Positions 1-51,487 of a stretch of DNA of 51,487 bases are shown here, piece by piece. The DNA is from a virus: IMG/VR virus record IMGVR_UViG_3300033156_000341, positions 1 to 51,487 of that record. One strand, 5' to 3'. The translations under genes and the position numbers were made by a program. Position 1 is the first letter of the stretch. The number at the start of each line of letters is the position of its first letter. The notes under the pieces were generated by a model. That model saw only the letters and a list, made by a program, of their open reading frames with translations. It had not been told where the DNA came from and searched no databases.

Positions 1-114
1 GTGATTTTGTTGATAGCAGAATTAACTCTTTCCCTCATAACACTTCTATTTTTTTAGGAAGTTTAAAATACAACTCTGCCAAATCTAAATTAAGTTCTGT
101 TAAGCAGTGAGCAC
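1..114. repeat. Terminal direct repeat, left copy (identical to 51374-51487)
   Basis: Bases 1-114 are identical to 51374-51487. The repeat covers the 3' end of the zinc-ribbon gene at 35-286 and the start of the gene at 51190-51411. When the ends are joined, the stop of one and the start of the other overlap by ATGA, as in a normal phage operon. A short exact end repeat is what an assembler leaves when it walks around a circular molecule. A real short terminal redundancy is also possible. Confidence 0.95.
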
Positions 115-286
115 ATCTGGCTGAATAATCAAGCGTCTCTCCGTCAAACTCTTTTGACTCAAGGTATTTTCCTTTTTCATCGAAAGTAAAAATAATATCC
201 AACCTAGCATCTTCCCACACAATTACACCAACTTTCCTTAAATCAGCTCCGCATTGAGGACAATGGAATTTTTGAACTTTTTTCAT
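35..286 (-). CDS. Small zinc-ribbon protein
   Basis: An 83-residue protein of unknown function. Two CxxC knuckles (CPQC near residues 9-12 and CAHC near 58-61) predict one bound zinc ion, as in nucleic-acid-binding zinc ribbons. The middle is rich in Asp and Glu. The ATG at 286 lies 29 nt downstream of an AAAGGTCG motif (316-323) that follows the stop of the previous gene. Its stop overlaps, through the terminal repeat, the ATG of the gene listed at 51190-51411, so the two are probably co-translated. No catalytic motif is visible. Confidence 0.75.
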   Translation of the reverse strand: MKKVQKFHCPQCGADLRKVGVIVWEDARLDIIFTFDEKGKYLESKEFDGETLDYSARCAHCLTELNLDLAELYFKLPKKIEVL

Positions 287-315
287 ATCCAGTTAATAAA
301 GTTTAAAAAGTTGTT

Positions 316-323
316 CGACCTTT
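316..323 (-). repeat. AAAGGTCG intercistronic motif (representative of a family of about 20)
   Basis: AAAGGTCG or a one- to two-base variant, usually followed by an A-rich stretch, lies 16-34 nt upstream of start codons across the genome. Minus-strand copies are near 316, 787, 1000, 1379, 2019, 2771, 3061, 3426, 3641, 4333, 5065, 14247, 17599, 19646, 22647, 27273, 38245, 43784, 44402, 49029 and 50736 (lowest coordinate of each). It often includes the stop codon of the previous gene. It is too far from the start to be a Shine-Dalgarno site. A promoter element or an RNA-processing site is possible; neither is shown. Confidence 0.6.
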
Positions 324-325
324 AA

Positions 326-754
326 TTAATCTAATAATAAATGAGTTTTAACATCTCCTAGGGTTTTTATTTCGTAAACCGCCATATCGTATCCCTTGCT
401 GAAATAATTTTCTCCATAATCGTCTTTAGCAATTTTCTGAGCTTTTTCGTTAGCCTCTATCTCGTCTTTCGCTTCTACTAGAAAGGTATAAGCCGGATAT
501 TCATCGTGAATATTTACTTTTACTAAATAGAGTTTTTTAGTCCTATTCGTTATCTGACTAAGCATTTGAGAAACATCTTTTACTCGTCGTCTTAGAATTA
601 TCTCCGTACATTTTCTACAATAATATCTTTTGTTTGTGTAATAATTATTATCATAAAACTCTACCCCTCTCCACTCGCCACTATTAATAACATTTCCGCA
701 GCTACGGCACTTTGCTCGAGAAGTAGGAGACTTTTCTATATAGTCAACGAACAT
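326..754 (-). CDS. Zinc-finger protein, unknown function
   Basis: A 142-residue protein. Residues 1-55 hold two cysteine pairs (CRSC near 16-19 and CRKC near 46-49) around an aromatic-rich stretch, a treble-clef or PARP-finger-like arrangement. The C-terminal part (about 70-142) looks like a small alpha/beta domain and has no motif I recognise. The start is preceded by an A-rich leader and an AAAGGTCG motif 32 nt upstream. It probably belongs to the accessory operon driven by the tandem promoters near 3.7-3.8 kb. A nucleic-acid-binding role is inferred from the zinc finger only. Confidence 0.75.
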   Translation of the reverse strand: MFVDYIEKSPTSRAKCRSCGNVINSGEWRGVEFYDNNYYTNKRYYCRKCTEIILRRRVKDVSQMLSQITNRTKKLYLVKVNIHDEYPAYTFLVEAKDEIEANEKAQKIAKDDYGENYFSKGYDMAVYEIKTLGDVKTHLLLD

Positions 755-792
755 ATTTTTTTACTTTTTAATTTTTTTATTTTTTTCGACCT

Positions 793-975
793 TTAATAAA
801 GCATTTTTTCTATTTCTTCTAACCTTTCTTTTATTTCTTTCGGAGTTTTTTTATCAAGAATTATTTTCTCTAATTCAATAGAAACATAAGCACATTTAGC
901 CTCAATTTCATCTAATCTTTCTTTTAAATCTTCGATAATATTCTCTAATACCCTAAAATTATTACTTATACTCAT
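793..975 (-). CDS. Small coiled-coil protein
   Basis: A 60-residue, highly charged protein with a heptad-like pattern of Leu and Ile from about residue 8 to the end, so an alpha-helical coiled coil is likely. There is no membrane segment and no enzyme motif. Its TAA stop forms part of the downstream AAAGGTCG motif (787-794). A variant motif (AAAAGTCG) lies 24 nt upstream of its own ATG. Function unknown. Confidence 0.65.
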   Translation of the reverse strand: MSISNNFRVLENIIEDLKERLDEIEAKCAYVSIELEKIILDKKTPKEIKERLEEIEKMLY

Positions 976-1005
976 AGTTTTTTATATTTTTTAATTTTTC
1001 GACTT

Positions 1006-1353
1006 TTATTTGGTAATTTTTTTTAGGGGTTCATTAATGTTGACTACCTCTAAATCAGTCCAACCCTTACCCTTTTCAAACCGAGTATAAACTAATCTTC
1101 CTCTTTGTTCGACATATTTTAGAATTCGAGACAAAGAAATTTTACCAAAAAATTGTTCTTTATAATCTTTTATTTGCTCTTTTCTGACATTTGCTCTAAC
1201 TAAATCATAAATAATTGTTGCTACAAAATGAGTATTAACAGGTATAGGCACTAATGGATATAACACAATATTATCCTTTTCCCGAATGGTTACTTCTCCT
1301 ACATTACCGGGTCTGGCTTCTCTTTCTATTTCATTTTTTGTTTTTACTATCAT
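1006..1353 (-). CDS. Hypothetical protein
   Basis: A 115-residue soluble protein I do not recognise. The N-terminal 45 residues are mostly beta-prone (EVTIREKDNIVLYPL) and the middle is helical and charged. A TRFEKGKGW segment lies near the C-terminus. It sits between the coiled-coil gene and the RadC-like gene and has motifs of the AAAGGTCG type on both sides (about 1000 and 1379), so it is expressed in the same small-gene operon. Confidence 0.7.
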   Translation of the reverse strand: MIVKTKNEIEREARPGNVGEVTIREKDNIVLYPLVPIPVNTHFVATIIYDLVRANVRKEQIKDYKEQFFGKISLSRILKYVEQRGRLVYTRFEKGKGWTDLEVVNINEPLKKITK

Positions 1354-1385
1354 AATTTTTTATATTTTTTAATTTTTCCGACCTT

Positions 1386-1811
1386 TTAAATTAATTTTTT
1401 TCGTTTGAAAGAATAAAAACCTCCTTTTTCGTTAATAATTATATGGTCAATCACTTCTATTCCAATGATTTTCCCGGCTTCCACCAACCTATGGGTAATC
1501 TCTAAATCCGCCTTACTTGGTTCTACGTCGCCTGATGGGTGATTATGACATAATATAATTTGGGCACTAGCGTTTCCTATCGCAGGTCTATAAACCTCTC
1601 TCGGATGACAAAGATTAGCATCTACTGTCCCTAATGAGATTAACTCAATTTCTTTTATTCTATTTCGGGCATTAAGATAAATCCCCCAAAAGTGTTCCTT
1701 GTCCCTATCAATCTCAGTTTCTCCCTTAAGAACTTTTGTCATAATCCTTGCCACCTCCTCAGGATTCTTTAATTCCCTTTCTTTTATTTTTTCTGATAAT
1801 GTTATTTTCAT
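1386..1811 (-). CDS. RadC-like JAB-domain protein
   Basis: A 141-residue protein matching the RadC/JAB metalloprotease-like domain. The region LCHNHPSGDVEPSKAD (about residues 92-107) carries the HxHPSGxxxPSxxD signature, whose two His and one Asp bind zinc in this fold. The N-terminal helix-hairpin-helix of cellular RadC is missing, as is usual for phage and plasmid copies. RadC proteins are linked to DNA repair or anti-restriction, but their biochemical role is not settled. The ATG overlaps the stop of the zinc-finger gene upstream by 4 nt, so translation of the pair is coupled. Confidence 0.88.
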   Translation of the reverse strand: MKITLSEKIKERELKNPEEVARIMTKVLKGETEIDRDKEHFWGIYLNARNRIKEIELISLGTVDANLCHPREVYRPAIGNASAQIILCHNHPSGDVEPSKADLEITHRLVEAGKIIGIEVIDHIIINEKGGFYSFKRKKLI

Positions 1812-2002
1812 ACTTCAAAAAATTTAAACTTTAATTGATTGGGACTAACATAATTCTTTGCTTTCTTCTGATAGCAAGCGTGACAATATACACCAGTCCC
1901 TAAAATATATGGTTTATATATTTCCTTTCCACACTCATCGCAGTGAATCTTTTGTTTCCTTAATTCCAGAATCTTCTTTTTAAGTTCTTTATTCATTTTC
2001 AT
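1808..2002 (-). CDS. Small zinc-binding protein
   Basis: A 64-residue basic protein with paired cysteines CDEC (about 21-24) and CHAC (about 40-43), typical of a small zinc ribbon. The first codons read ATGAAAATG; the second ATG at 1996 would place the upstream AAAGGTCG motif (2019-2026) 22 nt away, closer to the genome-wide spacing, so the true start may be 1996. It overlaps the RadC-like gene by 4 nt and follows a structured RNA region. Function unknown. Confidence 0.7.
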   Translation of the reverse strand: MKMNKELKKKILELRKQKIHCDECGKEIYKPYILGTGVYCHACYQKKAKNYVSPNQLKFKFFEV

Positions 2003-2032
2003 AACTTTTATTATTTTTCGACCTTTTTTATT

Positions 2033-2125
2033 TTAGCCTCTGATTTCTGCTCTCCTGTTACGGATGTCTGGTGCCGTTGAAACCAGCCACAAGGATATCC
2101 ACAGGAGAGCAGAATCAACGGCTAA
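2033..2125 (-). ncRNA. Structured RNA element with a predicted pseudoknot
   Basis: Between two genes, a perfect 14-bp inverted repeat (2045-2058 with 2101-2114) encloses a 42-nt loop. Inside the loop CTGGT/ACCAG forms a 5-bp hairpin. The hairpin loop sequence (minus strand TCAACGGC, 2073-2080) is complementary over 8 nt to GCCGTTGA (2115-2122), just outside the main stem, so an H-type pseudoknot can form. An alternative outer helix TTAGCC/GGCTAA competes with it. The element begins at the TAG stop of the upstream gene. It is GC-richer than its surroundings. It resembles no riboswitch or ribozyme that I can name. Confidence 0.55.
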
Positions 2126-2523
2126 TCTTTTTTCCCAAAAAATGCCCGATTTAATACCTTATTCATTTCGCTTGCTAATTTCTCATCTCCAACAACAAAT
2201 CCTTTATTGGTAGTTAAACTTTCATACGGAACCCACCATTTCCCAATTTCTCCAAAATCCACCAACATTCTTTTTCTTCCATCTCTAATTTTCTTTCCCC
2301 ATTTTCCTGTCAGTTTTTTACCGGGTCCATAAAGAGTAATGCCGTTATATCCAATTCCTACTCCTTCGGGTAATGCTTGCAATTCTTTTTTATGTTTTTC
2401 TTTATGCCATTCATTATATTTTTTCTCCATTTTCTTCTTCTTTTGATACCATTCTTTCCAAAAATCTCCCCAATCCTCCTCTGTTTTGATTCTGCGGGTA
2501 TAAATTTTAATTTTCTGTCTCAT
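2122..2523 (-). CDS. Hypothetical basic protein
   Basis: A protein of about 133 residues, rich in Lys and Trp. The N-terminal third (WGDFWKEWYQ followed by a Lys-rich helix) is probably a charged helix. The rest has a Gly-rich beta-type segment (GVGIGYNGITLYGPGKK). The start was placed at the ATG at 2523, which overlaps the previous gene by 17 nt, rather than at 2550, which would extend the overlap. The TAG stop is immediately followed by the pseudoknot element, and the frame stays open for another 36 codons past it. Function unknown. Confidence 0.7.
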   Translation of the reverse strand: MRQKIKIYTRRIKTEEDWGDFWKEWYQKKKKMEKKYNEWHKEKHKKELQALPEGVGIGYNGITLYGPGKKLTGKWGKKIRDGRKRMLVDFGEIGKWWVPYESLTTNKGFVVGDEKLASEMNKVLNRAFFGKKD

Positions 2524-2743
2524 AACTTTTCTCTCGCAAATATTCATCAATTCCTTCTATTTTATCCTGTAGGGCTTCTATTATTAAGCCTCTTTCTTCA
2601 ACCTCTCTTTGCCACATTTCTTTCTCTTCCCCCAATTCTTCTTCTGCTAACCTTTCCGCAATTACTAACTTATCCATCTCTTCCTCTAAAATCTTTTCTA
2701 ATTTTTCCTTCTTTTCTAAAAGTGTTTGTTCGTAAGTAATCAT
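2507..2743 (-). CDS. Coiled-coil protein
   Basis: A 78-residue, Glu- and Lys-rich protein that is almost entirely predicted helix (LEKKEKLEKILEEEMDKL...). No cysteine, membrane segment or catalytic motif is visible. An AAAGGTCG motif lies 27 nt upstream of the ATG. It may be a small regulator or adaptor, but nothing in the sequence decides this. Confidence 0.65.
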   Translation of the reverse strand: MITYEQTLLEKKEKLEKILEEEMDKLVIAERLAEEELGEEKEMWQREVEERGLIIEALQDKIEGIDEYLREKSYETEN

Positions 2744-2812
2744 ATTAGCCTAGATTTTATTTTATTTCTTCGACCTTTGATATTGATTTTCGGGGTACTT
2801 TGTAATTCTTTT

Positions 2813-3031
2813 TTAAATAATCTGTTCAATTTCTTTCAATCTAATGACTAAAGTTTTTCTTTTCTGTCTCAAAAATAATGCTTCGTGTTCTCCAAAATCC
2901 AATCCTCCAAAAAGATAGGTATCAACTTTCTCTAAAATGCCGTGTCTATATCTTTTCTCTCCTCTTACTTTTATCTTTACCTTTGTTCCTATTCTTGGCT
3001 TAAATAAATTTTTTGTTTGTTCTATGTCCAT
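2813..3031 (-). CDS. Hypothetical protein, SH3-like beta fold possible
   Basis: A 72-residue protein. The frame is open further upstream to 3106, but the ATG at 3031 is preferred because a variant junction motif (AAAAGTCG, 3061-3068) lies 29 nt upstream of it. The sequence has regular short beta-prone segments (TKVKIKVRGEKRYRHGILEKV, shown only in part here as GTKVKIKV and RHGILEKV), like small barrel domains. Function unknown. Confidence 0.65.
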   Translation of the reverse strand: MDIEQTKNLFKPRIGTKVKIKVRGEKRYRHGILEKVDTYLFGGLDFGEHEALFLRQKRKTLVIRLKEIEQII

Positions 3032-3096
3032 TTTATTTGTTTTAGTTAATTTAATTTTTCCGACTTTTTTAATTTTTTTGCCTTCTGTTATTCCTA

Positions 3097-3396
3097 TCAG
3101 AAACAATAATAATTTGCGTATCCTTTTTTTCCAAAATCCCTTTTTATTCTATCAAAAATTTTTCTAACTTCTTCTGCTTCCTCTTGACATACTTTTCCTT
3201 CTCTTACTTTTTCATCAAGTAAATCAGACATTCTTTTTAACTGGTGTTCCTCAATTTCAATTATTCCCCACCCGTCCATATTCAAAGTTTCCAACCCAAC
3301 TACTTCCTCTAATAGTTCCATAAAGGTTTCATCGTGCCAGAGATTAAAAGTTTCGGATTTTGAAATTTTTTCAATTTTATATGCTCTTACTGACAT
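3097..3396 (-). CDS. Hypothetical acidic protein
   Basis: A 99-residue protein, acidic in the middle (FMELLEEVVGLETL, IIEIEEHQLKRM) and helical towards the C-terminus. I recognise no family. An AAAGGTCG motif (3426-3433) lies 29 nt upstream of the ATG, between this gene and the small gene at 3439-3612. It is part of the operon behind the tandem promoters near 3.7-3.8 kb. Confidence 0.65.
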   Translation of the reverse strand: MSVRAYKIEKISKSETFNLWHDETFMELLEEVVGLETLNMDGWGIIEIEEHQLKRMSDLLDEKVREGKVCQEEAEEVRKIFDRIKRDFGKKGYANYYCF

Positions 3397-3438
3397 AGGT
3401 TTAATTTTTTATAATTTAATTTTTTCGACCTTTGAGTT

Positions 3439-3612
3439 TTAGTATGATTCTGATAATCTTTTCATTCTTCTTTGTAGTTCCTCTAACAACTCCATTTGAG
3501 AATACCCTCCTGGGTCAAGAACATCACTTTTTTCTATCCATCCATCTTTATTTATTTTTTCTATTTTTATTTTTCCGTCTCCCATTACTCTTAATTTTAT
3601 TTGTTCTTCCAT
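3439..3612 (-). CDS. Small hypothetical protein, first gene of the operon
   Basis: A 57-residue ORF that begins MEEQIKLRVMGDGKIKIEKI and ends in a helical segment (MELLEELQRRMKRLSESY). It is supported by an AAAGGTCG motif (3641-3648) 28 nt upstream of the ATG and by its position as the first gene behind the promoter at 3674-3702. Codon use matches its neighbours. The alternating hydrophobic pattern of the first half suggests a beta sheet. Function unknown. Confidence 0.65.
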   Translation of the reverse strand: MEEQIKLRVMGDGKIKIEKINKDGWIEKSDVLDPGGYSQMELLEELQRRMKRLSESY

Positions 3613-3658
3613 AGTTTTGTTTTTTTGTTTTTAATTTTTTCGACCTTTATTTGTATAT

Positions 3659-3721
3659 TGTGGATTATATTTTAGTTTAGCAGGGGTAAAAAGAGTTGTC
3701 AAGGGTTTTAGTTGTGGATAA
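3659..3721 (-). promoter_or_regulatory. Sigma70-type promoter flanked by DnaA-box-like sites (tandem promoter 1)
   Basis: On the minus strand TTGACA (3697-3702) is followed by a 17-nt spacer ending in TGC and by TAAACT (3674-3679). An exact TTATCCACA box (3713-3721) lies 10 nt upstream of the -35. A second site, TAATCCACA (3659-3667), lies just after the -10, near the expected start of transcription. It would transcribe the small-gene operon from 3612 leftwards. The paired boxes suggest control by host DnaA or by a phage protein with the same specificity. Confidence 0.75.
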
Positions 3722-3765
3722 TTTTTATATCTTTTTTAGGTTAAAATTTAAATTTATTTTTAATT

Positions 3766-3829
3766 TTGTGGGTTATATTATAAATTAGCAAAAGTAAAAA
3801 GGGTTGTCAAGAGTTTTAAGTGTGGAAAA
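3766..3829 (-). promoter_or_regulatory. Sigma70-type promoter flanked by DnaA-box-like sites (tandem promoter 2)
   Basis: On the minus strand TTGACA (3805-3810) is followed by a 17-nt spacer and TAATTT (3782-3787), with TGC just before the -10. A TTTTCCACA box (3821-3829) lies 10 nt upstream of the -35, and TAACCCACA lies just downstream of the -10 (about 3766-3774). It is about 108 bp upstream of tandem promoter 1 and nearly identical to it in layout. No gene lies between the two, so both feed the same operon. Confidence 0.7.
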
Positions 3830-3838
3830 CTCTAGAAT

Positions 3839-3873
3839 AAAAAACCGCCCTCCGAAATTGGATATAGGGCGGT
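3839..3873 (-). terminator. Intrinsic terminator of the small RNA gene
   Basis: On the minus strand ACCGCCCT (3866-3873) pairs with AGGGCGGT (3844-3851) over 8 bp, with a 14-nt loop, followed by a run of T (3839-3844). This is a textbook rho-independent terminator. It lies about 85 nt downstream of the promoter at 3957-3985 and just upstream of tandem promoter 2. Confidence 0.85.
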
Positions 3874-3950
3874 AAAAGCCGACTTTTTACAGGCACGAAC
3901 CTGCTTGAACTTGACAAACTCTTATAAAGATGACGTAATTTGCTTTAGTT
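3839..3950 (-). ncRNA. Predicted small non-coding RNA (about 110 nt)
   Basis: A consensus promoter (3957-3985) and a strong intrinsic terminator (3839-3873) define a transcription unit of about 110 nt with no ATG-started ORF. The predicted RNA has an unstructured A-rich 5' part, a hairpin CAGG/CCTG around a GGTTCGTGCC segment, a small stem AAAAG/CTTTT with a TCGG loop, and the terminator stem. Its position between the end of the late operon and the promoters of the small-gene operon suggests a regulatory RNA. It is not a tRNA: there is no acceptor stem and the T-loop-like stem has the wrong loop size. Confidence 0.7.
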
Positions 3951-3956
3951 TATTAC

Positions 3957-3985
3957 ACTATACCAAAAACAAAATATCTTGTCAA
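3957..3985 (-). promoter_or_regulatory. Strong sigma70-type promoter of the small RNA
   Basis: TTGACA (3980-3985), a 17-nt spacer and TATAGT (3957-3962) on the minus strand, with transcription expected to begin near 3950. Unlike the other promoters it has no DnaA-box-like site beside it, so it may be constitutive. Confidence 0.8.
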
Positions 3986-3988
3986 GAG

Positions 3989-4027
3989 TAAAACAAAGAG
4001 AACCGCTTTTTTTGCGGTCCTCTTTGT
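3989..4027 (-). terminator. Intrinsic terminator at the end of the late operon
   Basis: ACAAAGAG and ACCGC (3993-4006) pair with GCGGT and CTCTTTGT (4014-4027), giving 13 bp with one mismatch around a run of seven T/A. On the minus strand the stem is followed by TTTTA. It closes the lysis end of the long minus-strand operon, immediately before the small RNA promoter. The inverse orientation also has a short T run, so it could act both ways. Confidence 0.8.
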
Positions 4028-4112
4028 AAGAGCTAAATTTAGTCAGCTCTTTATTATCCTTCTATACGTAAAGGATAGTTCAACACCATCCTTCCGTACA
4101 TAAAGGATAGTC
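4028..4112 (-). repeat. Cluster of three hairpins, two of them tandem 25-nt repeats
   Basis: Two direct repeats (4056-4080 and 4088-4112) have the form ATCCTT, nine-nt loop, AAGGAT and AGT, with a period of 32 nt. Each folds into a 6-bp hairpin; the loops are related (TACGTATAG and TATGTACGG on the minus strand). A third hairpin, AAGAGCT/AGCTCTT (4028-4051), precedes the terminator. They lie in the 3' untranslated region of the acidic-protein gene and could stabilise the 3' end of the late mRNA or bind a protein. Confidence 0.6.
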
Positions 4113-4117
4113 TAATT

Positions 4118-4306
4118 TTACTCTTCTGATGTTTCGGTCTCCTCACTTGTTGTTTCGGTTTCTTCTGTCCCTGAAGCTTCTTCTAATATTTCCTCTGAGG
4201 TTTCTTCTGGGGTTTCTTCAGTTTCCTCTTCAGTATCTGGTTTTTCCTCTTCTGGAGCTTCAGCTGGTATTTGTTCTTCTGGTAAAGTTTCCTGTTTTGT
4301 AATCAT
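4118..4306 (-). CDS. Highly acidic Glu/Thr-rich low-complexity protein
   Basis: A 62-residue protein made almost only of Glu, Thr, Ser and Pro after the first 15 residues, so it is probably disordered and strongly negative. A related Glu/Thr-rich stretch lies in the N-terminal part of the capsid protein (gene at 19720-20892), and short DNA words are shared. It is the last gene before the late terminator. It has an AAAGGTCG motif 26 nt upstream. A DNA-mimic or a decoy for capsid assembly is imaginable, but no function can be assigned. Confidence 0.65.
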   Translation of the reverse strand: MITKQETLPEEQIPAEAPEEEKPDTEEETEETPEETSEEILEEASGTEETETTSEETETSEE

Positions 4307-4363
4307 AACTAATTATTAAATTAAGTTTTCATCGACCTTTAGAAAAATTTAATTTCTATCTTT

Positions 4364-4807
4364 TTATTCACTCCAACAATAATAAGTTCCCCAATTACTT
4401 TCTGGTGTTCCCCAATGGTAATCTCCTTCATTTTCAAGTAGGTAAAAAGCACAATCCCAATTATCATCGGGGTCTAACATATCTAATTCCCGTCCTAATT
4501 TTTCTTCACAATACCTCTCGGTTTTTGGAATTATCATTGCTAAACCTTGTCCATACTGGCAGCCCTTTTTATTACAGATATTTCTCCCACCCGATTCGCA
4601 TTGAATTATCTTCCACAGTTTCGTTGTTAAAGGATTATACTGAAACTGAGATATAAAACACTCTTCTAGTTTTACCCCAGACGCTCCAGAATCTTCTCTA
4701 ATAGGATTTTTATGCCCTTTATATATCCCAATACCTATAAACATCCAAAATGCCACAGAAAGGGCTAAAATGAGAATTTTAACCAGAATATTAGGTGGTT
4801 CTTTCAT
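4364..4807 (-). CDS. Membrane-anchored lytic transglycosylase-like endolysin
   Basis: A 147-residue protein. Residues about 7-29 form one membrane segment or signal anchor. The rest resembles an SLT/lysozyme-like fold: IIQCESGGR places the likely catalytic Glu at 71, followed by YGQGLAMIIPKT (family G-x-Q/M-I-P-T region) and a WDCAFYLLENEGDYHWG segment near 117-133. The domain is shorter than most and has several Cys residues that could form disulfides in the periplasm or outside. It lies next to a holin-like gene and a papain-like protease, a lysis cassette. It would cut peptidoglycan glycan strands at the end of infection. Confidence 0.75.
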   Translation of the reverse strand: MKEPPNILVKILILALSVAFWMFIGIGIYKGHKNPIREDSGASGVKLEECFISQFQYNPLTTKLWKIIQCESGGRNICNKKGCQYGQGLAMIIPKTERYCEEKLGRELDMLDPDDNWDCAFYLLENEGDYHWGTPESNWGTYYCWSE

Positions 4808-4810
4808 ACT

Positions 4811-5038
4811 TTACGGAAGGCGAAGTCCAACTTTATGTTTAAGACAATCATACACAAATATTACAACAATCAGAGCAAGTGCGGTTTGGGGGTCTGTCAA
4901 GGCATCTACACCTTCTGGAAACTGAATCTTGAAACCTAAAATAGAGGCTTCAAGGACTTGAAGAATTACTCCAACAATTGCGGCAAAAACTGGATATTTT
5001 ACTGCTTTTGTCAGAGATTTTCCTAAATCGTATGCCAT
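4811..5038 (-). CDS. Putative holin
   Basis: A 75-residue protein with two hydrophobic segments, about residues 16-38 (VFAAIVGVILQVLEASILGF) and 50-65 (ALALIVVIFVYDCL), and a short charged tail. Size, topology and position directly before the endolysin gene fit a class II holin, which forms membrane lesions and times lysis. An AAAGGTCG motif lies 26 nt upstream; it overlaps the last codons of the protease gene. The call rests on topology and context, since holins share little sequence. Confidence 0.65.
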   Translation of the reverse strand: MAYDLGKSLTKAVKYPVFAAIVGVILQVLEASILGFKIQFPEGVDALTDPQTALALIVVIFVYDCLKHKVGLRLP

Positions 5039-5060
5039 AGTAGTGTTAATTGGTTAGTTT

Positions 5061-6101
5061 TTACCGACCTTTATTTATTTTCTCAATTTCAAACGGGCTT
5101 GTCAAGGCAGTTTTCCTAATCTTCCACCAAACATAGCCATCTTTTCTAATTCCCCCCTCTAAAATCTCTGCAATCTCTCCAGGCTTTAGCCAATCTATTT
5201 GTTTTGTATTAAGACCAGGATTTTCCCTAATTCTCAATCTCCATTTCGAGAAAACGCTTTTTACCTTGTCCCCCGAATGGAATCTCAAACCTGTTTCCCT
5301 CAAATACTTCCCAGCAACCCACCCTTCTATTTTTGGTCTTTGAATGTCTAATAAAACATAGGCGTTCCAAATTTCGTGCTTGTCAAACTCATTAAAAGGA
5401 ATGTAAAAATATCCTTTATTTCCCCATTTTTTTCCCCAAGAATTTCTAACCCAAAATTTTTCGTATTCCCAATCCACTCCAACTACAGCGTGTCCGCCAA
5501 GCTCTTTTCCTCCCGGTAAAGGCAACTTTCCATCTTGTCCGATGTCTCTATAACTTTCATACCACCTCATTCCAAAACCAATAGGGGTTTTGTTTTGATA
5601 AATCGCCTGTCTAAAACTATCCAATCCTTTCGTCACTGCCCAAAAGGTCTTCCCTTTAAACTTTTCTGCTTCTTGATACGCTTCAGGCGGTGGAACATCT
5701 TTGATGTATTCTTCCCAAGTTTTTCTTCTAATATCAGGAAAGGTCTCCTCCAAACAGGCTCCGTATTTAACAACAGATTTAAAGGCATTTCTCAAATAAT
5801 CCCCCTGAATTGTCCACAGCCCGCTTATTTTTTTTGTGTTGTAGTAAATGAATTTCTGTGCTAACTTTATCTCTTTATGGTATTCCAAAGAGTTCCAATA
5901 TTCGGCAATTGCGTCTGCCATATGCGAAGTGCAGGTCCCCCAATTCTGCTTTTGAATAGATGTCATTTTATCTCTCAAACTAAATACATCGGGTAAAGCA
6001 ACAACTTTAGGCTGAATTTCCGCCAATTGGAAATCACGAATATCTACTGGGTCAGGTCCAAGTAAGCCTAATTCTTCTTTTTTTCTCCAAAACCAAATCA
6101 T
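5061..6101 (-). CDS. Papain-family (C1) cysteine protease with C-terminal SH3-like domain
   Basis: A 346-residue protein. Catalytic features of C1 peptidases are visible: QNWGTCTSH (active Cys57), GGHAVVGVDW (His204) and VRNSWGKKWG (Asn220 with the NSWG signature). The spacing Q-to-C is one residue shorter than in papain. Residues about 255-330 look like a bacterial SH3 domain (LRIRENPGLNTKQIDWL, GYVWWKI), a module that usually binds cell-wall peptides. No signal peptide is obvious. Its place in the lysis cassette suggests it attacks cell-envelope or S-layer protein; a role as a virion protease is the alternative. It overlaps the upstream zinc-ribbon gene by 4 nt. Confidence 0.85.
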   Translation of the reverse strand: MIWFWRKKEELGLLGPDPVDIRDFQLAEIQPKVVALPDVFSLRDKMTSIQKQNWGTCTSHMADAIAEYWNSLEYHKEIKLAQKFIYYNTKKISGLWTIQGDYLRNAFKSVVKYGACLEETFPDIRRKTWEEYIKDVPPPEAYQEAEKFKGKTFWAVTKGLDSFRQAIYQNKTPIGFGMRWYESYRDIGQDGKLPLPGGKELGGHAVVGVDWEYEKFWVRNSWGKKWGNKGYFYIPFNEFDKHEIWNAYVLLDIQRPKIEGWVAGKYLRETGLRFHSGDKVKSVFSKWRLRIRENPGLNTKQIDWLKPGEIAEILEGGIRKDGYVWWKIRKTALTSPFEIEKINKGR

Positions 6102-6295
6102 ACTAATTTATCCTTAATTTTTTTCCAAACATTATTCGTGTTGTTTCTGGGCTTGTTTTGATAGGGCTTTATTTTCTCCTTTTTGAGCAAAGCCATATAT
6201 TCCTCTATTTTGCAACTATCACAAAGCAAATCCCCCTTTTTGCCTTTGAACGCCCTTCCGCATTTTATGCAAAACTTCTTTGTGTTTTTTCTCAT
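6098..6295 (-). CDS. Small zinc-ribbon protein
   Basis: A 65-residue Lys-rich protein with CIKC (about 9-12) and CDSC (about 25-28), a single zinc-ribbon. The sequence before its ATG (minus strand AGAAGGGGCTTATG) contains a purine-rich ribosome-binding site that lies in the 3' arm of a hairpin (about 6304-6338), so its translation could be gated by that structure. It overlaps the protease start by 4 nt. Function unknown. Confidence 0.7.
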   Translation of the reverse strand: MRKNTKKFCIKCGRAFKGKKGDLLCDSCKIEEYMALLKKEKIKPYQNKPRNNTNNVWKKIKDKLV

Positions 6296-6303
6296 AAGCC
6301 CCT

Positions 6304-6371
6304 TCTCCCTGTTTCCATTCCTGGAAACAAGGAAAAAGGGAGGAAGTCGGGTAGGTTCCTACCCAACTTCC
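6304..6371 (-). terminator. Two strong hairpins at the end of the GC-richer island (terminator-like, then RBS-covering)
   Basis: Minus-strand GGAAGTTGGGTAGG (6358-6371) pairs with CCTACCCGACTTCC (6342-6355), a 14-bp stem with a 2-nt loop, followed by TCCCTTTTT, which fits an intrinsic terminator. A second stem, CCTTGTTTCC with GGAAACAGGG (about 6307-6332), follows at once; its extension pairs a CCCTTTTT run with the AGAAGGGG that precedes the ATG at 6295. The pair could switch expression of the lysis genes. Confidence 0.6.
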
Positions 6372-6373
6372 TT

Positions 6374-6595
6374 TCAAGGAATTTTGGCTAATTCCTTGAT
6401 GGTTTTTAAGGTGCTTTTGGTGGAGGTGGCTTTTTCGGGCATGCTGGTATCTCTGTAGAGCTGGGGAACAGCCACGTGATATAGGTCAGATACTTGCAAT
6501 AGTTCAGATAACAAACCCGCAAGGCAAAGCTTCTCATAATGAAGCAACGATGTTTGAGGCAGTAGTATTGGACTTTCATTCCTTCTTACCCTCAT
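6374..6595 (-). CDS. Small hypothetical ORF, frame uncertain
   Basis: In this frame a 73-residue protein starts with MRVRRNESPI and ends with KTIKELAKIP; a TTG start at 6604 would add three residues. A competing minus-strand ORF at 6406-6579 (57 residues, starting MKVQYYCLKHRC, ending PPPPKAP) overlaps the upstream stop by ATGA and has GAGGG about 9 nt before its ATG. Both frames have reasonable codon use, and I cannot decide which is translated. The region belongs to the GC-richer island with the metallophosphoesterase. Confidence 0.4.
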   Translation of the reverse strand: MRVRRNESPILLPQTSLLHYEKLCLAGLLSELLQVSDLYHVAVPQLYRDTSMPEKATSTKSTLKTIKELAKIP

Positions 6596-6857
6596 CGCAG
6601 TCAATATAGCTTGGGTGGTTCGCTTCTCTGCCCAAAATCAGGATTTTCACCAGTTTTCTGATTTCCTTGAATGTCTCATTCAATGCCCTTTGCAGTTGCA
6701 GGAATTCCTGTTGCAAGCGGAGAATTTCCTGGTTTGCCTGTTGCTTGACGATTTTCGCCCTCGCGTCAATGATTTCCATTTTCTGAGTGATTTTCTCTGC
6801 CTCTATGAGTCTCTCAACGATTTTTTTCTCTACTTCTTCTTTGCTACTCATCTTCAT
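6576..6857 (-). CDS. Coiled-coil protein of the island
   Basis: A 93-residue protein with a long amphipathic helix from residue 5 to about 70, rich in Gln, Glu and Leu (QQEFLQLQRALNETF). It ends in a short charged tail. The ATG overlaps the stop of the metallophosphoesterase exon by 4 nt, and GGAGGGTGA lies just upstream as a ribosome-binding site. Its operon position suggests it works with the metallophosphoesterase, perhaps as a partner or scaffold; this is inference from context. Confidence 0.7.
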   Translation of the reverse strand: MKMSSKEEVEKKIVERLIEAEKITQKMEIIDARAKIVKQQANQEILRLQQEFLQLQRALNETFKEIRKLVKILILGREANHPSYIDCDEGKKE

Positions 6858-7054
6858 TCACCCTCCACTTTTGGTGTTAGGTTCAAGGTGAACTGCCAAG
6901 TTCGTGGTCTCTTAGGAGAAGTTCCGAAGTAAATCTGCTCTGCCTTGGTCAGAACTCCATACTTTTTCCAGGCATACATTCCTTTCGGAACCCAAGAGCC
7001 GTTGACAAGGGTTATTGCCCGAGAACTCAATGGTATTTCCATCGCTTGATGAAA
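6854..7054 (-). CDS. Metallophosphoesterase, exon 2 (C-terminal part)
   Basis: This is the 3' exon of the phosphoesterase gene whose 5' exon is at 7917-8675. It starts with TTT CAT CAA (F-H-Q) and encodes 66 residues. Joining the exons restores ...CIGH|FHQAMEIP..., the GHxH metal-binding motif of calcineurin-like phosphoesterases, and a 319-residue protein. As a separate ORF it opens with ATG at 7057, but that ATG is formed by the last intron bases (ATG ends in the intron's terminal G), so it is unlikely to be a real start. The split ends exactly at codon boundaries. Confidence 0.85.
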   Translation of the reverse strand, partial: FHQAMEIPLSSRAITLVNGSWVPKGMYAWKKYGVLTKAEQIYFGTSPKRPRTWQFTLNLTPKVEGE

Positions 7055-7916
7055 CATATTTAGTCCCCAATTACTTGGGGTATGGACTCTCCCTTCATCC
7101 TTGATTTCATAATCTTATTTTGTTTGCGGGAATTACATCTTCTACACAATGGTTGCAGATTATCTATATGGTTTGTTCCTCCTTTACTTAATGGAATAAT
7201 GTGGTCTATTGTAATATCTTCTGTAGAACCACACATTTGACATTTTCCTCCAAGTCTTTTAAGTTTTTCTTCCCATTGTTTTTTATCTATTTTTCCAATC
7301 TTAGGATTCCTTTTTCTGTATTCATAAACTCTCTTACTCCATCTTCCTTTCTCTGTTTTTCTGTATCTTGCTTGGGCTTTTCTATTGATTTCTCTCACTT
7401 TTTCCCTATTTCTTTCTGTATATTCTCTCATTCTCTGAATTATTTTTTCCCTCATTTTAAGGTATCGCTCTCTCCAATATTTTTGTCTTTTCTTTTTAAT
7501 CTCTTCTTTATGCTTTTGATAGTATTCTTGATTGTATTGTCGTATCTTCTCTCTATGTCTCTCACGATATCTTTTTGAGTATTTTCCTTTGTATTTTTTC
7601 CGTTCTGCCTTCCCTCTACATCTAACAGAACAATATTTCGGATAATTATAACTATTTCCTTTTTTCCAAGGATGTTTAGCCGTAAATTCTTTCCCACAAA
7701 CAACACATTTGATTATAGGTAATTTCTTCATTACCTTATTATATCTCCATATCCTGATGAAATCAAGGAGGTCGCCGTCGAGTCTCTACACCTTCCCTTT
7801 GAATATTCAAAGGGCTTGGCTCGCGATTACCCCTGCTTTTTAGCAGTAGGGCTTTCCCGAATTTGACGACATTTTTTTCTATGGATTACTCCATAGGGAC
7901 ACTTTCACAATGGATT
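7055..7916 (-). ncRNA. Group I self-splicing intron (862 nt) in the metallophosphoesterase gene
   Basis: The 5' exon ends GGACAT and pairs with an internal guide GTGTCC (P1), with the T.G wobble at the splice site that group I introns need. TGAAA directly before the guide pairs with TTTCA at the start of exon 2 (P10). Further helices are seen: P2 CTATGGA/TCCATAG, P3 GTCGTC/GACGGC, a P5-like CTGC/GCAG with flanking CCC/GGG, P6a CCCTTTGAAT/ATTCAAAGGG, and an R-like segment GGTGTAGAGACTCGACGG followed by an S-like AGATATAATA. The intron ends in G and closes with hairpin CCCCAA/TTGGGG. It carries an HNH ORF. I cannot assign the subgroup. Confidence 0.9.
7060..7731 (-). CDS. Intron-encoded HNH homing endonuclease
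   Basis: A 223-residue, very basic protein. An N-terminal zinc-knuckle pair (CVVCGKEF near 9-16 and CSVRC near 34-38) is followed by a long Lys/Arg-rich helical region with repeated YRxRxxxK units (about 45-145), likely DNA-binding. The C-terminal HNH domain has CQMCG, DHIIPLSKGG and NLQPLCRRCNSRKQNK, with the DH-N-H pattern and two CxxC zinc pairs (about 165-215). It would cut intronless alleles and spread the intron. Its stop codon lies 5 nt from the intron 3' end, so ORF and splice-site hairpin overlap. Confidence 0.92.
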   Translation of the reverse strand: MKKLPIIKCVVCGKEFTAKHPWKKGNSYNYPKYCSVRCRGKAERKKYKGKYSKRYRERHREKIRQYNQEYYQKHKEEIKKKRQKYWRERYLKMREKIIQRMREYTERNREKVREINRKAQARYRKTEKGRWSKRVYEYRKRNPKIGKIDKKQWEEKLKRLGGKCQMCGSTEDITIDHIIPLSKGGTNHIDNLQPLCRRCNSRKQNKIMKSRMKGESIPQVIGD

Positions 7917-8675
7917 ATGTCCGATGCATTCGATGTCAAACTCCATCTCTGCCCTTCTTTGCCTGCTTTGGCGGACTATTCCGTAATACGGAATGCCCAG
8001 CCAAGACCTAATCGTTGCCCCGTGATGCAAGAAATATTGCCAATTGTAGATTTTCGTCCTGAAAAACCAAGCCTCTGGCGTCTGAATTTCAACCCTTGGC
8101 TCGTTCCTGAAGACCTGTTGGAGCATCTTTCCGATTAGGAAGTCAAAGTTGTTGTAGAACGGCTCTGGAAGGTTGGCTCTCCTCGTCATTCTTCCGTGAT
8201 TCCCTGCAATGTTTATCATATTTATGTTTTTGAACATCGTCAAGAGTTCCTGAATCATATTCGTCAGAAGCTTCACCGTGAAAAGCATCTGGTTTCCCAC
8301 ACCTGCCTCAATGAAAAACCTTTGGTTCTGTATAATTATGTCCCCTTCCACCAAATCGCCGAGGGCAAAAATATATAGTGTGTCAATGTCGTAGCTTTTA
8401 GAAAGCAGTTGGTTTATCCCCGCTATGCTGTCCACCAGCCTGTTGGCTTCCTTTACCGCTATCTCCGTGTTATAGGTTAGCGTCGCCTTTCCAGTGTCCA
8501 AATCGACAAAGTAGTTCTCAAGACCTATATGCATATCCGACAACATCAGAACTGCCGATTCCTTGAGTTTTCCCCGAAAAACCTTTCTTCTTTTCGGAAT
8601 TTTGATAAGGCTCTTTTCGTTTCTCAATTCGTCTATCAGCGTTCTACCAAACCTTTCCAATTCAATCTTTTCCAA
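7917..8675 (-). CDS. Metallophosphoesterase (calcineurin-like), exon 1
   Basis: Exon 1 gives 253 residues of a calcineurin-like phosphoesterase. Visible metal-binding motifs are DMH (Asp47, His49), GDLVEGD (near 107-113), GNHGR (near 158-162) and HHGA (near 219). The last motif, GHFH, is completed only after splicing to 6854-7054. Without splicing the frame would add NPL and stop. Substrate is unknown; Mre11/SbcD-type nuclease or phosphodiesterase activity are possibilities. The gene starts with TTG, 7 nt after AAGGAGGTG, a strong Shine-Dalgarno site unlike most genes of the phage. It overlaps the small ORF upstream by 14 nt. Confidence 0.9.
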
Positions 8676-8769
8676 TCCAAACCACCTCCTTTTGGCGGGC
8701 TATGTCTCGCTCACGGGAATTAAACAGATACGCTCTGGTGGGCGTTGAGCGGGCATAGCCTTTCGCCAT
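8662..8769 (-). CDS. Small basic protein upstream of the phosphoesterase
   Basis: A 35-residue ORF starting MAKGYARSTPTRAYLF and ending KEVVWIGKD. The stop overlaps the TTG start of the phosphoesterase by 14 nt, and the Shine-Dalgarno site of that gene lies inside it, so the two are probably coupled. The DNA can also fold: GGCTATG/CATAGCC and CGCTCA/TGAGCG form nested stems. The ORF may therefore be a leader peptide or simply a structured leader. Its GC content matches the island. Confidence 0.5.
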   Translation of the reverse strand: MAKGYARSTPTRAYLFNSRERDIARQKEVVWIGKD

Positions 8770-8782
8770 TTATGTTAAAGAG

Positions 8783-8980
8783 CTATTTATGATTTTTTCT
8801 TTTATAATGCCACCCTTTAAAAACCCAACCAATAATACCACCTATACCAGCAACTGCCGCACCAAAAGTTGTTCCATCAATTCCTTTCACAATTGCCGCA
8901 AACTCCAAAACCACAATAGCGATAATTCCAAGAGCGGCTATTTCAAGTTCTGTATCAAATATGTCGGTTTTTCTTGCCAT
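8783..8980 (-). CDS. Small membrane protein
   Basis: A 65-residue protein with two hydrophobic segments (about 15-31 and 38-56, rich in Ile, Ala and Gly) and a basic C-terminal tail (HYKRKNHK). Size and topology would fit a holin or antiholin, but it lies downstream of the tail-fibre gene and away from the lysis cassette. A membrane role for the tail tip is an alternative. Confidence 0.6.
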   Translation of the reverse strand: MARKTDIFDTELEIAALGIIAIVVLEFAAIVKGIDGTTFGAAVAGIGGIIGWVFKGWHYKRKNHK

Positions 8981-8989
8981 ATGTTTATA

Positions 8990-10144
8990 CTATATTTCTA
9001 TTGCGACCTGAACAGGACTAAAATATCCTGTATGTAAGGAATAAACCCTTAACTGTATATCAATTCCAGTACTTGAACTTGGAAGATAAGTAGATAATGT
9101 TGCTTTTAATTCTCCATTCACATAAAACTTTGCACTAACGCCGGGTTCGTATACTATTTTATACTCATTCCAATTTTTAAGAGTTATTCCTGTAATTTGT
9201 TGATTTTCATTGTTCGCTCCATCAGCAGCTTTGGCGTATAAACGATAACTACTTGTCCCACTATCGAAATACAAAACAAAAGCAACTGATTCTTCAGTAT
9301 TATCATAATCGTTAATAGAGGTAGTTCCGTTCTTAGCAAGCCCAAATCCTATTGCATCTCTATCAACTGTATCGGTTGTAGTAAATCTACCCCATAATCG
9401 TATTACAATGATTTTATTAGCAGAAAATCTTCTAAAGTCATAACTACTTCCAATTGAGGCAAAAATACGACTATTCAGATATCCCCCAGAAACGGTAAAA
9501 AGCCCCCCATAATCAGTAACTCCATCCCTTGTTTCGTATGTAGCGGCATTCAAAATAAAAGATAAATATAATCTGTTATCTGGATTTATGCTTCTATCTG
9601 ATTTATCATCAACATACTTTTTTCTTACCGCTTGATTATCACTCGTTGGGTCAGAATCAGGTAAAACAGGAATAGAACTAAAAGTCTTTACCCCCGAAAT
9701 AGTTTGAGCTTTGGAAGTTAACATTCCCTCAATCCCTGGTCTTAGAAGTAATCTTGTACTACTTACCGCTATCCCTATAATTTTTTCGTATGTCCCGGCA
9801 GTATCACTAATAGCTCCAGCTGTATCTGATAAATAATAAAGGCTTCCGGTAGTAAGACCTGAAAGCCCTGATACTATTCCCGAAACCTGAACTTTGTGGG
9901 TTTCGTCTAATGCTCCATCTTCTTTAGCAAAACCAACAAAGTTGTGTATTCTTTCATCATCAAAACCGGCATCTGTTTTGTAAACCTTCCCATCAGAGGC
10001 TTTTAGATATACAGCATCCCCTGCAGAAATAGTTTCTCCATATACAAAATCCCGATAGTCATTTAAGGCTTCCTCAAAATTCGTATTTAAATCAGATGCT
10101 TTAATTTCGTCTCCCGCAGACCAAGTTTTAGTAGGTTCAGCCAT
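8990..10144 (-). CDS. Tail fibre / receptor-binding protein with lectin-like C-terminus
   Basis: A 384-residue protein. The N-terminal 130 residues have repeated short Gly/Ser turns (GETISAGDAVYLKASDGKVY, SGLSGLTTGSLYYLSD), typical of phage fibre shaft domains. The middle has a KTFSSIPVLPDSDP... segment seen in collar-type fibres. Residues about 195-384 have a jelly-roll pattern (NEYKIVYEPG, AKFYVNGELKATL) like concanavalin/LamG domains that bind glycans. It lies at the end of the tail module. It is the best candidate for host recognition. Confidence 0.75.
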   Translation of the reverse strand: MAEPTKTWSAGDEIKASDLNTNFEEALNDYRDFVYGETISAGDAVYLKASDGKVYKTDAGFDDERIHNFVGFAKEDGALDETHKVQVSGIVSGLSGLTTGSLYYLSDTAGAISDTAGTYEKIIGIAVSSTRLLLRPGIEGMLTSKAQTISGVKTFSSIPVLPDSDPTSDNQAVRKKYVDDKSDRSINPDNRLYLSFILNAATYETRDGVTDYGGLFTVSGGYLNSRIFASIGSSYDFRRFSANKIIVIRLWGRFTTTDTVDRDAIGFGLAKNGTTSINDYDNTEESVAFVLYFDSGTSSYRLYAKAADGANNENQQITGITLKNWNEYKIVYEPGVSAKFYVNGELKATLSTYLPSSSTGIDIQLRVYSLHTGYFSPVQVAIEI

Positions 10145-10148
10145 ATTT

Positions 10149-10733
10149 TTAGATTAAAACTACTTTATAATCTATTGTTAAACTTTCTGTATTAGATTTA
10201 CTTACTGGTAAATTTTCAGTTTCTGGAGAGGCAATCCTTGACCATAATTGCCCAGAATCTTTAGTCGCTGTTCCATCAATAAAATGACCAACTTCATCAA
10301 TCGTCATAACCACTTCCGTTGCAGTAAAGAAAGTAGAAAAATAAGCAACATTATCTTGATATGTCTTAGAGCTAACGAGTTTTCTGTATTGCTCTCCGCC
10401 TAATGCTGTATCAGAAAAAGTACTGGTTGCCGTCACATTTCCCAAAGCACAATAATTGATTTCTCCTGAATAATCCTGATTTCCTGCTAATAACCTACAT
10501 AAAACATTTTTTCCAACAGTCACTATTCTATTAGGGATTATCACCTGTCTCACCTTAAACTTTCTATGTAATTCGTCTACAAGTTTTCTATACAACTTCC
10601 AGTCCTGTTTATTGTCAATCGCATCAACAATTTTCTTTTCCAATTCTTGAGCCTCTTTACTCCTCATATCACAAACAGTGAACGTGACAGTTCCTCTTAA
10701 TTTAAGATATCCAACTTCAGATTCTAATCTCAT
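10149..10733 (-). CDS. Virion-associated tail protein (paralogue of 13693-14223)
   Basis: A 194-residue protein. The C-terminal part has an INYCALGNVTATSTFSDTALG segment, then beta-rich Thr/Ser stretches, and resembles the gene at 13693-14223 (YLGVGNSDTAED...TGL) in order and spacing. The N-terminal half is charged and helical (QELEKKIVDAI, KLYRKLVDELHRKF). Two copies flank the baseplate gene, so they may form two rings or decorations at the tail tip. The family is not named. Confidence 0.65.
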   Translation of the reverse strand: MRLESEVGYLKLRGTVTFTVCDMRSKEAQELEKKIVDAIDNKQDWKLYRKLVDELHRKFKVRQVIIPNRIVTVGKNVLCRLLAGNQDYSGEINYCALGNVTATSTFSDTALGGEQYRKLVSSKTYQDNVAYFSTFFTATEVVMTIDEVGHFIDGTATKDSGQLWSRIASPETENLPVSKSNTESLTIDYKVVLI

Positions 10734-10737
10734 ATTT

Positions 10738-13272
10738 TTATGCTACTATTAGACAGCTCCTATCGCAGAATGCAGGTCTTTTTCTATCGGAATCATCAAC
10801 TGGGGCATAAGGTCCTGCAACCCACGTTGGAGGGCTGTCTTTTATTGCTCTTAATAATGATTCTGTGGTGTTTAATGTATCCACATTTTTTAAGTCGACC
10901 AAATTCTTATTTATATTAAAAGTTTCTTCTAATGAAAGTTGGTCTATATTTTCAAGGTCAAGAAAAACGTCCAGAATTTCTTGATAATATTTCGGTAGTT
11001 CAATTCTCTTATCTATCTGCTCTAATTGATACTTCAAATACTCAATAATTCCTTTAGTCCTGGAAGTAGTAATATGAACTTTGTAATAAAACCTTGTAGG
11101 ACTAAAAGTTTTCATTACTACCTGGTCTATAATAAAATCTTGATTGATATTCCTAATATCTGATTGAATATTTATTTTTTGTCCAGCCCTTAATCCAGAC
11201 GTATAAACTATAAAACTCCCCTCTTGAATTGGTAATGAATAATCTGTAAGTTCTGCTTGAGCCCTTCTTCTTGCCGCCTCCTTTGTCTTGATAGTTTTAT
11301 CTATAATCCTAAACTCTCTTTCTCCATATTTTGATATAGAAGAAGTATCTTGAGCTTTAATCAATACTGGAATTAAAGGATAACCTGTAACTTCTATATC
11401 ATCCCCACTTGCTGGTGCGGTTTTAAAACGAATTATCTTCTCTTGATAATTCCAAAGACAATCATAATCATCTTCGCTATCCAAAAAATCAATACCAACT
11501 GTTTGAGAGACTCCTCCTACTGTCACACTGGGTTTCTCATCGTACCTATAAGGAAGTTTGAAAACTTTTGTTTCTCCATCTCCAGCCCCAACTTTATCAG
11601 TCCTCAAATCTCCTACATACTCTCCTCCTCGAACATAAATTACATTTTTGATTTGTTTCTGGTCTTCTCTTATTACTAAATCTTTGTACACTGGGGTTCC
11701 TGTATCTGTTAAATTGAAAGGTGCCGTTTCACCTTCTTCTTTGCTAAAGAAATGAATGTCTTTATTCTCATCAACATACCAATCATATCCAATCATTTCG
11801 GCTAATCTTTGGAAACATTTTGAAGGTTCTTCGTAATCAAACATTATGTATTTTAATGTTATCCCTGTACTGGCTACATTATTTGTTGTAAATCCTGATG
11901 GTAAATAATTGCTAACAATATCTGTAATAATGTCCTCTACTAATGTATCCTCATAGGTTTCTTTAACCAATTTTTTGTCCATCAAATAAGTATAATCTTT
12001 CGCTTCTACCTTATACACAAGAACCTTCTTCCCTTCAACTTCTTTAGTAACCTTTACAATATGTCCCCCGAAAATTTTTACTTCATTCTCATACAGCCCT
12101 ATTTCATCATTCACTTGAGGAACAAAAGTAATACTTCCAAACTTTCTGGTTTTAAATTTTAATACATCAGCCTTACTCGTTAAATTATTTTCTAAAGTAA
12201 CAGATTGCCAATCAACATACTGAGAGAAATCAAACCCATCGCTTTCCCTTTTAATTGAAATTTTCTGAATAATCTCTGTAAGTTCTTGTGAAACTGCTTC
12301 AACACCAACCCCTGTATCACCAATAGTTATTTGAACTGCAACCCCAATAGTTTCTTCTCCTGAACCTGATTCTGAAAGAGATATTACTTTTTTTCCTGGA
12401 TAGCCAACAAGGTAGAATTTAAAATAAGTATATTTAACCCACAACTCTACAATTTTGTTTGCGTCACATTCAACAGTAATACACCCCATACTATGATAAG
12501 CTCCATCGTGATAATCTTCGGTTGAACCATTTTTTCTAATTCCTCTATTGTTACCGCCAGCTTGGAAATATCCTCCCTCTGCTCCTGATGGTAATGGTGA
12601 AGTATCTGTCCACGTTTCAGTAACTCCAACTCCATACTCAACCCTATTCACATAAAAAATAGAGTCTGATTTTATATAACCAAGAAGGAAAAAATCTACA
12701 TCTGTATTATCTATTTTTCCTTCACAAATCTCATTTTCATCTACTCCAATTATACATCCAGCGTGAGCTCCTGGGTCTCCATTAAGACCATCTGTGCTAC
12801 CATTATTTCTTTGCCCTCCGTGATGGTCTACACTTCCTCCTATATTCTCAAATATTGCCGCTATTGCTGTATCTGCCCCCGTATCTCCAGAAATATCTAT
12901 ATCAATCCAAGTATCAACTGTATCTAATGATTTGTCTATTCCATTAGTGAAGAAAACCGCATCATCTTCAAAATAAGCAACTATTTGAACATTTACATTA
13001 GCACCAACATAAATCTCTACTATTTTATTCGCATCCACCCCAACCGCCATATAAACATTATGACCGGCGGGGGTATAACAAAGAACATTAGTTCTATTAT
13101 CTGTGCTTCCATTCTTACGACACCCAATAGCTCTACTTGTTGAAGATGTATCATTTTTAATGAATCTTAAAACAATTCCTGTCGCAGCTGCAGAAACATA
13201 GGAAGATACATCAACATCTACCCAAGCACCAGTAGTTCCTGGGGTTATATCTGTGGGTGTAATAAATTCCAT
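10738..13272 (-). CDS. Large baseplate/tail hub protein with three N-terminal repeats
   Basis: An 844-residue protein. The first 300 residues contain three divergent copies of a domain of about 95 residues; each has a W-x-D (WVDVD, WIDID, WTDTS), a RKNGST or RNNGST element and a VGVDANKIVE-like or related strand. The rest matches tail hub proteins: a segment about 340-600 (FKTRKFGSITFVPQVNDEIGLYENE, read in part), a YDWYVDENKDIHFF region and a RRRAQAEL segment typical of Gp27/late control proteins. The gene follows the tape measure by about 1 kb. Repeats probably act in receptor or glycan binding. Confidence 0.75.
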   Translation of the reverse strand: MEFITPTDITPGTTGAWVDVDVSSYVSAAATGIVLRFIKNDTSSTSRAIGCRKNGSTDNRTNVLCYTPAGHNVYMAVGVDANKIVEIYVGANVNVQIVAYFEDDAVFFTNGIDKSLDTVDTWIDIDISGDTGADTAIAAIFENIGGSVDHHGGQRNNGSTDGLNGDPGAHAGCIIGVDENEICEGKIDNTDVDFFLLGYIKSDSIFYVNRVEYGVGVTETWTDTSPLPSGAEGGYFQAGGNNRGIRKNGSTEDYHDGAYHSMGCITVECDANKIVELWVKYTYFKFYLVGYPGKKVISLSESGSGEETIGVAVQITIGDTGVGVEAVSQELTEIIQKISIKRESDGFDFSQYVDWQSVTLENNLTSKADVLKFKTRKFGSITFVPQVNDEIGLYENEVKIFGGHIVKVTKEVEGKKVLVYKVEAKDYTYLMDKKLVKETYEDTLVEDIITDIVSNYLPSGFTTNNVASTGITLKYIMFDYEEPSKCFQRLAEMIGYDWYVDENKDIHFFSKEEGETAPFNLTDTGTPVYKDLVIREDQKQIKNVIYVRGGEYVGDLRTDKVGAGDGETKVFKLPYRYDEKPSVTVGGVSQTVGIDFLDSEDDYDCLWNYQEKIIRFKTAPASGDDIEVTGYPLIPVLIKAQDTSSISKYGEREFRIIDKTIKTKEAARRRAQAELTDYSLPIQEGSFIVYTSGLRAGQKINIQSDIRNINQDFIIDQVVMKTFSPTRFYYKVHITTSRTKGIIEYLKYQLEQIDKRIELPKYYQEILDVFLDLENIDQLSLEETFNINKNLVDLKNVDTLNTTESLLRAIKDSPPTWVAGPYAPVDDSDRKRPAFCDRSCLIVA

Positions 13273-13277
13273 ATCTT

Positions 13278-13688
13278 TTAAATCTTTAGTTCAATTCCTT
13301 CTGCCTTCAATTTAGCAATCTTTTCCTTTGTTTCTTGTAATCGGGTTTTTGGATTTTCCCCACCAGCACTAATTTCTGGCTTGTTATACAAATCATATAA
13401 CTCCTGATTTCTTTTTGGAGATTTTTTGTTCTCCGTATCTAGAGCAACATCTCTTAATAAGAAAATCAATCCGTGTAATTTATCAAAGAGCTGTTTTGCT
13501 TTTTCTGGACTATCTCCTTCTTTTGGTTTATACCCCTGAAAATCAACAGAGTAATCTCCCTTCTTCCAATGGTCATAGTAAATCCTACTCAATTCATCGT
13601 GAGCTTCATTAAACTTTACATCCACTTTTTTTCTTAATTCGGCGAACTCAATCCTTTCCCAATTTCTTTTTGCTGGTTTATAAACCAT
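13278..13688 (-). CDS. Hypothetical tail-module protein
   Basis: A 136-residue, charged and mostly helical protein (RIEFAELRKKVDVKFNEAHDEL at the start, TRLQETKEKIAKLKAEGIEL at the end, shown in part). No recognised family. It lies between two tail genes with 4-5 nt spacing, so a virion or assembly role is likely from context only. Confidence 0.6.
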   Translation of the reverse strand: MVYKPAKRNWERIEFAELRKKVDVKFNEAHDELSRIYYDHWKKGDYSVDFQGYKPKEGDSPEKAKQLFDKLHGLIFLLRDVALDTENKKSPKRNQELYDLYNKPEISAGGENPKTRLQETKEKIAKLKAEGIELKI

Positions 13689-13692
13689 AATT

Positions 13693-14223
13693 TTAAGATA
13701 AAGTTATACTCAAAGTAAGCTCCCAAACCTGTCCAGAAACTTTTGTTCCTTGGTCTGACACCTTTCTACAAAGATTTTTAGCGGTATCTGAATTTCCATT
13801 TGCTACCGTAAATTCCTTCCAAGCAAAATTAGCTTCTCCTGACCCAAAACTTGCCTTCCAAGTAGCTTTTTGGTCTGACCCGTAAGTAGGATAACCAGAC
13901 TCCATTCCCTTATACAATTTACTAGCACCCTGTAATCCTGTTTGCGTTGCATCTTCAGCTGTATCTGAATTCCCAACACCTAAATAGGCGTTAGCATTAT
14001 CAAATTTCGTTCCCCCAGAAGAACAGAGAATAGTCCATAATTCATTTATCCCTTCATTCAAAAGACAATTTCCTTTAATCTCTGTAAATTGTGGAACTCC
14101 AAACAACTTTAAAGCCTCTTTCGGAGAATAAATTTTCCTCTCTCTCCTATCCTCTTCATTCTTATAACGAGCTATTCTCCAAACAGCTTTTTCAAACGCT
14201 TTTTCTATTAAACTTCGGCTCAT
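13693..14223 (-). CDS. Virion-associated tail protein (paralogue of 10149-10733)
   Basis: A 176-residue protein. The part NCLLNEGINELWTIL, then YLGVGNSDTAEDATQTGL and a Gly/Ser-rich tail, matches the corresponding region of the gene at 10149-10733. The first 40 residues are helical and basic. It directly follows the tape measure and is preceded by a junction motif (near 14247), suggesting a distal tail or tail-tip component. Confidence 0.65.
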   Translation of the reverse strand: MSRSLIEKAFEKAVWRIARYKNEEDRRERKIYSPKEALKLFGVPQFTEIKGNCLLNEGINELWTILCSSGGTKFDNANAYLGVGNSDTAEDATQTGLQGASKLYKGMESGYPTYGSDQKATWKASFGSGEANFAWKEFTVANGNSDTAKNLCRKVSDQGTKVSGQVWELTLSITLS

Positions 14224-14253
14224 ACATTAAAATTTTATTAAATAACCGACCTT

Positions 14254-16038
14254 TTAGAATCTTAATTGTGTTTTTAATTTATCAATTATCATATTACCAA
14301 TTTCTTCTGCCGCTTCTTCTGATAAATATGTACCACCTTGGATGTTAACAGTAATATTCCCTATCCCTCCTATTCGTCTTTTTAATGGCACCACCATTTC
14401 TGGTCCTGCCTCTCCTAATAAACCTAAAGTTGGACGTGTAACAATACCACCCTCTTGAAATGGAACTATATTAGGTAAGCTTTTCACTGCACCACTGAAA
14501 ATACCTGTAATACTCTGAACTACCCTTTGAGCCAAATTAATAATATTCTCAAAAGCATTTTTCATCTCATCTAATGGACTTTTGATTAATTCCCAGGCTC
14601 TTTTTAACTTATCAACAATCCAATCCCACACATTTCCCCAAGTTTCCCTCCATTGCTCCAGAGTAACAGTAATTTTATCAATCGCGTCTTGAAAATATAA
14701 TTTAATCCCCTCCCAAGTTAACTGAAAATAATTTTTAATCCAATCCCATTTTAAATAAAGCAAAGTACCAGCAGTTATTAAACCCATAATAGCCGCAATA
14801 GCAATAGCAACCGGAGTACTAATTGCAGCAATAGCGGCTGACATAGTTCCAATTACTACTATTAATGGACCTATTACGGCAATCAACCCAGTTAGTATCA
14901 TTATAATATTCCTAATAGAGGGGTCTAATTCATTAAACCTTTGCACGGCTGTTCTAACAGCATCAGCTATTGTTTTAAGCAAAGAAGCAAAAAGAGGTAA
15001 AACATTTATTGCTAATACTTCTATTGAAGCACGAATACTTCTAATACTTGCGTCCAACCCTTTAGTCATATCATCTGCCACTTTAGTAGTCTTCCCTTGC
15101 TGTTCAACTATTTTAGTATATTCCGCTATACTTGTACCTCCCTCTCTAAGCATCCTACTCAATGCATCAACAGATACGGTTCCCATTTTTGCTTGAAGAA
15201 AGGCAATCTTTTCTTCTTCGCTCATTCCTCGTAGTGCATTTCTTAAATCATTTATAATATCAGTTATATCCCTCATCTTCCCCTGAGCATCAAACACCGC
15301 CACGCCTATACTTTTAAAATGTTCTACTACTCGTGGTTCGGTTAATTGCATCAATGCCATTCTGAGATACCTACCTGCCATTTGTCCACGCAATCCGGTT
15401 TCAGCCATTTTCATTAAAAGAGCAGCAGTTTTTTCTAATGAAATCCCCAACTTACCGGCAGTTCCAGAAACATAAGTCATAGCTCCAGCTAGTTCCTCAA
15501 ACGAATAAGTAGACCCAGTTGTTACTTCAGTAAAAACATCCATTACCCTCATTGACTCACTAGCATTTATTCCAAAAGCCTGCATAACATCTGAGAGCAA
15601 AATTTGTACATTTGCCATATTAGTACCCATAGCAGCTGCTCCTTCGTATACAGCAGCTAAACGTCCAGCGGCTATCTCTGCTGGTTTCATTCCATCTCTA
15701 ACCATATCTTGCATAGCTTGTGCTACCTCAGTTGGGCTAAAAACTCCCTTCTTTCCGAATTCAATCGCTAAATTAGTTAACATTCTTAATTCGTCTTCGG
15801 TAGCACCAGCAGCTTTAGCAATAGCTTGCACAGGTTTCATCGCTCTATCAAAATCAGCTCCCATTTTTAAAGCAGCTAAACCAGCCCCGACAATAGGCAA
15901 GGTAAGACCCTTTGTCATCTTATTCCCTAGACTAGTTAACTGCTTTCCATAATTCTGCAAATTTCTTTGCACTGATTTAAAAACGGTACTTGCTCTATCT
16001 TCTGCTGAAATAATAACTTGTAATTCTGTTTTAGGCAT
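14254..16038 (-). CDS. Tape measure protein
   Basis: A 594-residue protein. The N-terminus has long Ala-rich helices (DRASTVFKSVQRNLQNYGKQL, read in part) and a region GADFDRAMKPVQAIAKAAG with the TP901-type pattern. The middle (about 365-420) has hydrophobic segments (IIMILTGLIAVIGPLIVVIGTM...). The C-terminus ends with EAGPEMVVPL, a common motif of tape measures. It determines tail length and helps form the DNA channel; 594 residues would fit a tail near 90 nm if the usual 1.5 Angstrom per residue applies. It starts 7 nt after the frameshifted chaperone product. Confidence 0.9.
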   Translation of the reverse strand: MPKTELQVIISAEDRASTVFKSVQRNLQNYGKQLTSLGNKMTKGLTLPIVGAGLAALKMGADFDRAMKPVQAIAKAAGATEDELRMLTNLAIEFGKKGVFSPTEVAQAMQDMVRDGMKPAEIAAGRLAAVYEGAAAMGTNMANVQILLSDVMQAFGINASESMRVMDVFTEVTTGSTYSFEELAGAMTYVSGTAGKLGISLEKTAALLMKMAETGLRGQMAGRYLRMALMQLTEPRVVEHFKSIGVAVFDAQGKMRDITDIINDLRNALRGMSEEEKIAFLQAKMGTVSVDALSRMLREGGTSIAEYTKIVEQQGKTTKVADDMTKGLDASIRSIRASIEVLAINVLPLFASLLKTIADAVRTAVQRFNELDPSIRNIIMILTGLIAVIGPLIVVIGTMSAAIAAISTPVAIAIAAIMGLITAGTLLYLKWDWIKNYFQLTWEGIKLYFQDAIDKITVTLEQWRETWGNVWDWIVDKLKRAWELIKSPLDEMKNAFENIINLAQRVVQSITGIFSGAVKSLPNIVPFQEGGIVTRPTLGLLGEAGPEMVVPLKRRIGGIGNITVNIQGGTYLSEEAAEEIGNMIIDKLKTQLRF

Positions 16039-16044
16039 TTTATT

Positions 16045-16580
16045 TTAACGCTGCATTTTTTGAATTTCTTTTTTAATTTTCTCACTATCCATTTGAAGTT
16101 TCATTCTCACTAACTCTAAAAACCAATTCGGCTGTTCCATATATTCGTAATATGTCCAGCCCATTTCTTGACAGACGGCAACGATTTCCATCTCAGGCGT
16201 CATCCTGCCGATTTTATACCAACGCCTTGCCTCTGTCAGGGCTTCGTAAAACCCGCATCCTCACCTATCTTGCCTATTTCTTGCATTACAAATTCATAGT
16301 CTTTCTCTTTCATATCTAAAATTTTATCCACAACATTCTCCGTACTTCCGTCAACTGAAATTACAATTGTTTTTATTGCTACATTTTCGGCTTCCTCCAC
16401 CATCTTGGCTGTATCTATATCTTTTGTTACCGGCTGTGCCCCTGTTCTATCCACTGCAAATTTCATTCTTGCTAAAAAGGGTTCTCTGAGCTTCCTTTTT
16501 TCTCTACCAGTAATCCAAGCCTTCAAAACAACCTTATGCTTGTCAATTGGGGTGATAATTTCTTTTGTTTCTCTCTCCAT
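16045..16580 (-). CDS. Tail assembly chaperone, long form by -1 frameshift
   Basis: Long form of the lambda G/GT type, about 178 residues. In the frame of the 16236-16580 ORF the heptamer G GGT TTT (16248-16254, minus strand GGGTTTT) is a perfect X XXY YYZ slippery site near the 3' end. After a -1 slip, translation continues TAC GAA GCC CTG ACA... to a TAA at 16045-16047, just 6 nt before the tape measure start. The extension is rich in aromatic and charged residues (FYEALTEARRWYKIGRMTP), as in gpT domains that bind the tape measure. Lambda and many siphoviruses use the same arrangement. Confidence 0.88.
16236..16580 (-). CDS. Tail assembly chaperone, short form
   Basis: A 114-residue unshifted product, MERETKEIITPIDKHKVV... 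to ...GEDAGFTKP. It lies between the tail tube gene and the tape measure, the invariant place of the gpG-type chaperone. In lambda, gpG and gpG-T bind the tape measure during assembly and are absent from the mature virion. Residues 20-40 are basic and the rest is acidic and helical. See the long form for the slippery site. Confidence 0.85.
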   Translation of the reverse strand: MERETKEIITPIDKHKVVLKAWITGREKRKLREPFLARMKFAVDRTGAQPVTKDIDTAKMVEEAENVAIKTIVISVDGSTENVVDKILDMKEKDYEFVMQEIGKIGEDAGFTKP

Positions 16581-16584
16581 TTTA

Positions 16585-17565
16585 CTAGTAGCTTGATTGG
16601 GTGTTAATTAGCTGTAATGTCGACCATAACCTTGTGTTAGCAAGGTCATAAAACACATCAAAGTTAATCGTCTGAGTTGCAATATCACCCAATCCTCTGG
16701 CTGGTTCCCATTCACTAAAATGAACTTTCGGGAAAACAATTTCCAAAGTAGGATGACTTGACGAACCAATAACCTTTGAACTCTCAAGTTTGATTTGCAT
16801 AGCTTTTGTACTCCCATCAAGCATATAATCTCTCCAGGTTCTATCTTCGTAATTCAATTCTAAACTTCCTGTAATTCTAATTCCTTTGTTAACTATATCT
16901 TCAGGCTCAATACTACCTAAAACCTCTAACCTCTCAACATTCTTTTCAATTGTCAAGCTAAGGCTTCTTAAACTGATTTTAGAAGCACCACTCAATCCAG
17001 AAACACTATTTGCAACTTTGAAGGTTAAATCTGGATGTACAAATCTATGGTCTATTGAATAACTCACAGTAGGAGAAGCCTCGTCCTGATGCACTTTCGA
17101 AATGAAGTTAGCAGTATAAGTCACATACTCTCCCAAAGTTATATCGATTGTGATTGAATTTATCATTGCCATCCTAAATCTCATTGCTCCAATCGGGTCT
17201 TTAACGTGAATTGTCAAGCTGTCGTGTTGCACATCATTCTGGAGAGTATAATCGTGAGTATGTACTCCCGTCTCTGGAGTATCATTAGAAGTACTAACTG
17301 TTCCCACTAAAGCCAACAATAATAATCCAAAAGAATTTGCATTTAATTCTCCCTCGATATTCCCTTCAGCCCATTTGCTAACAACTTGACCGGTTATGGC
17401 GGCATCTGTGATATTCCCGTAGCTTCCAGTTACTAATGCTTTTGCTACTTTGTCGTCGAAAGTAATTGCAGTTTTAGGAAGCCAAAAAGAGGCATCAACC
17501 CCAACACCCCTTGTGGTTTCTTTTCCAATTCCTATTTCTACTAATCTTCCTGTAAATTTTGCCAT
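16585..17565 (-). CDS. Major tail tube protein
   Basis: A protein of 326 residues from the ATG at 17565; the frame is open up to 17598, but the downstream ATG (MAKFTGRLVEIGIG) avoids overlap and has a junction motif 33 nt upstream. Beta-rich sequence with a typical opening, EIGIGKETTRGVGVDASFWLP, read here in part, and a long mid region of strands (DSLTIHVKDPIG, SITIDITLGEY). Position between the connector and chaperone genes supports the call. It would polymerise into the tail tube. Confidence 0.82.
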   Translation of the reverse strand: MAKFTGRLVEIGIGKETTRGVGVDASFWLPKTAITFDDKVAKALVTGSYGNITDAAITGQVVSKWAEGNIEGELNANSFGLLLLALVGTVSTSNDTPETGVHTHDYTLQNDVQHDSLTIHVKDPIGAMRFRMAMINSITIDITLGEYVTYTANFISKVHQDEASPTVSYSIDHRFVHPDLTFKVANSVSGLSGASKISLRSLSLTIEKNVERLEVLGSIEPEDIVNKGIRITGSLELNYEDRTWRDYMLDGSTKAMQIKLESSKVIGSSSHPTLEIVFPKVHFSEWEPARGLGDIATQTINFDVFYDLANTRLWSTLQLINTQSSY

Positions 17566-17575
17566 TTTAGTTTGA

Positions 17576-17998
17576 TTATTCTGTACTAAATGAAACAACG
17601 ACCTTTATCTCCAGTTCTGCCGTTACATATTTGGGGTTATCCACTATTTCCGACAGAACTGGATAACAAATAATTACTTCTTCTCCACTGGGCATTGAAA
17701 TCCCAGATAATCTTTGGTCTTTGTCAAAATTATCTATTACATCATCAACAACACCTTCAATAATTCTTCTTGCCTTCTTGACTCCCTGACTCTGAATTTC
17801 TTGTATCAAGAAAACAGTAAAAACATAGGTTCTTTTATTTTCAATCGTTGTTTGGAACTCTGCTTCTAATCGTGTAGATTTTACAACAGCCGCAGGAAAA
17901 CCAGTAAATTCCTCTGTTGGATAATCATAAACTTCTTGGATTGAATCTATGCTTTCTAATTTCTCTTTTATTTTTTCTCTAATATGTTCAAATGCCAT
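17576..17998 (-). CDS. Tail terminator / tail completion protein
   Basis: A 140-residue protein with the HK97 gp10/gpU-like pattern: a helix, a beta strand TYVFTVFLIQEIQS, a RRIIEGVVDDVIDNFDKD helix (about residues 82-99) and a C-terminal AELEIKVVVSFSTE strand. Its position between the gp10-like gene and the tail tube fits a tail terminator. A downstream junction motif (17599-17606) lies within its last codons. The call rests on position and a general fold pattern, not a unique motif. Confidence 0.65.
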   Translation of the reverse strand: MAFEHIREKIKEKLESIDSIQEVYDYPTEEFTGFPAAVVKSTRLEAEFQTTIENKRTYVFTVFLIQEIQSQGVKKARRIIEGVVDDVIDNFDKDQRLSGISMPSGEEVIICYPVLSEIVDNPKYVTAELEIKVVVSFSTE

Positions 17999-18000
17999 AT

Positions 18001-18073
18001 TATTTATCTTTTAAAATCGCCTTAAACCCTTCTAAAATCGTCTGTAATGCGTTTTTTTGTTTTTTATGGTATT
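18001..18073 (-). other. Open -1 frame segment after the gp10-like gene
   Basis: After the stop of the gp10-like gene at 18074, the -1 frame is open, from upstream of that stop, through FEYIKYHKKQKNALQTIL and on to a TAA two nt before the ATG at 17998. It has no ATG, GTG or TTG start. It could be a frameshifted C-terminal extension, a remnant, or chance in AT-rich DNA. A weak AAAAAG run lies at the overlap. Confidence 0.35.
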
Positions 18074-18454
18074 TTATATATTCAAAGCTCTTTTTATTGC
18101 TTTTTCAAAAGTTTTTTCAATTTTTGGTTTTGCTTTTTCTGCCCCTACTTTCATAAATTGCCTAACGGTACCTGGTGCTTTCGGGGGCATCCAAATCGGC
18201 CAATTCTTTGTTCCTTCGTGAACAAAAATTGCGTAAAAAACGTGAGGAGAAATTACAGCCCTAAATGGACTAATATCTGAACTAATACTTCCTCTTAACC
18301 TACCGGTATCAATTGGAGTTATTGGTTTTACTTCCGCCTCAACCAGAAAAGCAGATTTTCTGATAGCATCTCTAATCTCAATCGTTAATTCTTTCGGTAA
18401 TCTATCAAATTTCTTTATCACCTTATCTAAATTTTTTATTTCTATTCTTATCAT
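18074..18454 (-). CDS. HK97 gp10-like tail component
   Basis: A 126-residue protein matching the HK97-gp10 family: IRIEIKNLDKVIKKFDRLPK at the start, a helix then VEAEVKPITPIDTGRLRGSI (T-P-x-D-T-G-R-L), and HVFYAIFVHEGTKNW (Y..FVHEGT). In HK97-type phages this gene follows the head-closure gene and precedes the tail terminator, as here. It overlaps the upstream gene by 4 nt. It is needed for joining tail and head. Confidence 0.88.
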   Translation of the reverse strand: MIRIEIKNLDKVIKKFDRLPKELTIEIRDAIRKSAFLVEAEVKPITPIDTGRLRGSISSDISPFRAVISPHVFYAIFVHEGTKNWPIWMPPKAPGTVRQFMKVGAEKAKPKIEKTFEKAIKRALNI

Positions 18455-18771
18455 TTTACTAACATAATTACAGCTTCTTTATGCACAAATGCTCCTAATT
18501 CCGCAGGTTTGTTAACAGCAATTACTTTGTATTCATTCCCGTTTTCATCTACCAATCTATCTCCTTTTTGAATATCGGCATCTTCGTCTGCGTATAATCT
18601 GAATGTTTTTCCTATTGCTCCTCCTATAGCCAGAGCGTCTTCTTCCGACATTCTTTGAATAGAAACATTCTCAATCGTAACTGTCTGGTAGGCTGTTTTA
18701 TCTCCCGAAACCTCTGACAATCTTCCAATTACAACTTGATTTGTTAATAAATTTAAGAATGTCATAATCAA
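18451..18771 (-). CDS. Head closure / head-tail joining protein
   Basis: A 106-residue protein with small beta-barrel features (VVIGRLSEVSGD, RLVDENGNEYKVIAV, ELGAFVHKEAVIMLV), typical of stopper proteins such as SPP1 gp16. Position between adaptor and gp10-like genes supports this. No unique motif. Confidence 0.65.
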   Translation of the reverse strand: MIMTFLNLLTNQVVIGRLSEVSGDKTAYQTVTIENVSIQRMSEEDALAIGGAIGKTFRLYADEDADIQKGDRLVDENGNEYKVIAVNKPAELGAFVHKEAVIMLVK

Positions 18772-18799
18772 GATTCTATATGGACCATATAGAATTACA

Positions 18800-19405
18800 C
18801 TATATTTCTATTTTTCTGTATCTATCTAAGATTTGCAATACTCCTAACCTATTTGCCATTTTTTCAATATCTTGAATTGTCACAGAGTACTCTCCTAATC
18901 TCTCTGACTTTATTACCCCGACTTCTTTAATATACTTTTCTTCTATGATACCAGCTACTAATTTCGTGGCTACAAGCCTTATATCCTCTGGAACAGTAGA
19001 AGCATAACCAAATGTACCTGTTACTTTTACATTCTGATGTCCTTTTGGAAAGTAAGATATTGGAGCGTTAAACACATTAAGCACTATTCTTGTCTTTGGG
19101 GTTTCGTTAGCAGGGTAAAGGTAATATTCTGTAGCGTCATCAATCGTATAATCTACATCTCCATCTTCGTCTAAAATCTCTATCTTATCTAAACTAATTA
19201 AATCATCTATCAAAAGTTCTTTTGTTCCATCTCCATCATATAATTTGTAAGTAGCCGATTCTTGTTCAAACTTTCTTCCTGTATATGTTTCAATCCAATT
19301 TTGAACCGCATCTATATATTCAGAAACTCGGTCTGAAGTTAAAGGGTCTGGTAATGTTGAAATCCCCAAAAAATCTTTTACCCTTTGCTCATTAGTGTAT
19401 GCCAT
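18800..19405 (-). CDS. Head-tail adaptor (connector) protein
   Basis: A 201-residue protein. The start MAYTNEQRVKDFLGIS, the segment YIDAVQNWIETYTGRKFEQ, the strands YKLYDGDGTKELLIDDL and the tail ...LQILDRYRKIEI match the gp6/gp15-like head-tail connector family (DUF3168-type neighbours, gp15 of SPP1). It would attach to the portal and provide the platform for the tail. It follows the small gene at 19410-19619 by 4 nt. Confidence 0.82.
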   Translation of the reverse strand: MAYTNEQRVKDFLGISTLPDPLTSDRVSEYIDAVQNWIETYTGRKFEQESATYKLYDGDGTKELLIDDLISLDKIEILDEDGDVDYTIDDATEYYLYPANETPKTRIVLNVFNAPISYFPKGHQNVKVTGTFGYASTVPEDIRLVATKLVAGIIEEKYIKEVGVIKSERLGEYSVTIQDIEKMANRLGVLQILDRYRKIEI

Positions 19406-19409
19406 AGTT

Positions 19410-19619
19410 TTACTTTATTTTATATCTACTCCTTCTTTTTCTTTTAGGAGAGACTCTTTCGGCTCTCATCATTTTATCCCTTGACGCTCTGAACAATCCT
19501 TTTGTATAAAGCACAGCAATTCCTTTCTCAATCAAACCGTGAGCAATATTATTCTCTACTGCAACTATTTCTCCTGCTTTGTAGTTTTTATAATCTTTTT
19601 TAAAAATTACTAATTGCAT
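19410..19619 (-). CDS. Small basic protein with a basic tail
   Basis: A 69-residue protein. The first half (MQLVIFKKDYKNYKAGEIVAVENNIA) has a beta-rich pattern and the last 15 residues are strongly basic (PKRKRRSRYKIK). Similar small proteins between capsid and connector genes in other phages are head components (for example head fibre or decoration). A variant junction motif (AAAGGTTT, near 19646) lies 26 nt upstream of the ATG. Confidence 0.6.
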   Translation of the reverse strand: MQLVIFKKDYKNYKAGEIVAVENNIAHGLIEKGIAVLYTKGLFRASRDKMMRAERVSPKRKRRSRYKIK

Positions 19620-19651
19620 ACTAAATTTAACATTTAGATTAACAAACCTTT

Positions 19652-19702
19652 AGAAGTAGGGAAGAGAATAGGCGGAAGGCGAACCTAACTCTTCCCACTT
19701 CT
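19652..19702 (-). terminator. Large hairpin after the capsid gene
   Basis: AGAAGTGGGAAGAG (minus strand, 19689-19702) pairs with CTCTTCCC and ACTTCT (19652-19666) with one bulged base, 14 bp in total. The loop also contains TAGG/CCTA. No clear T run follows, so it may stabilise the capsid mRNA 3' end or reduce downstream expression instead of acting as a strong terminator. Confidence 0.55.
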
Positions 19703-19719
19703 ATTAACCAACTTAACCA

Positions 19720-20892
19720 TTACGGAATACCAGTCAGTTTCCTAATGGCGTTTTCCAGAACACAATTCCCAGCAATCCTTTCTACTACCCTGATACCAAC
19801 TTGGTCTTTCTCCCACGCCTCACCAGCGATGTTGGATACAGTAACAGTCATTTTCTTTCTATCTCCAAGCCAATAACCTCTCTTGAAGTCGCCGAAGTAA
19901 ATCTCAGATTCGGGCAACCAGTTGTTCTCAATCACTGGATAGCCGTAAATTGTTGCTGGCTGTCCAGGAGCAACAGCTTCTTGCCAGATATATCTTCCAT
20001 CATTATCCTTTAATTTCCTGAGTTCTCTTATATTAGCATTGTGAGACAGAAAAACGGCATTTGCACGATACTTTGAGGGTAAAGCGTAAATCAGGTTTAT
20101 AATGTCATCAAAACTGAGATTACCAGAACAAGTCACACTGGAAATAGAACAATTTGTCAAACCTGTTGGCTGACCACTTCCACTTCCAGCAGTAATAACT
20201 CGGTCTTCTTCATCCCTCAATGCTTCACCAAACAAATTGATTATTAGCTTTACCACATCAAAAGTATCACAATCCTCAATCAATTCTTCAGAGGCGTAAA
20301 GGATAGCGGCAACCTTGTAGGCAGTAAGGGTTTTTTGTTCAAAGTCAGCAGTGGTGGTAGATTTAGCAGCATTTTCAGCAGTCCAGGTAACTTTAGGCTT
20401 GCTTCCCAATTTGGGGATTTTCATTACATCCTTTTTCATTGGGACAACCCTAACCAATGACCTCATATGATGAGGTTCTTCTAAATCCTTTATCAATTCA
20501 GCTCTAAATTCATCAGGGAATAGATAACCACCATCAGCCGCAACACCCTCGCTCAAAGCCTTCAAGGCAACTTCATCTCTATTAACCAAAGCTTGGAAGA
20601 AAGCGATTATCTTCTCTTCTTTAGAGAGTTCATCTACTTTCTTCTTAACATCGCTTGGTGAATAGAGTTTTCCCGCTAATCCACTTTCCTCTGTTCTTCC
20701 CAAAATCTTATCAAGCTTTTCTTTTAGCTCATCAAGGTTCAGATAAGCGGAAATTTTTTGGGCGACTTCTTGAGCCTCTTCTTCTAAATTTTCTTCTGTT
20801 TCAGTTTCGGTTTCTTCTGGGGTGGTTTCTTCGGTCTCTTCAGTCTCTTCAGCTTGTTCTTCCTCTTGTTTCTTTTTTAGTTCTTCTTCCAT
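19720..20892 (-). CDS. Major capsid protein (HK97 fold)
   Basis: A protein of about 390 residues from the ATG at 20892; the frame is open to 20937. The first 130 residues are a coiled-coil, acidic scaffold-like delta domain (MEEELKKKQEEEQAEETEE, Glu/Thr-rich). The core has the HK97 pattern: EGVAADGGYLFPDEFRAELI, a TWTAENAAKST segment, EELIEDCDTF, an AVAPGQPATIYGYPV loop and EAWEKDQVGIRVVERIAG. The start overlaps the protease gene by 44 nt. The delta domain is normally cleaved by the prohead protease after assembly. The acidic segment is shared with the small gene at 4118-4306. Confidence 0.9.
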   Translation of the reverse strand: MEEELKKKQEEEQAEETEETEETTPEETETETEENLEEEAQEVAQKISAYLNLDELKEKLDKILGRTEESGLAGKLYSPSDVKKKVDELSKEEKIIAFFQALVNRDEVALKALSEGVAADGGYLFPDEFRAELIKDLEEPHHMRSLVRVVPMKKDVMKIPKLGSKPKVTWTAENAAKSTTTADFEQKTLTAYKVAAILYASEELIEDCDTFDVVKLIINLFGEALRDEEDRVITAGSGSGQPTGLTNCSISSVTCSGNLSFDDIINLIYALPSKYRANAVFLSHNANIRELRKLKDNDGRYIWQEAVAPGQPATIYGYPVIENNWLPESEIYFGDFKRGYWLGDRKKMTVTVSNIAGEAWEKDQVGIRVVERIAGNCVLENAIRKLTGIP

Positions 20893-22579
20893 TTTCTTTT
20901 TTGCTTTCGTGCAAAGCACTACTCGCAACTTTAGCAATCAGTTGGAGAGCCCGCACTGTAACTTTGTTCGTCATTCGTTTCTGTGCCACCTCTCGGCGAC
21001 CTTTTTGCAATTTGCCCTCCCCTCTTGTAGCAGGTTCATTTAGTTTAAGTAAACTCTGCAAAGAGGAAATTGCTAATTTCATAGAAGAAATTGCATCTTG
21101 AATTATCTCACGATTTCTACCCGATAAAACCCTACCTTCTTTCATTTGAGCCACCTCCTTTTTCAACTCATCTAATTCTAATTCCATTTCAGCTTTAGCA
21201 AGAATTCTCTCTGCTTCTTCAGGAGTATATTCTTTAAATTCTGGAGGTTCTTTACCAAATTGTTTATAATGTCGGGCAAGGTGAGTATAAACTCCTTTTC
21301 TATCATTGGAAGGAATTTTTACTCCTCCCCTTGCTCCAAACAAAGCGGCCATTGCGGCGGCAACCCCTCTCCAAACTACAGCTTGATTACCATCTCCTTT
21401 GTGATGAGGAAGTTTATACCATTTTCTTTCAGAAGGGTCAAAATGTTCTTTATCAGAAGTATCTACCCAAGCGTGCATTTTCCTAAGCCTTGTAGCATTA
21501 CCAGATGCCTTTTTTAATTCTACACCAGCATTCCAAGATTCTCCCATAGGGGCTTTTGGACAATCTCCGTGAACCGAATAAGGAATTACTCCTTTTTCTA
21601 TTGCCTTTCCTGGTCCTGGTCTCTCTATTCTTCTCATTTCCCCACCACATTTAGGACACTTGATATCTCGACAATGTTTGTCTGTTACAAGGATATGACC
21701 ACAATTTAAACACTCACAAATAAATGTTTGTTTTTCCTCTTTCCTTGCTGGCTCAAATGTTCCTTTGTGGGATTTACAATGAGTTCTGGCATCACCCTCG
21801 GTCCAAACATCTTTGGGGTATCTAAAACTTTGGATTTCTGATTTCCCAGCCTTAATCCCAAAAATTACATCAATACATTTTCCTTTATGCTTTATAAAAC
21901 AATTCTTTCTAGCAAATCTATCATATTTTCCTGGGTCATTTAGACGACAAGCGTGTTCATTAGGATATGGTTTAATTACCATTTCGCTTATCTCATCGTA
22001 ATCTTCTTCTTTTAATTCTTTTGCCTTTTCTAATACTTTTTCTAAAATAGCATCATCCTCTCCCTCCACCTGACATTCAGAACATTCTTTTATTTCTTCT
22101 TCTACCCAATTTTCAACTTTTTTCTTTTCTTCTGGTGAATAACTTTTGGCTAAAGAAATCAAAGCCTCTGCATTAGCAGGAACCGGTACAGCAGAAATCT
22201 CTAAAAGCTCTGATTCAAGAATTAAATGACGGTCTTCCTTATCAACCTGTAAAGGAATAAATCCAACTGAAAAAGCTCTCATAATTGGAGGGTCAGCTGT
22301 ATACATTTCTTTTACTTCTCTTGATAATTGAGTAATCCCGTGAAAAACAGGTTCGAATACCAACTTATCTCCCTCTATTCGAATGTTTTTAGCAATTCCA
22401 ATAGGTGGCTCGTTATACTTATGAGCGAATAGTAAAACAGGGTTTTTCTTAAAATTATCTAACTTCCAACCAGAAACTTTTATTATGTCGCCAGTTCTAT
22501 CTTTTGTCTCGGTAGACGCAACAGCAACTAACTTTCCTTCTTTCTTTTCAACAAAAGCTTTTATTGTATGTTTGTCCAT
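20849..22579 (-). CDS. Prohead protease with zinc-ribbon and extra C-terminal domains
   Basis: A 576-residue protein. Residues 1-145 match the HK97/U35 prohead protease: LLFAHKYNEPP (His53), MRAFSVGF (Ser104) and LESELLEISAVPVPANAEAL (Glu127 likely). A region NCFIKHKGKCIDVIFGIK to WTEGDARTHCKSH (about 228-270) follows, then a zinc ribbon CECLNCGH...CPKCGG (about 290-315) with RIERPGPGK after it, and a helical domain VVWRGVAAAMAALFGARGGV (about 410-430). This fusion is far longer than the usual 200-residue protease. The C-terminal 100 residues are helical and basic, perhaps a scaffold. It is preceded by a hairpin. Confidence 0.85.
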   Translation of the reverse strand: MDKHTIKAFVEKKEGKLVAVASTETKDRTGDIIKVSGWKLDNFKKNPVLLFAHKYNEPPIGIAKNIRIEGDKLVFEPVFHGITQLSREVKEMYTADPPIMRAFSVGFIPLQVDKEDRHLILESELLEISAVPVPANAEALISLAKSYSPEEKKKVENWVEEEIKECSECQVEGEDDAILEKVLEKAKELKEEDYDEISEMVIKPYPNEHACRLNDPGKYDRFARKNCFIKHKGKCIDVIFGIKAGKSEIQSFRYPKDVWTEGDARTHCKSHKGTFEPARKEEKQTFICECLNCGHILVTDKHCRDIKCPKCGGEMRRIERPGPGKAIEKGVIPYSVHGDCPKAPMGESWNAGVELKKASGNATRLRKMHAWVDTSDKEHFDPSERKWYKLPHHKGDGNQAVVWRGVAAAMAALFGARGGVKIPSNDRKGVYTHLARHYKQFGKEPPEFKEYTPEEAERILAKAEMELELDELKKEVAQMKEGRVLSGRNREIIQDAISSMKLAISSLQSLLKLNEPATRGEGKLQKGRREVAQKRMTNKVTVRALQLIAKVASSALHESKKENGRRTKKETRGRTS

Positions 22580-22591
22580 TTTTAAAAATAA

Positions 22592-22620
22592 GAGGACTAA
22601 AACATTACGATTTAGTCCTC
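22592..22620 (-). terminator. Terminator-like leader hairpin before the protease gene
   Basis: GAGGACTAAA (22611-22620) pairs with TTTAGTCCTC (22592-22601), a perfect 10-bp stem with a 9-nt loop, followed on the minus strand by TTATTTTT and then the ATG of the protease gene 12 nt later. Such a stem and T run could attenuate transcription into the protease and capsid genes. The junction motif variant CAAGGTCG is near 22647. Confidence 0.6.
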
Positions 22621-22659
22621 AAGTTCTTCTTTTCGGACTTCTATATCGACCTTGAATTA

Positions 22660-23532
22660 TTATTCTATTACAACTGGGGTCACGGTACACCTACAACTTA
22701 CGTGTAAAGGTGGGTACCCCACATCATCGTAATCAATTTTAAAATCTTTGTACTCATCCCCTTTGTTAAAAAAGTTTTCATCTAAATCTACTATCTTGCC
22801 ATTAAGGCTGGCACAAGCTACACAGGTTCTTTCATCAAAAGCGGTTAGCCATCTTTTTCCTGTTACCACTCCTGATTGTTTATAACTTTCAACGGTAGCA
22901 AAATTTGCAGCTCTGGAAGTTTCCGTTCTGGCTATTGCCAACGCCCTGCTACCCCTGGCTTCATCAAAAACTCTTTCTATTCTTTTACTTAAATTATAAA
23001 TACTTTCTCCGTTTTTTATTCCTTCCTCTAATTCTTTTCTTATTTTCCTGTTTGTAGTTTTGTTAACAGATTTTGAGAATTTAATTGGATATTTGGCTAA
23101 ATAATTTCTTACCCTATTTGTAGAAACAAAATCTTCATCAACCCCAATAGTATCATTTACATACTCTCCCACCTCCATTATAGTATCCTTAATAATCGGT
23201 GTCAAGGTTATAACAAATTTCTTGTTTTCTTTTTTTATATCAAGTAACAATGTCGGGATACTCAACTTCATTTCATATCTATATTTCAAAACCCTATTCG
23301 TATTTGTATCAAATGCTAATTTAGTAAGAATTTCTTGACTTTTTTTTCGTAATCTCTTTTTAACCTCCTCTTCTTGAGAATTAAACAATTTTCTTAACAT
23401 AAAAACCATTTTTCTTTCTGCTCTTTCTTCTATTTCAATTTGCTTCTCCCAAAAAGCCCTTTCTTTATCAACACCGATTTTCTGAATTGTCTTATTTAGT
23501 GTTTCTCTTAATGCTTTTAATTCTTGTTCCAT
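22660..23532 (-). CDS. MuF-like minor head protein
   Basis: A 290-residue protein. The C-terminal part carries the MuF signature: ARTETSRAANFATVESYKQSG, then KRWLTAFDERTCVACASLNGK and PPLHVSCRCTVTPV, with paired Cys and His. The N-terminal 130 residues are helical. MuF proteins attach near the portal and can be ejected into the cell. The position between portal and protease is standard. The start overlaps the portal gene by 41 nt. Confidence 0.9.
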   Translation of the reverse strand: MEQELKALRETLNKTIQKIGVDKERAFWEKQIEIEERAERKMVFMLRKLFNSQEEEVKKRLRKKSQEILTKLAFDTNTNRVLKYRYEMKLSIPTLLLDIKKENKKFVITLTPIIKDTIMEVGEYVNDTIGVDEDFVSTNRVRNYLAKYPIKFSKSVNKTTNRKIRKELEEGIKNGESIYNLSKRIERVFDEARGSRALAIARTETSRAANFATVESYKQSGVVTGKRWLTAFDERTCVACASLNGKIVDLDENFFNKGDEYKDFKIDYDDVGYPPLHVSCRCTVTPVVIE

Positions 23533-24925
23533 TTTTTTTATACTTTTTAAGATAATGTTTAATCAAAGATTTAATTTCTTTCTTGATTTGTTCTTTTTGT
23601 TTTTCAGCTTTGATTCTGGCATTTAATCTAATCCATTCTCGTGGGAATTCTTTTTTTCTTTTTGCTCCTTTCTTAACAGGTAAACTAAGATACTTCTTTT
23701 CTTTTTCAGCCGCTGATATAGCAGAGAGAGGTCTATAAATCGCATCTCCTCCAGTTACAGGAGGTAGTCCCTCCAATTCTCTAACTTCGTTAATCGTCAT
23801 CCAGCCACTTTCTCCTAATGCACGAGAATACTTCTTAATTTTTAGTTCTACATTTTCAGGTACAGGGTCAGCAAAATCTAAGTATAAGTCCTCACCATAT
23901 ATTGGAACCAAAAACTCATTCAGTTGTTCTACAATTCTTTTCATCTTTGGACGAATTGTCCATCTTGCAAAAGCATAAGCGTGTGTTTCAGCATTTGCCC
24001 TATTAACATCATCTGAAATAGCGACGATACTTTTGGGTACTCTGAGAATTGAGAAAATTTTGTCCCTGCTGAATTTCTGTTGCTCAACAAAATCCATATC
24101 GCTTTGAGATAATTGCATTCTCTCATACTTTAGCCCCGCTTCAAGAATAGCCAATTTCGCTCTCTTTTTAATACCCCTAAATGCTTTTTCCCATTGTTTC
24201 TTAATCGATAATCTTTGCTCTGGAGTCAATTTCTGTTCAGTTGTAAGTATAGCATCTGGTCTTGCGGCATTAAAGAAAAATTGTAAGTTCCATTCTTCGG
24301 CATATCTATCTAAATCTACTGTTTTTTCTACTGCCTCTAAAGTTCCTCTTCCTCTAAAAGGTTTTAAAGGATTTGGATACTTCAAGAAAATAACTTCTTC
24401 GGGAGAGAATTCGAGTTTATTACCGGAGCTTACTTCATATATATACTTTTCAATAACTTTTTCTTTTGACGGAACAATTGTCAATCTATCGGGTCTTAAA
24501 AGATAAATAGCTTTTGGTTTTTCTTTTCTGGATTTCCCTCTATCTAATAACCAGGGAGCTTCTCCCACTGTTTCTAAATAAACTTGCGTCAGCCAAATAT
24601 GGTCAAATTTTGTAGTATATGGGTTTACTTTGTACAACAAATCCAAAAGTTCGTGGTCATTTATTTCCTCTATCCCCTTTTTAGTTCTTCTATATAAATG
24701 AAAATCTATTGTAGCAACCTCATCGGCAATTGCTGTAATACAAGCATAAACCCACCCAGTAATCATTTTTAAATAATCTTCTGATTTCCAAGGGGGAGGA
24801 GAACTTCCAAAAACCGGTTCATACGTTGTTCTTTCTGGAACCTCACTCCAAGGCAAAATATCTTTCTTTTTTTGAGGAATTCTTTGGAACCCAAATCTTT
24901 TTGCTATTTTATCTAAGAGTGCCAT
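23492..24925 (-). CDS. Portal protein (HK97 family)
   Basis: A 477-residue protein of the phage portal family. Typical segments are WVYACITAIADEVATIDFHLYRR, DGRKSRKEKPKAIYLLRPDRLT-like text in part (LLRPDRLTIVPSKEK), VIFLKYPNPLKPFRGRG, and RWTIRPKMKRIVEQLNEFL near residue 320-345. Position after the leader promoter and before the MuF gene is standard. It forms the DNA channel of the head. The last 60 residues are highly basic. Confidence 0.9.
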   Translation of the reverse strand: MALLDKIAKRFGFQRIPQKKKDILPWSEVPERTTYEPVFGSSPPPWKSEDYLKMITGWVYACITAIADEVATIDFHLYRRTKKGIEEINDHELLDLLYKVNPYTTKFDHIWLTQVYLETVGEAPWLLDRGKSRKEKPKAIYLLRPDRLTIVPSKEKVIEKYIYEVSSGNKLEFSPEEVIFLKYPNPLKPFRGRGTLEAVEKTVDLDRYAEEWNLQFFFNAARPDAILTTEQKLTPEQRLSIKKQWEKAFRGIKKRAKLAILEAGLKYERMQLSQSDMDFVEQQKFSRDKIFSILRVPKSIVAISDDVNRANAETHAYAFARWTIRPKMKRIVEQLNEFLVPIYGEDLYLDFADPVPENVELKIKKYSRALGESGWMTINEVRELEGLPPVTGGDAIYRPLSAISAAEKEKKYLSLPVKKGAKRKKEFPREWIRLNARIKAEKQKEQIKKEIKSLIKHYLKKYKKNGTRIKSIKRNTK

Positions 24926-24934
24926 AAAAATAAA

Positions 24935-24956
24935 ACGGTCAATTAAATCTGACCGT
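24935..24956 (-). terminator. Leader hairpin with T run before the portal gene (attenuator-like)
   Basis: ACGGTCA (24950-24956) pairs with TGACCGT (24935-24941) with an 8-nt loop, followed on the minus strand by TTTATTTTT and the ATG at 24925. It lies about 30 nt downstream of the start of transcription from the promoter at 24987-25014. Transcription into the head operon could be controlled here by attenuation or antitermination. Confidence 0.65.
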
Positions 24957-24986
24957 CGGTTTTTCCTGCGGGTTTTAGATTAGTTA

Positions 24987-25014
24987 ATTTTAGCAAACCC
25001 AAAAAACTTGTCAA
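24987..25014 (-). promoter_or_regulatory. Sigma70-type promoter of the head operon
   Basis: TTGACA (25009-25014), a 16-nt spacer ending in TGC and TAAAAT (24987-24992) on the minus strand. It lies at the 3' end of the gene at 25019-25222. Transcription would start near 24980, enter the leader hairpin at 24935-24956 and then the portal gene. It has no DnaA-box-like site. Confidence 0.75.
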
Positions 25015-25018
25015 GAGA

Positions 25019-25222
25019 CTAATCACCATAACTATCAGAATCCTTTGCCGCTTCCCTTACCAGTAAAATGCTTTTTTGGGTTTCTATAATCTGATAAGGT
25101 TTAGCGTGTTTAATTTTGATACGAATCTCTCCGTACTTTGTCTTAATAATATGGCTTATCAGTTTAATAAATTCGTAATCTTCTTCAAACTTCAATATGA
25201 CATTTTTTCCTTCAAACTCCAT
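25019..25222 (-). CDS. Small hypothetical protein
   Basis: A 67-residue protein, beta-alpha pattern (GKNVILKFEEDYEFIKLISHIIKTKY), with Lys-rich middle. It overlaps the glycosyltransferase upstream by 11 nt and ends just before the head-operon promoter. No motif. Function unknown. Confidence 0.65.
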   Translation of the reverse strand: MEFEGKNVILKFEEDYEFIKLISHIIKTKYGEIRIKIKHAKPYQIIETQKSILLVREAAKDSDSYGD

Positions 25223-26087
25223 ATTTTTTGCCTTCCTTTATTTGTTTTATTAGTTCTTTAAACTCCTTTACACTAATTCTTACATCATACTTCTCTCTTA
25301 TTTCTTTTAACCTTTTTGGGGCTTCTTTGTTCCTTTCTTCTGGGTCAAGAAACCTTCTAACATCTTCTGGGGTTCTGGCAACAGGCATACCCAAAGCCCA
25401 AGCTGTATAGACCTTATTCGGGGACTTAAACCTTCCTCGTGGAATATCATCTCTGGGAGGTAATAATACAAAATCGTGTTCTACTATAATTTTATTAAAA
25501 TCAAAACCAGGTTTACCCCATTCAAATTTTAAGTTTCTGTCTGCCTTTGAGTACGGAGGTCTGAAATTAGAAAGAACTGTCAACTCTAACCTATACTTTC
25601 TTAACAGCCCTATCGTTCTATCCAAACACTTTGCATTATGAGAATAACCAAACCAGATTACTTTTTTTGCTCGACCTTTATGAACTTTTTTGTATTTCTC
25701 GTAATTATGAAATTCTAAATCTTGTCTGTCTGGAATAAAAACCACCGGCTTTTTTCCAGCAAATTTTCTTATTTCTTTTGCTAATTCCTCTGTCGAAGTA
25801 GTTACAGCGTCGCAATTATCAATAATTTGTTTTATTGGCACGGTATCTAACCAATCTGGGTCACACATATCAAGAATCTTAATTCCTTTAAACGCTAAAA
25901 CATAATCTAACCAATAACATTTTTGGAAAATAACAGTTTCATATTTTGCTCCTTGCTGAAATATCTCTGCTTCATCCCAATACTTAACAAGCCAATGACC
26001 CCTTATTCTTGAACTTCCTACATTTTGTCTTCCGTGCCATTGTTCAAAAAGTAAAATTCCGACTGGTTTTCCGTTATATACTGACAT
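25212..26087 (-). CDS. Glycosyltransferase, GT-B type
   Basis: A 291-residue protein with GT4-like C-terminal features: RAKKVIWFGYSHNAKCLDR (donor domain strand), FVLLPPRDDIPRGRFKSPNKVYTAWALGMPVARTPEDVR, where the conserved Glu/Gly-rich nucleotide-binding segment is degenerate. The N-terminal half (SRIRGHWLVKYWDE, KILDMCDPDWLD) is the acceptor domain. Likely adds a sugar to a virion or host glycan. It is one of five glycosyltransferases in the block. Substrate unknown. Confidence 0.78.
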   Translation of the reverse strand: MSVYNGKPVGILLFEQWHGRQNVGSSRIRGHWLVKYWDEAEIFQQGAKYETVIFQKCYWLDYVLAFKGIKILDMCDPDWLDTVPIKQIIDNCDAVTTSTEELAKEIRKFAGKKPVVFIPDRQDLEFHNYEKYKKVHKGRAKKVIWFGYSHNAKCLDRTIGLLRKYRLELTVLSNFRPPYSKADRNLKFEWGKPGFDFNKIIVEHDFVLLPPRDDIPRGRFKSPNKVYTAWALGMPVARTPEDVRRFLDPEERNKEAPKRLKEIREKYDVRISVKEFKELIKQIKEGKKYGV

Positions 26088-26157
26088 AGAATACCCCCTA
26101 AAACCTGCTAAAACCCGCTCTAAGAAGTTTTTTTGAAGTTTTAGGATATTTTATGTT

Positions 26158-27238
26158 TCATTTGACTTTTAAAACAAATTTAATTAAATCAAACCAATCT
26201 TTTCTAAATCTTTTACCATTAAAAAGTTTTTTTGCTGTTTCTTTCCCTTTTTGTCCAATTTCAACTGATTTTTGATAATTAAATATACAATCAGCAATCA
26301 CTTTTGCGGCTTCTTGAGGATTAACATTTACCAGAAATCCATTTACCCCATTTTTGATAAATCTATCAGCGTCCTGATAAGGAGTAGTAACTACACAACA
26401 ACCACTAAACATTGCTTCTGTTCTGGTCCTTGGCATTGGAGACCCTATTGTTGGATTAAAATAAACTAATGACCTCCCTAAAAAATTCCTATAATCGTCC
26501 CAACTTGCACAGTATTTATCTTGCCCAATCCAAACTAATTCAACTCCATATTTTCTTCTAAGAACTTGTCTTGTTTCTCTAAAAAATCTCCTTCCATAAT
26601 ACTTTTCTCCTATCCCACCAGGGGAGATAAAAGTCACCACTCTTGGCTCTTTTGGTAAATCCCACCAATCTTCTGGGTCTAATCCGTGTATAATAGTTTT
26701 TCCAAACCCCCACATTTCTTTTGCTTTATGAGAATTTACTACCATCACTGATACTCCTTCCATCAATTTTTTCATTTCTCTTCTTGCCCATTCTTCTCCC
26801 GCTTCTTCCGTATTTCCAAGTCCCGCCTCCTGAGCAAATTGAGTAAAAACTTCGGGATAAACAGGTGTGCCGTGATTTATTACAATTATTGGAATATCTT
26901 TAATCTGTGCCTTAACCTCTCTAAAAACCATCGACTTCCCATAAGCAATTCTTGGAGATAAACATTGCTGGTCAACGTGTAAAATAGCCAAATCATATTT
27001 CCCCGGCTCATAGTAAGGTACCCATTTTACGTGTTTGGGTAGTGGTCTCGCTTGTTCTCCCCATTTCCTTGTGTGTTGAATCAAATAATACCACTCAATT
27101 GGAAATCCGTTTTCTGGATTTAACTTAAGTAGTTCATATTGGTGACTAACAAGGTCAGTGCCAGGGCATACTAAAGATACGGATTGTCCGTTCTCGTTCT
27201 GCCCCAGCTGATTTTATTTTGGTATTTATTTTATTCAT
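26158..27238 (-). CDS. Glycosyltransferase with a frameshift near the N-terminus
   Basis: The long ORF (26158-27084, TTG) continues upstream without a start. The first exon-like part starts at ATG 27238 (27 residues, ending RIFSMPWH) and stops at TGA (27155-27157), while the +1 frame goes on DLVSHQYELLKLNP... Skipping one base (T27157) joins them as SMPWHDLVSHQYELLKL, which reads as a normal family N-terminus. A junction motif (27273-27280) 34 nt upstream supports the start at 27238. The joined protein has 359 residues, with GKYDLAILHVDQQC and a GT-B donor domain. Sequencing error, real mutation or programmed +1 shift are all possible. Confidence 0.75.
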
Positions 27239-27279
27239 ACCAAAACTATTAAGTTAATTTGTTTTGTTAGTATGACCTT

Positions 27280-28143
27280 TTATTTTATTGGTCTTAATTG
27301 AAAATATAAAACTTCTCCCCCTTTTTCTTCTTTCTTAATAATTTCGAATTTATGTTTTGGATTTATATCGTAATACTTCGGTCTCGCCTTAGTAAAATAA
27401 CAAAAGGTATTTTCTGTAAAAAAACTTTGATGCGTTGGGTCTCTGAATGAAGTTTCACTCCCCGCAAGAGGAACAAAAACATCTAATATTCCATCTTTTT
27501 TTAATACTCTATGAATTTCCCTCATTACAAACAATAAATTATAAGGAGCTAAATGTTCTAAAACACTATGAGCTTTTACTAACATGCAACTATTATCAGA
27601 AAAAGGAATACCTTTTGTGATATCCCAAACGATTTCTTGCCCATAATCTTCCCAATCAATCCCAATCATATCTCTATGCTTTTTCCTACCACAACCTATA
27701 TCAAGTTTTAAATTATCTCCCCATATCTTAACTTTTTCCTTAATCGGTTTCATTTTTAAATGAATATCCATTCTATCATTTACCACTAACTCTATTAACT
27801 CCCAGGGTCTTTCAACTACATCTTTATTAAATAATCCATCAAACGAATGCTCATCAAAAAATCTTTTATGTCTAAGTGCATAAGCCCTTTCGTGGTTTTT
27901 ATGAGGGACAATAATCCAGGCAACTCCATCTGGTTTAAGAACTCTCCAGAATTCATTTATTACAAACATCACATCATCCAAATGTTCTAAAACGTGCTGG
28001 CAAAAAATTTCGTCTACTGTATTATCAGAAAAAGGAAGGCATTGTTTCTCTATGTCTCTAACATATTCTTGCCCGTAATCTTCTTTATCAATTCCAATAA
28101 ATCCTTCCCTTTTATTTTTTCCACAACCTACATCAAGCTTCAT
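27280..28143 (-). CDS. Tandem SAM-dependent methyltransferase
   Basis: A 287-residue protein with two methyltransferase domains in series. Each opens with a motif I glycine loop, KLDVGCGKNKREGFIGID (start) and KLDIGCGRKKHRDMIGID (near residue 147), and each contains a motif like FSDNTVDEIFCQHVLEHL or FSDNSCMLVKAHSVLEHL. The second part of each copy has a LKPDGV or LKKDGI segment. It probably arose by duplication. Substrates are likely sugars, by context. Confidence 0.85.
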   Translation of the reverse strand: MKLDVGCGKNKREGFIGIDKEDYGQEYVRDIEKQCLPFSDNTVDEIFCQHVLEHLDDVMFVINEFWRVLKPDGVAWIIVPHKNHERAYALRHKRFFDEHSFDGLFNKDVVERPWELIELVVNDRMDIHLKMKPIKEKVKIWGDNLKLDIGCGRKKHRDMIGIDWEDYGQEIVWDITKGIPFSDNSCMLVKAHSVLEHLAPYNLLFVMREIHRVLKKDGILDVFVPLAGSETSFRDPTHQSFFTENTFCYFTKARPKYYDINPKHKFEIIKKEEKGGEVLYFQLRPIK

Positions 28144-28424
28144 ACTCTTTTTGACCTTCTTTCAAGGTCTTTTTCATAATCAATATTTACTTCCCAGAAA
28201 TCTTTGTCCCAGTCAAACTTATACTCGTGAAGTTTTTTATCCATTTTCTTTGCCATCTCATAAGCAGTTTTTAACCTAACCCGCATTTCTTCTCTCACAG
28301 TTTCATTCCCAACAGCAAAAGTTAAATCATAAAGCTCTCTTAAAACCTCGCAAATAGTTCTCCTTTTATCTGCGTATTTATCAATATTGTCTAAAATTTT
28401 GTCTGTAATATTTTTAGTCACCAT
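28140..28424 (-). CDS. Hypothetical helical protein
   Basis: A 94-residue protein, charged and helical (LDNIDKYADKRRTICEVLREL, AYEMAKKMDKKLHEYKF). It overlaps the tandem methyltransferase by 4 nt and the bifunctional glycosyltransferase by 11 nt. Such small genes often lie between glycosyltransferases in phage polysaccharide clusters. Function unknown. Confidence 0.65.
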   Translation of the reverse strand: MVTKNITDKILDNIDKYADKRRTICEVLRELYDLTFAVGNETVREEMRVRLKTAYEMAKKMDKKLHEYKFDWDKDFWEVNIDYEKDLERRSKRV

Positions 28425-29973
28425 ACATTTGCCAAAGTTTAAATTTGCTTTTCCAAATTTCTTTTTTCTTTCCCCTTTTCTTGGCTTTTAGAATTTGCTT
28501 TGCTCTAGCGAAAGGAAGAAATCGAAACTTAAAACCCATTTTTCCAAAACGAGTTTTAATTTCCTGTGTCATTCCTCCATATCTATCAATCCTCTCGCAA
28601 AACATTCCACAATCTATTAAAAACCTTCTCCTTATTGCACTAAAATTTTCTACAAATCCTTTTCTTACCCCTTTATTTCCATAAAACCAAACTCTTTCAG
28701 GAGTAGATAAAACGTGTTTGGTAAATTCGAATATCGCCTCTGGGTAAGGTTTTAAACGACTATCACAGAATACTATTATCTCCCCATCTGCCTCTATTAT
28801 TCCCATATTTCTCGCCATTGCTAAATTATAGCCGGTCCTATTTGTATTAAGGTATTTTATTGGGTATCTAACTTTTTTCCTCATTTGCTTTACAGCTGAT
28901 TCCGTTCCATCTGTTGAGTTATCATCACACACTATCGCTTCTATATTATCATATGTCTGCTCATCAAGGGCTTCAAGAATTTCCAACACCTGCTCTTTTC
29001 TGTTATAAATTGGAATAATCACTGAAACCAACGGATTTTCAAAAAGTACCTGATTGTACAATTTGGCATACTGTTTAGCCATCTTAATATCTGAAAAATT
29101 TTTAACAGTTTGCCAAGCCTTTTCTCTAATTTCTAACCTCCTTTCCTTGTTCTCTACCAATGCTCTTAATTCATTTTTCAAATCTTCTACGTCTTCTGTT
29201 TGTCCTTGCCTAACAACCATATTCTCTTCGTCATAAATATCAGGAACTAACCCTATGTTTCTTGTAAGTACTGGAACCCCAATAGCCATTGCTTCTAAGA
29301 TAGGCATTGTGCCACATTCAAAATTATCAACAGAATTGCATACCAAAACTCCCATTTTTTTATACATCTCAGGTAATTGCTCTCTCCCTACATAACCTAC
29401 AAAATCAACGCCAATTTCTTGAACCTCTTTCATATAATTGGGACTTGAAACCTTACCCACTAAAAGAAAATGATAACCAAGTTCTTTACACGCCTGGGCT
29501 ACTTCTTTTATTCCTTTATGTCCTTCTATCCTAAAGGCTACCATCCCTACTGTTTTGTTTTCGGGGTCATAATCATCATTAAACTCAAACAAATCTAAAT
29601 CTACTGCGTGGGGAATATGAATAGAACCAGGCAATCTTACTTGTTGGGTTTTGTTCTTAACAACTACTGCATTAAATAATCTGAACCAATCTTCTTTATC
29701 TAAATCATACGGGTTATGATGAGTTAAAATTTTCGGTTTTTCTCTCAACCAAGGGAATTTATCTAAAAGAACCAGAGCAGATTTCCAATATTCAAAATCT
29801 ATCAAATCAGCCCTTTTAGCCATTTCTTCAAACAATTTCAAATCTTCAACACTATACCGTTTCGGGTGAAATGGAAGAATATCAATAAGCAAATGCTCAT
29901 TATGCTTCTGTATCATCTCAGCAAGAATATCCACCGCAGACCCAGGTGTGATACTAACTATCAATATTCTCAT
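28414..29973 (-). CDS. Bifunctional glycosyltransferase, GT4 plus GT2 domains
   Basis: A 519-residue protein. Residues about 1-290 form a GT-B enzyme: KTVGMVAFRIEGHKGI, GVLVCNSVDNFECGTMPILEAMAIGVPVLT (E-x7-E region). Residues about 310-490 form a GT-A enzyme of family 2: PLVSVIIPIYNRKEQVLEIL, AIVCDDNSTDGTE and GEIIVFCDSRLKP (D-x-D-like). Two glycosyl transfers in one polypeptide are typical for synthesis of repeated glycans. Located in the block between terminase and portal. Confidence 0.85.
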   Translation of the reverse strand: MRILIVSITPGSAVDILAEMIQKHNEHLLIDILPFHPKRYSVEDLKLFEEMAKRADLIDFEYWKSALVLLDKFPWLREKPKILTHHNPYDLDKEDWFRLFNAVVVKNKTQQVRLPGSIHIPHAVDLDLFEFNDDYDPENKTVGMVAFRIEGHKGIKEVAQACKELGYHFLLVGKVSSPNYMKEVQEIGVDFVGYVGREQLPEMYKKMGVLVCNSVDNFECGTMPILEAMAIGVPVLTRNIGLVPDIYDEENMVVRQGQTEDVEDLKNELRALVENKERRLEIREKAWQTVKNFSDIKMAKQYAKLYNQVLFENPLVSVIIPIYNRKEQVLEILEALDEQTYDNIEAIVCDDNSTDGTESAVKQMRKKVRYPIKYLNTNRTGYNLAMARNMGIIEADGEIIVFCDSRLKPYPEAIFEFTKHVLSTPERVWFYGNKGVRKGFVENFSAIRRRFLIDCGMFCERIDRYGGMTQEIKTRFGKMGFKFRFLPFARAKQILKAKKRGKKKEIWKSKFKLWQMYGD

Positions 29974-29982
29974 AATTTTCTA

Positions 29983-30144
29983 TTATAATTTTTCGTAATC
30001 ATTTATTGAGAGAGTAATCTCATAACGGGAAAAATACCTATTCAGTTTGAACAATCCTAATTTCTTAGCGGCTTTTAGTACTTCTTCTGGGGTCAACTCT
30101 TTCTTTGATACAGTTTTAGTTATTTGTTTCTTTTTTCTTGCCAT
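29983..30144 (-). CDS. Small basic protein
   Basis: A 53-residue ORF, MARKKKQITKTVSKKEL then a helix (TPEEVLKAAKKLGLFKLNRYF). The start lies 1 nt after the stop of the methyltransferase at 30146, and the stop 9 nt before the glycosyltransferase at 29973. Codon use matches. Too short for family assignment; a DNA- or ribosome-binding role is only a guess from its charge. Confidence 0.6.
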   Translation of the reverse strand: MARKKKQITKTVSKKELTPEEVLKAAKKLGLFKLNRYFSRYEITLSINDYEKL

Positions 30145-30145
30145 A

Positions 30146-30697
30146 CTATTTATAGCAATGAGCTATTAGTTTATAAATATTGTTATGGAACTCGACCTTT
30201 TTAAATCCAGCCTCTTGTAGGTTTTCTCTCAAAATTTCTTCGGTAAAAATATTTCTATGAAAATCGTATTCGTGTTTTTGGGCTCCAGTAAAAGCAAACA
30301 GCCACCTTCTTGGATTTATCTTTGCTTTCCCCTCACATTTAGGACACCAAGGATTTGGTTTAAAATCTTCCATCCTTTCTGCTTTATGCGGAACACAGTC
30401 ACAAATCAATCCTTTAGTATAATATTCCATCATTTTTCCACAATCAGGAACTTGTACTACCAATCTCCCACCAGGTTTTAAAATTCTATACCATTCTTTT
30501 AACACCTTCATTGTATCACGAAATGAAATATGTTCCAAGACCTCTATCGCTACTATTTCTTCTACTGGTTCAGTTACAAAACGATAAGGCACATTTGTCA
30601 AGTCCCATAGAATATCTGTATTTCCGTCCCAAGGCAAGATATCTACATTAGTAAATCCCTCTATTCTTTTCTTTCCACTCCCCAAATTTAATTTCAT
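30146..30697 (-). CDS. SAM-dependent methyltransferase
   Basis: A 183-residue protein, type I methyltransferase fold: KLNLGSGKKRIEGFTNVD (motif I), DILWDLTNVPYRF, VEEIVAIEVLEHISFRDTMKVLKEWYRILKPGGRLVVQVPD (motifs IV-V), and a short CxxC (CPKCEGK) near residue 117, unusual for the family. It probably methylates a sugar of the virion or host glycan. It overlaps the next methyltransferase by 4 nt. Confidence 0.85.
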   Translation of the reverse strand: MKLNLGSGKKRIEGFTNVDILPWDGNTDILWDLTNVPYRFVTEPVEEIVAIEVLEHISFRDTMKVLKEWYRILKPGGRLVVQVPDCGKMMEYYTKGLICDCVPHKAERMEDFKPNPWCPKCEGKAKINPRRWLFAFTGAQKHEYDFHRNIFTEEILRENLQEAGFKKVEFHNNIYKLIAHCYK

Positions 30698-31305
30698 CTT
30701 TTTATTGCCTTTACTATGTATCCAATTACATTGTGTTCGTTAAAATTTTTTGACGGATGCATTCCTTCTTTCCTAAACCAATCTATTAAATTCGGTCCAT
30801 CTAATCTAATTTTAATCCCGCCAGCCCTCCTAACATTACTTTTTTCTAATCGTGGTATCATTTCAACAATTTGAAATCCAGACTCTTTCATCAATTTCTC
30901 AATCCCCCATTTAGTATAACGTAAATAATCATAGGGGGCAGGTTCGTGATGAGGGTAAATAAAAGGAAAAGAAATGTACAAAATTCCACCCTTTTTCAAA
31001 AACCCCCACAAGTTTCTCATTGCCACTAAAGGATTATATAAATACTCTGTTACTTCAAGACAAAAAACCACATCCCATTGTCCAGTTATCTCTCTACCAC
31101 AATCTGGATTATTCAAATCATAAACATAATCTGGTTCTTGTCTCATTTTTTCTAATCTGTTATCAAGTATCTTATACTCTTTAACCTCCCAGCTTTTTGT
31201 CCTTCCTTTTACAGGATTAGCACCTCCACCAGCATCTAAAACCTTATCTGCTTTTACATCAACAGTTTTTAACCAATCTTCTAATTGTTCTCGGTAGTAA
31301 GACAT
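30694..31305 (-). CDS. SAM-dependent methyltransferase
   Basis: A 203-residue protein. Motifs: KVLDAGGGANPVKGRTKSWE (motif I), CGREITGQWDVVFCLEVTEYLYNP, LWGFLKKGGILYISFPFIYPHH. The DAGGG in place of the usual DxGCG is a mild variant. It overlaps the glycosyltransferase upstream by 25 nt. Part of the glycan block. Confidence 0.85.
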   Translation of the reverse strand: MSYYREQLEDWLKTVDVKADKVLDAGGGANPVKGRTKSWEVKEYKILDNRLEKMRQEPDYVYDLNNPDCGREITGQWDVVFCLEVTEYLYNPLVAMRNLWGFLKKGGILYISFPFIYPHHEPAPYDYLRYTKWGIEKLMKESGFQIVEMIPRLEKSNVRRAGGIKIRLDGPNLIDWFRKEGMHPSKNFNEHNVIGYIVKAIKR

Positions 31306-32156
31306 AATTTTTTAAAAACTTCTAAATATTTTTTACCCATCGCCTCTAATGTTAAATCTTGTCTACTGGCTCTTAAGATTTCCAAAGCACTACTTTCATC
31401 ATCATCCCCCGAATATAAAATTTCTAAACCACATAACTTTGCCTCAATCAACGTATTACTACAAGCCTCTAAGTAATAAGGATACAACAAATAATCAGCA
31501 CTTCTATATATTTTAGCCATTTCTTCGGGATTTTCAATAATTCCGAAATATCGGTATCTTTTCTCTGCTCCGCCAAAGAAATCAAATTTATATTCTATCT
31601 GTTGCGGACTAAACTTTCCAACAATCCATAAATGAGCATTAGGGTTTTTAAAGTAAATTCTCTGAAAATCATACCAAGCCTTCTCCCACCTTTTTGTTTC
31701 ATTGGTACTAACCCTTGAGTAAAGGAACTGAGGGTCTCCTTCTCTTGATATTTTTTCTCCTTCTGGCTTAAAAATTTCTGTATCTGCTCCATTCAATATA
31801 ACAGGTCCATCCTTTTTGATAAAAGGCATAATCCATCTTTTAGCCCATTCTGATTGGTAAATTACAACGTCAGCCAATTTAGCAAAATCATACAATCTAC
31901 TTGTCCCAGTATTTCTATTGCGACTATTTCTTGGAATATTATCAACTCTTAAAACGATTTTTTTTCCTAATTCTTTAGCCCTTAAAACTTCTTGGCGTTC
32001 TGCCAAAGTGAGTCCTGGTATAAAATATATATCACAATCATTTAATTCGTGAGAGAACTCTATAGAACCCCGTAAGGCTTTCTGGATGTTTCTGGTAAAC
32101 GTCCAACCTCCTCCAATTCCGCTTAATGCTCTTGGAGGTAAATAAACCTTAATCAT
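31281..32156 (-). CDS. Glycosyltransferase family 4-like
   Basis: A 291-residue GT-B protein. The C-terminal half has RVSTNETKRWEKAWYDF, LWIVGKFSPQQIEYKF, a IYRSADYLLYPYYLEACSNTLIEAKLCGLEILYSGD stretch (E-x7-E donor-binding region), typical of family 4. The N-terminus has LPPRALSGIGGGWTFTRNIQ, the Gly-rich loop. It overlaps the deacetylase start by 4 nt. Likely transfers a sugar from a nucleotide donor. Confidence 0.85.
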   Translation of the reverse strand: MIKVYLPPRALSGIGGGWTFTRNIQKALRGSIEFSHELNDCDIYFIPGLTLAERQEVLRAKELGKKIVLRVDNIPRNSRNRNTGTSRLYDFAKLADVVIYQSEWAKRWIMPFIKKDGPVILNGADTEIFKPEGEKISREGDPQFLYSRVSTNETKRWEKAWYDFQRIYFKNPNAHLWIVGKFSPQQIEYKFDFFGGAEKRYRYFGIIENPEEMAKIYRSADYLLYPYYLEACSNTLIEAKLCGLEILYSGDDDESSALEILRASRQDLTLEAMGKKYLEVFKKLCLTTENN

Positions 32157-32836
32157 ATTTTTCTGGGATAGTTAATTTTTTTGAGTCCCTCACTCATATA
32201 CCACAAAAAATCATCAAGAAATTCCCACTGATTGTATTTTTCTACTTCCCAACCGTGACAAAATAACTCAAACCTCCCACCTTCTTGCAATACTTTATCA
32301 AATAATTCATAAGCCCATTCAATCCAAGTTCTTTCTTTATACTCTTTTCTATCAGGGTGAACGTGAATAGTTGGATTGGTCTCAAAAGGGTCTTTCGGAA
32401 ACTCTATACAAAGAATATTTGTAGTTCTGGCTTCCTTAAATCCAACTCGTTCAACAACTTCTTTTACTCTATCATTGAATTTCCCTCCCGGATAGCAGAA
32501 TTTGGTCACTGGTTTTTTTACTATTCTTTCTAACAAAGCCTTAGACCCTGCTATCTCTTCTACTAGTTCATTATCTTCTAACCTTTTCAAATCTTCGGGA
32601 TGTGTTAATGTATGAGCACCAATCTCAAACAACTCTCTCATTGTTTTACATAGCGGGCAAGTTCCAATTCCAGACAATCTTTTTATTTGGGCTTCTGACA
32701 ATTCACAAACCTTAGGAGGAATATAGAAAACTGCTGGAATTTTATACTTCAGCAATAAATCACCCACCCCTAAATCGTATTGGCTTCCATCATCTACGCT
32801 TACGAGAAATTTTCTTTTTCTGTTTCTCATACTCAA
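32153..32836 (-). CDS. Polysaccharide deacetylase (NodB-like)
   Basis: A 227-residue protein of the carbohydrate esterase 4 type: FLVSVDDGSQYD (the TFDD-type motif 1, D-D), ELFEIGAHTLTHPEDL (motif 2, H-x3-H), FCYPGGKFN (motif 3, RYPGG-like) and HVHPDRKEY. The family removes acetyl groups from N-acetylated sugars, with a divalent metal held by Asp-His-His. It starts at 32836 or 32830 (MRNRKRKFLV), overlapping the upstream coiled-coil gene by 41-47 nt. Here it could modify a virion or host glycan. Confidence 0.88.
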   Translation of the reverse strand: MSMRNRKRKFLVSVDDGSQYDLGVGDLLLKYKIPAVFYIPPKVCELSEAQIKRLSGIGTCPLCKTMRELFEIGAHTLTHPEDLKRLEDNELVEEIAGSKALLERIVKKPVTKFCYPGGKFNDRVKEVVERVGFKEARTTNILCIEFPKDPFETNPTIHVHPDRKEYKERTWIEWAYELFDKVLQEGGRFELFCHGWEVEKYNQWEFLDDFLWYMSEGLKKINYPRKI

Positions 32837-33170
32837 ACACCTTGCTTGGATTCTTAACGCATTCTTCTAATACCTCTACCAATTCTTTTGCTTTCTCAAT
32901 TGTATCTCCGATAAAAGCAAGATTGTTTGAAGCCTCCTGTAATTCTTTAAGTTCTTTTTCTAAAAGAATAATTCTTTCTTTTGTTTTTGTTGATTTACCC
33001 TTCATTACTCTCGCTACATCTAACTCACTTTGTATCCTTTTTATCCTTTTTCCCAAATTAGGATACTTAACAAACCTGAAATACCAATCAAAATACAATT
33101 TAATTAAATTATCTTTTTTATCTTCAAGTACTTCTTTCAAAACTCTCCTCGCTCTTTTGATATCTCGCAT
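32790..33170 (-). CDS. Coiled-coil hypothetical protein
   Basis: A 126-residue, helical, basic protein (MRDIKRARRVLKEVLEDKK at the start; KTKERIILLEKELKELQEAS in the middle). No enzymatic motif. It overlaps both neighbours, by 34 nt upstream (epimerase) and 47 nt downstream (deacetylase). Unknown function, conserved position suspected but not known. Confidence 0.65.
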   Translation of the reverse strand: MRDIKRARRVLKEVLEDKKDNLIKLYFDWYFRFVKYPNLGKRIKRIQSELDVARVMKGKSTKTKERIILLEKELKELQEASNNLAFIGDTIEKAKELVEVLEECVKNPSKVFEYEKQKKKISRKRR

Positions 33171-34012
33171 ATTTTTTTAATTTCTTCTTCAAACTTTCTC
33201 GTTGGGTTAAACCCGACCTTTTGTTTTGCCTTGGTAATATCGGCAAAACTATGCAAAACATCTGCTGGATGTCTTGCTATTTGCTTAACCCTTAAATTGG
33301 GGAATTCTTGTTTTACTATATCAATTAAATCGTTCAACCTAATTACCTCTTGCCCGCCAAGGTTAAAAATCTCAAAATTATCTTCTGGCTCATAATCAAG
33401 TAATTTAACAATCCCATCAACTAAATCGTGTACATTCGTGTACCCTCTTGTAGAATTACCATCTCCATACTTGAAAAAGGTTTTTCCAGTTAATCCAGCG
33501 GTTATCAATTTTCCAAGTACCATATCTTTTCTCCCTTCTTCTCCATAAACCGTGAAAGGTCTAAAAACAATTACTGGAAAATAATCTTTGAACAATCTAC
33601 ATAACATTTCCCCTGTTGTTTTGCTGATTCCATAAGGTGAAAAAGGAAAACTATATACATCTTGTTCTTTAAGGGGGCATTTTTGTTCGCCATAAACAGA
33701 GGAAGAAGAGGCAAACAAAAATTTCTTAGTTTTCCATTGTTTACAAACCTCTAACAAATTACAAGTTCCCACAACATTCGTAATGAAATAACTTTGAGGA
33801 TGTTTCAAAGAATCTCTCACACCGGTAAGGGCAGCTAAATGAATAACTACCTCTGGCTGAAAAGTTTTAAATGTTCTTTCAATCTGATGTTTGTTTCTAA
33901 TATCCATCCCGTCTTTTAAATCAAAACCCTGAACAATATGTCCATCTTTCTTTAATCTTCTTTCTAAATGCCTCCCGATAAATCCTTTGTTTCCTGTTAA
34001 AAGTATCTTCAT
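33137..34012 (-). CDS. NAD-dependent sugar epimerase, UDP-glucuronate 4-epimerase-like
   Basis: A 291-residue short-chain dehydrogenase/epimerase. MKILLTGNKGFIG has the GxxGxxG dinucleotide loop. SSSSVYGE and SPYGISKTTGE give the Ser and the YxxxK catalytic pair. The C-terminal ARHPADVLHSFADITKAKQKVGF matches the RPADVxxSxADIxKA signature of UDP-glucuronate epimerases. With the neighbouring UDP-glucose dehydrogenase it would make UDP-galacturonate from UDP-glucose. Overlaps that gene by 4 nt. Confidence 0.85.
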   Translation of the reverse strand: MKILLTGNKGFIGRHLERRLKKDGHIVQGFDLKDGMDIRNKHQIERTFKTFQPEVVIHLAALTGVRDSLKHPQSYFITNVVGTCNLLEVCKQWKTKKFLFASSSSVYGEQKCPLKEQDVYSFPFSPYGISKTTGEMLCRLFKDYFPVIVFRPFTVYGEEGRKDMVLGKLITAGLTGKTFFKYGDGNSTRGYTNVHDLVDGIVKLLDYEPEDNFEIFNLGGQEVIRLNDLIDIVKQEFPNLRVKQIARHPADVLHSFADITKAKQKVGFNPTRKFEEEIKKICEISKERGEF

Positions 34013-34848
34013 ACCTTTTTATTTAGTTTTTTAAATTCCTCATTACTTTCTATAACTTGTTTAAGAATTTTTGCATCGTATCCTTTTTCTTTGGTGGCTT
34101 TGTAGATTGCCATTACATCCTTTGGAAAACACTTCCCCCCGAACCCCCTTTTATCCCTAAATACTGCTGTATGCATTCTCTCTATTCTTTTATCATACAA
34201 CAATAATTCTCTAAATTCATCATACTCAACTCCAAACACTTGACAAATATTGAAAAATTCATTAAAAAATGTAACCTTCATAGCTCCCCAGGCATTTTCT
34301 CCATACTTAACCAATTCAGCCGTTGTAGAATCAGTTTGCAAATAATGAGCGTCTGGTCCCATCACTTTTTTAAATAATTCTATCCAGAGAATTCTGTCTT
34401 GCCTATCTCCACCAATAATTACAAATCCGTGAGATTTTATATCTGTCGGGTGAGGATACTTCCAGGGAGGAACATAATAGCCCCCCTCTCCTATATATTC
34501 TGGACTAAAAACAATTCTTTTTTTGTATTTCTTTTTAAGATACTCGGTAGTCCCTGGTACTACTGTCGATTTAATCATAATAAAAGGCGTCTTCAGCCAC
34601 TTAACCGACGCCTCTACAATTGAAATATCGCAACTCCCATCTTCTTTTGGAGGAGTAGGCACAGAAATCAAAGCAAATTTACATTTTTTGTTGATTTCTT
34701 CTTGACTATCACTATATCGTCCTATTTTCGGGGCAATTTTTGTAAGATATCCTGGGTCATAAAAATAAATCTCGTAATGATTCTTAAAAAAATCGTAGTA
34801 TGCTTGCCCTACATAACCAAATCCTATAATTGCTATTTTTTGATTCAT
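34009..34848 (-). CDS. UDP-glucose 6-dehydrogenase-like, short form
   Basis: A 279-residue protein of the UDP-glucose/GDP-mannose dehydrogenase family. IAIIGFGYVGQAYYDFF is the NAD loop, APKIGRYSDSQEEINK and FALISVPTPPKEDGSCD follow, and GFGGKCFPKDVMAIY carries the catalytic Cys. It stops shortly after the central domain, so the C-terminal UDP-binding domain of the 400-residue enzymes is missing. Short forms occur in phages. Product would be UDP-glucuronate. Confidence 0.85.
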   Translation of the reverse strand: MNQKIAIIGFGYVGQAYYDFFKNHYEIYFYDPGYLTKIAPKIGRYSDSQEEINKKCKFALISVPTPPKEDGSCDISIVEASVKWLKTPFIMIKSTVVPGTTEYLKKKYKKRIVFSPEYIGEGGYYVPPWKYPHPTDIKSHGFVIIGGDRQDRILWIELFKKVMGPDAHYLQTDSTTAELVKYGENAWGAMKVTFFNEFFNICQVFGVEYDEFRELLLYDKRIERMHTAVFRDKRGFGGKCFPKDVMAIYKATKEKGYDAKILKQVIESNEEFKKLNKKV

Positions 34849-34852
34849 AGAT

Positions 34853-36412
34853 TTAAATTATTGTTAATTTAGGTTCTTTGGCTACATATTTAATTAAACC
34901 GAGAACCATAAATACAAATGCATCCATTAAGTCATCGTGAGCCTCTGCTCCAAATCCAGTTAATTGAGAAATTAAATCTTCGCACCCCCTTCTTGGAAAT
35001 AAAACAGTTCCATTTTGAATATACGTAGAAACCGTCCTTAACCTTGCCCTTTTATCAGTAGACACCTTTACCCCTTCAGCTGGTAATCCTATTCTAACCA
35101 TCTCCTCAATCGCTCTTTTCTGGTAAGCTACGTCTTCTACCCATAAAGGGGTTACAGACCCTCCCCCAAGAGCCAAACTTACACTTCTAGCTTTTTCGTT
35201 AGTCTCGTAGCCGCTTAGCCTTTCATTCACAGGATTCGGCATTACATAGATTTTTGGCGTTCCCCCAATCATATATAATTTCCCCGAAACCATAGCTGTA
35301 TAGTCTGCGGTTTCTTTTTTGCTAATTGCCAGGTCTACCCCAGTTCCCTGCCAAAGTGGCTTTTCAGCCGGTAGAACATCATAATATCTAATCCACTCTT
35401 CTTTAACTTCTTGTTCTTCCCTAGGTATCCATTCATTTTGATACATTTTCTCAAACGCTGCCCTGTTTTCTTTTCTTAATAAATATAAAGTTTCATAAGG
35501 AAACCTCTCTTCCCACAACACCTTAACCCCTCTATACATTTCCTTTCTATTCTGCTCTAAAAATTTTTGAGCCTCCTTTTTATCTTTTCTCAACAACTCT
35601 ACCCACCTATCCCATAAATCCATTCTTTCAGAATCAGAAATAATTGCTTTATACTTTTTCCTGAAATCATAAGACGGGTCTTTTAACAACTCATTCAATA
35701 AATCATCTTTATGCCACATTGTTCCTATAAAAACTATCCTACCTGTTTTAGGTTCAAGAACGGGCATTAAAACTTCATAAAACCATCTTTTCACTGCCAT
35801 TCTTTGCTCTAAAGTACGAGTATTTTCTGGTCCAAGCACATCATCGCAAATAATAATATCAGCTCTACGAGCCAGAATAGCTCCCCCTATACCTACTGTA
35901 GAAATGGTAGCATCTTTCAACTCTAAATTTGTTCTCGCAACGATGATTTCTCTCTCTGTCCATTTTTCGGGATATTTAGGTACTAAATCTCCAGCATACT
36001 CCCGATAGTTAGGGTCTCTCTCAATTCGGCTTTTTATTATTCTCAGATGTAATTGTGCTTGTGACAATGTCCTTGATACAATTAAAATTCTAACATTACA
36101 ATTTCTGGCTATTTCCTGAAGCGGATAGTTCTGGGAAAAGACAGCACTTTTTGCGTGTCCTCTTGGTCCAGCTATTACAATCTTCCTATACTCTTGATTA
36201 TCCAGAATTTTATACCACTCAATAATATGCGGAGGGTTATCAAAACCTAAAACAAACTTAGTCATTAGTGCCGTGCTCTCCAGATACTTCTCCTTCAGAT
36301 ATAGTTTCTCCCAGTTCTCCGGAAGCTCCCTTCTCAACCTTCTTAATTCTTTCAATTTCTTTTTGAAGGAGAACGAATTTTTCAACTTTTCTTTTAAACT
36401 CTTCGGGGTCAT
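34853..36412 (-). CDS. Terminase large subunit
   Basis: A 519-residue packaging ATPase-nuclease. Walker A is IAGPRGHAKSAVFS (about residues 78-91), Walker B ADIIICDDVLG (about 180-190), and a coupling TMWHKDDL follows. The nuclease half has the acidic residues LWQGTGVDLAISKKETADYTAM and AHDDLMDAFVFM (final Asp pair). The first 49 residues overlap the small-subunit ORF by 155 nt; a start at 36265 (MTKFVLGFD) would cut the overlap to 8 nt, but the upstream part looks family-like. Cuts and packages DNA. Confidence 0.9.
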   Translation of the reverse strand: MTPKSLKEKLKNSFSFKKKLKELRRLRRELPENWEKLYLKEKYLESTALMTKFVLGFDNPPHIIEWYKILDNQEYRKIVIAGPRGHAKSAVFSQNYPLQEIARNCNVRILIVSRTLSQAQLHLRIIKSRIERDPNYREYAGDLVPKYPEKWTEREIIVARTNLELKDATISTVGIGGAILARRADIIICDDVLGPENTRTLEQRMAVKRWFYEVLMPVLEPKTGRIVFIGTMWHKDDLLNELLKDPSYDFRKKYKAIISDSERMDLWDRWVELLRKDKKEAQKFLEQNRKEMYRGVKVLWEERFPYETLYLLRKENRAAFEKMYQNEWIPREEQEVKEEWIRYYDVLPAEKPLWQGTGVDLAISKKETADYTAMVSGKLYMIGGTPKIYVMPNPVNERLSGYETNEKARSVSLALGGGSVTPLWVEDVAYQKRAIEEMVRIGLPAEGVKVSTDKRARLRTVSTYIQNGTVLFPRRGCEDLISQLTGFGAEAHDDLMDAFVFMVLGLIKYVAKEPKLTII

Positions 36413-36932
36413 ACATTTTCTTTTCCGTTATTTGAATTTCAGGGGGAACTTCTTTAATAATACCTAATCTAGCAAATTCCTCACAAATTGTTTTATACAC
36501 ATCAGCCGACGCCTTGACTAAGTCTATAGCAAACTTCGGCACGATTGAGGTCTTCCCAAGAGTTTTGTTGGCACTTTCTATCATTTGAGTTACCAAGCTC
36601 CATAATTTAATTCCCTCCATTGCCGGGTCAAATTGTTTTGCTAATTTCTTTCTTAATTCCTCTGGATAGAGAGTAGATTTTACCGCCTTGTGATATTCCT
36701 TCGGTAAATACTTTCTTCTGTAATTATCTATTGTCCTAGCGGAAGGGTGGTCTTCATTCGGGTACAACCTTTTTAATTCATTCGCTATCATTCTACTTGA
36801 CCACCTTCGCTCAATAATCCACTCATCAATCTCATCCTTGTGCGGGCTAGCGTGAACTTTTGTTTTAAACCCTGACCTCTTAATCTCGGTTGCCTTTTCT
36901 AAATTTTTTAAATCTGACAATCTTCTAGCCAT
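36258..36932 (-). CDS. Putative terminase small subunit
   Basis: A 224-residue protein just upstream of the large subunit. The N-terminal part has an HTH pattern (DEIDEWIIERRWSSRMIANELKRLYPNEDHPSARTIDNYRRKYLP), as in DNA-recognition domains of small subunits. The middle is helical and the C-terminus is acidic. Its 3' 155 nt overlap the large-subunit frame. The position and HTH support the call; the sequence is divergent. Confidence 0.7.
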   Translation of the reverse strand: MARRLSDLKNLEKATEIKRSGFKTKVHASPHKDEIDEWIIERRWSSRMIANELKRLYPNEDHPSARTIDNYRRKYLPKEYHKAVKSTLYPEELRKKLAKQFDPAMEGIKLWSLVTQMIESANKTLGKTSIVPKFAIDLVKASADVYKTICEEFARLGIIKEVPPEIQITEKKMYDPEEFKRKVEKFVLLQKEIERIKKVEKGASGELGETISEGEVSGEHGTND

Positions 36933-36980
36933 ACCTCATTTCAATTTTGATTACTTCGTTTATATCTTTGTCACTATATT

Positions 36981-37712
36981 TTATTTTAAATCGTTAATAT
37001 TCTTCTTCTCAAAAAATAATTGTCTTAACAAATCATTCATATCTATATTCTTCTTCTGAGCTATTTCCGCTAACCTCTTTGCTCCTTGGAACACATCTTT
37101 TTCACACCTTATATACATAATTTCCTCCCATTTACTATACCGGAATACCATAAAATTATACTTTAGTGTATCTCCATACTCGGCAAATAATCGATTAAGG
37201 ACAATTGACAAATCATCAATCGTTTTAATCTCCTCCTTAACTTCTTCTAGTTTTCTTTTCAACTCCTCCGGTAGTCCCTTTTTTACCTCTTTATACAGCC
37301 TTCTCATTTCGGCTTCTTCTATAAAGCTAAACATCTCTCTTGTTAGCTCCTTTCCGTATTTTTCTGAAATCTTATCATACAACTCAGTAAACTTCACCGG
37401 GTCTAAGCTCCCCCGCACAATATTGTCTCTAACCATATCTCTTAACATCTCATCCCTGTTTTTATATTGTCCGAGTACACAGTCAACCTCATCTTCGTCC
37501 TTTAGCCCCAAAACTTTTAATCCCCAATATCTATGATTTCCTTTAACAATTTCGTACTTCTTCTTTTCCTTATTCCACCAAACCTTAATCGGCTGGTCAT
37601 ACCCAATTTCTTCAATCGCCCTGACCAAAGCATCAAACTTCCTATCTTTCATTACATTAGGATTTTCTTGCGTAGGAGATAAATCTTTTAGTTTTATTTT
37701 TACAATCTTCAT
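36981..37712 (-). CDS. ParB/Srx-domain protein
   Basis: A 243-residue protein. Residues 1-100 match the ParB nuclease-like domain: IKLKDLSPTQENPNVMKDRKFDALVRAIEEIG, IVKGNHRYWGLKVLG, followed by the RDEMLRDMVRDNIVRG segment (E and RDN pattern). The C-terminal half is helical. In phages such proteins lie near terminase genes, and some are linked to modification or packaging. Role here unknown. Confidence 0.82.
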   Translation of the reverse strand: MKIVKIKLKDLSPTQENPNVMKDRKFDALVRAIEEIGYDQPIKVWWNKEKKKYEIVKGNHRYWGLKVLGLKDEDEVDCVLGQYKNRDEMLRDMVRDNIVRGSLDPVKFTELYDKISEKYGKELTREMFSFIEEAEMRRLYKEVKKGLPEELKRKLEEVKEEIKTIDDLSIVLNRLFAEYGDTLKYNFMVFRYSKWEEIMYIRCEKDVFQGAKRLAEIAQKKNIDMNDLLRQLFFEKKNINDLK

Positions 37713-37764
37713 TCATTTTCGCCTTCCTCTTATACATTTAACCAATGTAAATTTTCGGGTTTTA

Positions 37765-38214
37765 TCATTTTATCTTAAAACTCTTTAAACAAAAGGGACA
37801 TCTTACCTCTCCAAAATGTAGTTTTTTTACAACTAATTCTAAATTTTCTAACCTATTATCTGTTTTTATCCCGTTCTTATGATGGACCTCTTCGTTTGAA
37901 CTTAAAGGTCTTCCTAAGAATTTTTCCATTACATACCTATGTTCCAGAGTATATCCATCACTTCTTCTACTTAAAGCATCTTTTTTTCTAACTAAAACAT
38001 AACCAGCTCTATCAATATATCTTCCTCCCTTCCAGGCAGGATGTTTCTCCATCCCTTTAATTCTTCCTTTTGACGCTCTTCCAATGTTTCTTCTTACTTG
38101 TTCAAACTTTTCTGGATTAGCTTTTATTCTTTCCCATCTTTTCTTCTGAGCTATTGACATTTTCTTCTTACTTTCTTTTGTATGTTTTTTGCCTAACCAC
38201 CAATGCTTTTTCAT
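37765..38214 (-). CDS. Free-standing HNH homing endonuclease (NUMOD3-type)
   Basis: A 149-residue protein. The N-terminus KKHWWLGKKHTKESKKKMSI is a NUMOD3-type DNA-binding motif. The HNH part reads YTLEHRYVMEKFLGRPLSSNEEVHHKNGIKTDNRLENLELV (H-x-N-x8-N...H). A zinc pair CPFC lies near the C-terminus. It stands between the ParB-like and dehydratase genes and has its own promoter and 5' inverted repeat. It probably spreads by homing. Group of its target site unknown. Confidence 0.9.
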   Translation of the reverse strand: MKKHWWLGKKHTKESKKKMSIAQKKRWERIKANPEKFEQVRRNIGRASKGRIKGMEKHPAWKGGRYIDRAGYVLVRKKDALSRRSDGYTLEHRYVMEKFLGRPLSSNEEVHHKNGIKTDNRLENLELVVKKLHFGEVRCPFCLKSFKIK

Positions 38215-38216
38215 AT

Positions 38217-38265
38217 AATCTATACTTAACTAATTAGATAAATAACCTTTAATTAAGTATAGATT
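38217..38265 (-). promoter_or_regulatory. 5' hairpin that could mask the HNH start site
   Basis: AATCTATACTTAA (38253-38265) and TTAAGTATAGATT (38217-38229) form a perfect 13-bp inverted repeat with a 23-nt loop directly before the ATG at 38214. The loop contains AAAGGTTA, a variant of the junction motif. In readthrough mRNA the hairpin would hide the start region; transcripts from the local promoter begin after the 5' arm and lack it. Confidence 0.6.
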
Positions 38266-38284
38266 ATCTTTTATCAAGTGTCAA
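38256..38284 (-). promoter_or_regulatory. Sigma70-type promoter of the HNH gene
   Basis: TTGACA (38279-38284), a 17-nt spacer and TATACT (38256-38261) on the minus strand. It overlaps the last codons of the dehydratase gene. The -10 lies in the 5' arm of the inverted repeat, and transcription would start near 38249. Confidence 0.75.
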
Positions 38285-39311
38285 GACCTAACCATTTTCT
38301 ATTCTCGGGTTTTATCATCCATTTAATCATTTTCTCAAAACTTTCTTCAAAATCTATAGTATACCTAAAACCCATCTTTCTTAATTTTTCACCTGATAGT
38401 GCGTAACGGAAATCATGTCCAGGTCTGAGTGCCTTCTTATGAAAATCAACACACTCAATCCTAAGCGGTTTAGTTTCAGGATAGGTTTCTTTTATTATTT
38501 CATAAATCCTTCGTGCTAAACTAAGTACATCTCTTTCTTCTCCAACAATATGGTAAAACTGTTCTGGTTCTCCTTTGTCGGTCAAGAAAATTAAAGCATT
38601 ACAAACTTCTCTTGCGTGTATCCAACATCGTGAACTAAATCCAATCTCAGGTGTCCCGTGTATTATCACAGGTTCTCCCCTTAAAATTGCCCCAACTGTT
38701 TTTGGAACAAATTTCTCGTAATGTTGTCTCTCCCCCAGAATATTCATTGACCGGACAATAAAAATCGGCAACTTGAATGAGTGAGCAAATGAATAAGCCA
38801 ACATTTCCTCCCCACTTTTAGTTGCCGCATAAGGATTGCTTGGTCTATGACGGTCATCTTCTTTGTAATAGACCCCTTTTGGAGCAGGTCCAAAAACTTC
38901 ATCAGAACTAAATATAATTGTCTTTGCTTGTTTTTGTTTCTTTTTTATCCATTCTAATAAATGAGCTGTTCCCAAAACATTCGACATTACAAATGGAATT
39001 GAATCTTCTAAACTTCTATCTACGTGACTTTGAGCCGCCAAATGCCAAATTACATCAACTTTTCCAATCAATTTATCTACTGTTTCCGAAATAGGTGCTC
39101 TTAAATCGTGCCAAACAAACCTTATTCTGTTTCTGACCTTTTCCCAATTTTCAATATCCGCCAATCTTTCAGGAACTCCCTCTATTTTGTTTAAGGTACC
39201 GGCATAATCCAAACAATCTAAGATTACAATATCCCAATCAGTATTTTTAAGAACACCTTCAACTAAATGATGACCGACAAATCCGCATCCGCCTGTTAAT
39301 AAAAGTTTCAT
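38274..39311 (-). CDS. dTDP-glucose 4,6-dehydratase (RmlB-like)
   Basis: A 345-residue NAD-dependent dehydratase. LLLTGGCGFVGHHL is the NAD loop, HLAAQSHVDRSLEDS and IIFSSDEVFGP give the catalytic Asp-Glu region, and NPYAATKSGEEML has the YxxxK. The C-terminal RPGHDFRYALSGEKLRKMGF is the classic RmlB signature. It converts dTDP-glucose to the 4-keto-6-deoxy sugar used for rhamnose and related sugars. The epimerase RmlC and the reductase RmlD were not seen. Confidence 0.9.
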   Translation of the reverse strand: MKLLLTGGCGFVGHHLVEGVLKNTDWDIVILDCLDYAGTLNKIEGVPERLADIENWEKVRNRIRFVWHDLRAPISETVDKLIGKVDVIWHLAAQSHVDRSLEDSIPFVMSNVLGTAHLLEWIKKKQKQAKTIIFSSDEVFGPAPKGVYYKEDDRHRPSNPYAATKSGEEMLAYSFAHSFKLPIFIVRSMNILGERQHYEKFVPKTVGAILRGEPVIIHGTPEIGFSSRCWIHAREVCNALIFLTDKGEPEQFYHIVGEERDVLSLARRIYEIIKETYPETKPLRIECVDFHKKALRPGHDFRYALSGEKLRKMGFRYTIDFEESFEKMIKWMIKPENRKWLGLDT

Positions 39312-39625
39312 ATTGTTTCTACAATATTAAAAATTCTAAAAAATTTAATTTTTTTATCCCACGCCCAGATTTGACCTTTAACGGAGCGTGGCAAGTCTAA
39401 ATAATATTTATTCATATAATCAATAATTTTTTTTCCTCTAGCCGCCTTATTTTTCATTGTTGTTAGCTGAAAAAACAAAAGCTGGTCTTCACGCCAAGCT
39501 ATTCCGTCCCAAATTCCAAAAATATCTTTTTGTTTTTTCCATTTTACATTTGGAGGAAACCAGACCTCCCACCCATTTGTTTTTAAAATTATATTCGCCT
39601 TTTTCTTTAAGGTTTCCTCTTTCAT
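39308..39625 (-). CDS. Putative PD-(D/E)XK-type nuclease
   Basis: A 105-residue protein with the pattern of small resolvase or VRR-like nucleases: helix (KKKANIILKTNGWEVWFPP), KDIFGIWDGIAWREDQLLFFQLTT, where Asp-x(n)-Q-x-T resembles the D-E/Q-x-K core, then a short helix. It overlaps the dehydratase start by 4 nt. Weak match; function inferred from the pattern only. Confidence 0.55.
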   Translation of the reverse strand: MKEETLKKKANIILKTNGWEVWFPPNVKWKKQKDIFGIWDGIAWREDQLLFFQLTTMKNKAARGKKIIDYMNKYYLDLPRSVKGQIWAWDKKIKFFRIFNIVETI

Positions 39626-39633
39626 ATTAAATT

Positions 39634-41082
39634 TTATCCCATAAATCCCGCAACATTTTTACATCTTTTAAATTTAAGCACCCTTTCTAGGGTATCTTTA
39701 TACCCATTTTCTTTAACCGCCTTTATCCAATCAAACTTATTATTCCCCCTGTACCCCTCTTCCCATATTCTAATACCTAAATCACTATTCTCCTTAAATA
39801 TTTTTTTCATCTCTTCATACGTGAAAGATTTAGGATAGCCTGCCCTTTTTAAAATCATTTTAGTAACCTGTATAGCTCTGGAAGAAGGTTTATACAGGGG
39901 GAGAATTTTCTTAATCCAGGCTAATACTTTTTCGCTATTCCGACGAATATCCCACTCATTTTTAATAACCTTTCTGTATTTTACCACCTCCTGAATCATT
40001 GTCAAGGGGTTTTTGATAAAATTCTTAATTAACAAATATGCCTCATTAAAATTTTTATACACAAATGGAAGTCCAGGTAAAAACCGTTTAACCCAATCTA
40101 CTTCTGGGAAAATTCCCACTTGTCCAAGATATAACTGCTCAAGAATACTATTAATTGTCTCCGTTTCTTCAATAGCCGAAATAAAAAAATGACAACGACT
40201 CGCTACCTCAAAATATTTTTCCTGTGGCAAGGCGTGATAAATCTCAATTGGCACTCCCTTCCCCATCATTTCATTAATCTTTCTCCTAACCGCCGTCCCC
40301 GTACCAGCACTTGGAGTAGTTATAACTAGTTTTATTTTTTCTCCTGAACAAAAAATTTTGTCTACTAAATTCAGAACAAACATTGGGTTATAATGAGTCG
40401 CCATCCTGTGAGCATAATTCACTATCAGTTCTTTCCCCTTGCGATAACTGTTGCCTTTATAGAACTTATCAAGCACCTTTGTATCTATTCCGAAAAGATT
40501 TATAACACAACTATTCTCTATTATCTTTTTTACCCAATATGGTTTTAAATATTTTCTTGCAATTTCAAAACATCTTTCTGCGTGTCTTTTATTTTGAAAA
40601 ACATTATACCCAGAAAGCCAGCCCAAAACACAACTAAATTCATATTCGTCTAATATTGTTTTAAATCTTCCCTCCTTTTTTGCAATAAACTGGGCAAAAT
40701 TGAAATAAGGAACTCTTGACTTTTCTTTTTTCTTATTTTCTAATATCATCTTAATCCAAGAGGTAATTTGCACCTTATCACAAACTACTAAATCATAATA
40801 ATACTCTCCGCTATCTACATTAAAAAGCTCAAACAATTTTTCTGGAACCAAAATCTTTTCATCGTGTTGCTTTAAAAAAGCCCTTACCCGTATTTTTTCT
40901 ATTCTTGGGTGGTTTATTATCTCTTCTTCCTGATAAGGGAAATTTTCGGGCAATAAAAAATAGACATAAACCTCAGGGTCTATGTCTACCCAATGTCTAA
41001 AAATTACCTTCATCACATTATAAATACTACACCCATTATGATTTCCAGAATTACTGAAAAATGGAATATACAATATCCTCAT
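39634..41082 (-). CDS. Putative glycosyltransferase, GT-B fold
   Basis: A 482-residue protein. The start MRILYIPFFSNSGNHNGCSIYN has the Gly-rich GT-B opening. A middle strand KELIVNYAHRMATHYNP and IKLVITTPSAGTGTAVRRK, then FISAIEETETINSILEQLYLGQVGIFPEVDW (E-x-E, G-x-P) match the donor domain of family 4-like enzymes. The C-terminal 100 residues are helical. It sits with sugar genes. Substrate unknown. Confidence 0.65.
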   Translation of the reverse strand: MRILYIPFFSNSGNHNGCSIYNVMKVIFRHWVDIDPEVYVYFLLPENFPYQEEEIINHPRIEKIRVRAFLKQHDEKILVPEKLFELFNVDSGEYYYDLVVCDKVQITSWIKMILENKKKEKSRVPYFNFAQFIAKKEGRFKTILDEYEFSCVLGWLSGYNVFQNKRHAERCFEIARKYLKPYWVKKIIENSCVINLFGIDTKVLDKFYKGNSYRKGKELIVNYAHRMATHYNPMFVLNLVDKIFCSGEKIKLVITTPSAGTGTAVRRKINEMMGKGVPIEIYHALPQEKYFEVASRCHFFISAIEETETINSILEQLYLGQVGIFPEVDWVKRFLPGLPFVYKNFNEAYLLIKNFIKNPLTMIQEVVKYRKVIKNEWDIRRNSEKVLAWIKKILPLYKPSSRAIQVTKMILKRAGYPKSFTYEEMKKIFKENSDLGIRIWEEGYRGNNKFDWIKAVKENGYKDTLERVLKFKRCKNVAGFMG

Positions 41083-41119
41083 TCTTTTTTCCGTAAACCG
41101 AGTAAAAATTTTAACTACT

Positions 41120-42133
41120 TTATAAAATTTTAACTTTATAAATCTTTTTTAACTTTCCGAGAACAGCAGTCGCAACAACCCCCGTTTTACTTTTTACCCC
41201 TACGATTTTCCCGTTTTTCACCGTTATTATATCCCTCATTTCATACCTCCAAAACGGAGTTGAATAATTCCTGCAATCAGTTACAAATAGAGAATAATCT
41301 CCATCTGGCAATTTTTCTAATTTCTTCATATTTTTATAATCGTCCCCCTCTTTTAATCCGTACAATTCAAGTGCTGGGTTTATCTCATACGCCTCACCTG
41401 ACGTAGGAAGTTGATGGGCAATTTCCCCAAATTCGGAACATCCATATCTGTCGTAGACCTTCGCACCAAAAGCTGAAGTAATCATTTCCCTTTCAGCTTT
41501 GGTAGTAGGACCAGCGGAAGTTACAATCCATTTAACACCATCGATTTTAATCTTATTTTTTAATATATACTCCGCTATCAACACCATTGCTCTACTATAT
41601 CCTTCTATCAGTTGTGGTTGAACCTTTTTAATAAACTCAACACCTTTCCCTAAATCCCTTTCTAAAATTCCAAAATAACTCAAGAAAAACTCTTTTTCCA
41701 GTTTCCTTTTTAATTTTAACTTCAACCTTTGCCAGAGTTTATGTCCAAGTAAAGGATACCAAATCTTTAGCCTTTTATCTTTTCCTTTCTGAAACCCAAT
41801 TTGTTCAAATCTATAATCCCACAATGCTTGCCGAGAAGCTAATGTATCGCAATCGCTCCAGAAATAAAAACCCCTAACTGAAGATGTTCCGCTAGTACTA
41901 ACTACTTTTTGCCTTTTTCCTTTCAAGGAAGGAGCGAAAAAGAAAGGAGACAAGACCTCTTTATCTGTATAACCTCTCTGAACTATCTTAGGATATCTCT
42001 TTTTAACCCAGTCATTAAACCTTCTTTTTTCTTTATCAAAATCATAACCTGCTCTGAACTTTGCCAATTCTTTCTGATACTCATCCCACCCATAGCTCCA
42101 GTGGGTTAAATTAAAAATAAATTTCTTCATCAT
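41120..42133 (-). CDS. PaaK/CapK-like adenylate-forming enzyme
   Basis: A protein of about 337 residues. The frame is open to 42187, but an ATG at 42133 or 42130 (MKKFIFNLTHWSYGW) gives a 23-nt overlap with the next gene. Motifs: VVSTSGTSSVRGFYFW (the Ser/Thr-Gly AMP loop), WIVTSAGPTTKAERE, YDRYGCSEFGEIAHQ (YG-x-SE motif) and PFWRYEMRDI. Members of this family activate carboxylates and some occur in capsule clusters as CapK. It probably acylates a glycan; donor unknown. Confidence 0.78.
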   Translation of the reverse strand: MMKKFIFNLTHWSYGWDEYQKELAKFRAGYDFDKEKRRFNDWVKKRYPKIVQRGYTDKEVLSPFFFAPSLKGKRQKVVSTSGTSSVRGFYFWSDCDTLASRQALWDYRFEQIGFQKGKDKRLKIWYPLLGHKLWQRLKLKLKRKLEKEFFLSYFGILERDLGKGVEFIKKVQPQLIEGYSRAMVLIAEYILKNKIKIDGVKWIVTSAGPTTKAEREMITSAFGAKVYDRYGCSEFGEIAHQLPTSGEAYEINPALELYGLKEGDDYKNMKKLEKLPDGDYSLFVTDCRNYSTPFWRYEMRDIITVKNGKIVGVKSKTGVVATAVLGKLKKIYKVKIL

Positions 42134-42725
42134 AAATTTTTGTATAATATGGTCGGAAAAATCTAAACATTCCGACCCGGTCTCCATAAATAGTATTAAA
42201 TATTAACCACTTCTTCCTCGCCAATTCTTCACCAAGGTAAATCTTTTCCTTTTTAGAAAATTTTCGATAAATATATCCTTTAGCCCCTTCCCATTCTTTT
42301 TTTGCCCAGAAGTAAGGAATTTCCCTGTAATATCCGTCACCATCTATTCGTGAAAGTAAATTATGTAAGGCATCTCGGCATCCCATAGGAAGTAAAAGCT
42401 TCATCCCCTTTGTATCTTTCCGAATTCTCTTAACTAGTTCGGAAAATTTTAATTTATTTTTTTCTTCCCACCTTTCTTGAATATCCCCAGCCCTCTTCTT
42501 AAAATCTTCTCTCTCCAAATTTACATAGCCATAGTATATATTATCAATTTTACCGAAATTTTTAAGTAAAAAGGTTCTGTTTTCTAGATTAGAGGACTTA
42601 GCTACCGTGATAATCAGAAATTGACAATCGGGATTTTTTAAAATATACCCGCCCAGATTTAAAAATGCGTCATCTGAATGTGGTTCTACAATTGCTATTT
42701 TTTTTACACCTTGGTTAAATACCAT
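42111..42725 (-). CDS. PIG-L/LmbE-like N-acetylglucosamine deacetylase
   Basis: A 204-residue protein. KIAIVEPHSDDAFLNLGG contains the PHxDD zinc site of the LmbE/PIG-L family. It removes acetyl from N-acetyl sugars in several pathways. The third ligand, often His-x-D-H, is seen less clearly (RDALHNLL near residue 120). Overlaps the SWIM gene by 22 nt. Likely acts on a nucleotide sugar or glycan. Confidence 0.82.
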   Translation of the reverse strand: MVFNQGVKKIAIVEPHSDDAFLNLGGYILKNPDCQFLIITVAKSSNLENRTFLLKNFGKIDNIYYGYVNLEREDFKKRAGDIQERWEEKNKLKFSELVKRIRKDTKGMKLLLPMGCRDALHNLLSRIDGDGYYREIPYFWAKKEWEGAKGYIYRKFSKKEKIYLGEELARKKWLIFNTIYGDRVGMFRFFRPYYTKIYDEEIYF

Positions 42726-43759
42726 CTACTTATCCCATCTATTTCTTCTTTAATCCTTTGAAATATTTTTTCATCTAATTCTTTATTATCATTTTTGAAA
42801 AACCCGGGTTTTCCATACCAATTCTTTACTTCCCCACTTTTGAGGTGTTTTTTAACAGTCACTCCGCTTCTTAGCTTCCATATTATTCCTTTTAGAGCCT
42901 CTTCTACGCTTAAATTAGGATAATTTTCTTTTATTAAATTAACCACCCAATCCTTCTTCATTAAAATATTTAATAATGGAGAACAATGAAAATCTACCGC
43001 TTCCAATAAAATATCTTCCCTTTCCGCCATTTTCACTTCGCTATAATTTAAATTTATTTCTGGAAAATATTTTTTAATTCTTTCAACGTCCCATTCACCC
43101 GTGACAAATCTTTTAGCCCAGAGATTGAAATAATGGTTTAACATTTCTATATCCCCCGCCATCCCCCCAATTAAACTTCGATATTTTATACCCATTAGCA
43201 ACTCTCTTTCTTTTTCTGGAAGTTTAAAAATTTTATTATAATTTTCCTTCACCCACATTCTTAATTCCATTTCCCTTTTTTGATTTGCAGCCGCATATCC
43301 AGTATCCATCCAATCATCTACATACTCGCATTTTGCAATTTGGGCAACTACATTGATTAATAACCTTTTTTCGTTGCCTTTTAATCTTTCCGCTTTCTTT
43401 GATACTCTTTTCAATAAAGAAATTACTTTATCATATTCAGGATGTAAAATGCCATCCTCTAAAATAATGATGGGCAATCTCCTTAAAAATTGATATTCAT
43501 CTACCTCTATTAATGATTTAGCACACCTTACCGCTTTCTCTACCTTATTTCTCCTGACTGCTTTTTGAAGTGCTGATTTTAATAAAGAGACAGAAGTTAC
43601 TGTTTTTCCTTGATAAATCCCAAGTGCTTTTTGTAGATGTTTGCATATCATTCCCCTCTTTTTATATGCTGGACACGTACACGTTTTATTTTCCAAATCC
43701 ACTTCGTAAAATTTACCAGGTGTTGAAAAGGAAGCTACTTTTATAATTTTTTTTGCCAT
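42704..43759 (-). CDS. SWIM zinc-finger protein
   Basis: A 351-residue protein. The N-terminus has a SWIM domain, CTCPAYKKRGMICKHLQKALG (CxC...CxH; residues about 28-48). The remaining 300 residues are helical and unrecognised. SWIM domains bind DNA or proteins. It is the first gene behind the promoter at 43816-43844, with AGGGGTCG-type junction motif 24 nt upstream. Confidence 0.78.
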   Translation of the reverse strand: MAKKIIKVASFSTPGKFYEVDLENKTCTCPAYKKRGMICKHLQKALGIYQGKTVTSVSLLKSALQKAVRRNKVEKAVRCAKSLIEVDEYQFLRRLPIIILEDGILHPEYDKVISLLKRVSKKAERLKGNEKRLLINVVAQIAKCEYVDDWMDTGYAAANQKREMELRMWVKENYNKIFKLPEKERELLMGIKYRSLIGGMAGDIEMLNHYFNLWAKRFVTGEWDVERIKKYFPEINLNYSEVKMAEREDILLEAVDFHCSPLLNILMKKDWVVNLIKENYPNLSVEEALKGIIWKLRSGVTVKKHLKSGEVKNWYGKPGFFKNDNKELDEKIFQRIKEEIDGISRWYLTKV

Positions 43760-43800
43760 TTTTGAATTTATTTTTATACCTTCCGACCCCTTATTTTAAT

Positions 43801-43861
43801 TGTGGATATTATTTAAAATTAGCACATTTATAAAGAGTTGTCAAGAGTTTATTGTGGATAA
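43801..43861 (-). promoter_or_regulatory. Sigma70-type promoter flanked by DnaA-box-like sites
   Basis: TTGACA (43839-43844), a 17-nt spacer ending in TGC and TAATTT (43816-43821) on the minus strand. An exact TTATCCACA box (43853-43861) lies 8 nt upstream of the -35, and ATATCCACA (43801-43809) lies just downstream of the -10. It drives the SWIM gene and the sugar/terminase region. Same layout as the promoters near 3.7, 3.8 and 51.0 kb. Confidence 0.75.
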
Positions 43862-43894
43862 TTTTAAATCAAATCCAGGAAACAACTACCGAAC

Positions 43895-43919
43895 CGTAAG
43901 GTACTTTAAATGCCTTACG
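43895..43919 (-). other. Hairpin between HNH gene and promoter
   Basis: CGTAAGG (43913-43919) and CCTTACG (43895-43901) form a 7-bp stem with an 11-nt loop. No T run follows, so it is not a clear terminator. It separates the HNH gene at 43945 from the promoter at 43816-43844; the surrounding 185 nt hold nothing else I recognise. Confidence 0.45.
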
Positions 43920-43944
43920 TAAAAAACCCCGCCCCGGACCCAAT

Positions 43945-44241
43945 TTAAAACCCTTTCCCTTTCATTATTTTTTTTAATTCATCCCTGTATTTCCCTCTAT
44001 ATCTATTAAGTGCAATTTCTTTACACAATTTTTGTAATTTTTTATTCCCAAAATGAATGGCTTGATGACATTTACGACATAAAGTTACTAAATTCCATTC
44101 TTCATCCCTATCTTCTTTAAAATATTCAGAACGATAAAAACAATGATGTGGAACCGCTTCTAGGTTATTTTTTGTACCACAGATTATACATCTACCTTTA
44201 TCTCTTATATAAACATATCTGAGTACTTTTTCTTCAAGCAT
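43945..44241 (-). CDS. HNH endonuclease
   Basis: A 98-residue protein. RCIICGTKNNLEAVPHHCFYRS, then EWNLVTLCRKCHQAIHFG, form a classical HNH domain with CxxC zinc pairs (CIIC and CRKC) and the H-H...N...H residues. Small phages often carry such genes near cos or terminase; some act in packaging, others in homing. It lies far from the terminase here. Confidence 0.88.
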   Translation of the reverse strand: MLEEKVLRYVYIRDKGRCIICGTKNNLEAVPHHCFYRSEYFKEDRDEEWNLVTLCRKCHQAIHFGNKKLQKLCKEIALNRYRGKYRDELKKIMKGKGF

Positions 44242-44281
44242 TTTCCTAATTAAAACCCTACTCAGCTATTTTTATTATATT

Positions 44282-44380
44282 TTACCCCCTTCTCCATATT
44301 TCAAACACCGCCACAAGAAAAATTGCTAAAAAATAACCAATTGCAAGACCTATTAAAAAGCCGGAATAAAATGGAGACAT
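44282..44380 (-). CDS. Tiny single-span membrane protein
   Basis: A 32-residue ORF, MSPFYSGFLIGLAIGYFLAI then FLVAVFEIWRRG. It is one hydrophobic helix with a basic C-terminus. An AAAGGTCG motif (44402-44409) lies 21 nt upstream of the ATG, which supports expression. Could modulate a membrane target of the host; function unknown. Confidence 0.6.
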   Translation of the reverse strand: MSPFYSGFLIGLAIGYFLAIFLVAVFEIWRRG

Positions 44381-44458
44381 AGATTTGAATTGTATTTTAA
44401 TCGACCTTTAAGCCAATTATTATAGCAAAGAAATAGCCGATGAATTTTGTTTCTCTGT

Positions 44459-44815
44459 TCATTTTAGCCACCGTTTTAATGATTTAATCATTATATTTTC
44501 CCGTTGCAGTTGTAGGTTTCTTAATTTTTTCCAGTCCTTCTTTTTCCTTTCTTTCTCATACCACTCCTCAATCTTATCTAATTTAGGATAAAGATACTTC
44601 TTTTTAGCCCAATCTAAACCAAAAACAAGCGTCCTCCAATCTAACTTTTCCCAAAACTCTTTCCAGGCTTCTTCTACTCTAAACTTTCTTTCTTTATTTA
44701 AAACATCAATTTCTTTCCAAAACAAATTTATCTCTTCTTCTATCTTTTTTAGTTTTATAAAACAAGAATTTTCTAATTCTTCCTCTTTATTACAATAAAA
44801 ACACCAAATTTTCAT
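44459..44815 (-). CDS. Hypothetical protein with N-terminal zinc knuckle
   Basis: A 118-residue, helical, Lys/Glu-rich protein. WCFYCNKEEELENSC at the N-terminus suggests a zinc site. The rest is a long charged helix region. The ATG overlaps the stop of the gene at 44812 by ATGA. The start region is inside a 31-nt repeat also found at 46009-46039. Confidence 0.65.
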   Translation of the reverse strand: MKIWCFYCNKEEELENSCFIKLKKIEEEINLFWKEIDVLNKERKFRVEEAWKEFWEKLDWRTLVFGLDWAKKKYLYPKLDKIEEWYEKERKKKDWKKLRNLQLQRENIMIKSLKRWLK

Positions 44816-44841
44816 TTCAGTTCTTTGATTAGTTTATCTAT
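44811..44841 (-). repeat. 31-nt exact repeat, copy 1 (copy 2 at 46009-46039)
   Basis: Thirty-one identical bases. Copy 1 codes the end of the gene at 44812-45108 (DKLIKELK) and the first codon of the next gene. Copy 2 lies in a non-coding gap before the gene at 45807-46013, where it reads as a leftover piece of the same C-terminus. This points to recombination between members of the small-gene array. Confidence 0.7.
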
Positions 44842-45108
44842 TTTCTGATTAAGTGCCTCTAATTGTTTTTCGTATTTACTTTTTATCCTTTTCATTCCCG
44901 CCATTTCTTCTGCTATTCTACGAGTTTTTTCTTTGGACAATTCCAGCTCAACAATTGCTTTTAATAATTCCCAGTTTAACCTCTCTTTGAAAAGATTAAG
45001 GATTTCATTAACCGCCTCTCGTGAATCTTCATTCAGAGGTCTTTGATAATATTCCTCTAATATTCTTATCACCTCTTCTTTAATTGTTTTCTTTTGGTTT
45101 TTGGTCAT
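44812..45108 (-). CDS. QKKTI-tag small protein a
   Basis: A 98-residue helical protein starting MTKNQKKTIKEEV. It shares the N-terminus with six other genes in the array and pairs with b and c in the pattern I-x-x-I-L-x-E-Y then an EAVNEILNLFKERL helix. C-terminus DKLIKELK is shared with the repeat at 46009-46039 and resembles the ends of genes c and 47231. Overlaps the next gene by 4 nt. Function unknown. Confidence 0.7.
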   Translation of the reverse strand: MTKNQKKTIKEEVIRILEEYYQRPLNEDSREAVNEILNLFKERLNWELLKAIVELELSKEKTRRIAEEMAGMKRIKSKYEKQLEALNQKIDKLIKELK

Positions 45109-45287
45109 AATTTTGTTATTTTACCATCTTCAATTTTAAAAATTGGATAACTTTCTAATCTTAAATTATCCTCTATTACTCTCATATTCCGATTTATCAT
45201 TTCCTGTTGTGTGCAAAAATCTACCCAATATCTATAAGTCGGCGATGTTAGATATTTCCAGATATGTTTTATTATTTTTTTAGTCAT
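45105..45287 (-). CDS. Small hypothetical protein
   Basis: A 60-residue protein from the ATG at 45287, MTKKIIKHIWKYL. The frame is open to 45323 (MAKKQLKKLN), overlapping the upstream gene by 19 nt. The internal ATG is preferred because CCTATGAC matches the start context of other genes in this array. Basic, with a VDFCTQQEM segment. Overlaps gene a by 4 nt. Function unknown. Confidence 0.6.
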   Translation of the reverse strand: MTKKIIKHIWKYLTSPTYRYWVDFCTQQEMINRNMRVIEDNLRLESYPIFKIEDGKITKL

Positions 45288-45304
45288 AGGTTTATTTAGT
45301 TTTT

Positions 45305-45814
45305 TTAGTTGTTTTTTAGCCATTTTATATTACCAATTCTCCGCCACTTCTTTAAAGTTGGATTATACTCCGACCATAAACCAATATCTAACTCAGGATT
45401 ATCAAAAAGATTCTTAATTTCTTTGAGAGTAGTTATAGTTCCATCTTCTAAAAAAACCAAACCATTCCTTCTATTTAAAATTTTGCCTTTTTGTATCCAA
45501 ACATCTCCCCAGTTTGAAGCATCAGTTACACATTGAAAATCCCAATCTTTACTTTTTATCTGTTCCGCTAATTTTAATGCTTCTTCATAAGTTAACCCGC
45601 TTGATAATTTATTCTCTTTAATTGTTTTCTTTTTCTCATAGTTTTCTTTTAGCCATTTTGTTTGTTTATCTTTAAACAACCTAAAAATCCGAGTAGCAAT
45701 TTCCTCCAGTTCTCCAATATTCCCCGAAAGCCCTAATCCAGTCTCAGTTAGAGTATATTCTGCTAATATCTTTTTTATCTCCTCTTTAATTGTTTTCTTT
45801 TGCCCTTTAGCCAT
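45305..45814 (-). CDS. QKKTI-tag small protein b
   Basis: A protein of 169 residues, start MAKGQKKTIKEEI at 45814 (frame open to 45823). Shares with a and c the N-terminus and the segment EEIATRIFRLFKDK. The C-terminal half has a beta-rich GDVWIQKGKILNRRNGLVFLEDGT part. The largest member of the array. It overlaps the zinc gene upstream by 8 nt. Confidence 0.7.
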   Translation of the reverse strand: MAKGQKKTIKEEIKKILAEYTLTETGLGLSGNIGELEEIATRIFRLFKDKQTKWLKENYEKKKTIKENKLSSGLTYEEALKLAEQIKSKDWDFQCVTDASNWGDVWIQKGKILNRRNGLVFLEDGTITTLKEIKNLFDNPELDIGLWSEYNPTLKKWRRIGNIKWLKNN

Positions 45815-46013
45815 AGACTTCAATTATTTTAGGAAAAGGTTTTCTGTCGCATTCCCAACACCAGCCAATTAAGGGACTTATTAAAGCATCACGATAAATC
45901 TTTTCAGCCAGTTCTTTATCTTTTATGAGTTTGGTTTCATTTATAAGTTTCCCGCATCCTCTACACCTTAACTCTACTTTCCATCCCTTAATTATTTTCT
46001 TTTCTTCCTTCAT
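45807..46013 (-). CDS. Small zinc-ribbon protein
   Basis: A 68-residue protein with CRGC (17-20) and CWEC (52-55), a single zinc ribbon. Start KEEKKIIKGWKVELR. It follows a 26-nt gap that contains the second 31-nt repeat. Role in nucleic-acid or protein binding only guessed. Confidence 0.65.
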   Translation of the reverse strand: MKEEKKIIKGWKVELRCRGCGKLINETKLIKDKELAEKIYRDALISPLIGWCWECDRKPFPKIIEVYG

Positions 46014-46039
46014 TTCAGTTCTTTGATTAGTTTATCTAT
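46009..46039 (-). repeat. 31-nt exact repeat, copy 2 (copy 1 at 44811-44841)
   Basis: Identical to 44811-44841. In this place the translated words IDKLIKELK followed by a stop are not joined to any ORF, so it looks like the stub of a lost array gene. The copies are 1198 nt apart. Confidence 0.7.
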
Positions 46040-46261
46040 CTAAGTTTTAGATTTATTTAGATATCTTTCTAATTTTTTATTTATTACTTTTAATATTTTA
46101 CCAAGCAAATAATAGATTTTGCCTATAAGAAGCGGTCTTCCGATTTCCCAGATTCGCCAATAAACATTCCAATATAACCATCTTAAGATTCTATTTTTGG
46201 GAATTTTTATCGGAGTAAGAGTTATTTCCAAATACTCTTTTTTATTTCCTTTGGTTTTCAT
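46040..46261 (-). CDS. Small basic, possibly membrane-associated protein
   Basis: A 73-residue basic protein with a mixed hydrophobic stretch (RILRWLYWNVYWRIWEIGRP, then LLIGKIYYLLGKILKVI). Amphipathic, may lie on the membrane. Start CCTATGAAA fits the array context. Function unknown. Confidence 0.6.
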   Translation of the reverse strand: MKTKGNKKEYLEITLTPIKIPKNRILRWLYWNVYWRIWEIGRPLLIGKIYYLLGKILKVINKKLERYLNKSKT

Positions 46262-46269
46262 AGGTTTGT

Positions 46270-46566
46270 TTAGGTTAATTCTTCAATTAGTTTATCTCTT
46301 GCTTTCTTAAGCCAGTCCCAACCTGTTCCTCTCTTGTCAATTGGAGTGTTGGCAAATTCTTTCATTAAGTGAAGAAAGGTATCATCTAATTCTTTTTTGA
46401 AAAGACTAAGGATTTTGGTGGCTATTTCTTTAACTTTCTTTTTTCTATATTCTTGGGCTTCTCCATACTTGTTTGTGGCAATTTTCAAAGCATATCCTTC
46501 CCACCAGAAATCATCTATTTTATCCTCTATCTCCTCCTTAATTGTTTTCTTTTGTTTTTGAGTCAT
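46270..46566 (-). CDS. QKKTI-tag small protein c
   Basis: A protein of 98 residues, start MTQKQKKTIKEEI at 46566 (frame open to 46587). The segment VKEIATKILSLFKKELDD is close to that of protein b, and the C-terminus RDKLIEELT to that of protein a. So a, b and c are paralogues. Function unknown. Confidence 0.7.
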   Translation of the reverse strand: MTQKQKKTIKEEIEDKIDDFWWEGYALKIATNKYGEAQEYRKKKVKEIATKILSLFKKELDDTFLHLMKEFANTPIDKRGTGWDWLKKARDKLIEELT

Positions 46567-46573
46567 AGATTTG

Positions 46574-46906
46574 TTATTTAATATCAATTTCCAAGAATTT
46601 ACACGCTAACCATTTCCATATTTTTTTAGAAGGAAACCACCAGGGCTTTGGTCTAATTTGAGACCGAATAAACATCTCTATTTGATGAGATAATTCTTTA
46701 ACAGCATCTTCCGTCATAACCTCAATTGCGTGATTAAAATATTTCCCTGTATTCTTTGTAGTTATTCTAATTTTCTTTTTGTTTTTCATAGATTTAATCT
46801 CACCTGGCTTGATAGTAATCTTATCCAGAATCCTTTTTGTCTCTGGCAAAATCTCAATTTTCTTTTTTCCTACTCGGTAAGTTATTGTTTTCTTTTGGTT
46901 TTTCAT
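46574..46906 (-). CDS. QKKTI-tag small protein d
   Basis: A protein of 110 residues, start MKNQKKTITYRVG at 46906. After the tag it is unlike a-c: a basic beta-rich part (KKKIRITTKNTGKYF), then DAVKELSHQIEMFIRSQIR. It overlaps the upstream gene by ATGA. Tag shared, core different. Confidence 0.65.
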   Translation of the reverse strand: MKNQKKTITYRVGKKKIEILPETKRILDKITIKPGEIKSMKNKKKIRITTKNTGKYFNHAIEVMTEDAVKELSHQIEMFIRSQIRPKPWWFPSKKIWKWLACKFLEIDIK

Positions 46907-47256
46907 AGGTTTTCTTTTCTTTTCCAATTTATATTTCCACCCCTCTCCTTTCTCCATTCCAGAAATTCTTTATTCCAATCCCAAGCGTGATTAGTAGAAC
47001 TATTTGCAAATAATCTCTTTATCTCTTCAGATAATCCGCTTTGTTTTATTACTTCTTCTTTAATTGCCTCCATCGTCGCCTTAATAGCGTCTTGAATATA
47101 ATGCATTGCTGGAAAAATAGCGGCTCTTTGCATAATTTTATCTTCTGCTTCTAATAAGACTCTTAAATGAGCCAAATAATCATCTAACCAATAATATCCT
47201 GAATCTTCTTTAATTTGTTTTAATTTTTTTCTAATTGTTTTCTTTTGTTTTTTCAT
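46903..47256 (-). CDS. QKKTI-tag small protein e
   Basis: A 117-residue helical protein starting MKKQKKTIRKKLKQI. Core contains LRVLLEAEDKIMQRAA and a long helix AIKATMEAIKEEVIKQSG. Tag shared with the array, core distinct. Overlaps neighbours by 4 nt and 26 nt. Function unknown. Confidence 0.65.
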   Translation of the reverse strand: MKKQKKTIRKKLKQIKEDSGYYWLDDYLAHLRVLLEAEDKIMQRAAIFPAMHYIQDAIKATMEAIKEEVIKQSGLSEEIKRLFANSSTNHAWDWNKEFLEWRKERGGNINWKRKENL

Positions 47257-47602
47257 AGAGTTTATTTTCGATTAGTTTGTCATTTAGGTCGAGTTCTTTT
47301 AAATCGGCAATAGCTTCTTGAAAACCTCCCATAAAAACTACTTGTTTGTCTATGTCATTCTCCATTCCAAATATCCTCATTGCTTCCTTTGACGGCTTCT
47401 TTCTCTTTTCTAACATCTTAATAAATTCTTGTTTTTGGGATTTAAGAAGGTTGGAAATAAAAGATTTAATCTTTTCCTTTACATCCTCGGCTAAATAAAA
47501 TAAATCCCCAACCCAACCACCATCTTTCTCTTGCCACCACTCTAAGGTTTCTAATAATTCATCAAACTCTCTCTCCCAATTTTTAAGGGTTAGTTTTTTC
47601 AT
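47231..47602 (-). CDS. Array small protein without tag
   Basis: A protein of 123 residues, start MKKLTLKNWEREFDELLE at 47602 (open to 47620). Helical, with a WWQEKDGGWVGDLFYLAED segment and a C-terminal NDKLIENKLYEK that resembles the DKLIxEL ends of a and c. It overlaps gene f by ATGA. Function unknown. Confidence 0.65.
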   Translation of the reverse strand: MKKLTLKNWEREFDELLETLEWWQEKDGGWVGDLFYLAEDVKEKIKSFISNLLKSQKQEFIKMLEKRKKPSKEAMRIFGMENDIDKQVVFMGGFQEAIADLKELDLNDKLIENKLYEKTKENN

Positions 47603-47796
47603 AGGCTTTCTTTTAACCATTGTTGTAAGAAATTCTCAATGTCTTTTTTAAATTCTTTCGCCCACTTATCTTTTAATCTTGTCCTTGTTTGAAGATTTCC
47701 TCTACTGGTAAAAAATCTCTTAGCGTTATAAAAATTATTAGTCCACACATCCCAAAGAGTTATTTTCTTTTTAATTGTTTTCTTTTGGTTTTTCAT
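47599..47796 (-). CDS. QKKTI-tag small protein f
   Basis: A 65-residue basic protein, start MKNQKKTIKKKITLW. Core DVWTNNFYNAKRFFTSRG then a helix to ENFLQQWLKESL. Tag shared with array. Function unknown. Confidence 0.65.
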   Translation of the reverse strand: MKNQKKTIKKKITLWDVWTNNFYNAKRFFTSRGNLQTRTRLKDKWAKEFKKDIENFLQQWLKESL

Positions 47797-47803
47797 ATTT
47801 TAC

Positions 47804-48016
47804 TTAATCTTTTAGTTTGGGTAGCCATAAGCCCAATTTTTTTCTTGTGTATAATTCCCAGTAATCATCTCCTATCATTTCTTTTTCTTTACGATTTTCT
47901 TCTAACTGCCTTGCCATAAACTTAATTACTTCTAAAAGCTCTTTTCTTGTAAGTTTCTTGATTGGTTTTCCATACCAACTACCTATTCCCTTAATTGTTT
48001 TCTTTTGTTTTTTCAT
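47804..48016 (-). CDS. QKKTI-tag small protein g
   Basis: A 70-residue protein from the ATG at 48016, MKKQKKTIKGIGSWY. The frame is open to 48037, but the later ATG matches the tag position in the other genes. Core KLTRKELLEVIKFMARQLEE is a helix. Function unknown. Confidence 0.65.
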   Translation of the reverse strand: MKKQKKTIKGIGSWYGKPIKKLTRKELLEVIKFMARQLEENRKEKEMIGDDYWELYTRKKLGLWLPKLKD

Positions 48017-48036
48017 AGGTTGTTTCTCTTTAAACA

Positions 48037-48240
48037 TTATTTAGCCTTCTTGATTTCAATATCAATAGCAAATCTTTTGAGTTCAAACAATGGTTCTGAT
48101 AACAATCTTGTTGGGTCTTTAGTTTCCAAGTCATCCAAACCAGGAAAACCAAATTCAATTTTGAAACTCTTTACTTTGTATTCTACATTTCGTACCTTAA
48201 TTAAATCAATTTTCAATTTGTTCTTCTTTCTCTTTTTCAT
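48037..48240 (-). CDS. Small basic protein at the head of the tag array
   Basis: A 67-residue protein, KKRKKNKLKIDLIKVRNVEYK at the start and FGFPGLDDLETKDPTR in the middle. No tag, but the DNA before the ATG is similar to the tag genes. It follows a structured RNA region. Function unknown. Confidence 0.6.
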   Translation of the reverse strand: MKKRKKNKLKIDLIKVRNVEYKVKSFKIEFGFPGLDDLETKDPTRLLSEPLFELKRFAIDIEIKKAK

Positions 48241-48245
48241 AAGTT

Positions 48246-48411
48246 TTCTTTAGTTTTTTTTGGTTTAATTTTTCATTATCAATCTTCTGCTAGCCCTGGG
48301 CGGGTTTAACCCAATATTCAAGGGCATTTCTCTTTGCCATCAGCCAATCGGTTGACGCTTAGAGATATACCTACTGACGCCCACCAGCTTAGCACAAATA
48401 ATATCTGCCCC
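48246..48411 (-). ncRNA. Structured, GC-richer intergenic RNA
   Basis: This 165-nt gap is unlike its AT-rich surroundings. On the minus strand GCTA(A)GCT(GG)TGGGCG near its 5' end pairs with CGCCCA(G)GGCTAGC near its 3' end, 13 bp with small internal loops. Inside, TCTCT/AGAGA closes a hairpin TCAACC-GATT-GGCTGA with one mismatch. A short palindrome GGGTTTAACCC is near the 3' side. It starts at the TAG stop of the gene at 48411. No class I know fits. A decayed gene is an alternative, since short open frames (MAKRNALEYWVKP) occur. Confidence 0.45.
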
Positions 48412-48773
48412 TACACGCAATATTTTAAATAAAAATCTCTTATCTCCTGGTCTGCCTTTGATATTCTTAACCAATGCCTTCTAGGAAGGAAAATCTGGGC
48501 TTTGTGGTCAATTTTATCACCCTTAAAATGAAAATATTGTCCCTTCCTTTTAAAAGTTTCAGCATCTACCTCATACACTATATCCTCCTCCCTATCATAG
48601 ACTTGAATTTTATAATGATTAGGATACAGGACGTTTACAAATAAATCAGCGTCTATCCCCCAACTGTCTAGCCTCCGGAATAAATGCTTAGTTTTATAAA
48701 CCGATTTCCGAAAAATTTTGTCTTTCGTGTCTAAGAACCCAATAACTTTTCCATTTACTCTTATAACTGGCAT
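48411..48773 (-). CDS. Hypothetical protein
   Basis: A 120-residue protein, beta-rich at the start (MPVIRVNGKVIGFLDTKDK) and at YKIQVYDREEDIVYEVDAET, with a basic middle. No motif recognised. The stop TAG leads directly into the structured RNA region. It follows the TM2 gene by 3 nt. Confidence 0.65.
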   Translation of the reverse strand: MPVIRVNGKVIGFLDTKDKIFRKSVYKTKHLFRRLDSWGIDADLFVNVLYPNHYKIQVYDREEDIVYEVDAETFKRKGQYFHFKGDKIDHKAQIFLPRRHWLRISKADQEIRDFYLKYCV

Positions 48774-48776
48774 ATT

Positions 48777-48998
48777 TTACCATTTCTGAACCTTCTTACC
48801 TTCTTTATCTTTCATCTCTCCCGAAACCGCTAAAATAAAATCAAATAAAGCCCAGAATCCAAAACCGCCAAGAGTCAAAAACTTCAGAAGTGCTAATCCG
48901 TATTGCTCCAAATAAAGCCTATCAAGCCCAAAGCCTCCAAGGAAAAAACTTAATAATGTTAGGGTTAACCGAGATTTCTTTGATATTTCTTTTCTCAT
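48777..48998 (-). CDS. TM2-domain membrane protein
   Basis: A 73-residue protein. The sequence SFFLGGFGLDRLYLEQYGLALLK, FLTLGGFGFWALFDFI matches the TM2 family: two membrane helices with the G-x-x-G-x-DRFY-type turn. Phages and bacteria use it in the envelope, but its function is not well known. A GAGGGTCG motif is about 30 nt upstream. Confidence 0.88.
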   Translation of the reverse strand: MRKEISKKSRLTLTLLSFFLGGFGLDRLYLEQYGLALLKFLTLGGFGFWALFDFILAVSGEMKDKEGKKVQKW

Positions 48999-49028
48999 AA
49001 TGCTATTGATTTTTTATTTTTCCGAGTC

Positions 49029-49180
49029 GACCCTCTCGGAAATAACCTATTCTGTGGAAAAATTGTGGATAAATATGTGCTTTTTTAGTGAATTTTTTGT
49101 TCGTTTCCGCTTTTTTAAAAGAAAGAAGCAAAGAAAATATTATTATATTTATATATATTATATTATTATTATTACAAGCA
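49029..49180. other. AT-rich region with two DnaA boxes (candidate origin)
   Basis: TTTTCCACA (49053-49061) and TTATCCACA (49064-49072) on the minus strand are 2 nt apart, next to a very AT-rich stretch (49134-49180, with repeated TATTA words) that would melt easily. No promoter is seen here. This is the pattern of a bacterial-type origin unit, and the adjacent genes encode recombination proteins. It lacks the usual three or more boxes, so it is a candidate only. Confidence 0.45.
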
Positions 49181-49900
49181 TATAAAACGGTGAGGGCAAT
49201 ACCTACACTGTCTACCTATTTTCTGTGGAAAATTCTTCTTTCTTATTTGATTTACAATGTACTGAGCGTATTCTATGAAGTATAATTTTAAACTTTCATC
49301 CACCTGAATAGGTTGAGCATCAAACTTTGGTTCATTCACTCTTTTGATAAAAAAATTAAATACAAATCCCAAGGGTTCCCTACCAAAAATACTCTCAAAC
49401 GCTAACCAATAACATACAGCCTGTAAATTAGTTTCTATGTCTTCCATTTTCCATATACTACTGCTAGTTTTGTGGTCAACAATCAAATCATCTTTAGTAA
49501 TTAAATCCATCACTCCTTTAACTGGTAAATCCAATTTTCTACCAGTTAAGGGGTCTTTTAGAATGGTCTGGAATTTATATTCTACTTCTTTTACATTGAA
49601 ATAAGGTCTTTCTGGGCTTCTGAAATATTTCCTTAGCATATTTAACCCTATCCTAGCCTCTTTTTCTATACTTTCCTTTCCCTTTAATTGAATATCTGCT
49701 TTTAAAAGTTCATTGATAAAAGTTTCTTCTGATTTTTTTGCATCACCTTCTCTGTAAAACACCTCTAAAGCAGAGTGGAGAGCAGCCCCGAAGGCAAGAG
49801 CTAAGCTCTTTTTTGGTTTTCTTTTACAGACATACTCCCAATAAAACCTTCGGGGACACTGCTCATACATCTTCAATTGAGAAAAACTAAAATAATCCAT
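49172..49900 (-). CDS. RecB/Cas4-like PD-(D/E)XK nuclease
   Basis: A 242-residue protein. SQLKMYEQCPRRFYWEYV is the first conserved box, DLPVKGVMDLITKDDLIVDHKTSSS has the D-x(n)-D-H-K-T core of the RecB-like nuclease, and the C-terminus CRYCPHRFICL with CP near residue 16 gives the four Cys for an iron-sulfur cluster as in Cas4/AddB. It pairs with the annealing protein upstream, overlapping by 14 nt. Likely 5'-3' exonuclease for recombination. Confidence 0.88.
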   Translation of the reverse strand: MDYFSFSQLKMYEQCPRRFYWEYVCKRKPKKSLALAFGAALHSALEVFYREGDAKKSEETFINELLKADIQLKGKESIEKEARIGLNMLRKYFRSPERPYFNVKEVEYKFQTILKDPLTGRKLDLPVKGVMDLITKDDLIVDHKTSSSIWKMEDIETNLQAVCYWLAFESIFGREPLGFVFNFFIKRVNEPKFDAQPIQVDESLKLYFIEYAQYIVNQIRKKNFPQKIGRQCRYCPHRFICL

Positions 49901-50711
49901 CTTTCTTTTGTATCACCTTAGCAATTGTTAAAATCTGAATTTCGTTTAATTCAGGCTTCATTTTCTGAAATTTCTTTTTTACCGCTTCGAGTTGAGCTCT
50001 TGTTTCCACAGCTTCAATCTCGGCAACTATATCAGCAATTTGTTCCATTTCTTTTTCTGTAATTAACCTTTTAGCAACACCATTTTCATCTTCCATCGCT
50101 ACCTCTGTCCCAATCTCCTCAGCCGATACTAGTCCAATTCCAGTAGCCAACCTCATAGCTCTATTAGTTGCCCTTCTAGCAGCCATACTATTCAAAAACG
50201 GTCTAATAGTTGACATTTTAATATTTGACACGCTAGCCTCACCAATGTCTTCGTATACACTACCATCTTTAAACTCTACTCTCCCAATAAAAAACGCAGG
50301 TTTTCCAGCTTCCTGCGATATCAAAGCATTGCCTTCATTATCTACCAAAGGTCTGGCACTTATCTTTTTTACCCCGCCGTGTTTTTTAGCTACCTCAAAC
50401 GTCTTATATAGCAACCCGGCAGTATTAATATACGGTTTTCCTCCCAAGATAGTAATTCCGGTTGCTGGTATTTCTAAATTAAGTGCCATTTGGTAGATAG
50501 CCATTACCAATTGAGCTTTTTTCCTTTCAGCTTCCGTTATATCTTCAGCCTCTGTAAATTGTTTTAAAAGCCTAATTTTCTTTCTATATTTCTCTTCATC
50601 AAACTTTAATCCGCTTACGGTTAATGGGTCTTCTTTTAATAACTCCTTTAACTGAGCACTATCAACAATATCAATTTCTTTAGGTTCTTTATTATTATTT
50701 TTATTTGCCAT
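49887..50711 (-). CDS. Putative single-strand annealing protein (Rad52/ERF-like)
   Basis: A 274-residue protein. ITILGGKPYINTAGLLYKTF, VEFKDGSVYEDIGEASVSNIKMSTIRPFLNSMAARRATNRAMRLATGIG form the pattern common in Rad52-like annealing proteins (GEAS...R-A-x-x-R-A). Together with the neighbour nuclease it looks like a phage exonuclease-annealase pair. Exact family (ERF, Sak, RecT) not decided from sequence alone. AAAGGTCG motif 24 nt upstream; a GGAAGG site also precedes the ATG. Confidence 0.7.
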   Translation of the reverse strand: MANKNNNKEPKEIDIVDSAQLKELLKEDPLTVSGLKFDEEKYRKKIRLLKQFTEAEDITEAERKKAQLVMAIYQMALNLEIPATGITILGGKPYINTAGLLYKTFEVAKKHGGVKKISARPLVDNEGNALISQEAGKPAFFIGRVEFKDGSVYEDIGEASVSNIKMSTIRPFLNSMAARRATNRAMRLATGIGLVSAEEIGTEVAMEDENGVAKRLITEKEMEQIADIVAEIEAVETRAQLEAVKKKFQKMKPELNEIQILTIAKVIQKKDGLF

Positions 50712-50741
50712 ATTGCCTTCCTTTTTATTTTATTTCGACCT

Positions 50742-50975
50742 TTATTTTAAAGTTTCTAAATATCTTAATAAATCACTGCCAAGCACACGATAATAAGGAG
50801 TTTTACCGAGCCCAAAATCTTTTGCCCTCAACCTCCCTAATTTTATTAATTTTAAAATATAATAATAAGCATTTTTTCCTCTATACCCAATCATCCAATT
50901 GTTTTCTGCTATTTCCCTAGGTCTATAATACGCTTCAGGCATTATTTCTTTTTTTACTTGCTCTAATGTCTTCAT
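50742..50975 (-). CDS. Helix-turn-helix DNA-binding protein
   Basis: A 77-residue protein. YRPREIAENNWMIGYRGKNAYYYILKLIKLGRLRAKDFG resembles excisionase- or MerR-type winged helix (P-x-E-I-A, helix, then LI-x-x-G-x-L-x-A). It is the first gene after the promoter at 51000-51028, so it may be an early regulator. Ends in GSDLLRYLETL. Confidence 0.75.
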   Translation of the reverse strand: MKTLEQVKKEIMPEAYYRPREIAENNWMIGYRGKNAYYYILKLIKLGRLRAKDFGLGKTPYYRVLGSDLLRYLETLK

Positions 50976-50999
50976 ATGCCTATATTTATTTATTACTTA

Positions 51000-51047
51000 A
51001 TTTTAGCCAGTCCATCGAGGGTTGTCAAGAGTTTAAACTGTGGATAA
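51000..51047 (-). promoter_or_regulatory. Sigma70-type promoter with upstream DnaA box (early region)
   Basis: TTGACA (51023-51028), a 17-nt spacer ending in GGC and TAAAAT (51000-51005) on the minus strand. An exact TTATCCACA box (51039-51047) lies 10 nt upstream of the -35. It drives the HTH gene and the early region to about 44 kb. There is no box downstream of the -10. Confidence 0.78.
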
Positions 51048-51189
51048 CTTTTTTCGCTTTTTAGAGAGAAGAGTATTCTGGAATTTCCTGAAAATAGCCC
51101 ATAGACGCTTCTTAGAAATCTTTTTCAGCCAATTATGATAATAGATAATATAGAACCGAGAAAAATTCGTTAGATAGCCCTGTAGAGTC

Positions 51190-51411
51190 CTAGAACTTCT
51201 TTCTTATTTGGTTTTGAATTATTATTTTAAAAATATACCGCCACAGTCCTGGATTTGTAAATCCCATCGATTCAAGCACCTCTTTCGCCTCCCCTGTTGT
51301 TAATTCAGATTCTAAAATTATATCCGCTAATCTACCTTGACGAATACTTCCCCCATTGTTTTTAATCTCTTCTGTGATTTTGTTGATAGCAGAATTAACT
51401 CTTTCCCTCAT
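51190..51411 (-). CDS. Hypothetical small protein, possibly DNA-binding
   Basis: A 73-residue protein, helix-rich: MRERVNSAINKITEEIKNNGG, then GRLADIILESELTTGEAKEVLESMGF. The second half may be a helix-hairpin or HTH-like unit. Its ATG overlaps the zinc-ribbon gene at 35-286 through the terminal repeat (4 nt). Beyond the TAG stop the +1 frame stays open for about 50 codons to 51035, up to the DnaA box. The 142 nt between the stop and the promoter at 51047 otherwise hold nothing I recognise. Confidence 0.65.
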   Translation of the reverse strand: MRERVNSAINKITEEIKNNGGSIRQGRLADIILESELTTGEAKEVLESMGFTNPGLWRYIFKIIIQNQIRKKF

Positions 51412-51487
51412 AACACTTCTATTTTTTTAGGAAGTTTAAAATACAACTCTGCCAAATCTAAATTAAGTTCTGTTAAGCAGTGAGCAC
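51374..51487. repeat. Terminal direct repeat, right copy (identical to 1-114)
   Basis: Exact copy of bases 1-114. Joining the molecule at this repeat restores an ATGA overlap between the genes at 51190 and 35. This supports a circular or circularly permuted genome. Confidence 0.95.

Follow-up and report, generated by a model that had tools for sequence, protein, structure and literature searches.

We describe a predicted group I intron that interrupts the catalytic GHxH motif of a phage metallophosphoesterase (MPPE), and consider it likely that this is a mobile element which carries its own HNH endonuclease, homes to the codons of that motif and is able to enter remote MPPE families. The window, that is, the whole stretch of DNA analysed, is the 51,487-base IMG/VR virus record IMGVR_UViG_3300033156_000341, which carries tailed-phage genes (portal, PF04860; terminase, phrog_38). 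As an earlier note on this DNA had claimed, an 862-nt intron separates the H and the F of GH/FH, where the slash marks the insertion point. A related intron occupies the same motif point in an MPPE of a different family, on contig IMGVR_UViG_3300015194_000008 (L089; its longer stretch is L197).

The position of the splice joint was evaluated by enumeration. Candidate joints at which exon 1 has T, and the intron G, as its last base numbered 192 (7905-7959 x 7000-7074), and 7917/7054 was the only one to provide both a 6-bp P1 with the U.G pair and a P10 of 5 bp or more. It is also the sole in-frame join that gives GHFHQ. The proposal that P1 and P10 fix the splice sites is thereby upheld. Joining the exons restores the MPPE reading frame in a product of 319 aa, and the last base of the intron is G (omega-G). 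The spliced protein matches phrog_284 (exonuclease) over residues 14-304, spanning the joint, with an E value of 3.7e-39; the alignment covers profile positions 107-386 of 398, and the N-terminal ~100 positions are missing in the window protein. The motifs SDMH, GD, GNH, HG and GHFH are all present, as the earlier note had it, with metal-motif residues D47/H49, D107, N159/H160, H218 and H253/H255. Among relatives the motif residues are invariant or near-invariant, DxH excepted. The spliced protein had no Pfam match at E 0.1, PF00149 included, and no match in a PDB sequence search. Because it has no PF00149 match itself, yet is linked by profile comparison to the L197 protein, which does (2.4e-6), the window MPPE is, as placed by these profiles, a divergent branch of the calcineurin-like metallophosphoesterases. 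Read through without splicing, exon 1 enters the intron as GHNPL and then a stop.

Table 1. Coordinates of the intron, its helices and the flanking exons in the window.
Feature	Coordinates	Strand	Evidence or remarks
Group I intron, 862 nt, ends in omega-G	7055..7916	-	RF00028 56.8 bits; unique P1/P10 joint; compensatory changes vs L197
Exon 1 of MPPE	7917..8675	-	residues 1-253, ends ...ECIGH; open frame from TTG 8675, AAAGGAGGT upstream
Exon 2 of MPPE	6854..7054	-	residues 254-319, starts FHQAMEI...; joint restores frame; aligns with intronless relatives
P1 exon strand GGACAT	7917..7922	-	pairs with 7897-7902; U.G at splice site
P1 internal guide strand GTGTCC	7897..7902	-	sequence; pairs with 7917-7922
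P10 intron strand GTGAAA	7903..7908	-	pairs with exon 2 TTTCAT, 7049-7054
P2 hairpin	7880..7895	-	three compensatory pair changes vs L197
P3 5' strand GTCGTC	7865..7870	-	pairs with 7774-7779
P7 5' strand GACTC	7780..7784	-	pairs with GAGTC 7085-7089; C-G to U-A in L197
P8 5' strand CCTTGATTTCAT	7757..7768	-	pairs with 7099-7110 (ATGAAATCAAGG)
P9 hairpin CCCCAA-GTAA-TTGGGG (CCCCAAGTAATTGGGG)	7065..7080	-	C-G to U-A in L197
Intron-encoded HNH endonuclease ORF, 223 aa	7060..7731	-	in P8 loop; Pfam HNH_5 and HNH

The Rfam search that had been proposed as a check matched RF00028 on the minus strand at 7926-7726, scoring 56.8 bits where the gathering score is 50 (whole-window E 7.6e-12). The Rfam alignment sets P8 and P7' wrongly, with P8 too early, because the HNH ORF fills the true P8 loop; the strands of the true P8 are those in Table 1. 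P4 is present with one G.G mismatch. With P1 and P10 in place, core helices that covary with those of L197, a terminal G and a restored gene, the element is, by its predicted fold, a group I intron.

The ORF within the intron matches the Pfam families HNH_5 (PF14279; 4.2e-16) and HNH (PF01844; 9.7e-16). Its final ~16 codons overlap P8', P7' and P9, and overlap of a nuclease gene with core elements is already known from phage introns (PMC11878797, PMC3428280). In the region 7700-7770, the start codon of the ORF sits in a GGTAAT/ATTACC hairpin, and the ORF is immediately preceded by a TTGATT-17-TATAAT site (7766-7738). Both features recall the control of intron endonucleases at translation or at a promoter, but each is within what chance would give; the sigma-70-like site was rejected as a signal, with 7 such sites found and 5.4 expected by chance. 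A second HNH gene in the window (HNH_3 and NUMOD3; 37765-38214) adjoins a ParB-like gene and is probably a free-standing homing endonuclease. At 25212-42725 lies a big block of genes that by eye resemble those for glycosyltransferases, methyltransferases and NAD-dependent sugar epimerases; such a block, with terminase genes embedded in it, is unusual for a 51-kb tailed phage.

The second intron was reached by a scan of virus contigs that used only the P7/P3' core (GGTGTAGAGACTNNACGGC) and ignored the host gene; it returned at least 119 matches in many genes, L089 among them. Similar intron cores are carried by more than 100 virus contigs, and the largest recurrent sets among the matches listed (L076-L194) comprise 26, 18 and 11 contigs. 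Compared with the window HNH protein, that of L089 gave an E value of 1.1e-35, the next best among the matches listed being 1.2e-7; the HNH homologs of the window and L197 introns align at 43.8% over 176 aa (E 4e-41). The L197 intron (2784-3511, 728 nt) scores 40.5 bits with RF00028, under the gathering score, and splits its MPPE as ...VVMGH/AHKC..., so that exon 1 ends in VVMGH. The spliced L197 protein matches phrog_7339 across the joint (E 1.6e-40), and its uninterrupted relatives include 24 phage records, six of which were aligned. Searching with an exact pattern of GGNCAT, guide and core gave no copy besides L089 in the IMG/VR virus contigs and no match in seven genomes from the phylum of one metagenome-assembled genome (MAG). 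The known intron-bearing copies are two, the second being one metagenomic contig.

A further insertion was considered as another cross-family case and, because Rfam gave no group I match for it, was not counted. In L198 (IMGVR_UViG_3300045118_000261, 2081-4034) an HNH gene lies between the ParB and methyltransferase parts of one gene. Its product is the nearest other HNH protein to that of the window (66% over 95 aa), the 66% identity falling in its C-terminal half. It may be an intron that escaped recognition, or the gene may have been inserted in some other way.

Comparison of the two viruses places the similarity in the introns. Of 200 aligned core positions, 158 (79%) are identical, whereas pairwise BLAST of the two spliced MPPEs gave only E 0.016, which is not significant, and an ORF comparison of the window with the L197 stretch found no match at E 0.01 for the MPPE exons. 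The ORF matches that were obtained lie within the introns or on their antisense strands, save for a second short HNH ORF of the L197 stretch (4355-4603; E 0.002). Profile comparison does relate the two MPPEs (E 2.9e-11) and sets GHFH on GHAH, with the GHxH motifs in the same columns. Between the introns, seven paired positions show double compensatory changes (three in P2 and one each in P7, P8, P9 and P10), three a single compensated change and two a broken pair, with 39 unchanged, a count from hand-set helix pairs in two sequences that supports the fold and is not a statistical test. P10 changes in step with the exon, pairing TTTCAT with GTGAAA in the window and (g)CTCAC with GTGAG(g) in L197. 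Likeness in the 5' flank is confined to a short stretch (AT[CG]GGACAT), and in the 3' flank only 5 of 9 bases agree. Near the MPPE, both viruses have genes for a papain-type cysteine protease and for a small membrane protein resembling holins (window 4811-6101; L197 563-1672); the holin-like genes and the L197 protease were assigned by eye, and neither the proteases nor the holin-like proteins gave a mutual BLAST match.

Intronless relatives, for which the earlier note had suggested a search, are plentiful. Relatives of the window MPPE that align over their full length number 138 phage records, 63 virus contigs and 3 bacterial MAG contigs. At GHxH the phage records examined, the 3 MAG contigs and at least 63 virus contigs are uninterrupted, and no intron at this point was seen in any of the relatives examined; the virus contigs were found with a pattern spanning the insertion site, which makes interrupted copies undetectable in that set, and the phage-record and MAG sets are free of this bias. 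The DNA of the empty site is near-identical in some relatives, for example ATAGGACAT/TTTCATCAG in L045 and GGGGCAT/TTTCATCAA in L031. Scans of IMG/VR for close relatives with the joined MPPE, the HNH protein and the terminase gave no match. A query built by aligning exon 1 and L016 found nothing in IMG/VR and three uninterrupted relatives in bacterial genomes. There was no blastn match of the gene and intron region to phages, and none of the intron to plasmids.

The mechanism that we consider likeliest is the conventional one for mobile introns. Self-splicing from the mRNA would keep the phage gene usable, its product being an MPPE akin to DNA-repair exonucleases. Alleles without the intron would most probably be cut or nicked by the HNH enzyme at the GHxH codons, and repair of the cut DNA would then copy the intron into them. 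The insertion site lies in codons fixed by metal binding (GGnCAy/nnnCAy), with homing and guide sequences presumably centred on GGACAT/nnnCA. Because the catalytic site constrains this sequence, the same intron lineage could have entered two or more remote MPPE families. The simplest account of the shared GHxH site would be horizontal movement between such families, and the recurrence of a related intron at this motif suggests that it tracks a conserved motif rather than one gene. A stronger version, in which the intron and its HNH gene form a lineage specialised on the GHxH of the metallophosphoesterase fold, homing across the superfamily while P10 adjusts to each gene, is tentative; we find it nearly balanced and do not favour it.

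The main rival to horizontal movement is independent landing, in which a mobile intron is confined to the alleles of its own gene family and the L197 intron reached the same codons separately from a shared pool of phage introns. The similar cores in many unrelated genes, noted above, mean that related introns land widely, and active-site codons are favoured targets in general. However, the HNH protein of L089 is by far the nearest to that of the window among the matches listed, its intron lies at exactly the homologous GH/xH point, and HNH gene and core are shared jointly, so that we regard separate arrival as unlikely. Descent of the intron from an ancestor shared by both MPPE families would fit the two GHxH sites being homologous columns of one fold; it is the least probable of the readings considered, since the introns are far more alike than the exons and intronless relatives abound in both families. 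Scarcely more credible is a decayed intron that no longer splices and leaves a split, inactive gene: the mismatch in P4 is consistent with decay, but all core helices, both splice-site helices, the exon frames and the 223-aa HNH ORF are intact.

The earlier note had also raised the idea that splicing switches the enzyme on, and this found no specific support. The unspliced product would be a 256-aa protein without the last metal ligand and the 66 C-terminal residues, the enzyme becoming active after splicing; in keeping with this, exon 1 reads into a stop, and translation of the HNH ORF could compete with folding of the P8', P7' and P9 segments that it overlaps. However, any intron in a coding gene leaves the unspliced product incomplete. 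Neither a regulatory element nor a conserved signal was found, and the intronless relatives indicate that the enzyme does not need the intron. Introns of this kind commonly contain an in-frame stop shortly after their start (PMC3984707), and overlap of ORF and core is likewise common in phages (PMC3428280, PMC11878797). A regulated switch is therefore very improbable, and we retain horizontal movement between MPPE families as the preferred reading.

Phage introns of several kinds offer points of comparison. The HNH introns of phage DNA polymerase genes (SPO1 I-HmuI, SP82 I-HmuII, Bastille I-BasI and Pf-WMP3 I-PfoP3I; PMC3428280) are like that of the window in that the HNH ORF overlaps the core and the host gene has a conserved active site, and the same polymerase position is occupied by introns in widely divergent phages. 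They differ in that this reuse concerns one protein family, whereas the window and L197 introns lie in MPPEs of two remote families; in Pf-WMP3, moreover, the ORF lies in P6a rather than P8 (PMC3428280). Some 61 nt of the L197 core are 80.6% identical to the K1F-type DNA polymerase intron (NC_007456; E 5e-3), which differs in sitting in another gene and in being alike over this core segment only. The phi-PA3 intron (PMC11620839, as summarised in PMC11878797) is likewise a group I intron of a phage and encodes an HNH nuclease, which in that account acts against a competitor's essential intronless gene; it sits in another gene, for RNA polymerase. Members of PHROG 284 and PHROG 7339 (exonuclease and DNA repair exonuclease MPPEs), which match the spliced window and L197 proteins, respectively, across their joints, were without an intron at GHxH in those examined, unlike the window and L197.

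The description of the insertion as unusual holds in part. Active-site codons are a frequent location of group I introns and their endonucleases (PMC3943268, PMC2988022), so that the choice of site is habitual. A literature search that covered few subscription journals found no group I intron reported in a phage MPPE or DNA-repair-exonuclease gene. What looks new is only the host gene and the spread across families.

Homing introns are usually regarded as parasites specific to one allele. Were a single lineage to follow a catalytic motif through families that are otherwise nearly unalike, active-site codons would form a reservoir of target sites, and this motif-following would explain how an intron survives after it has saturated the gene in which it began. 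The window and L197 provide a concrete pair in which this may be tested.
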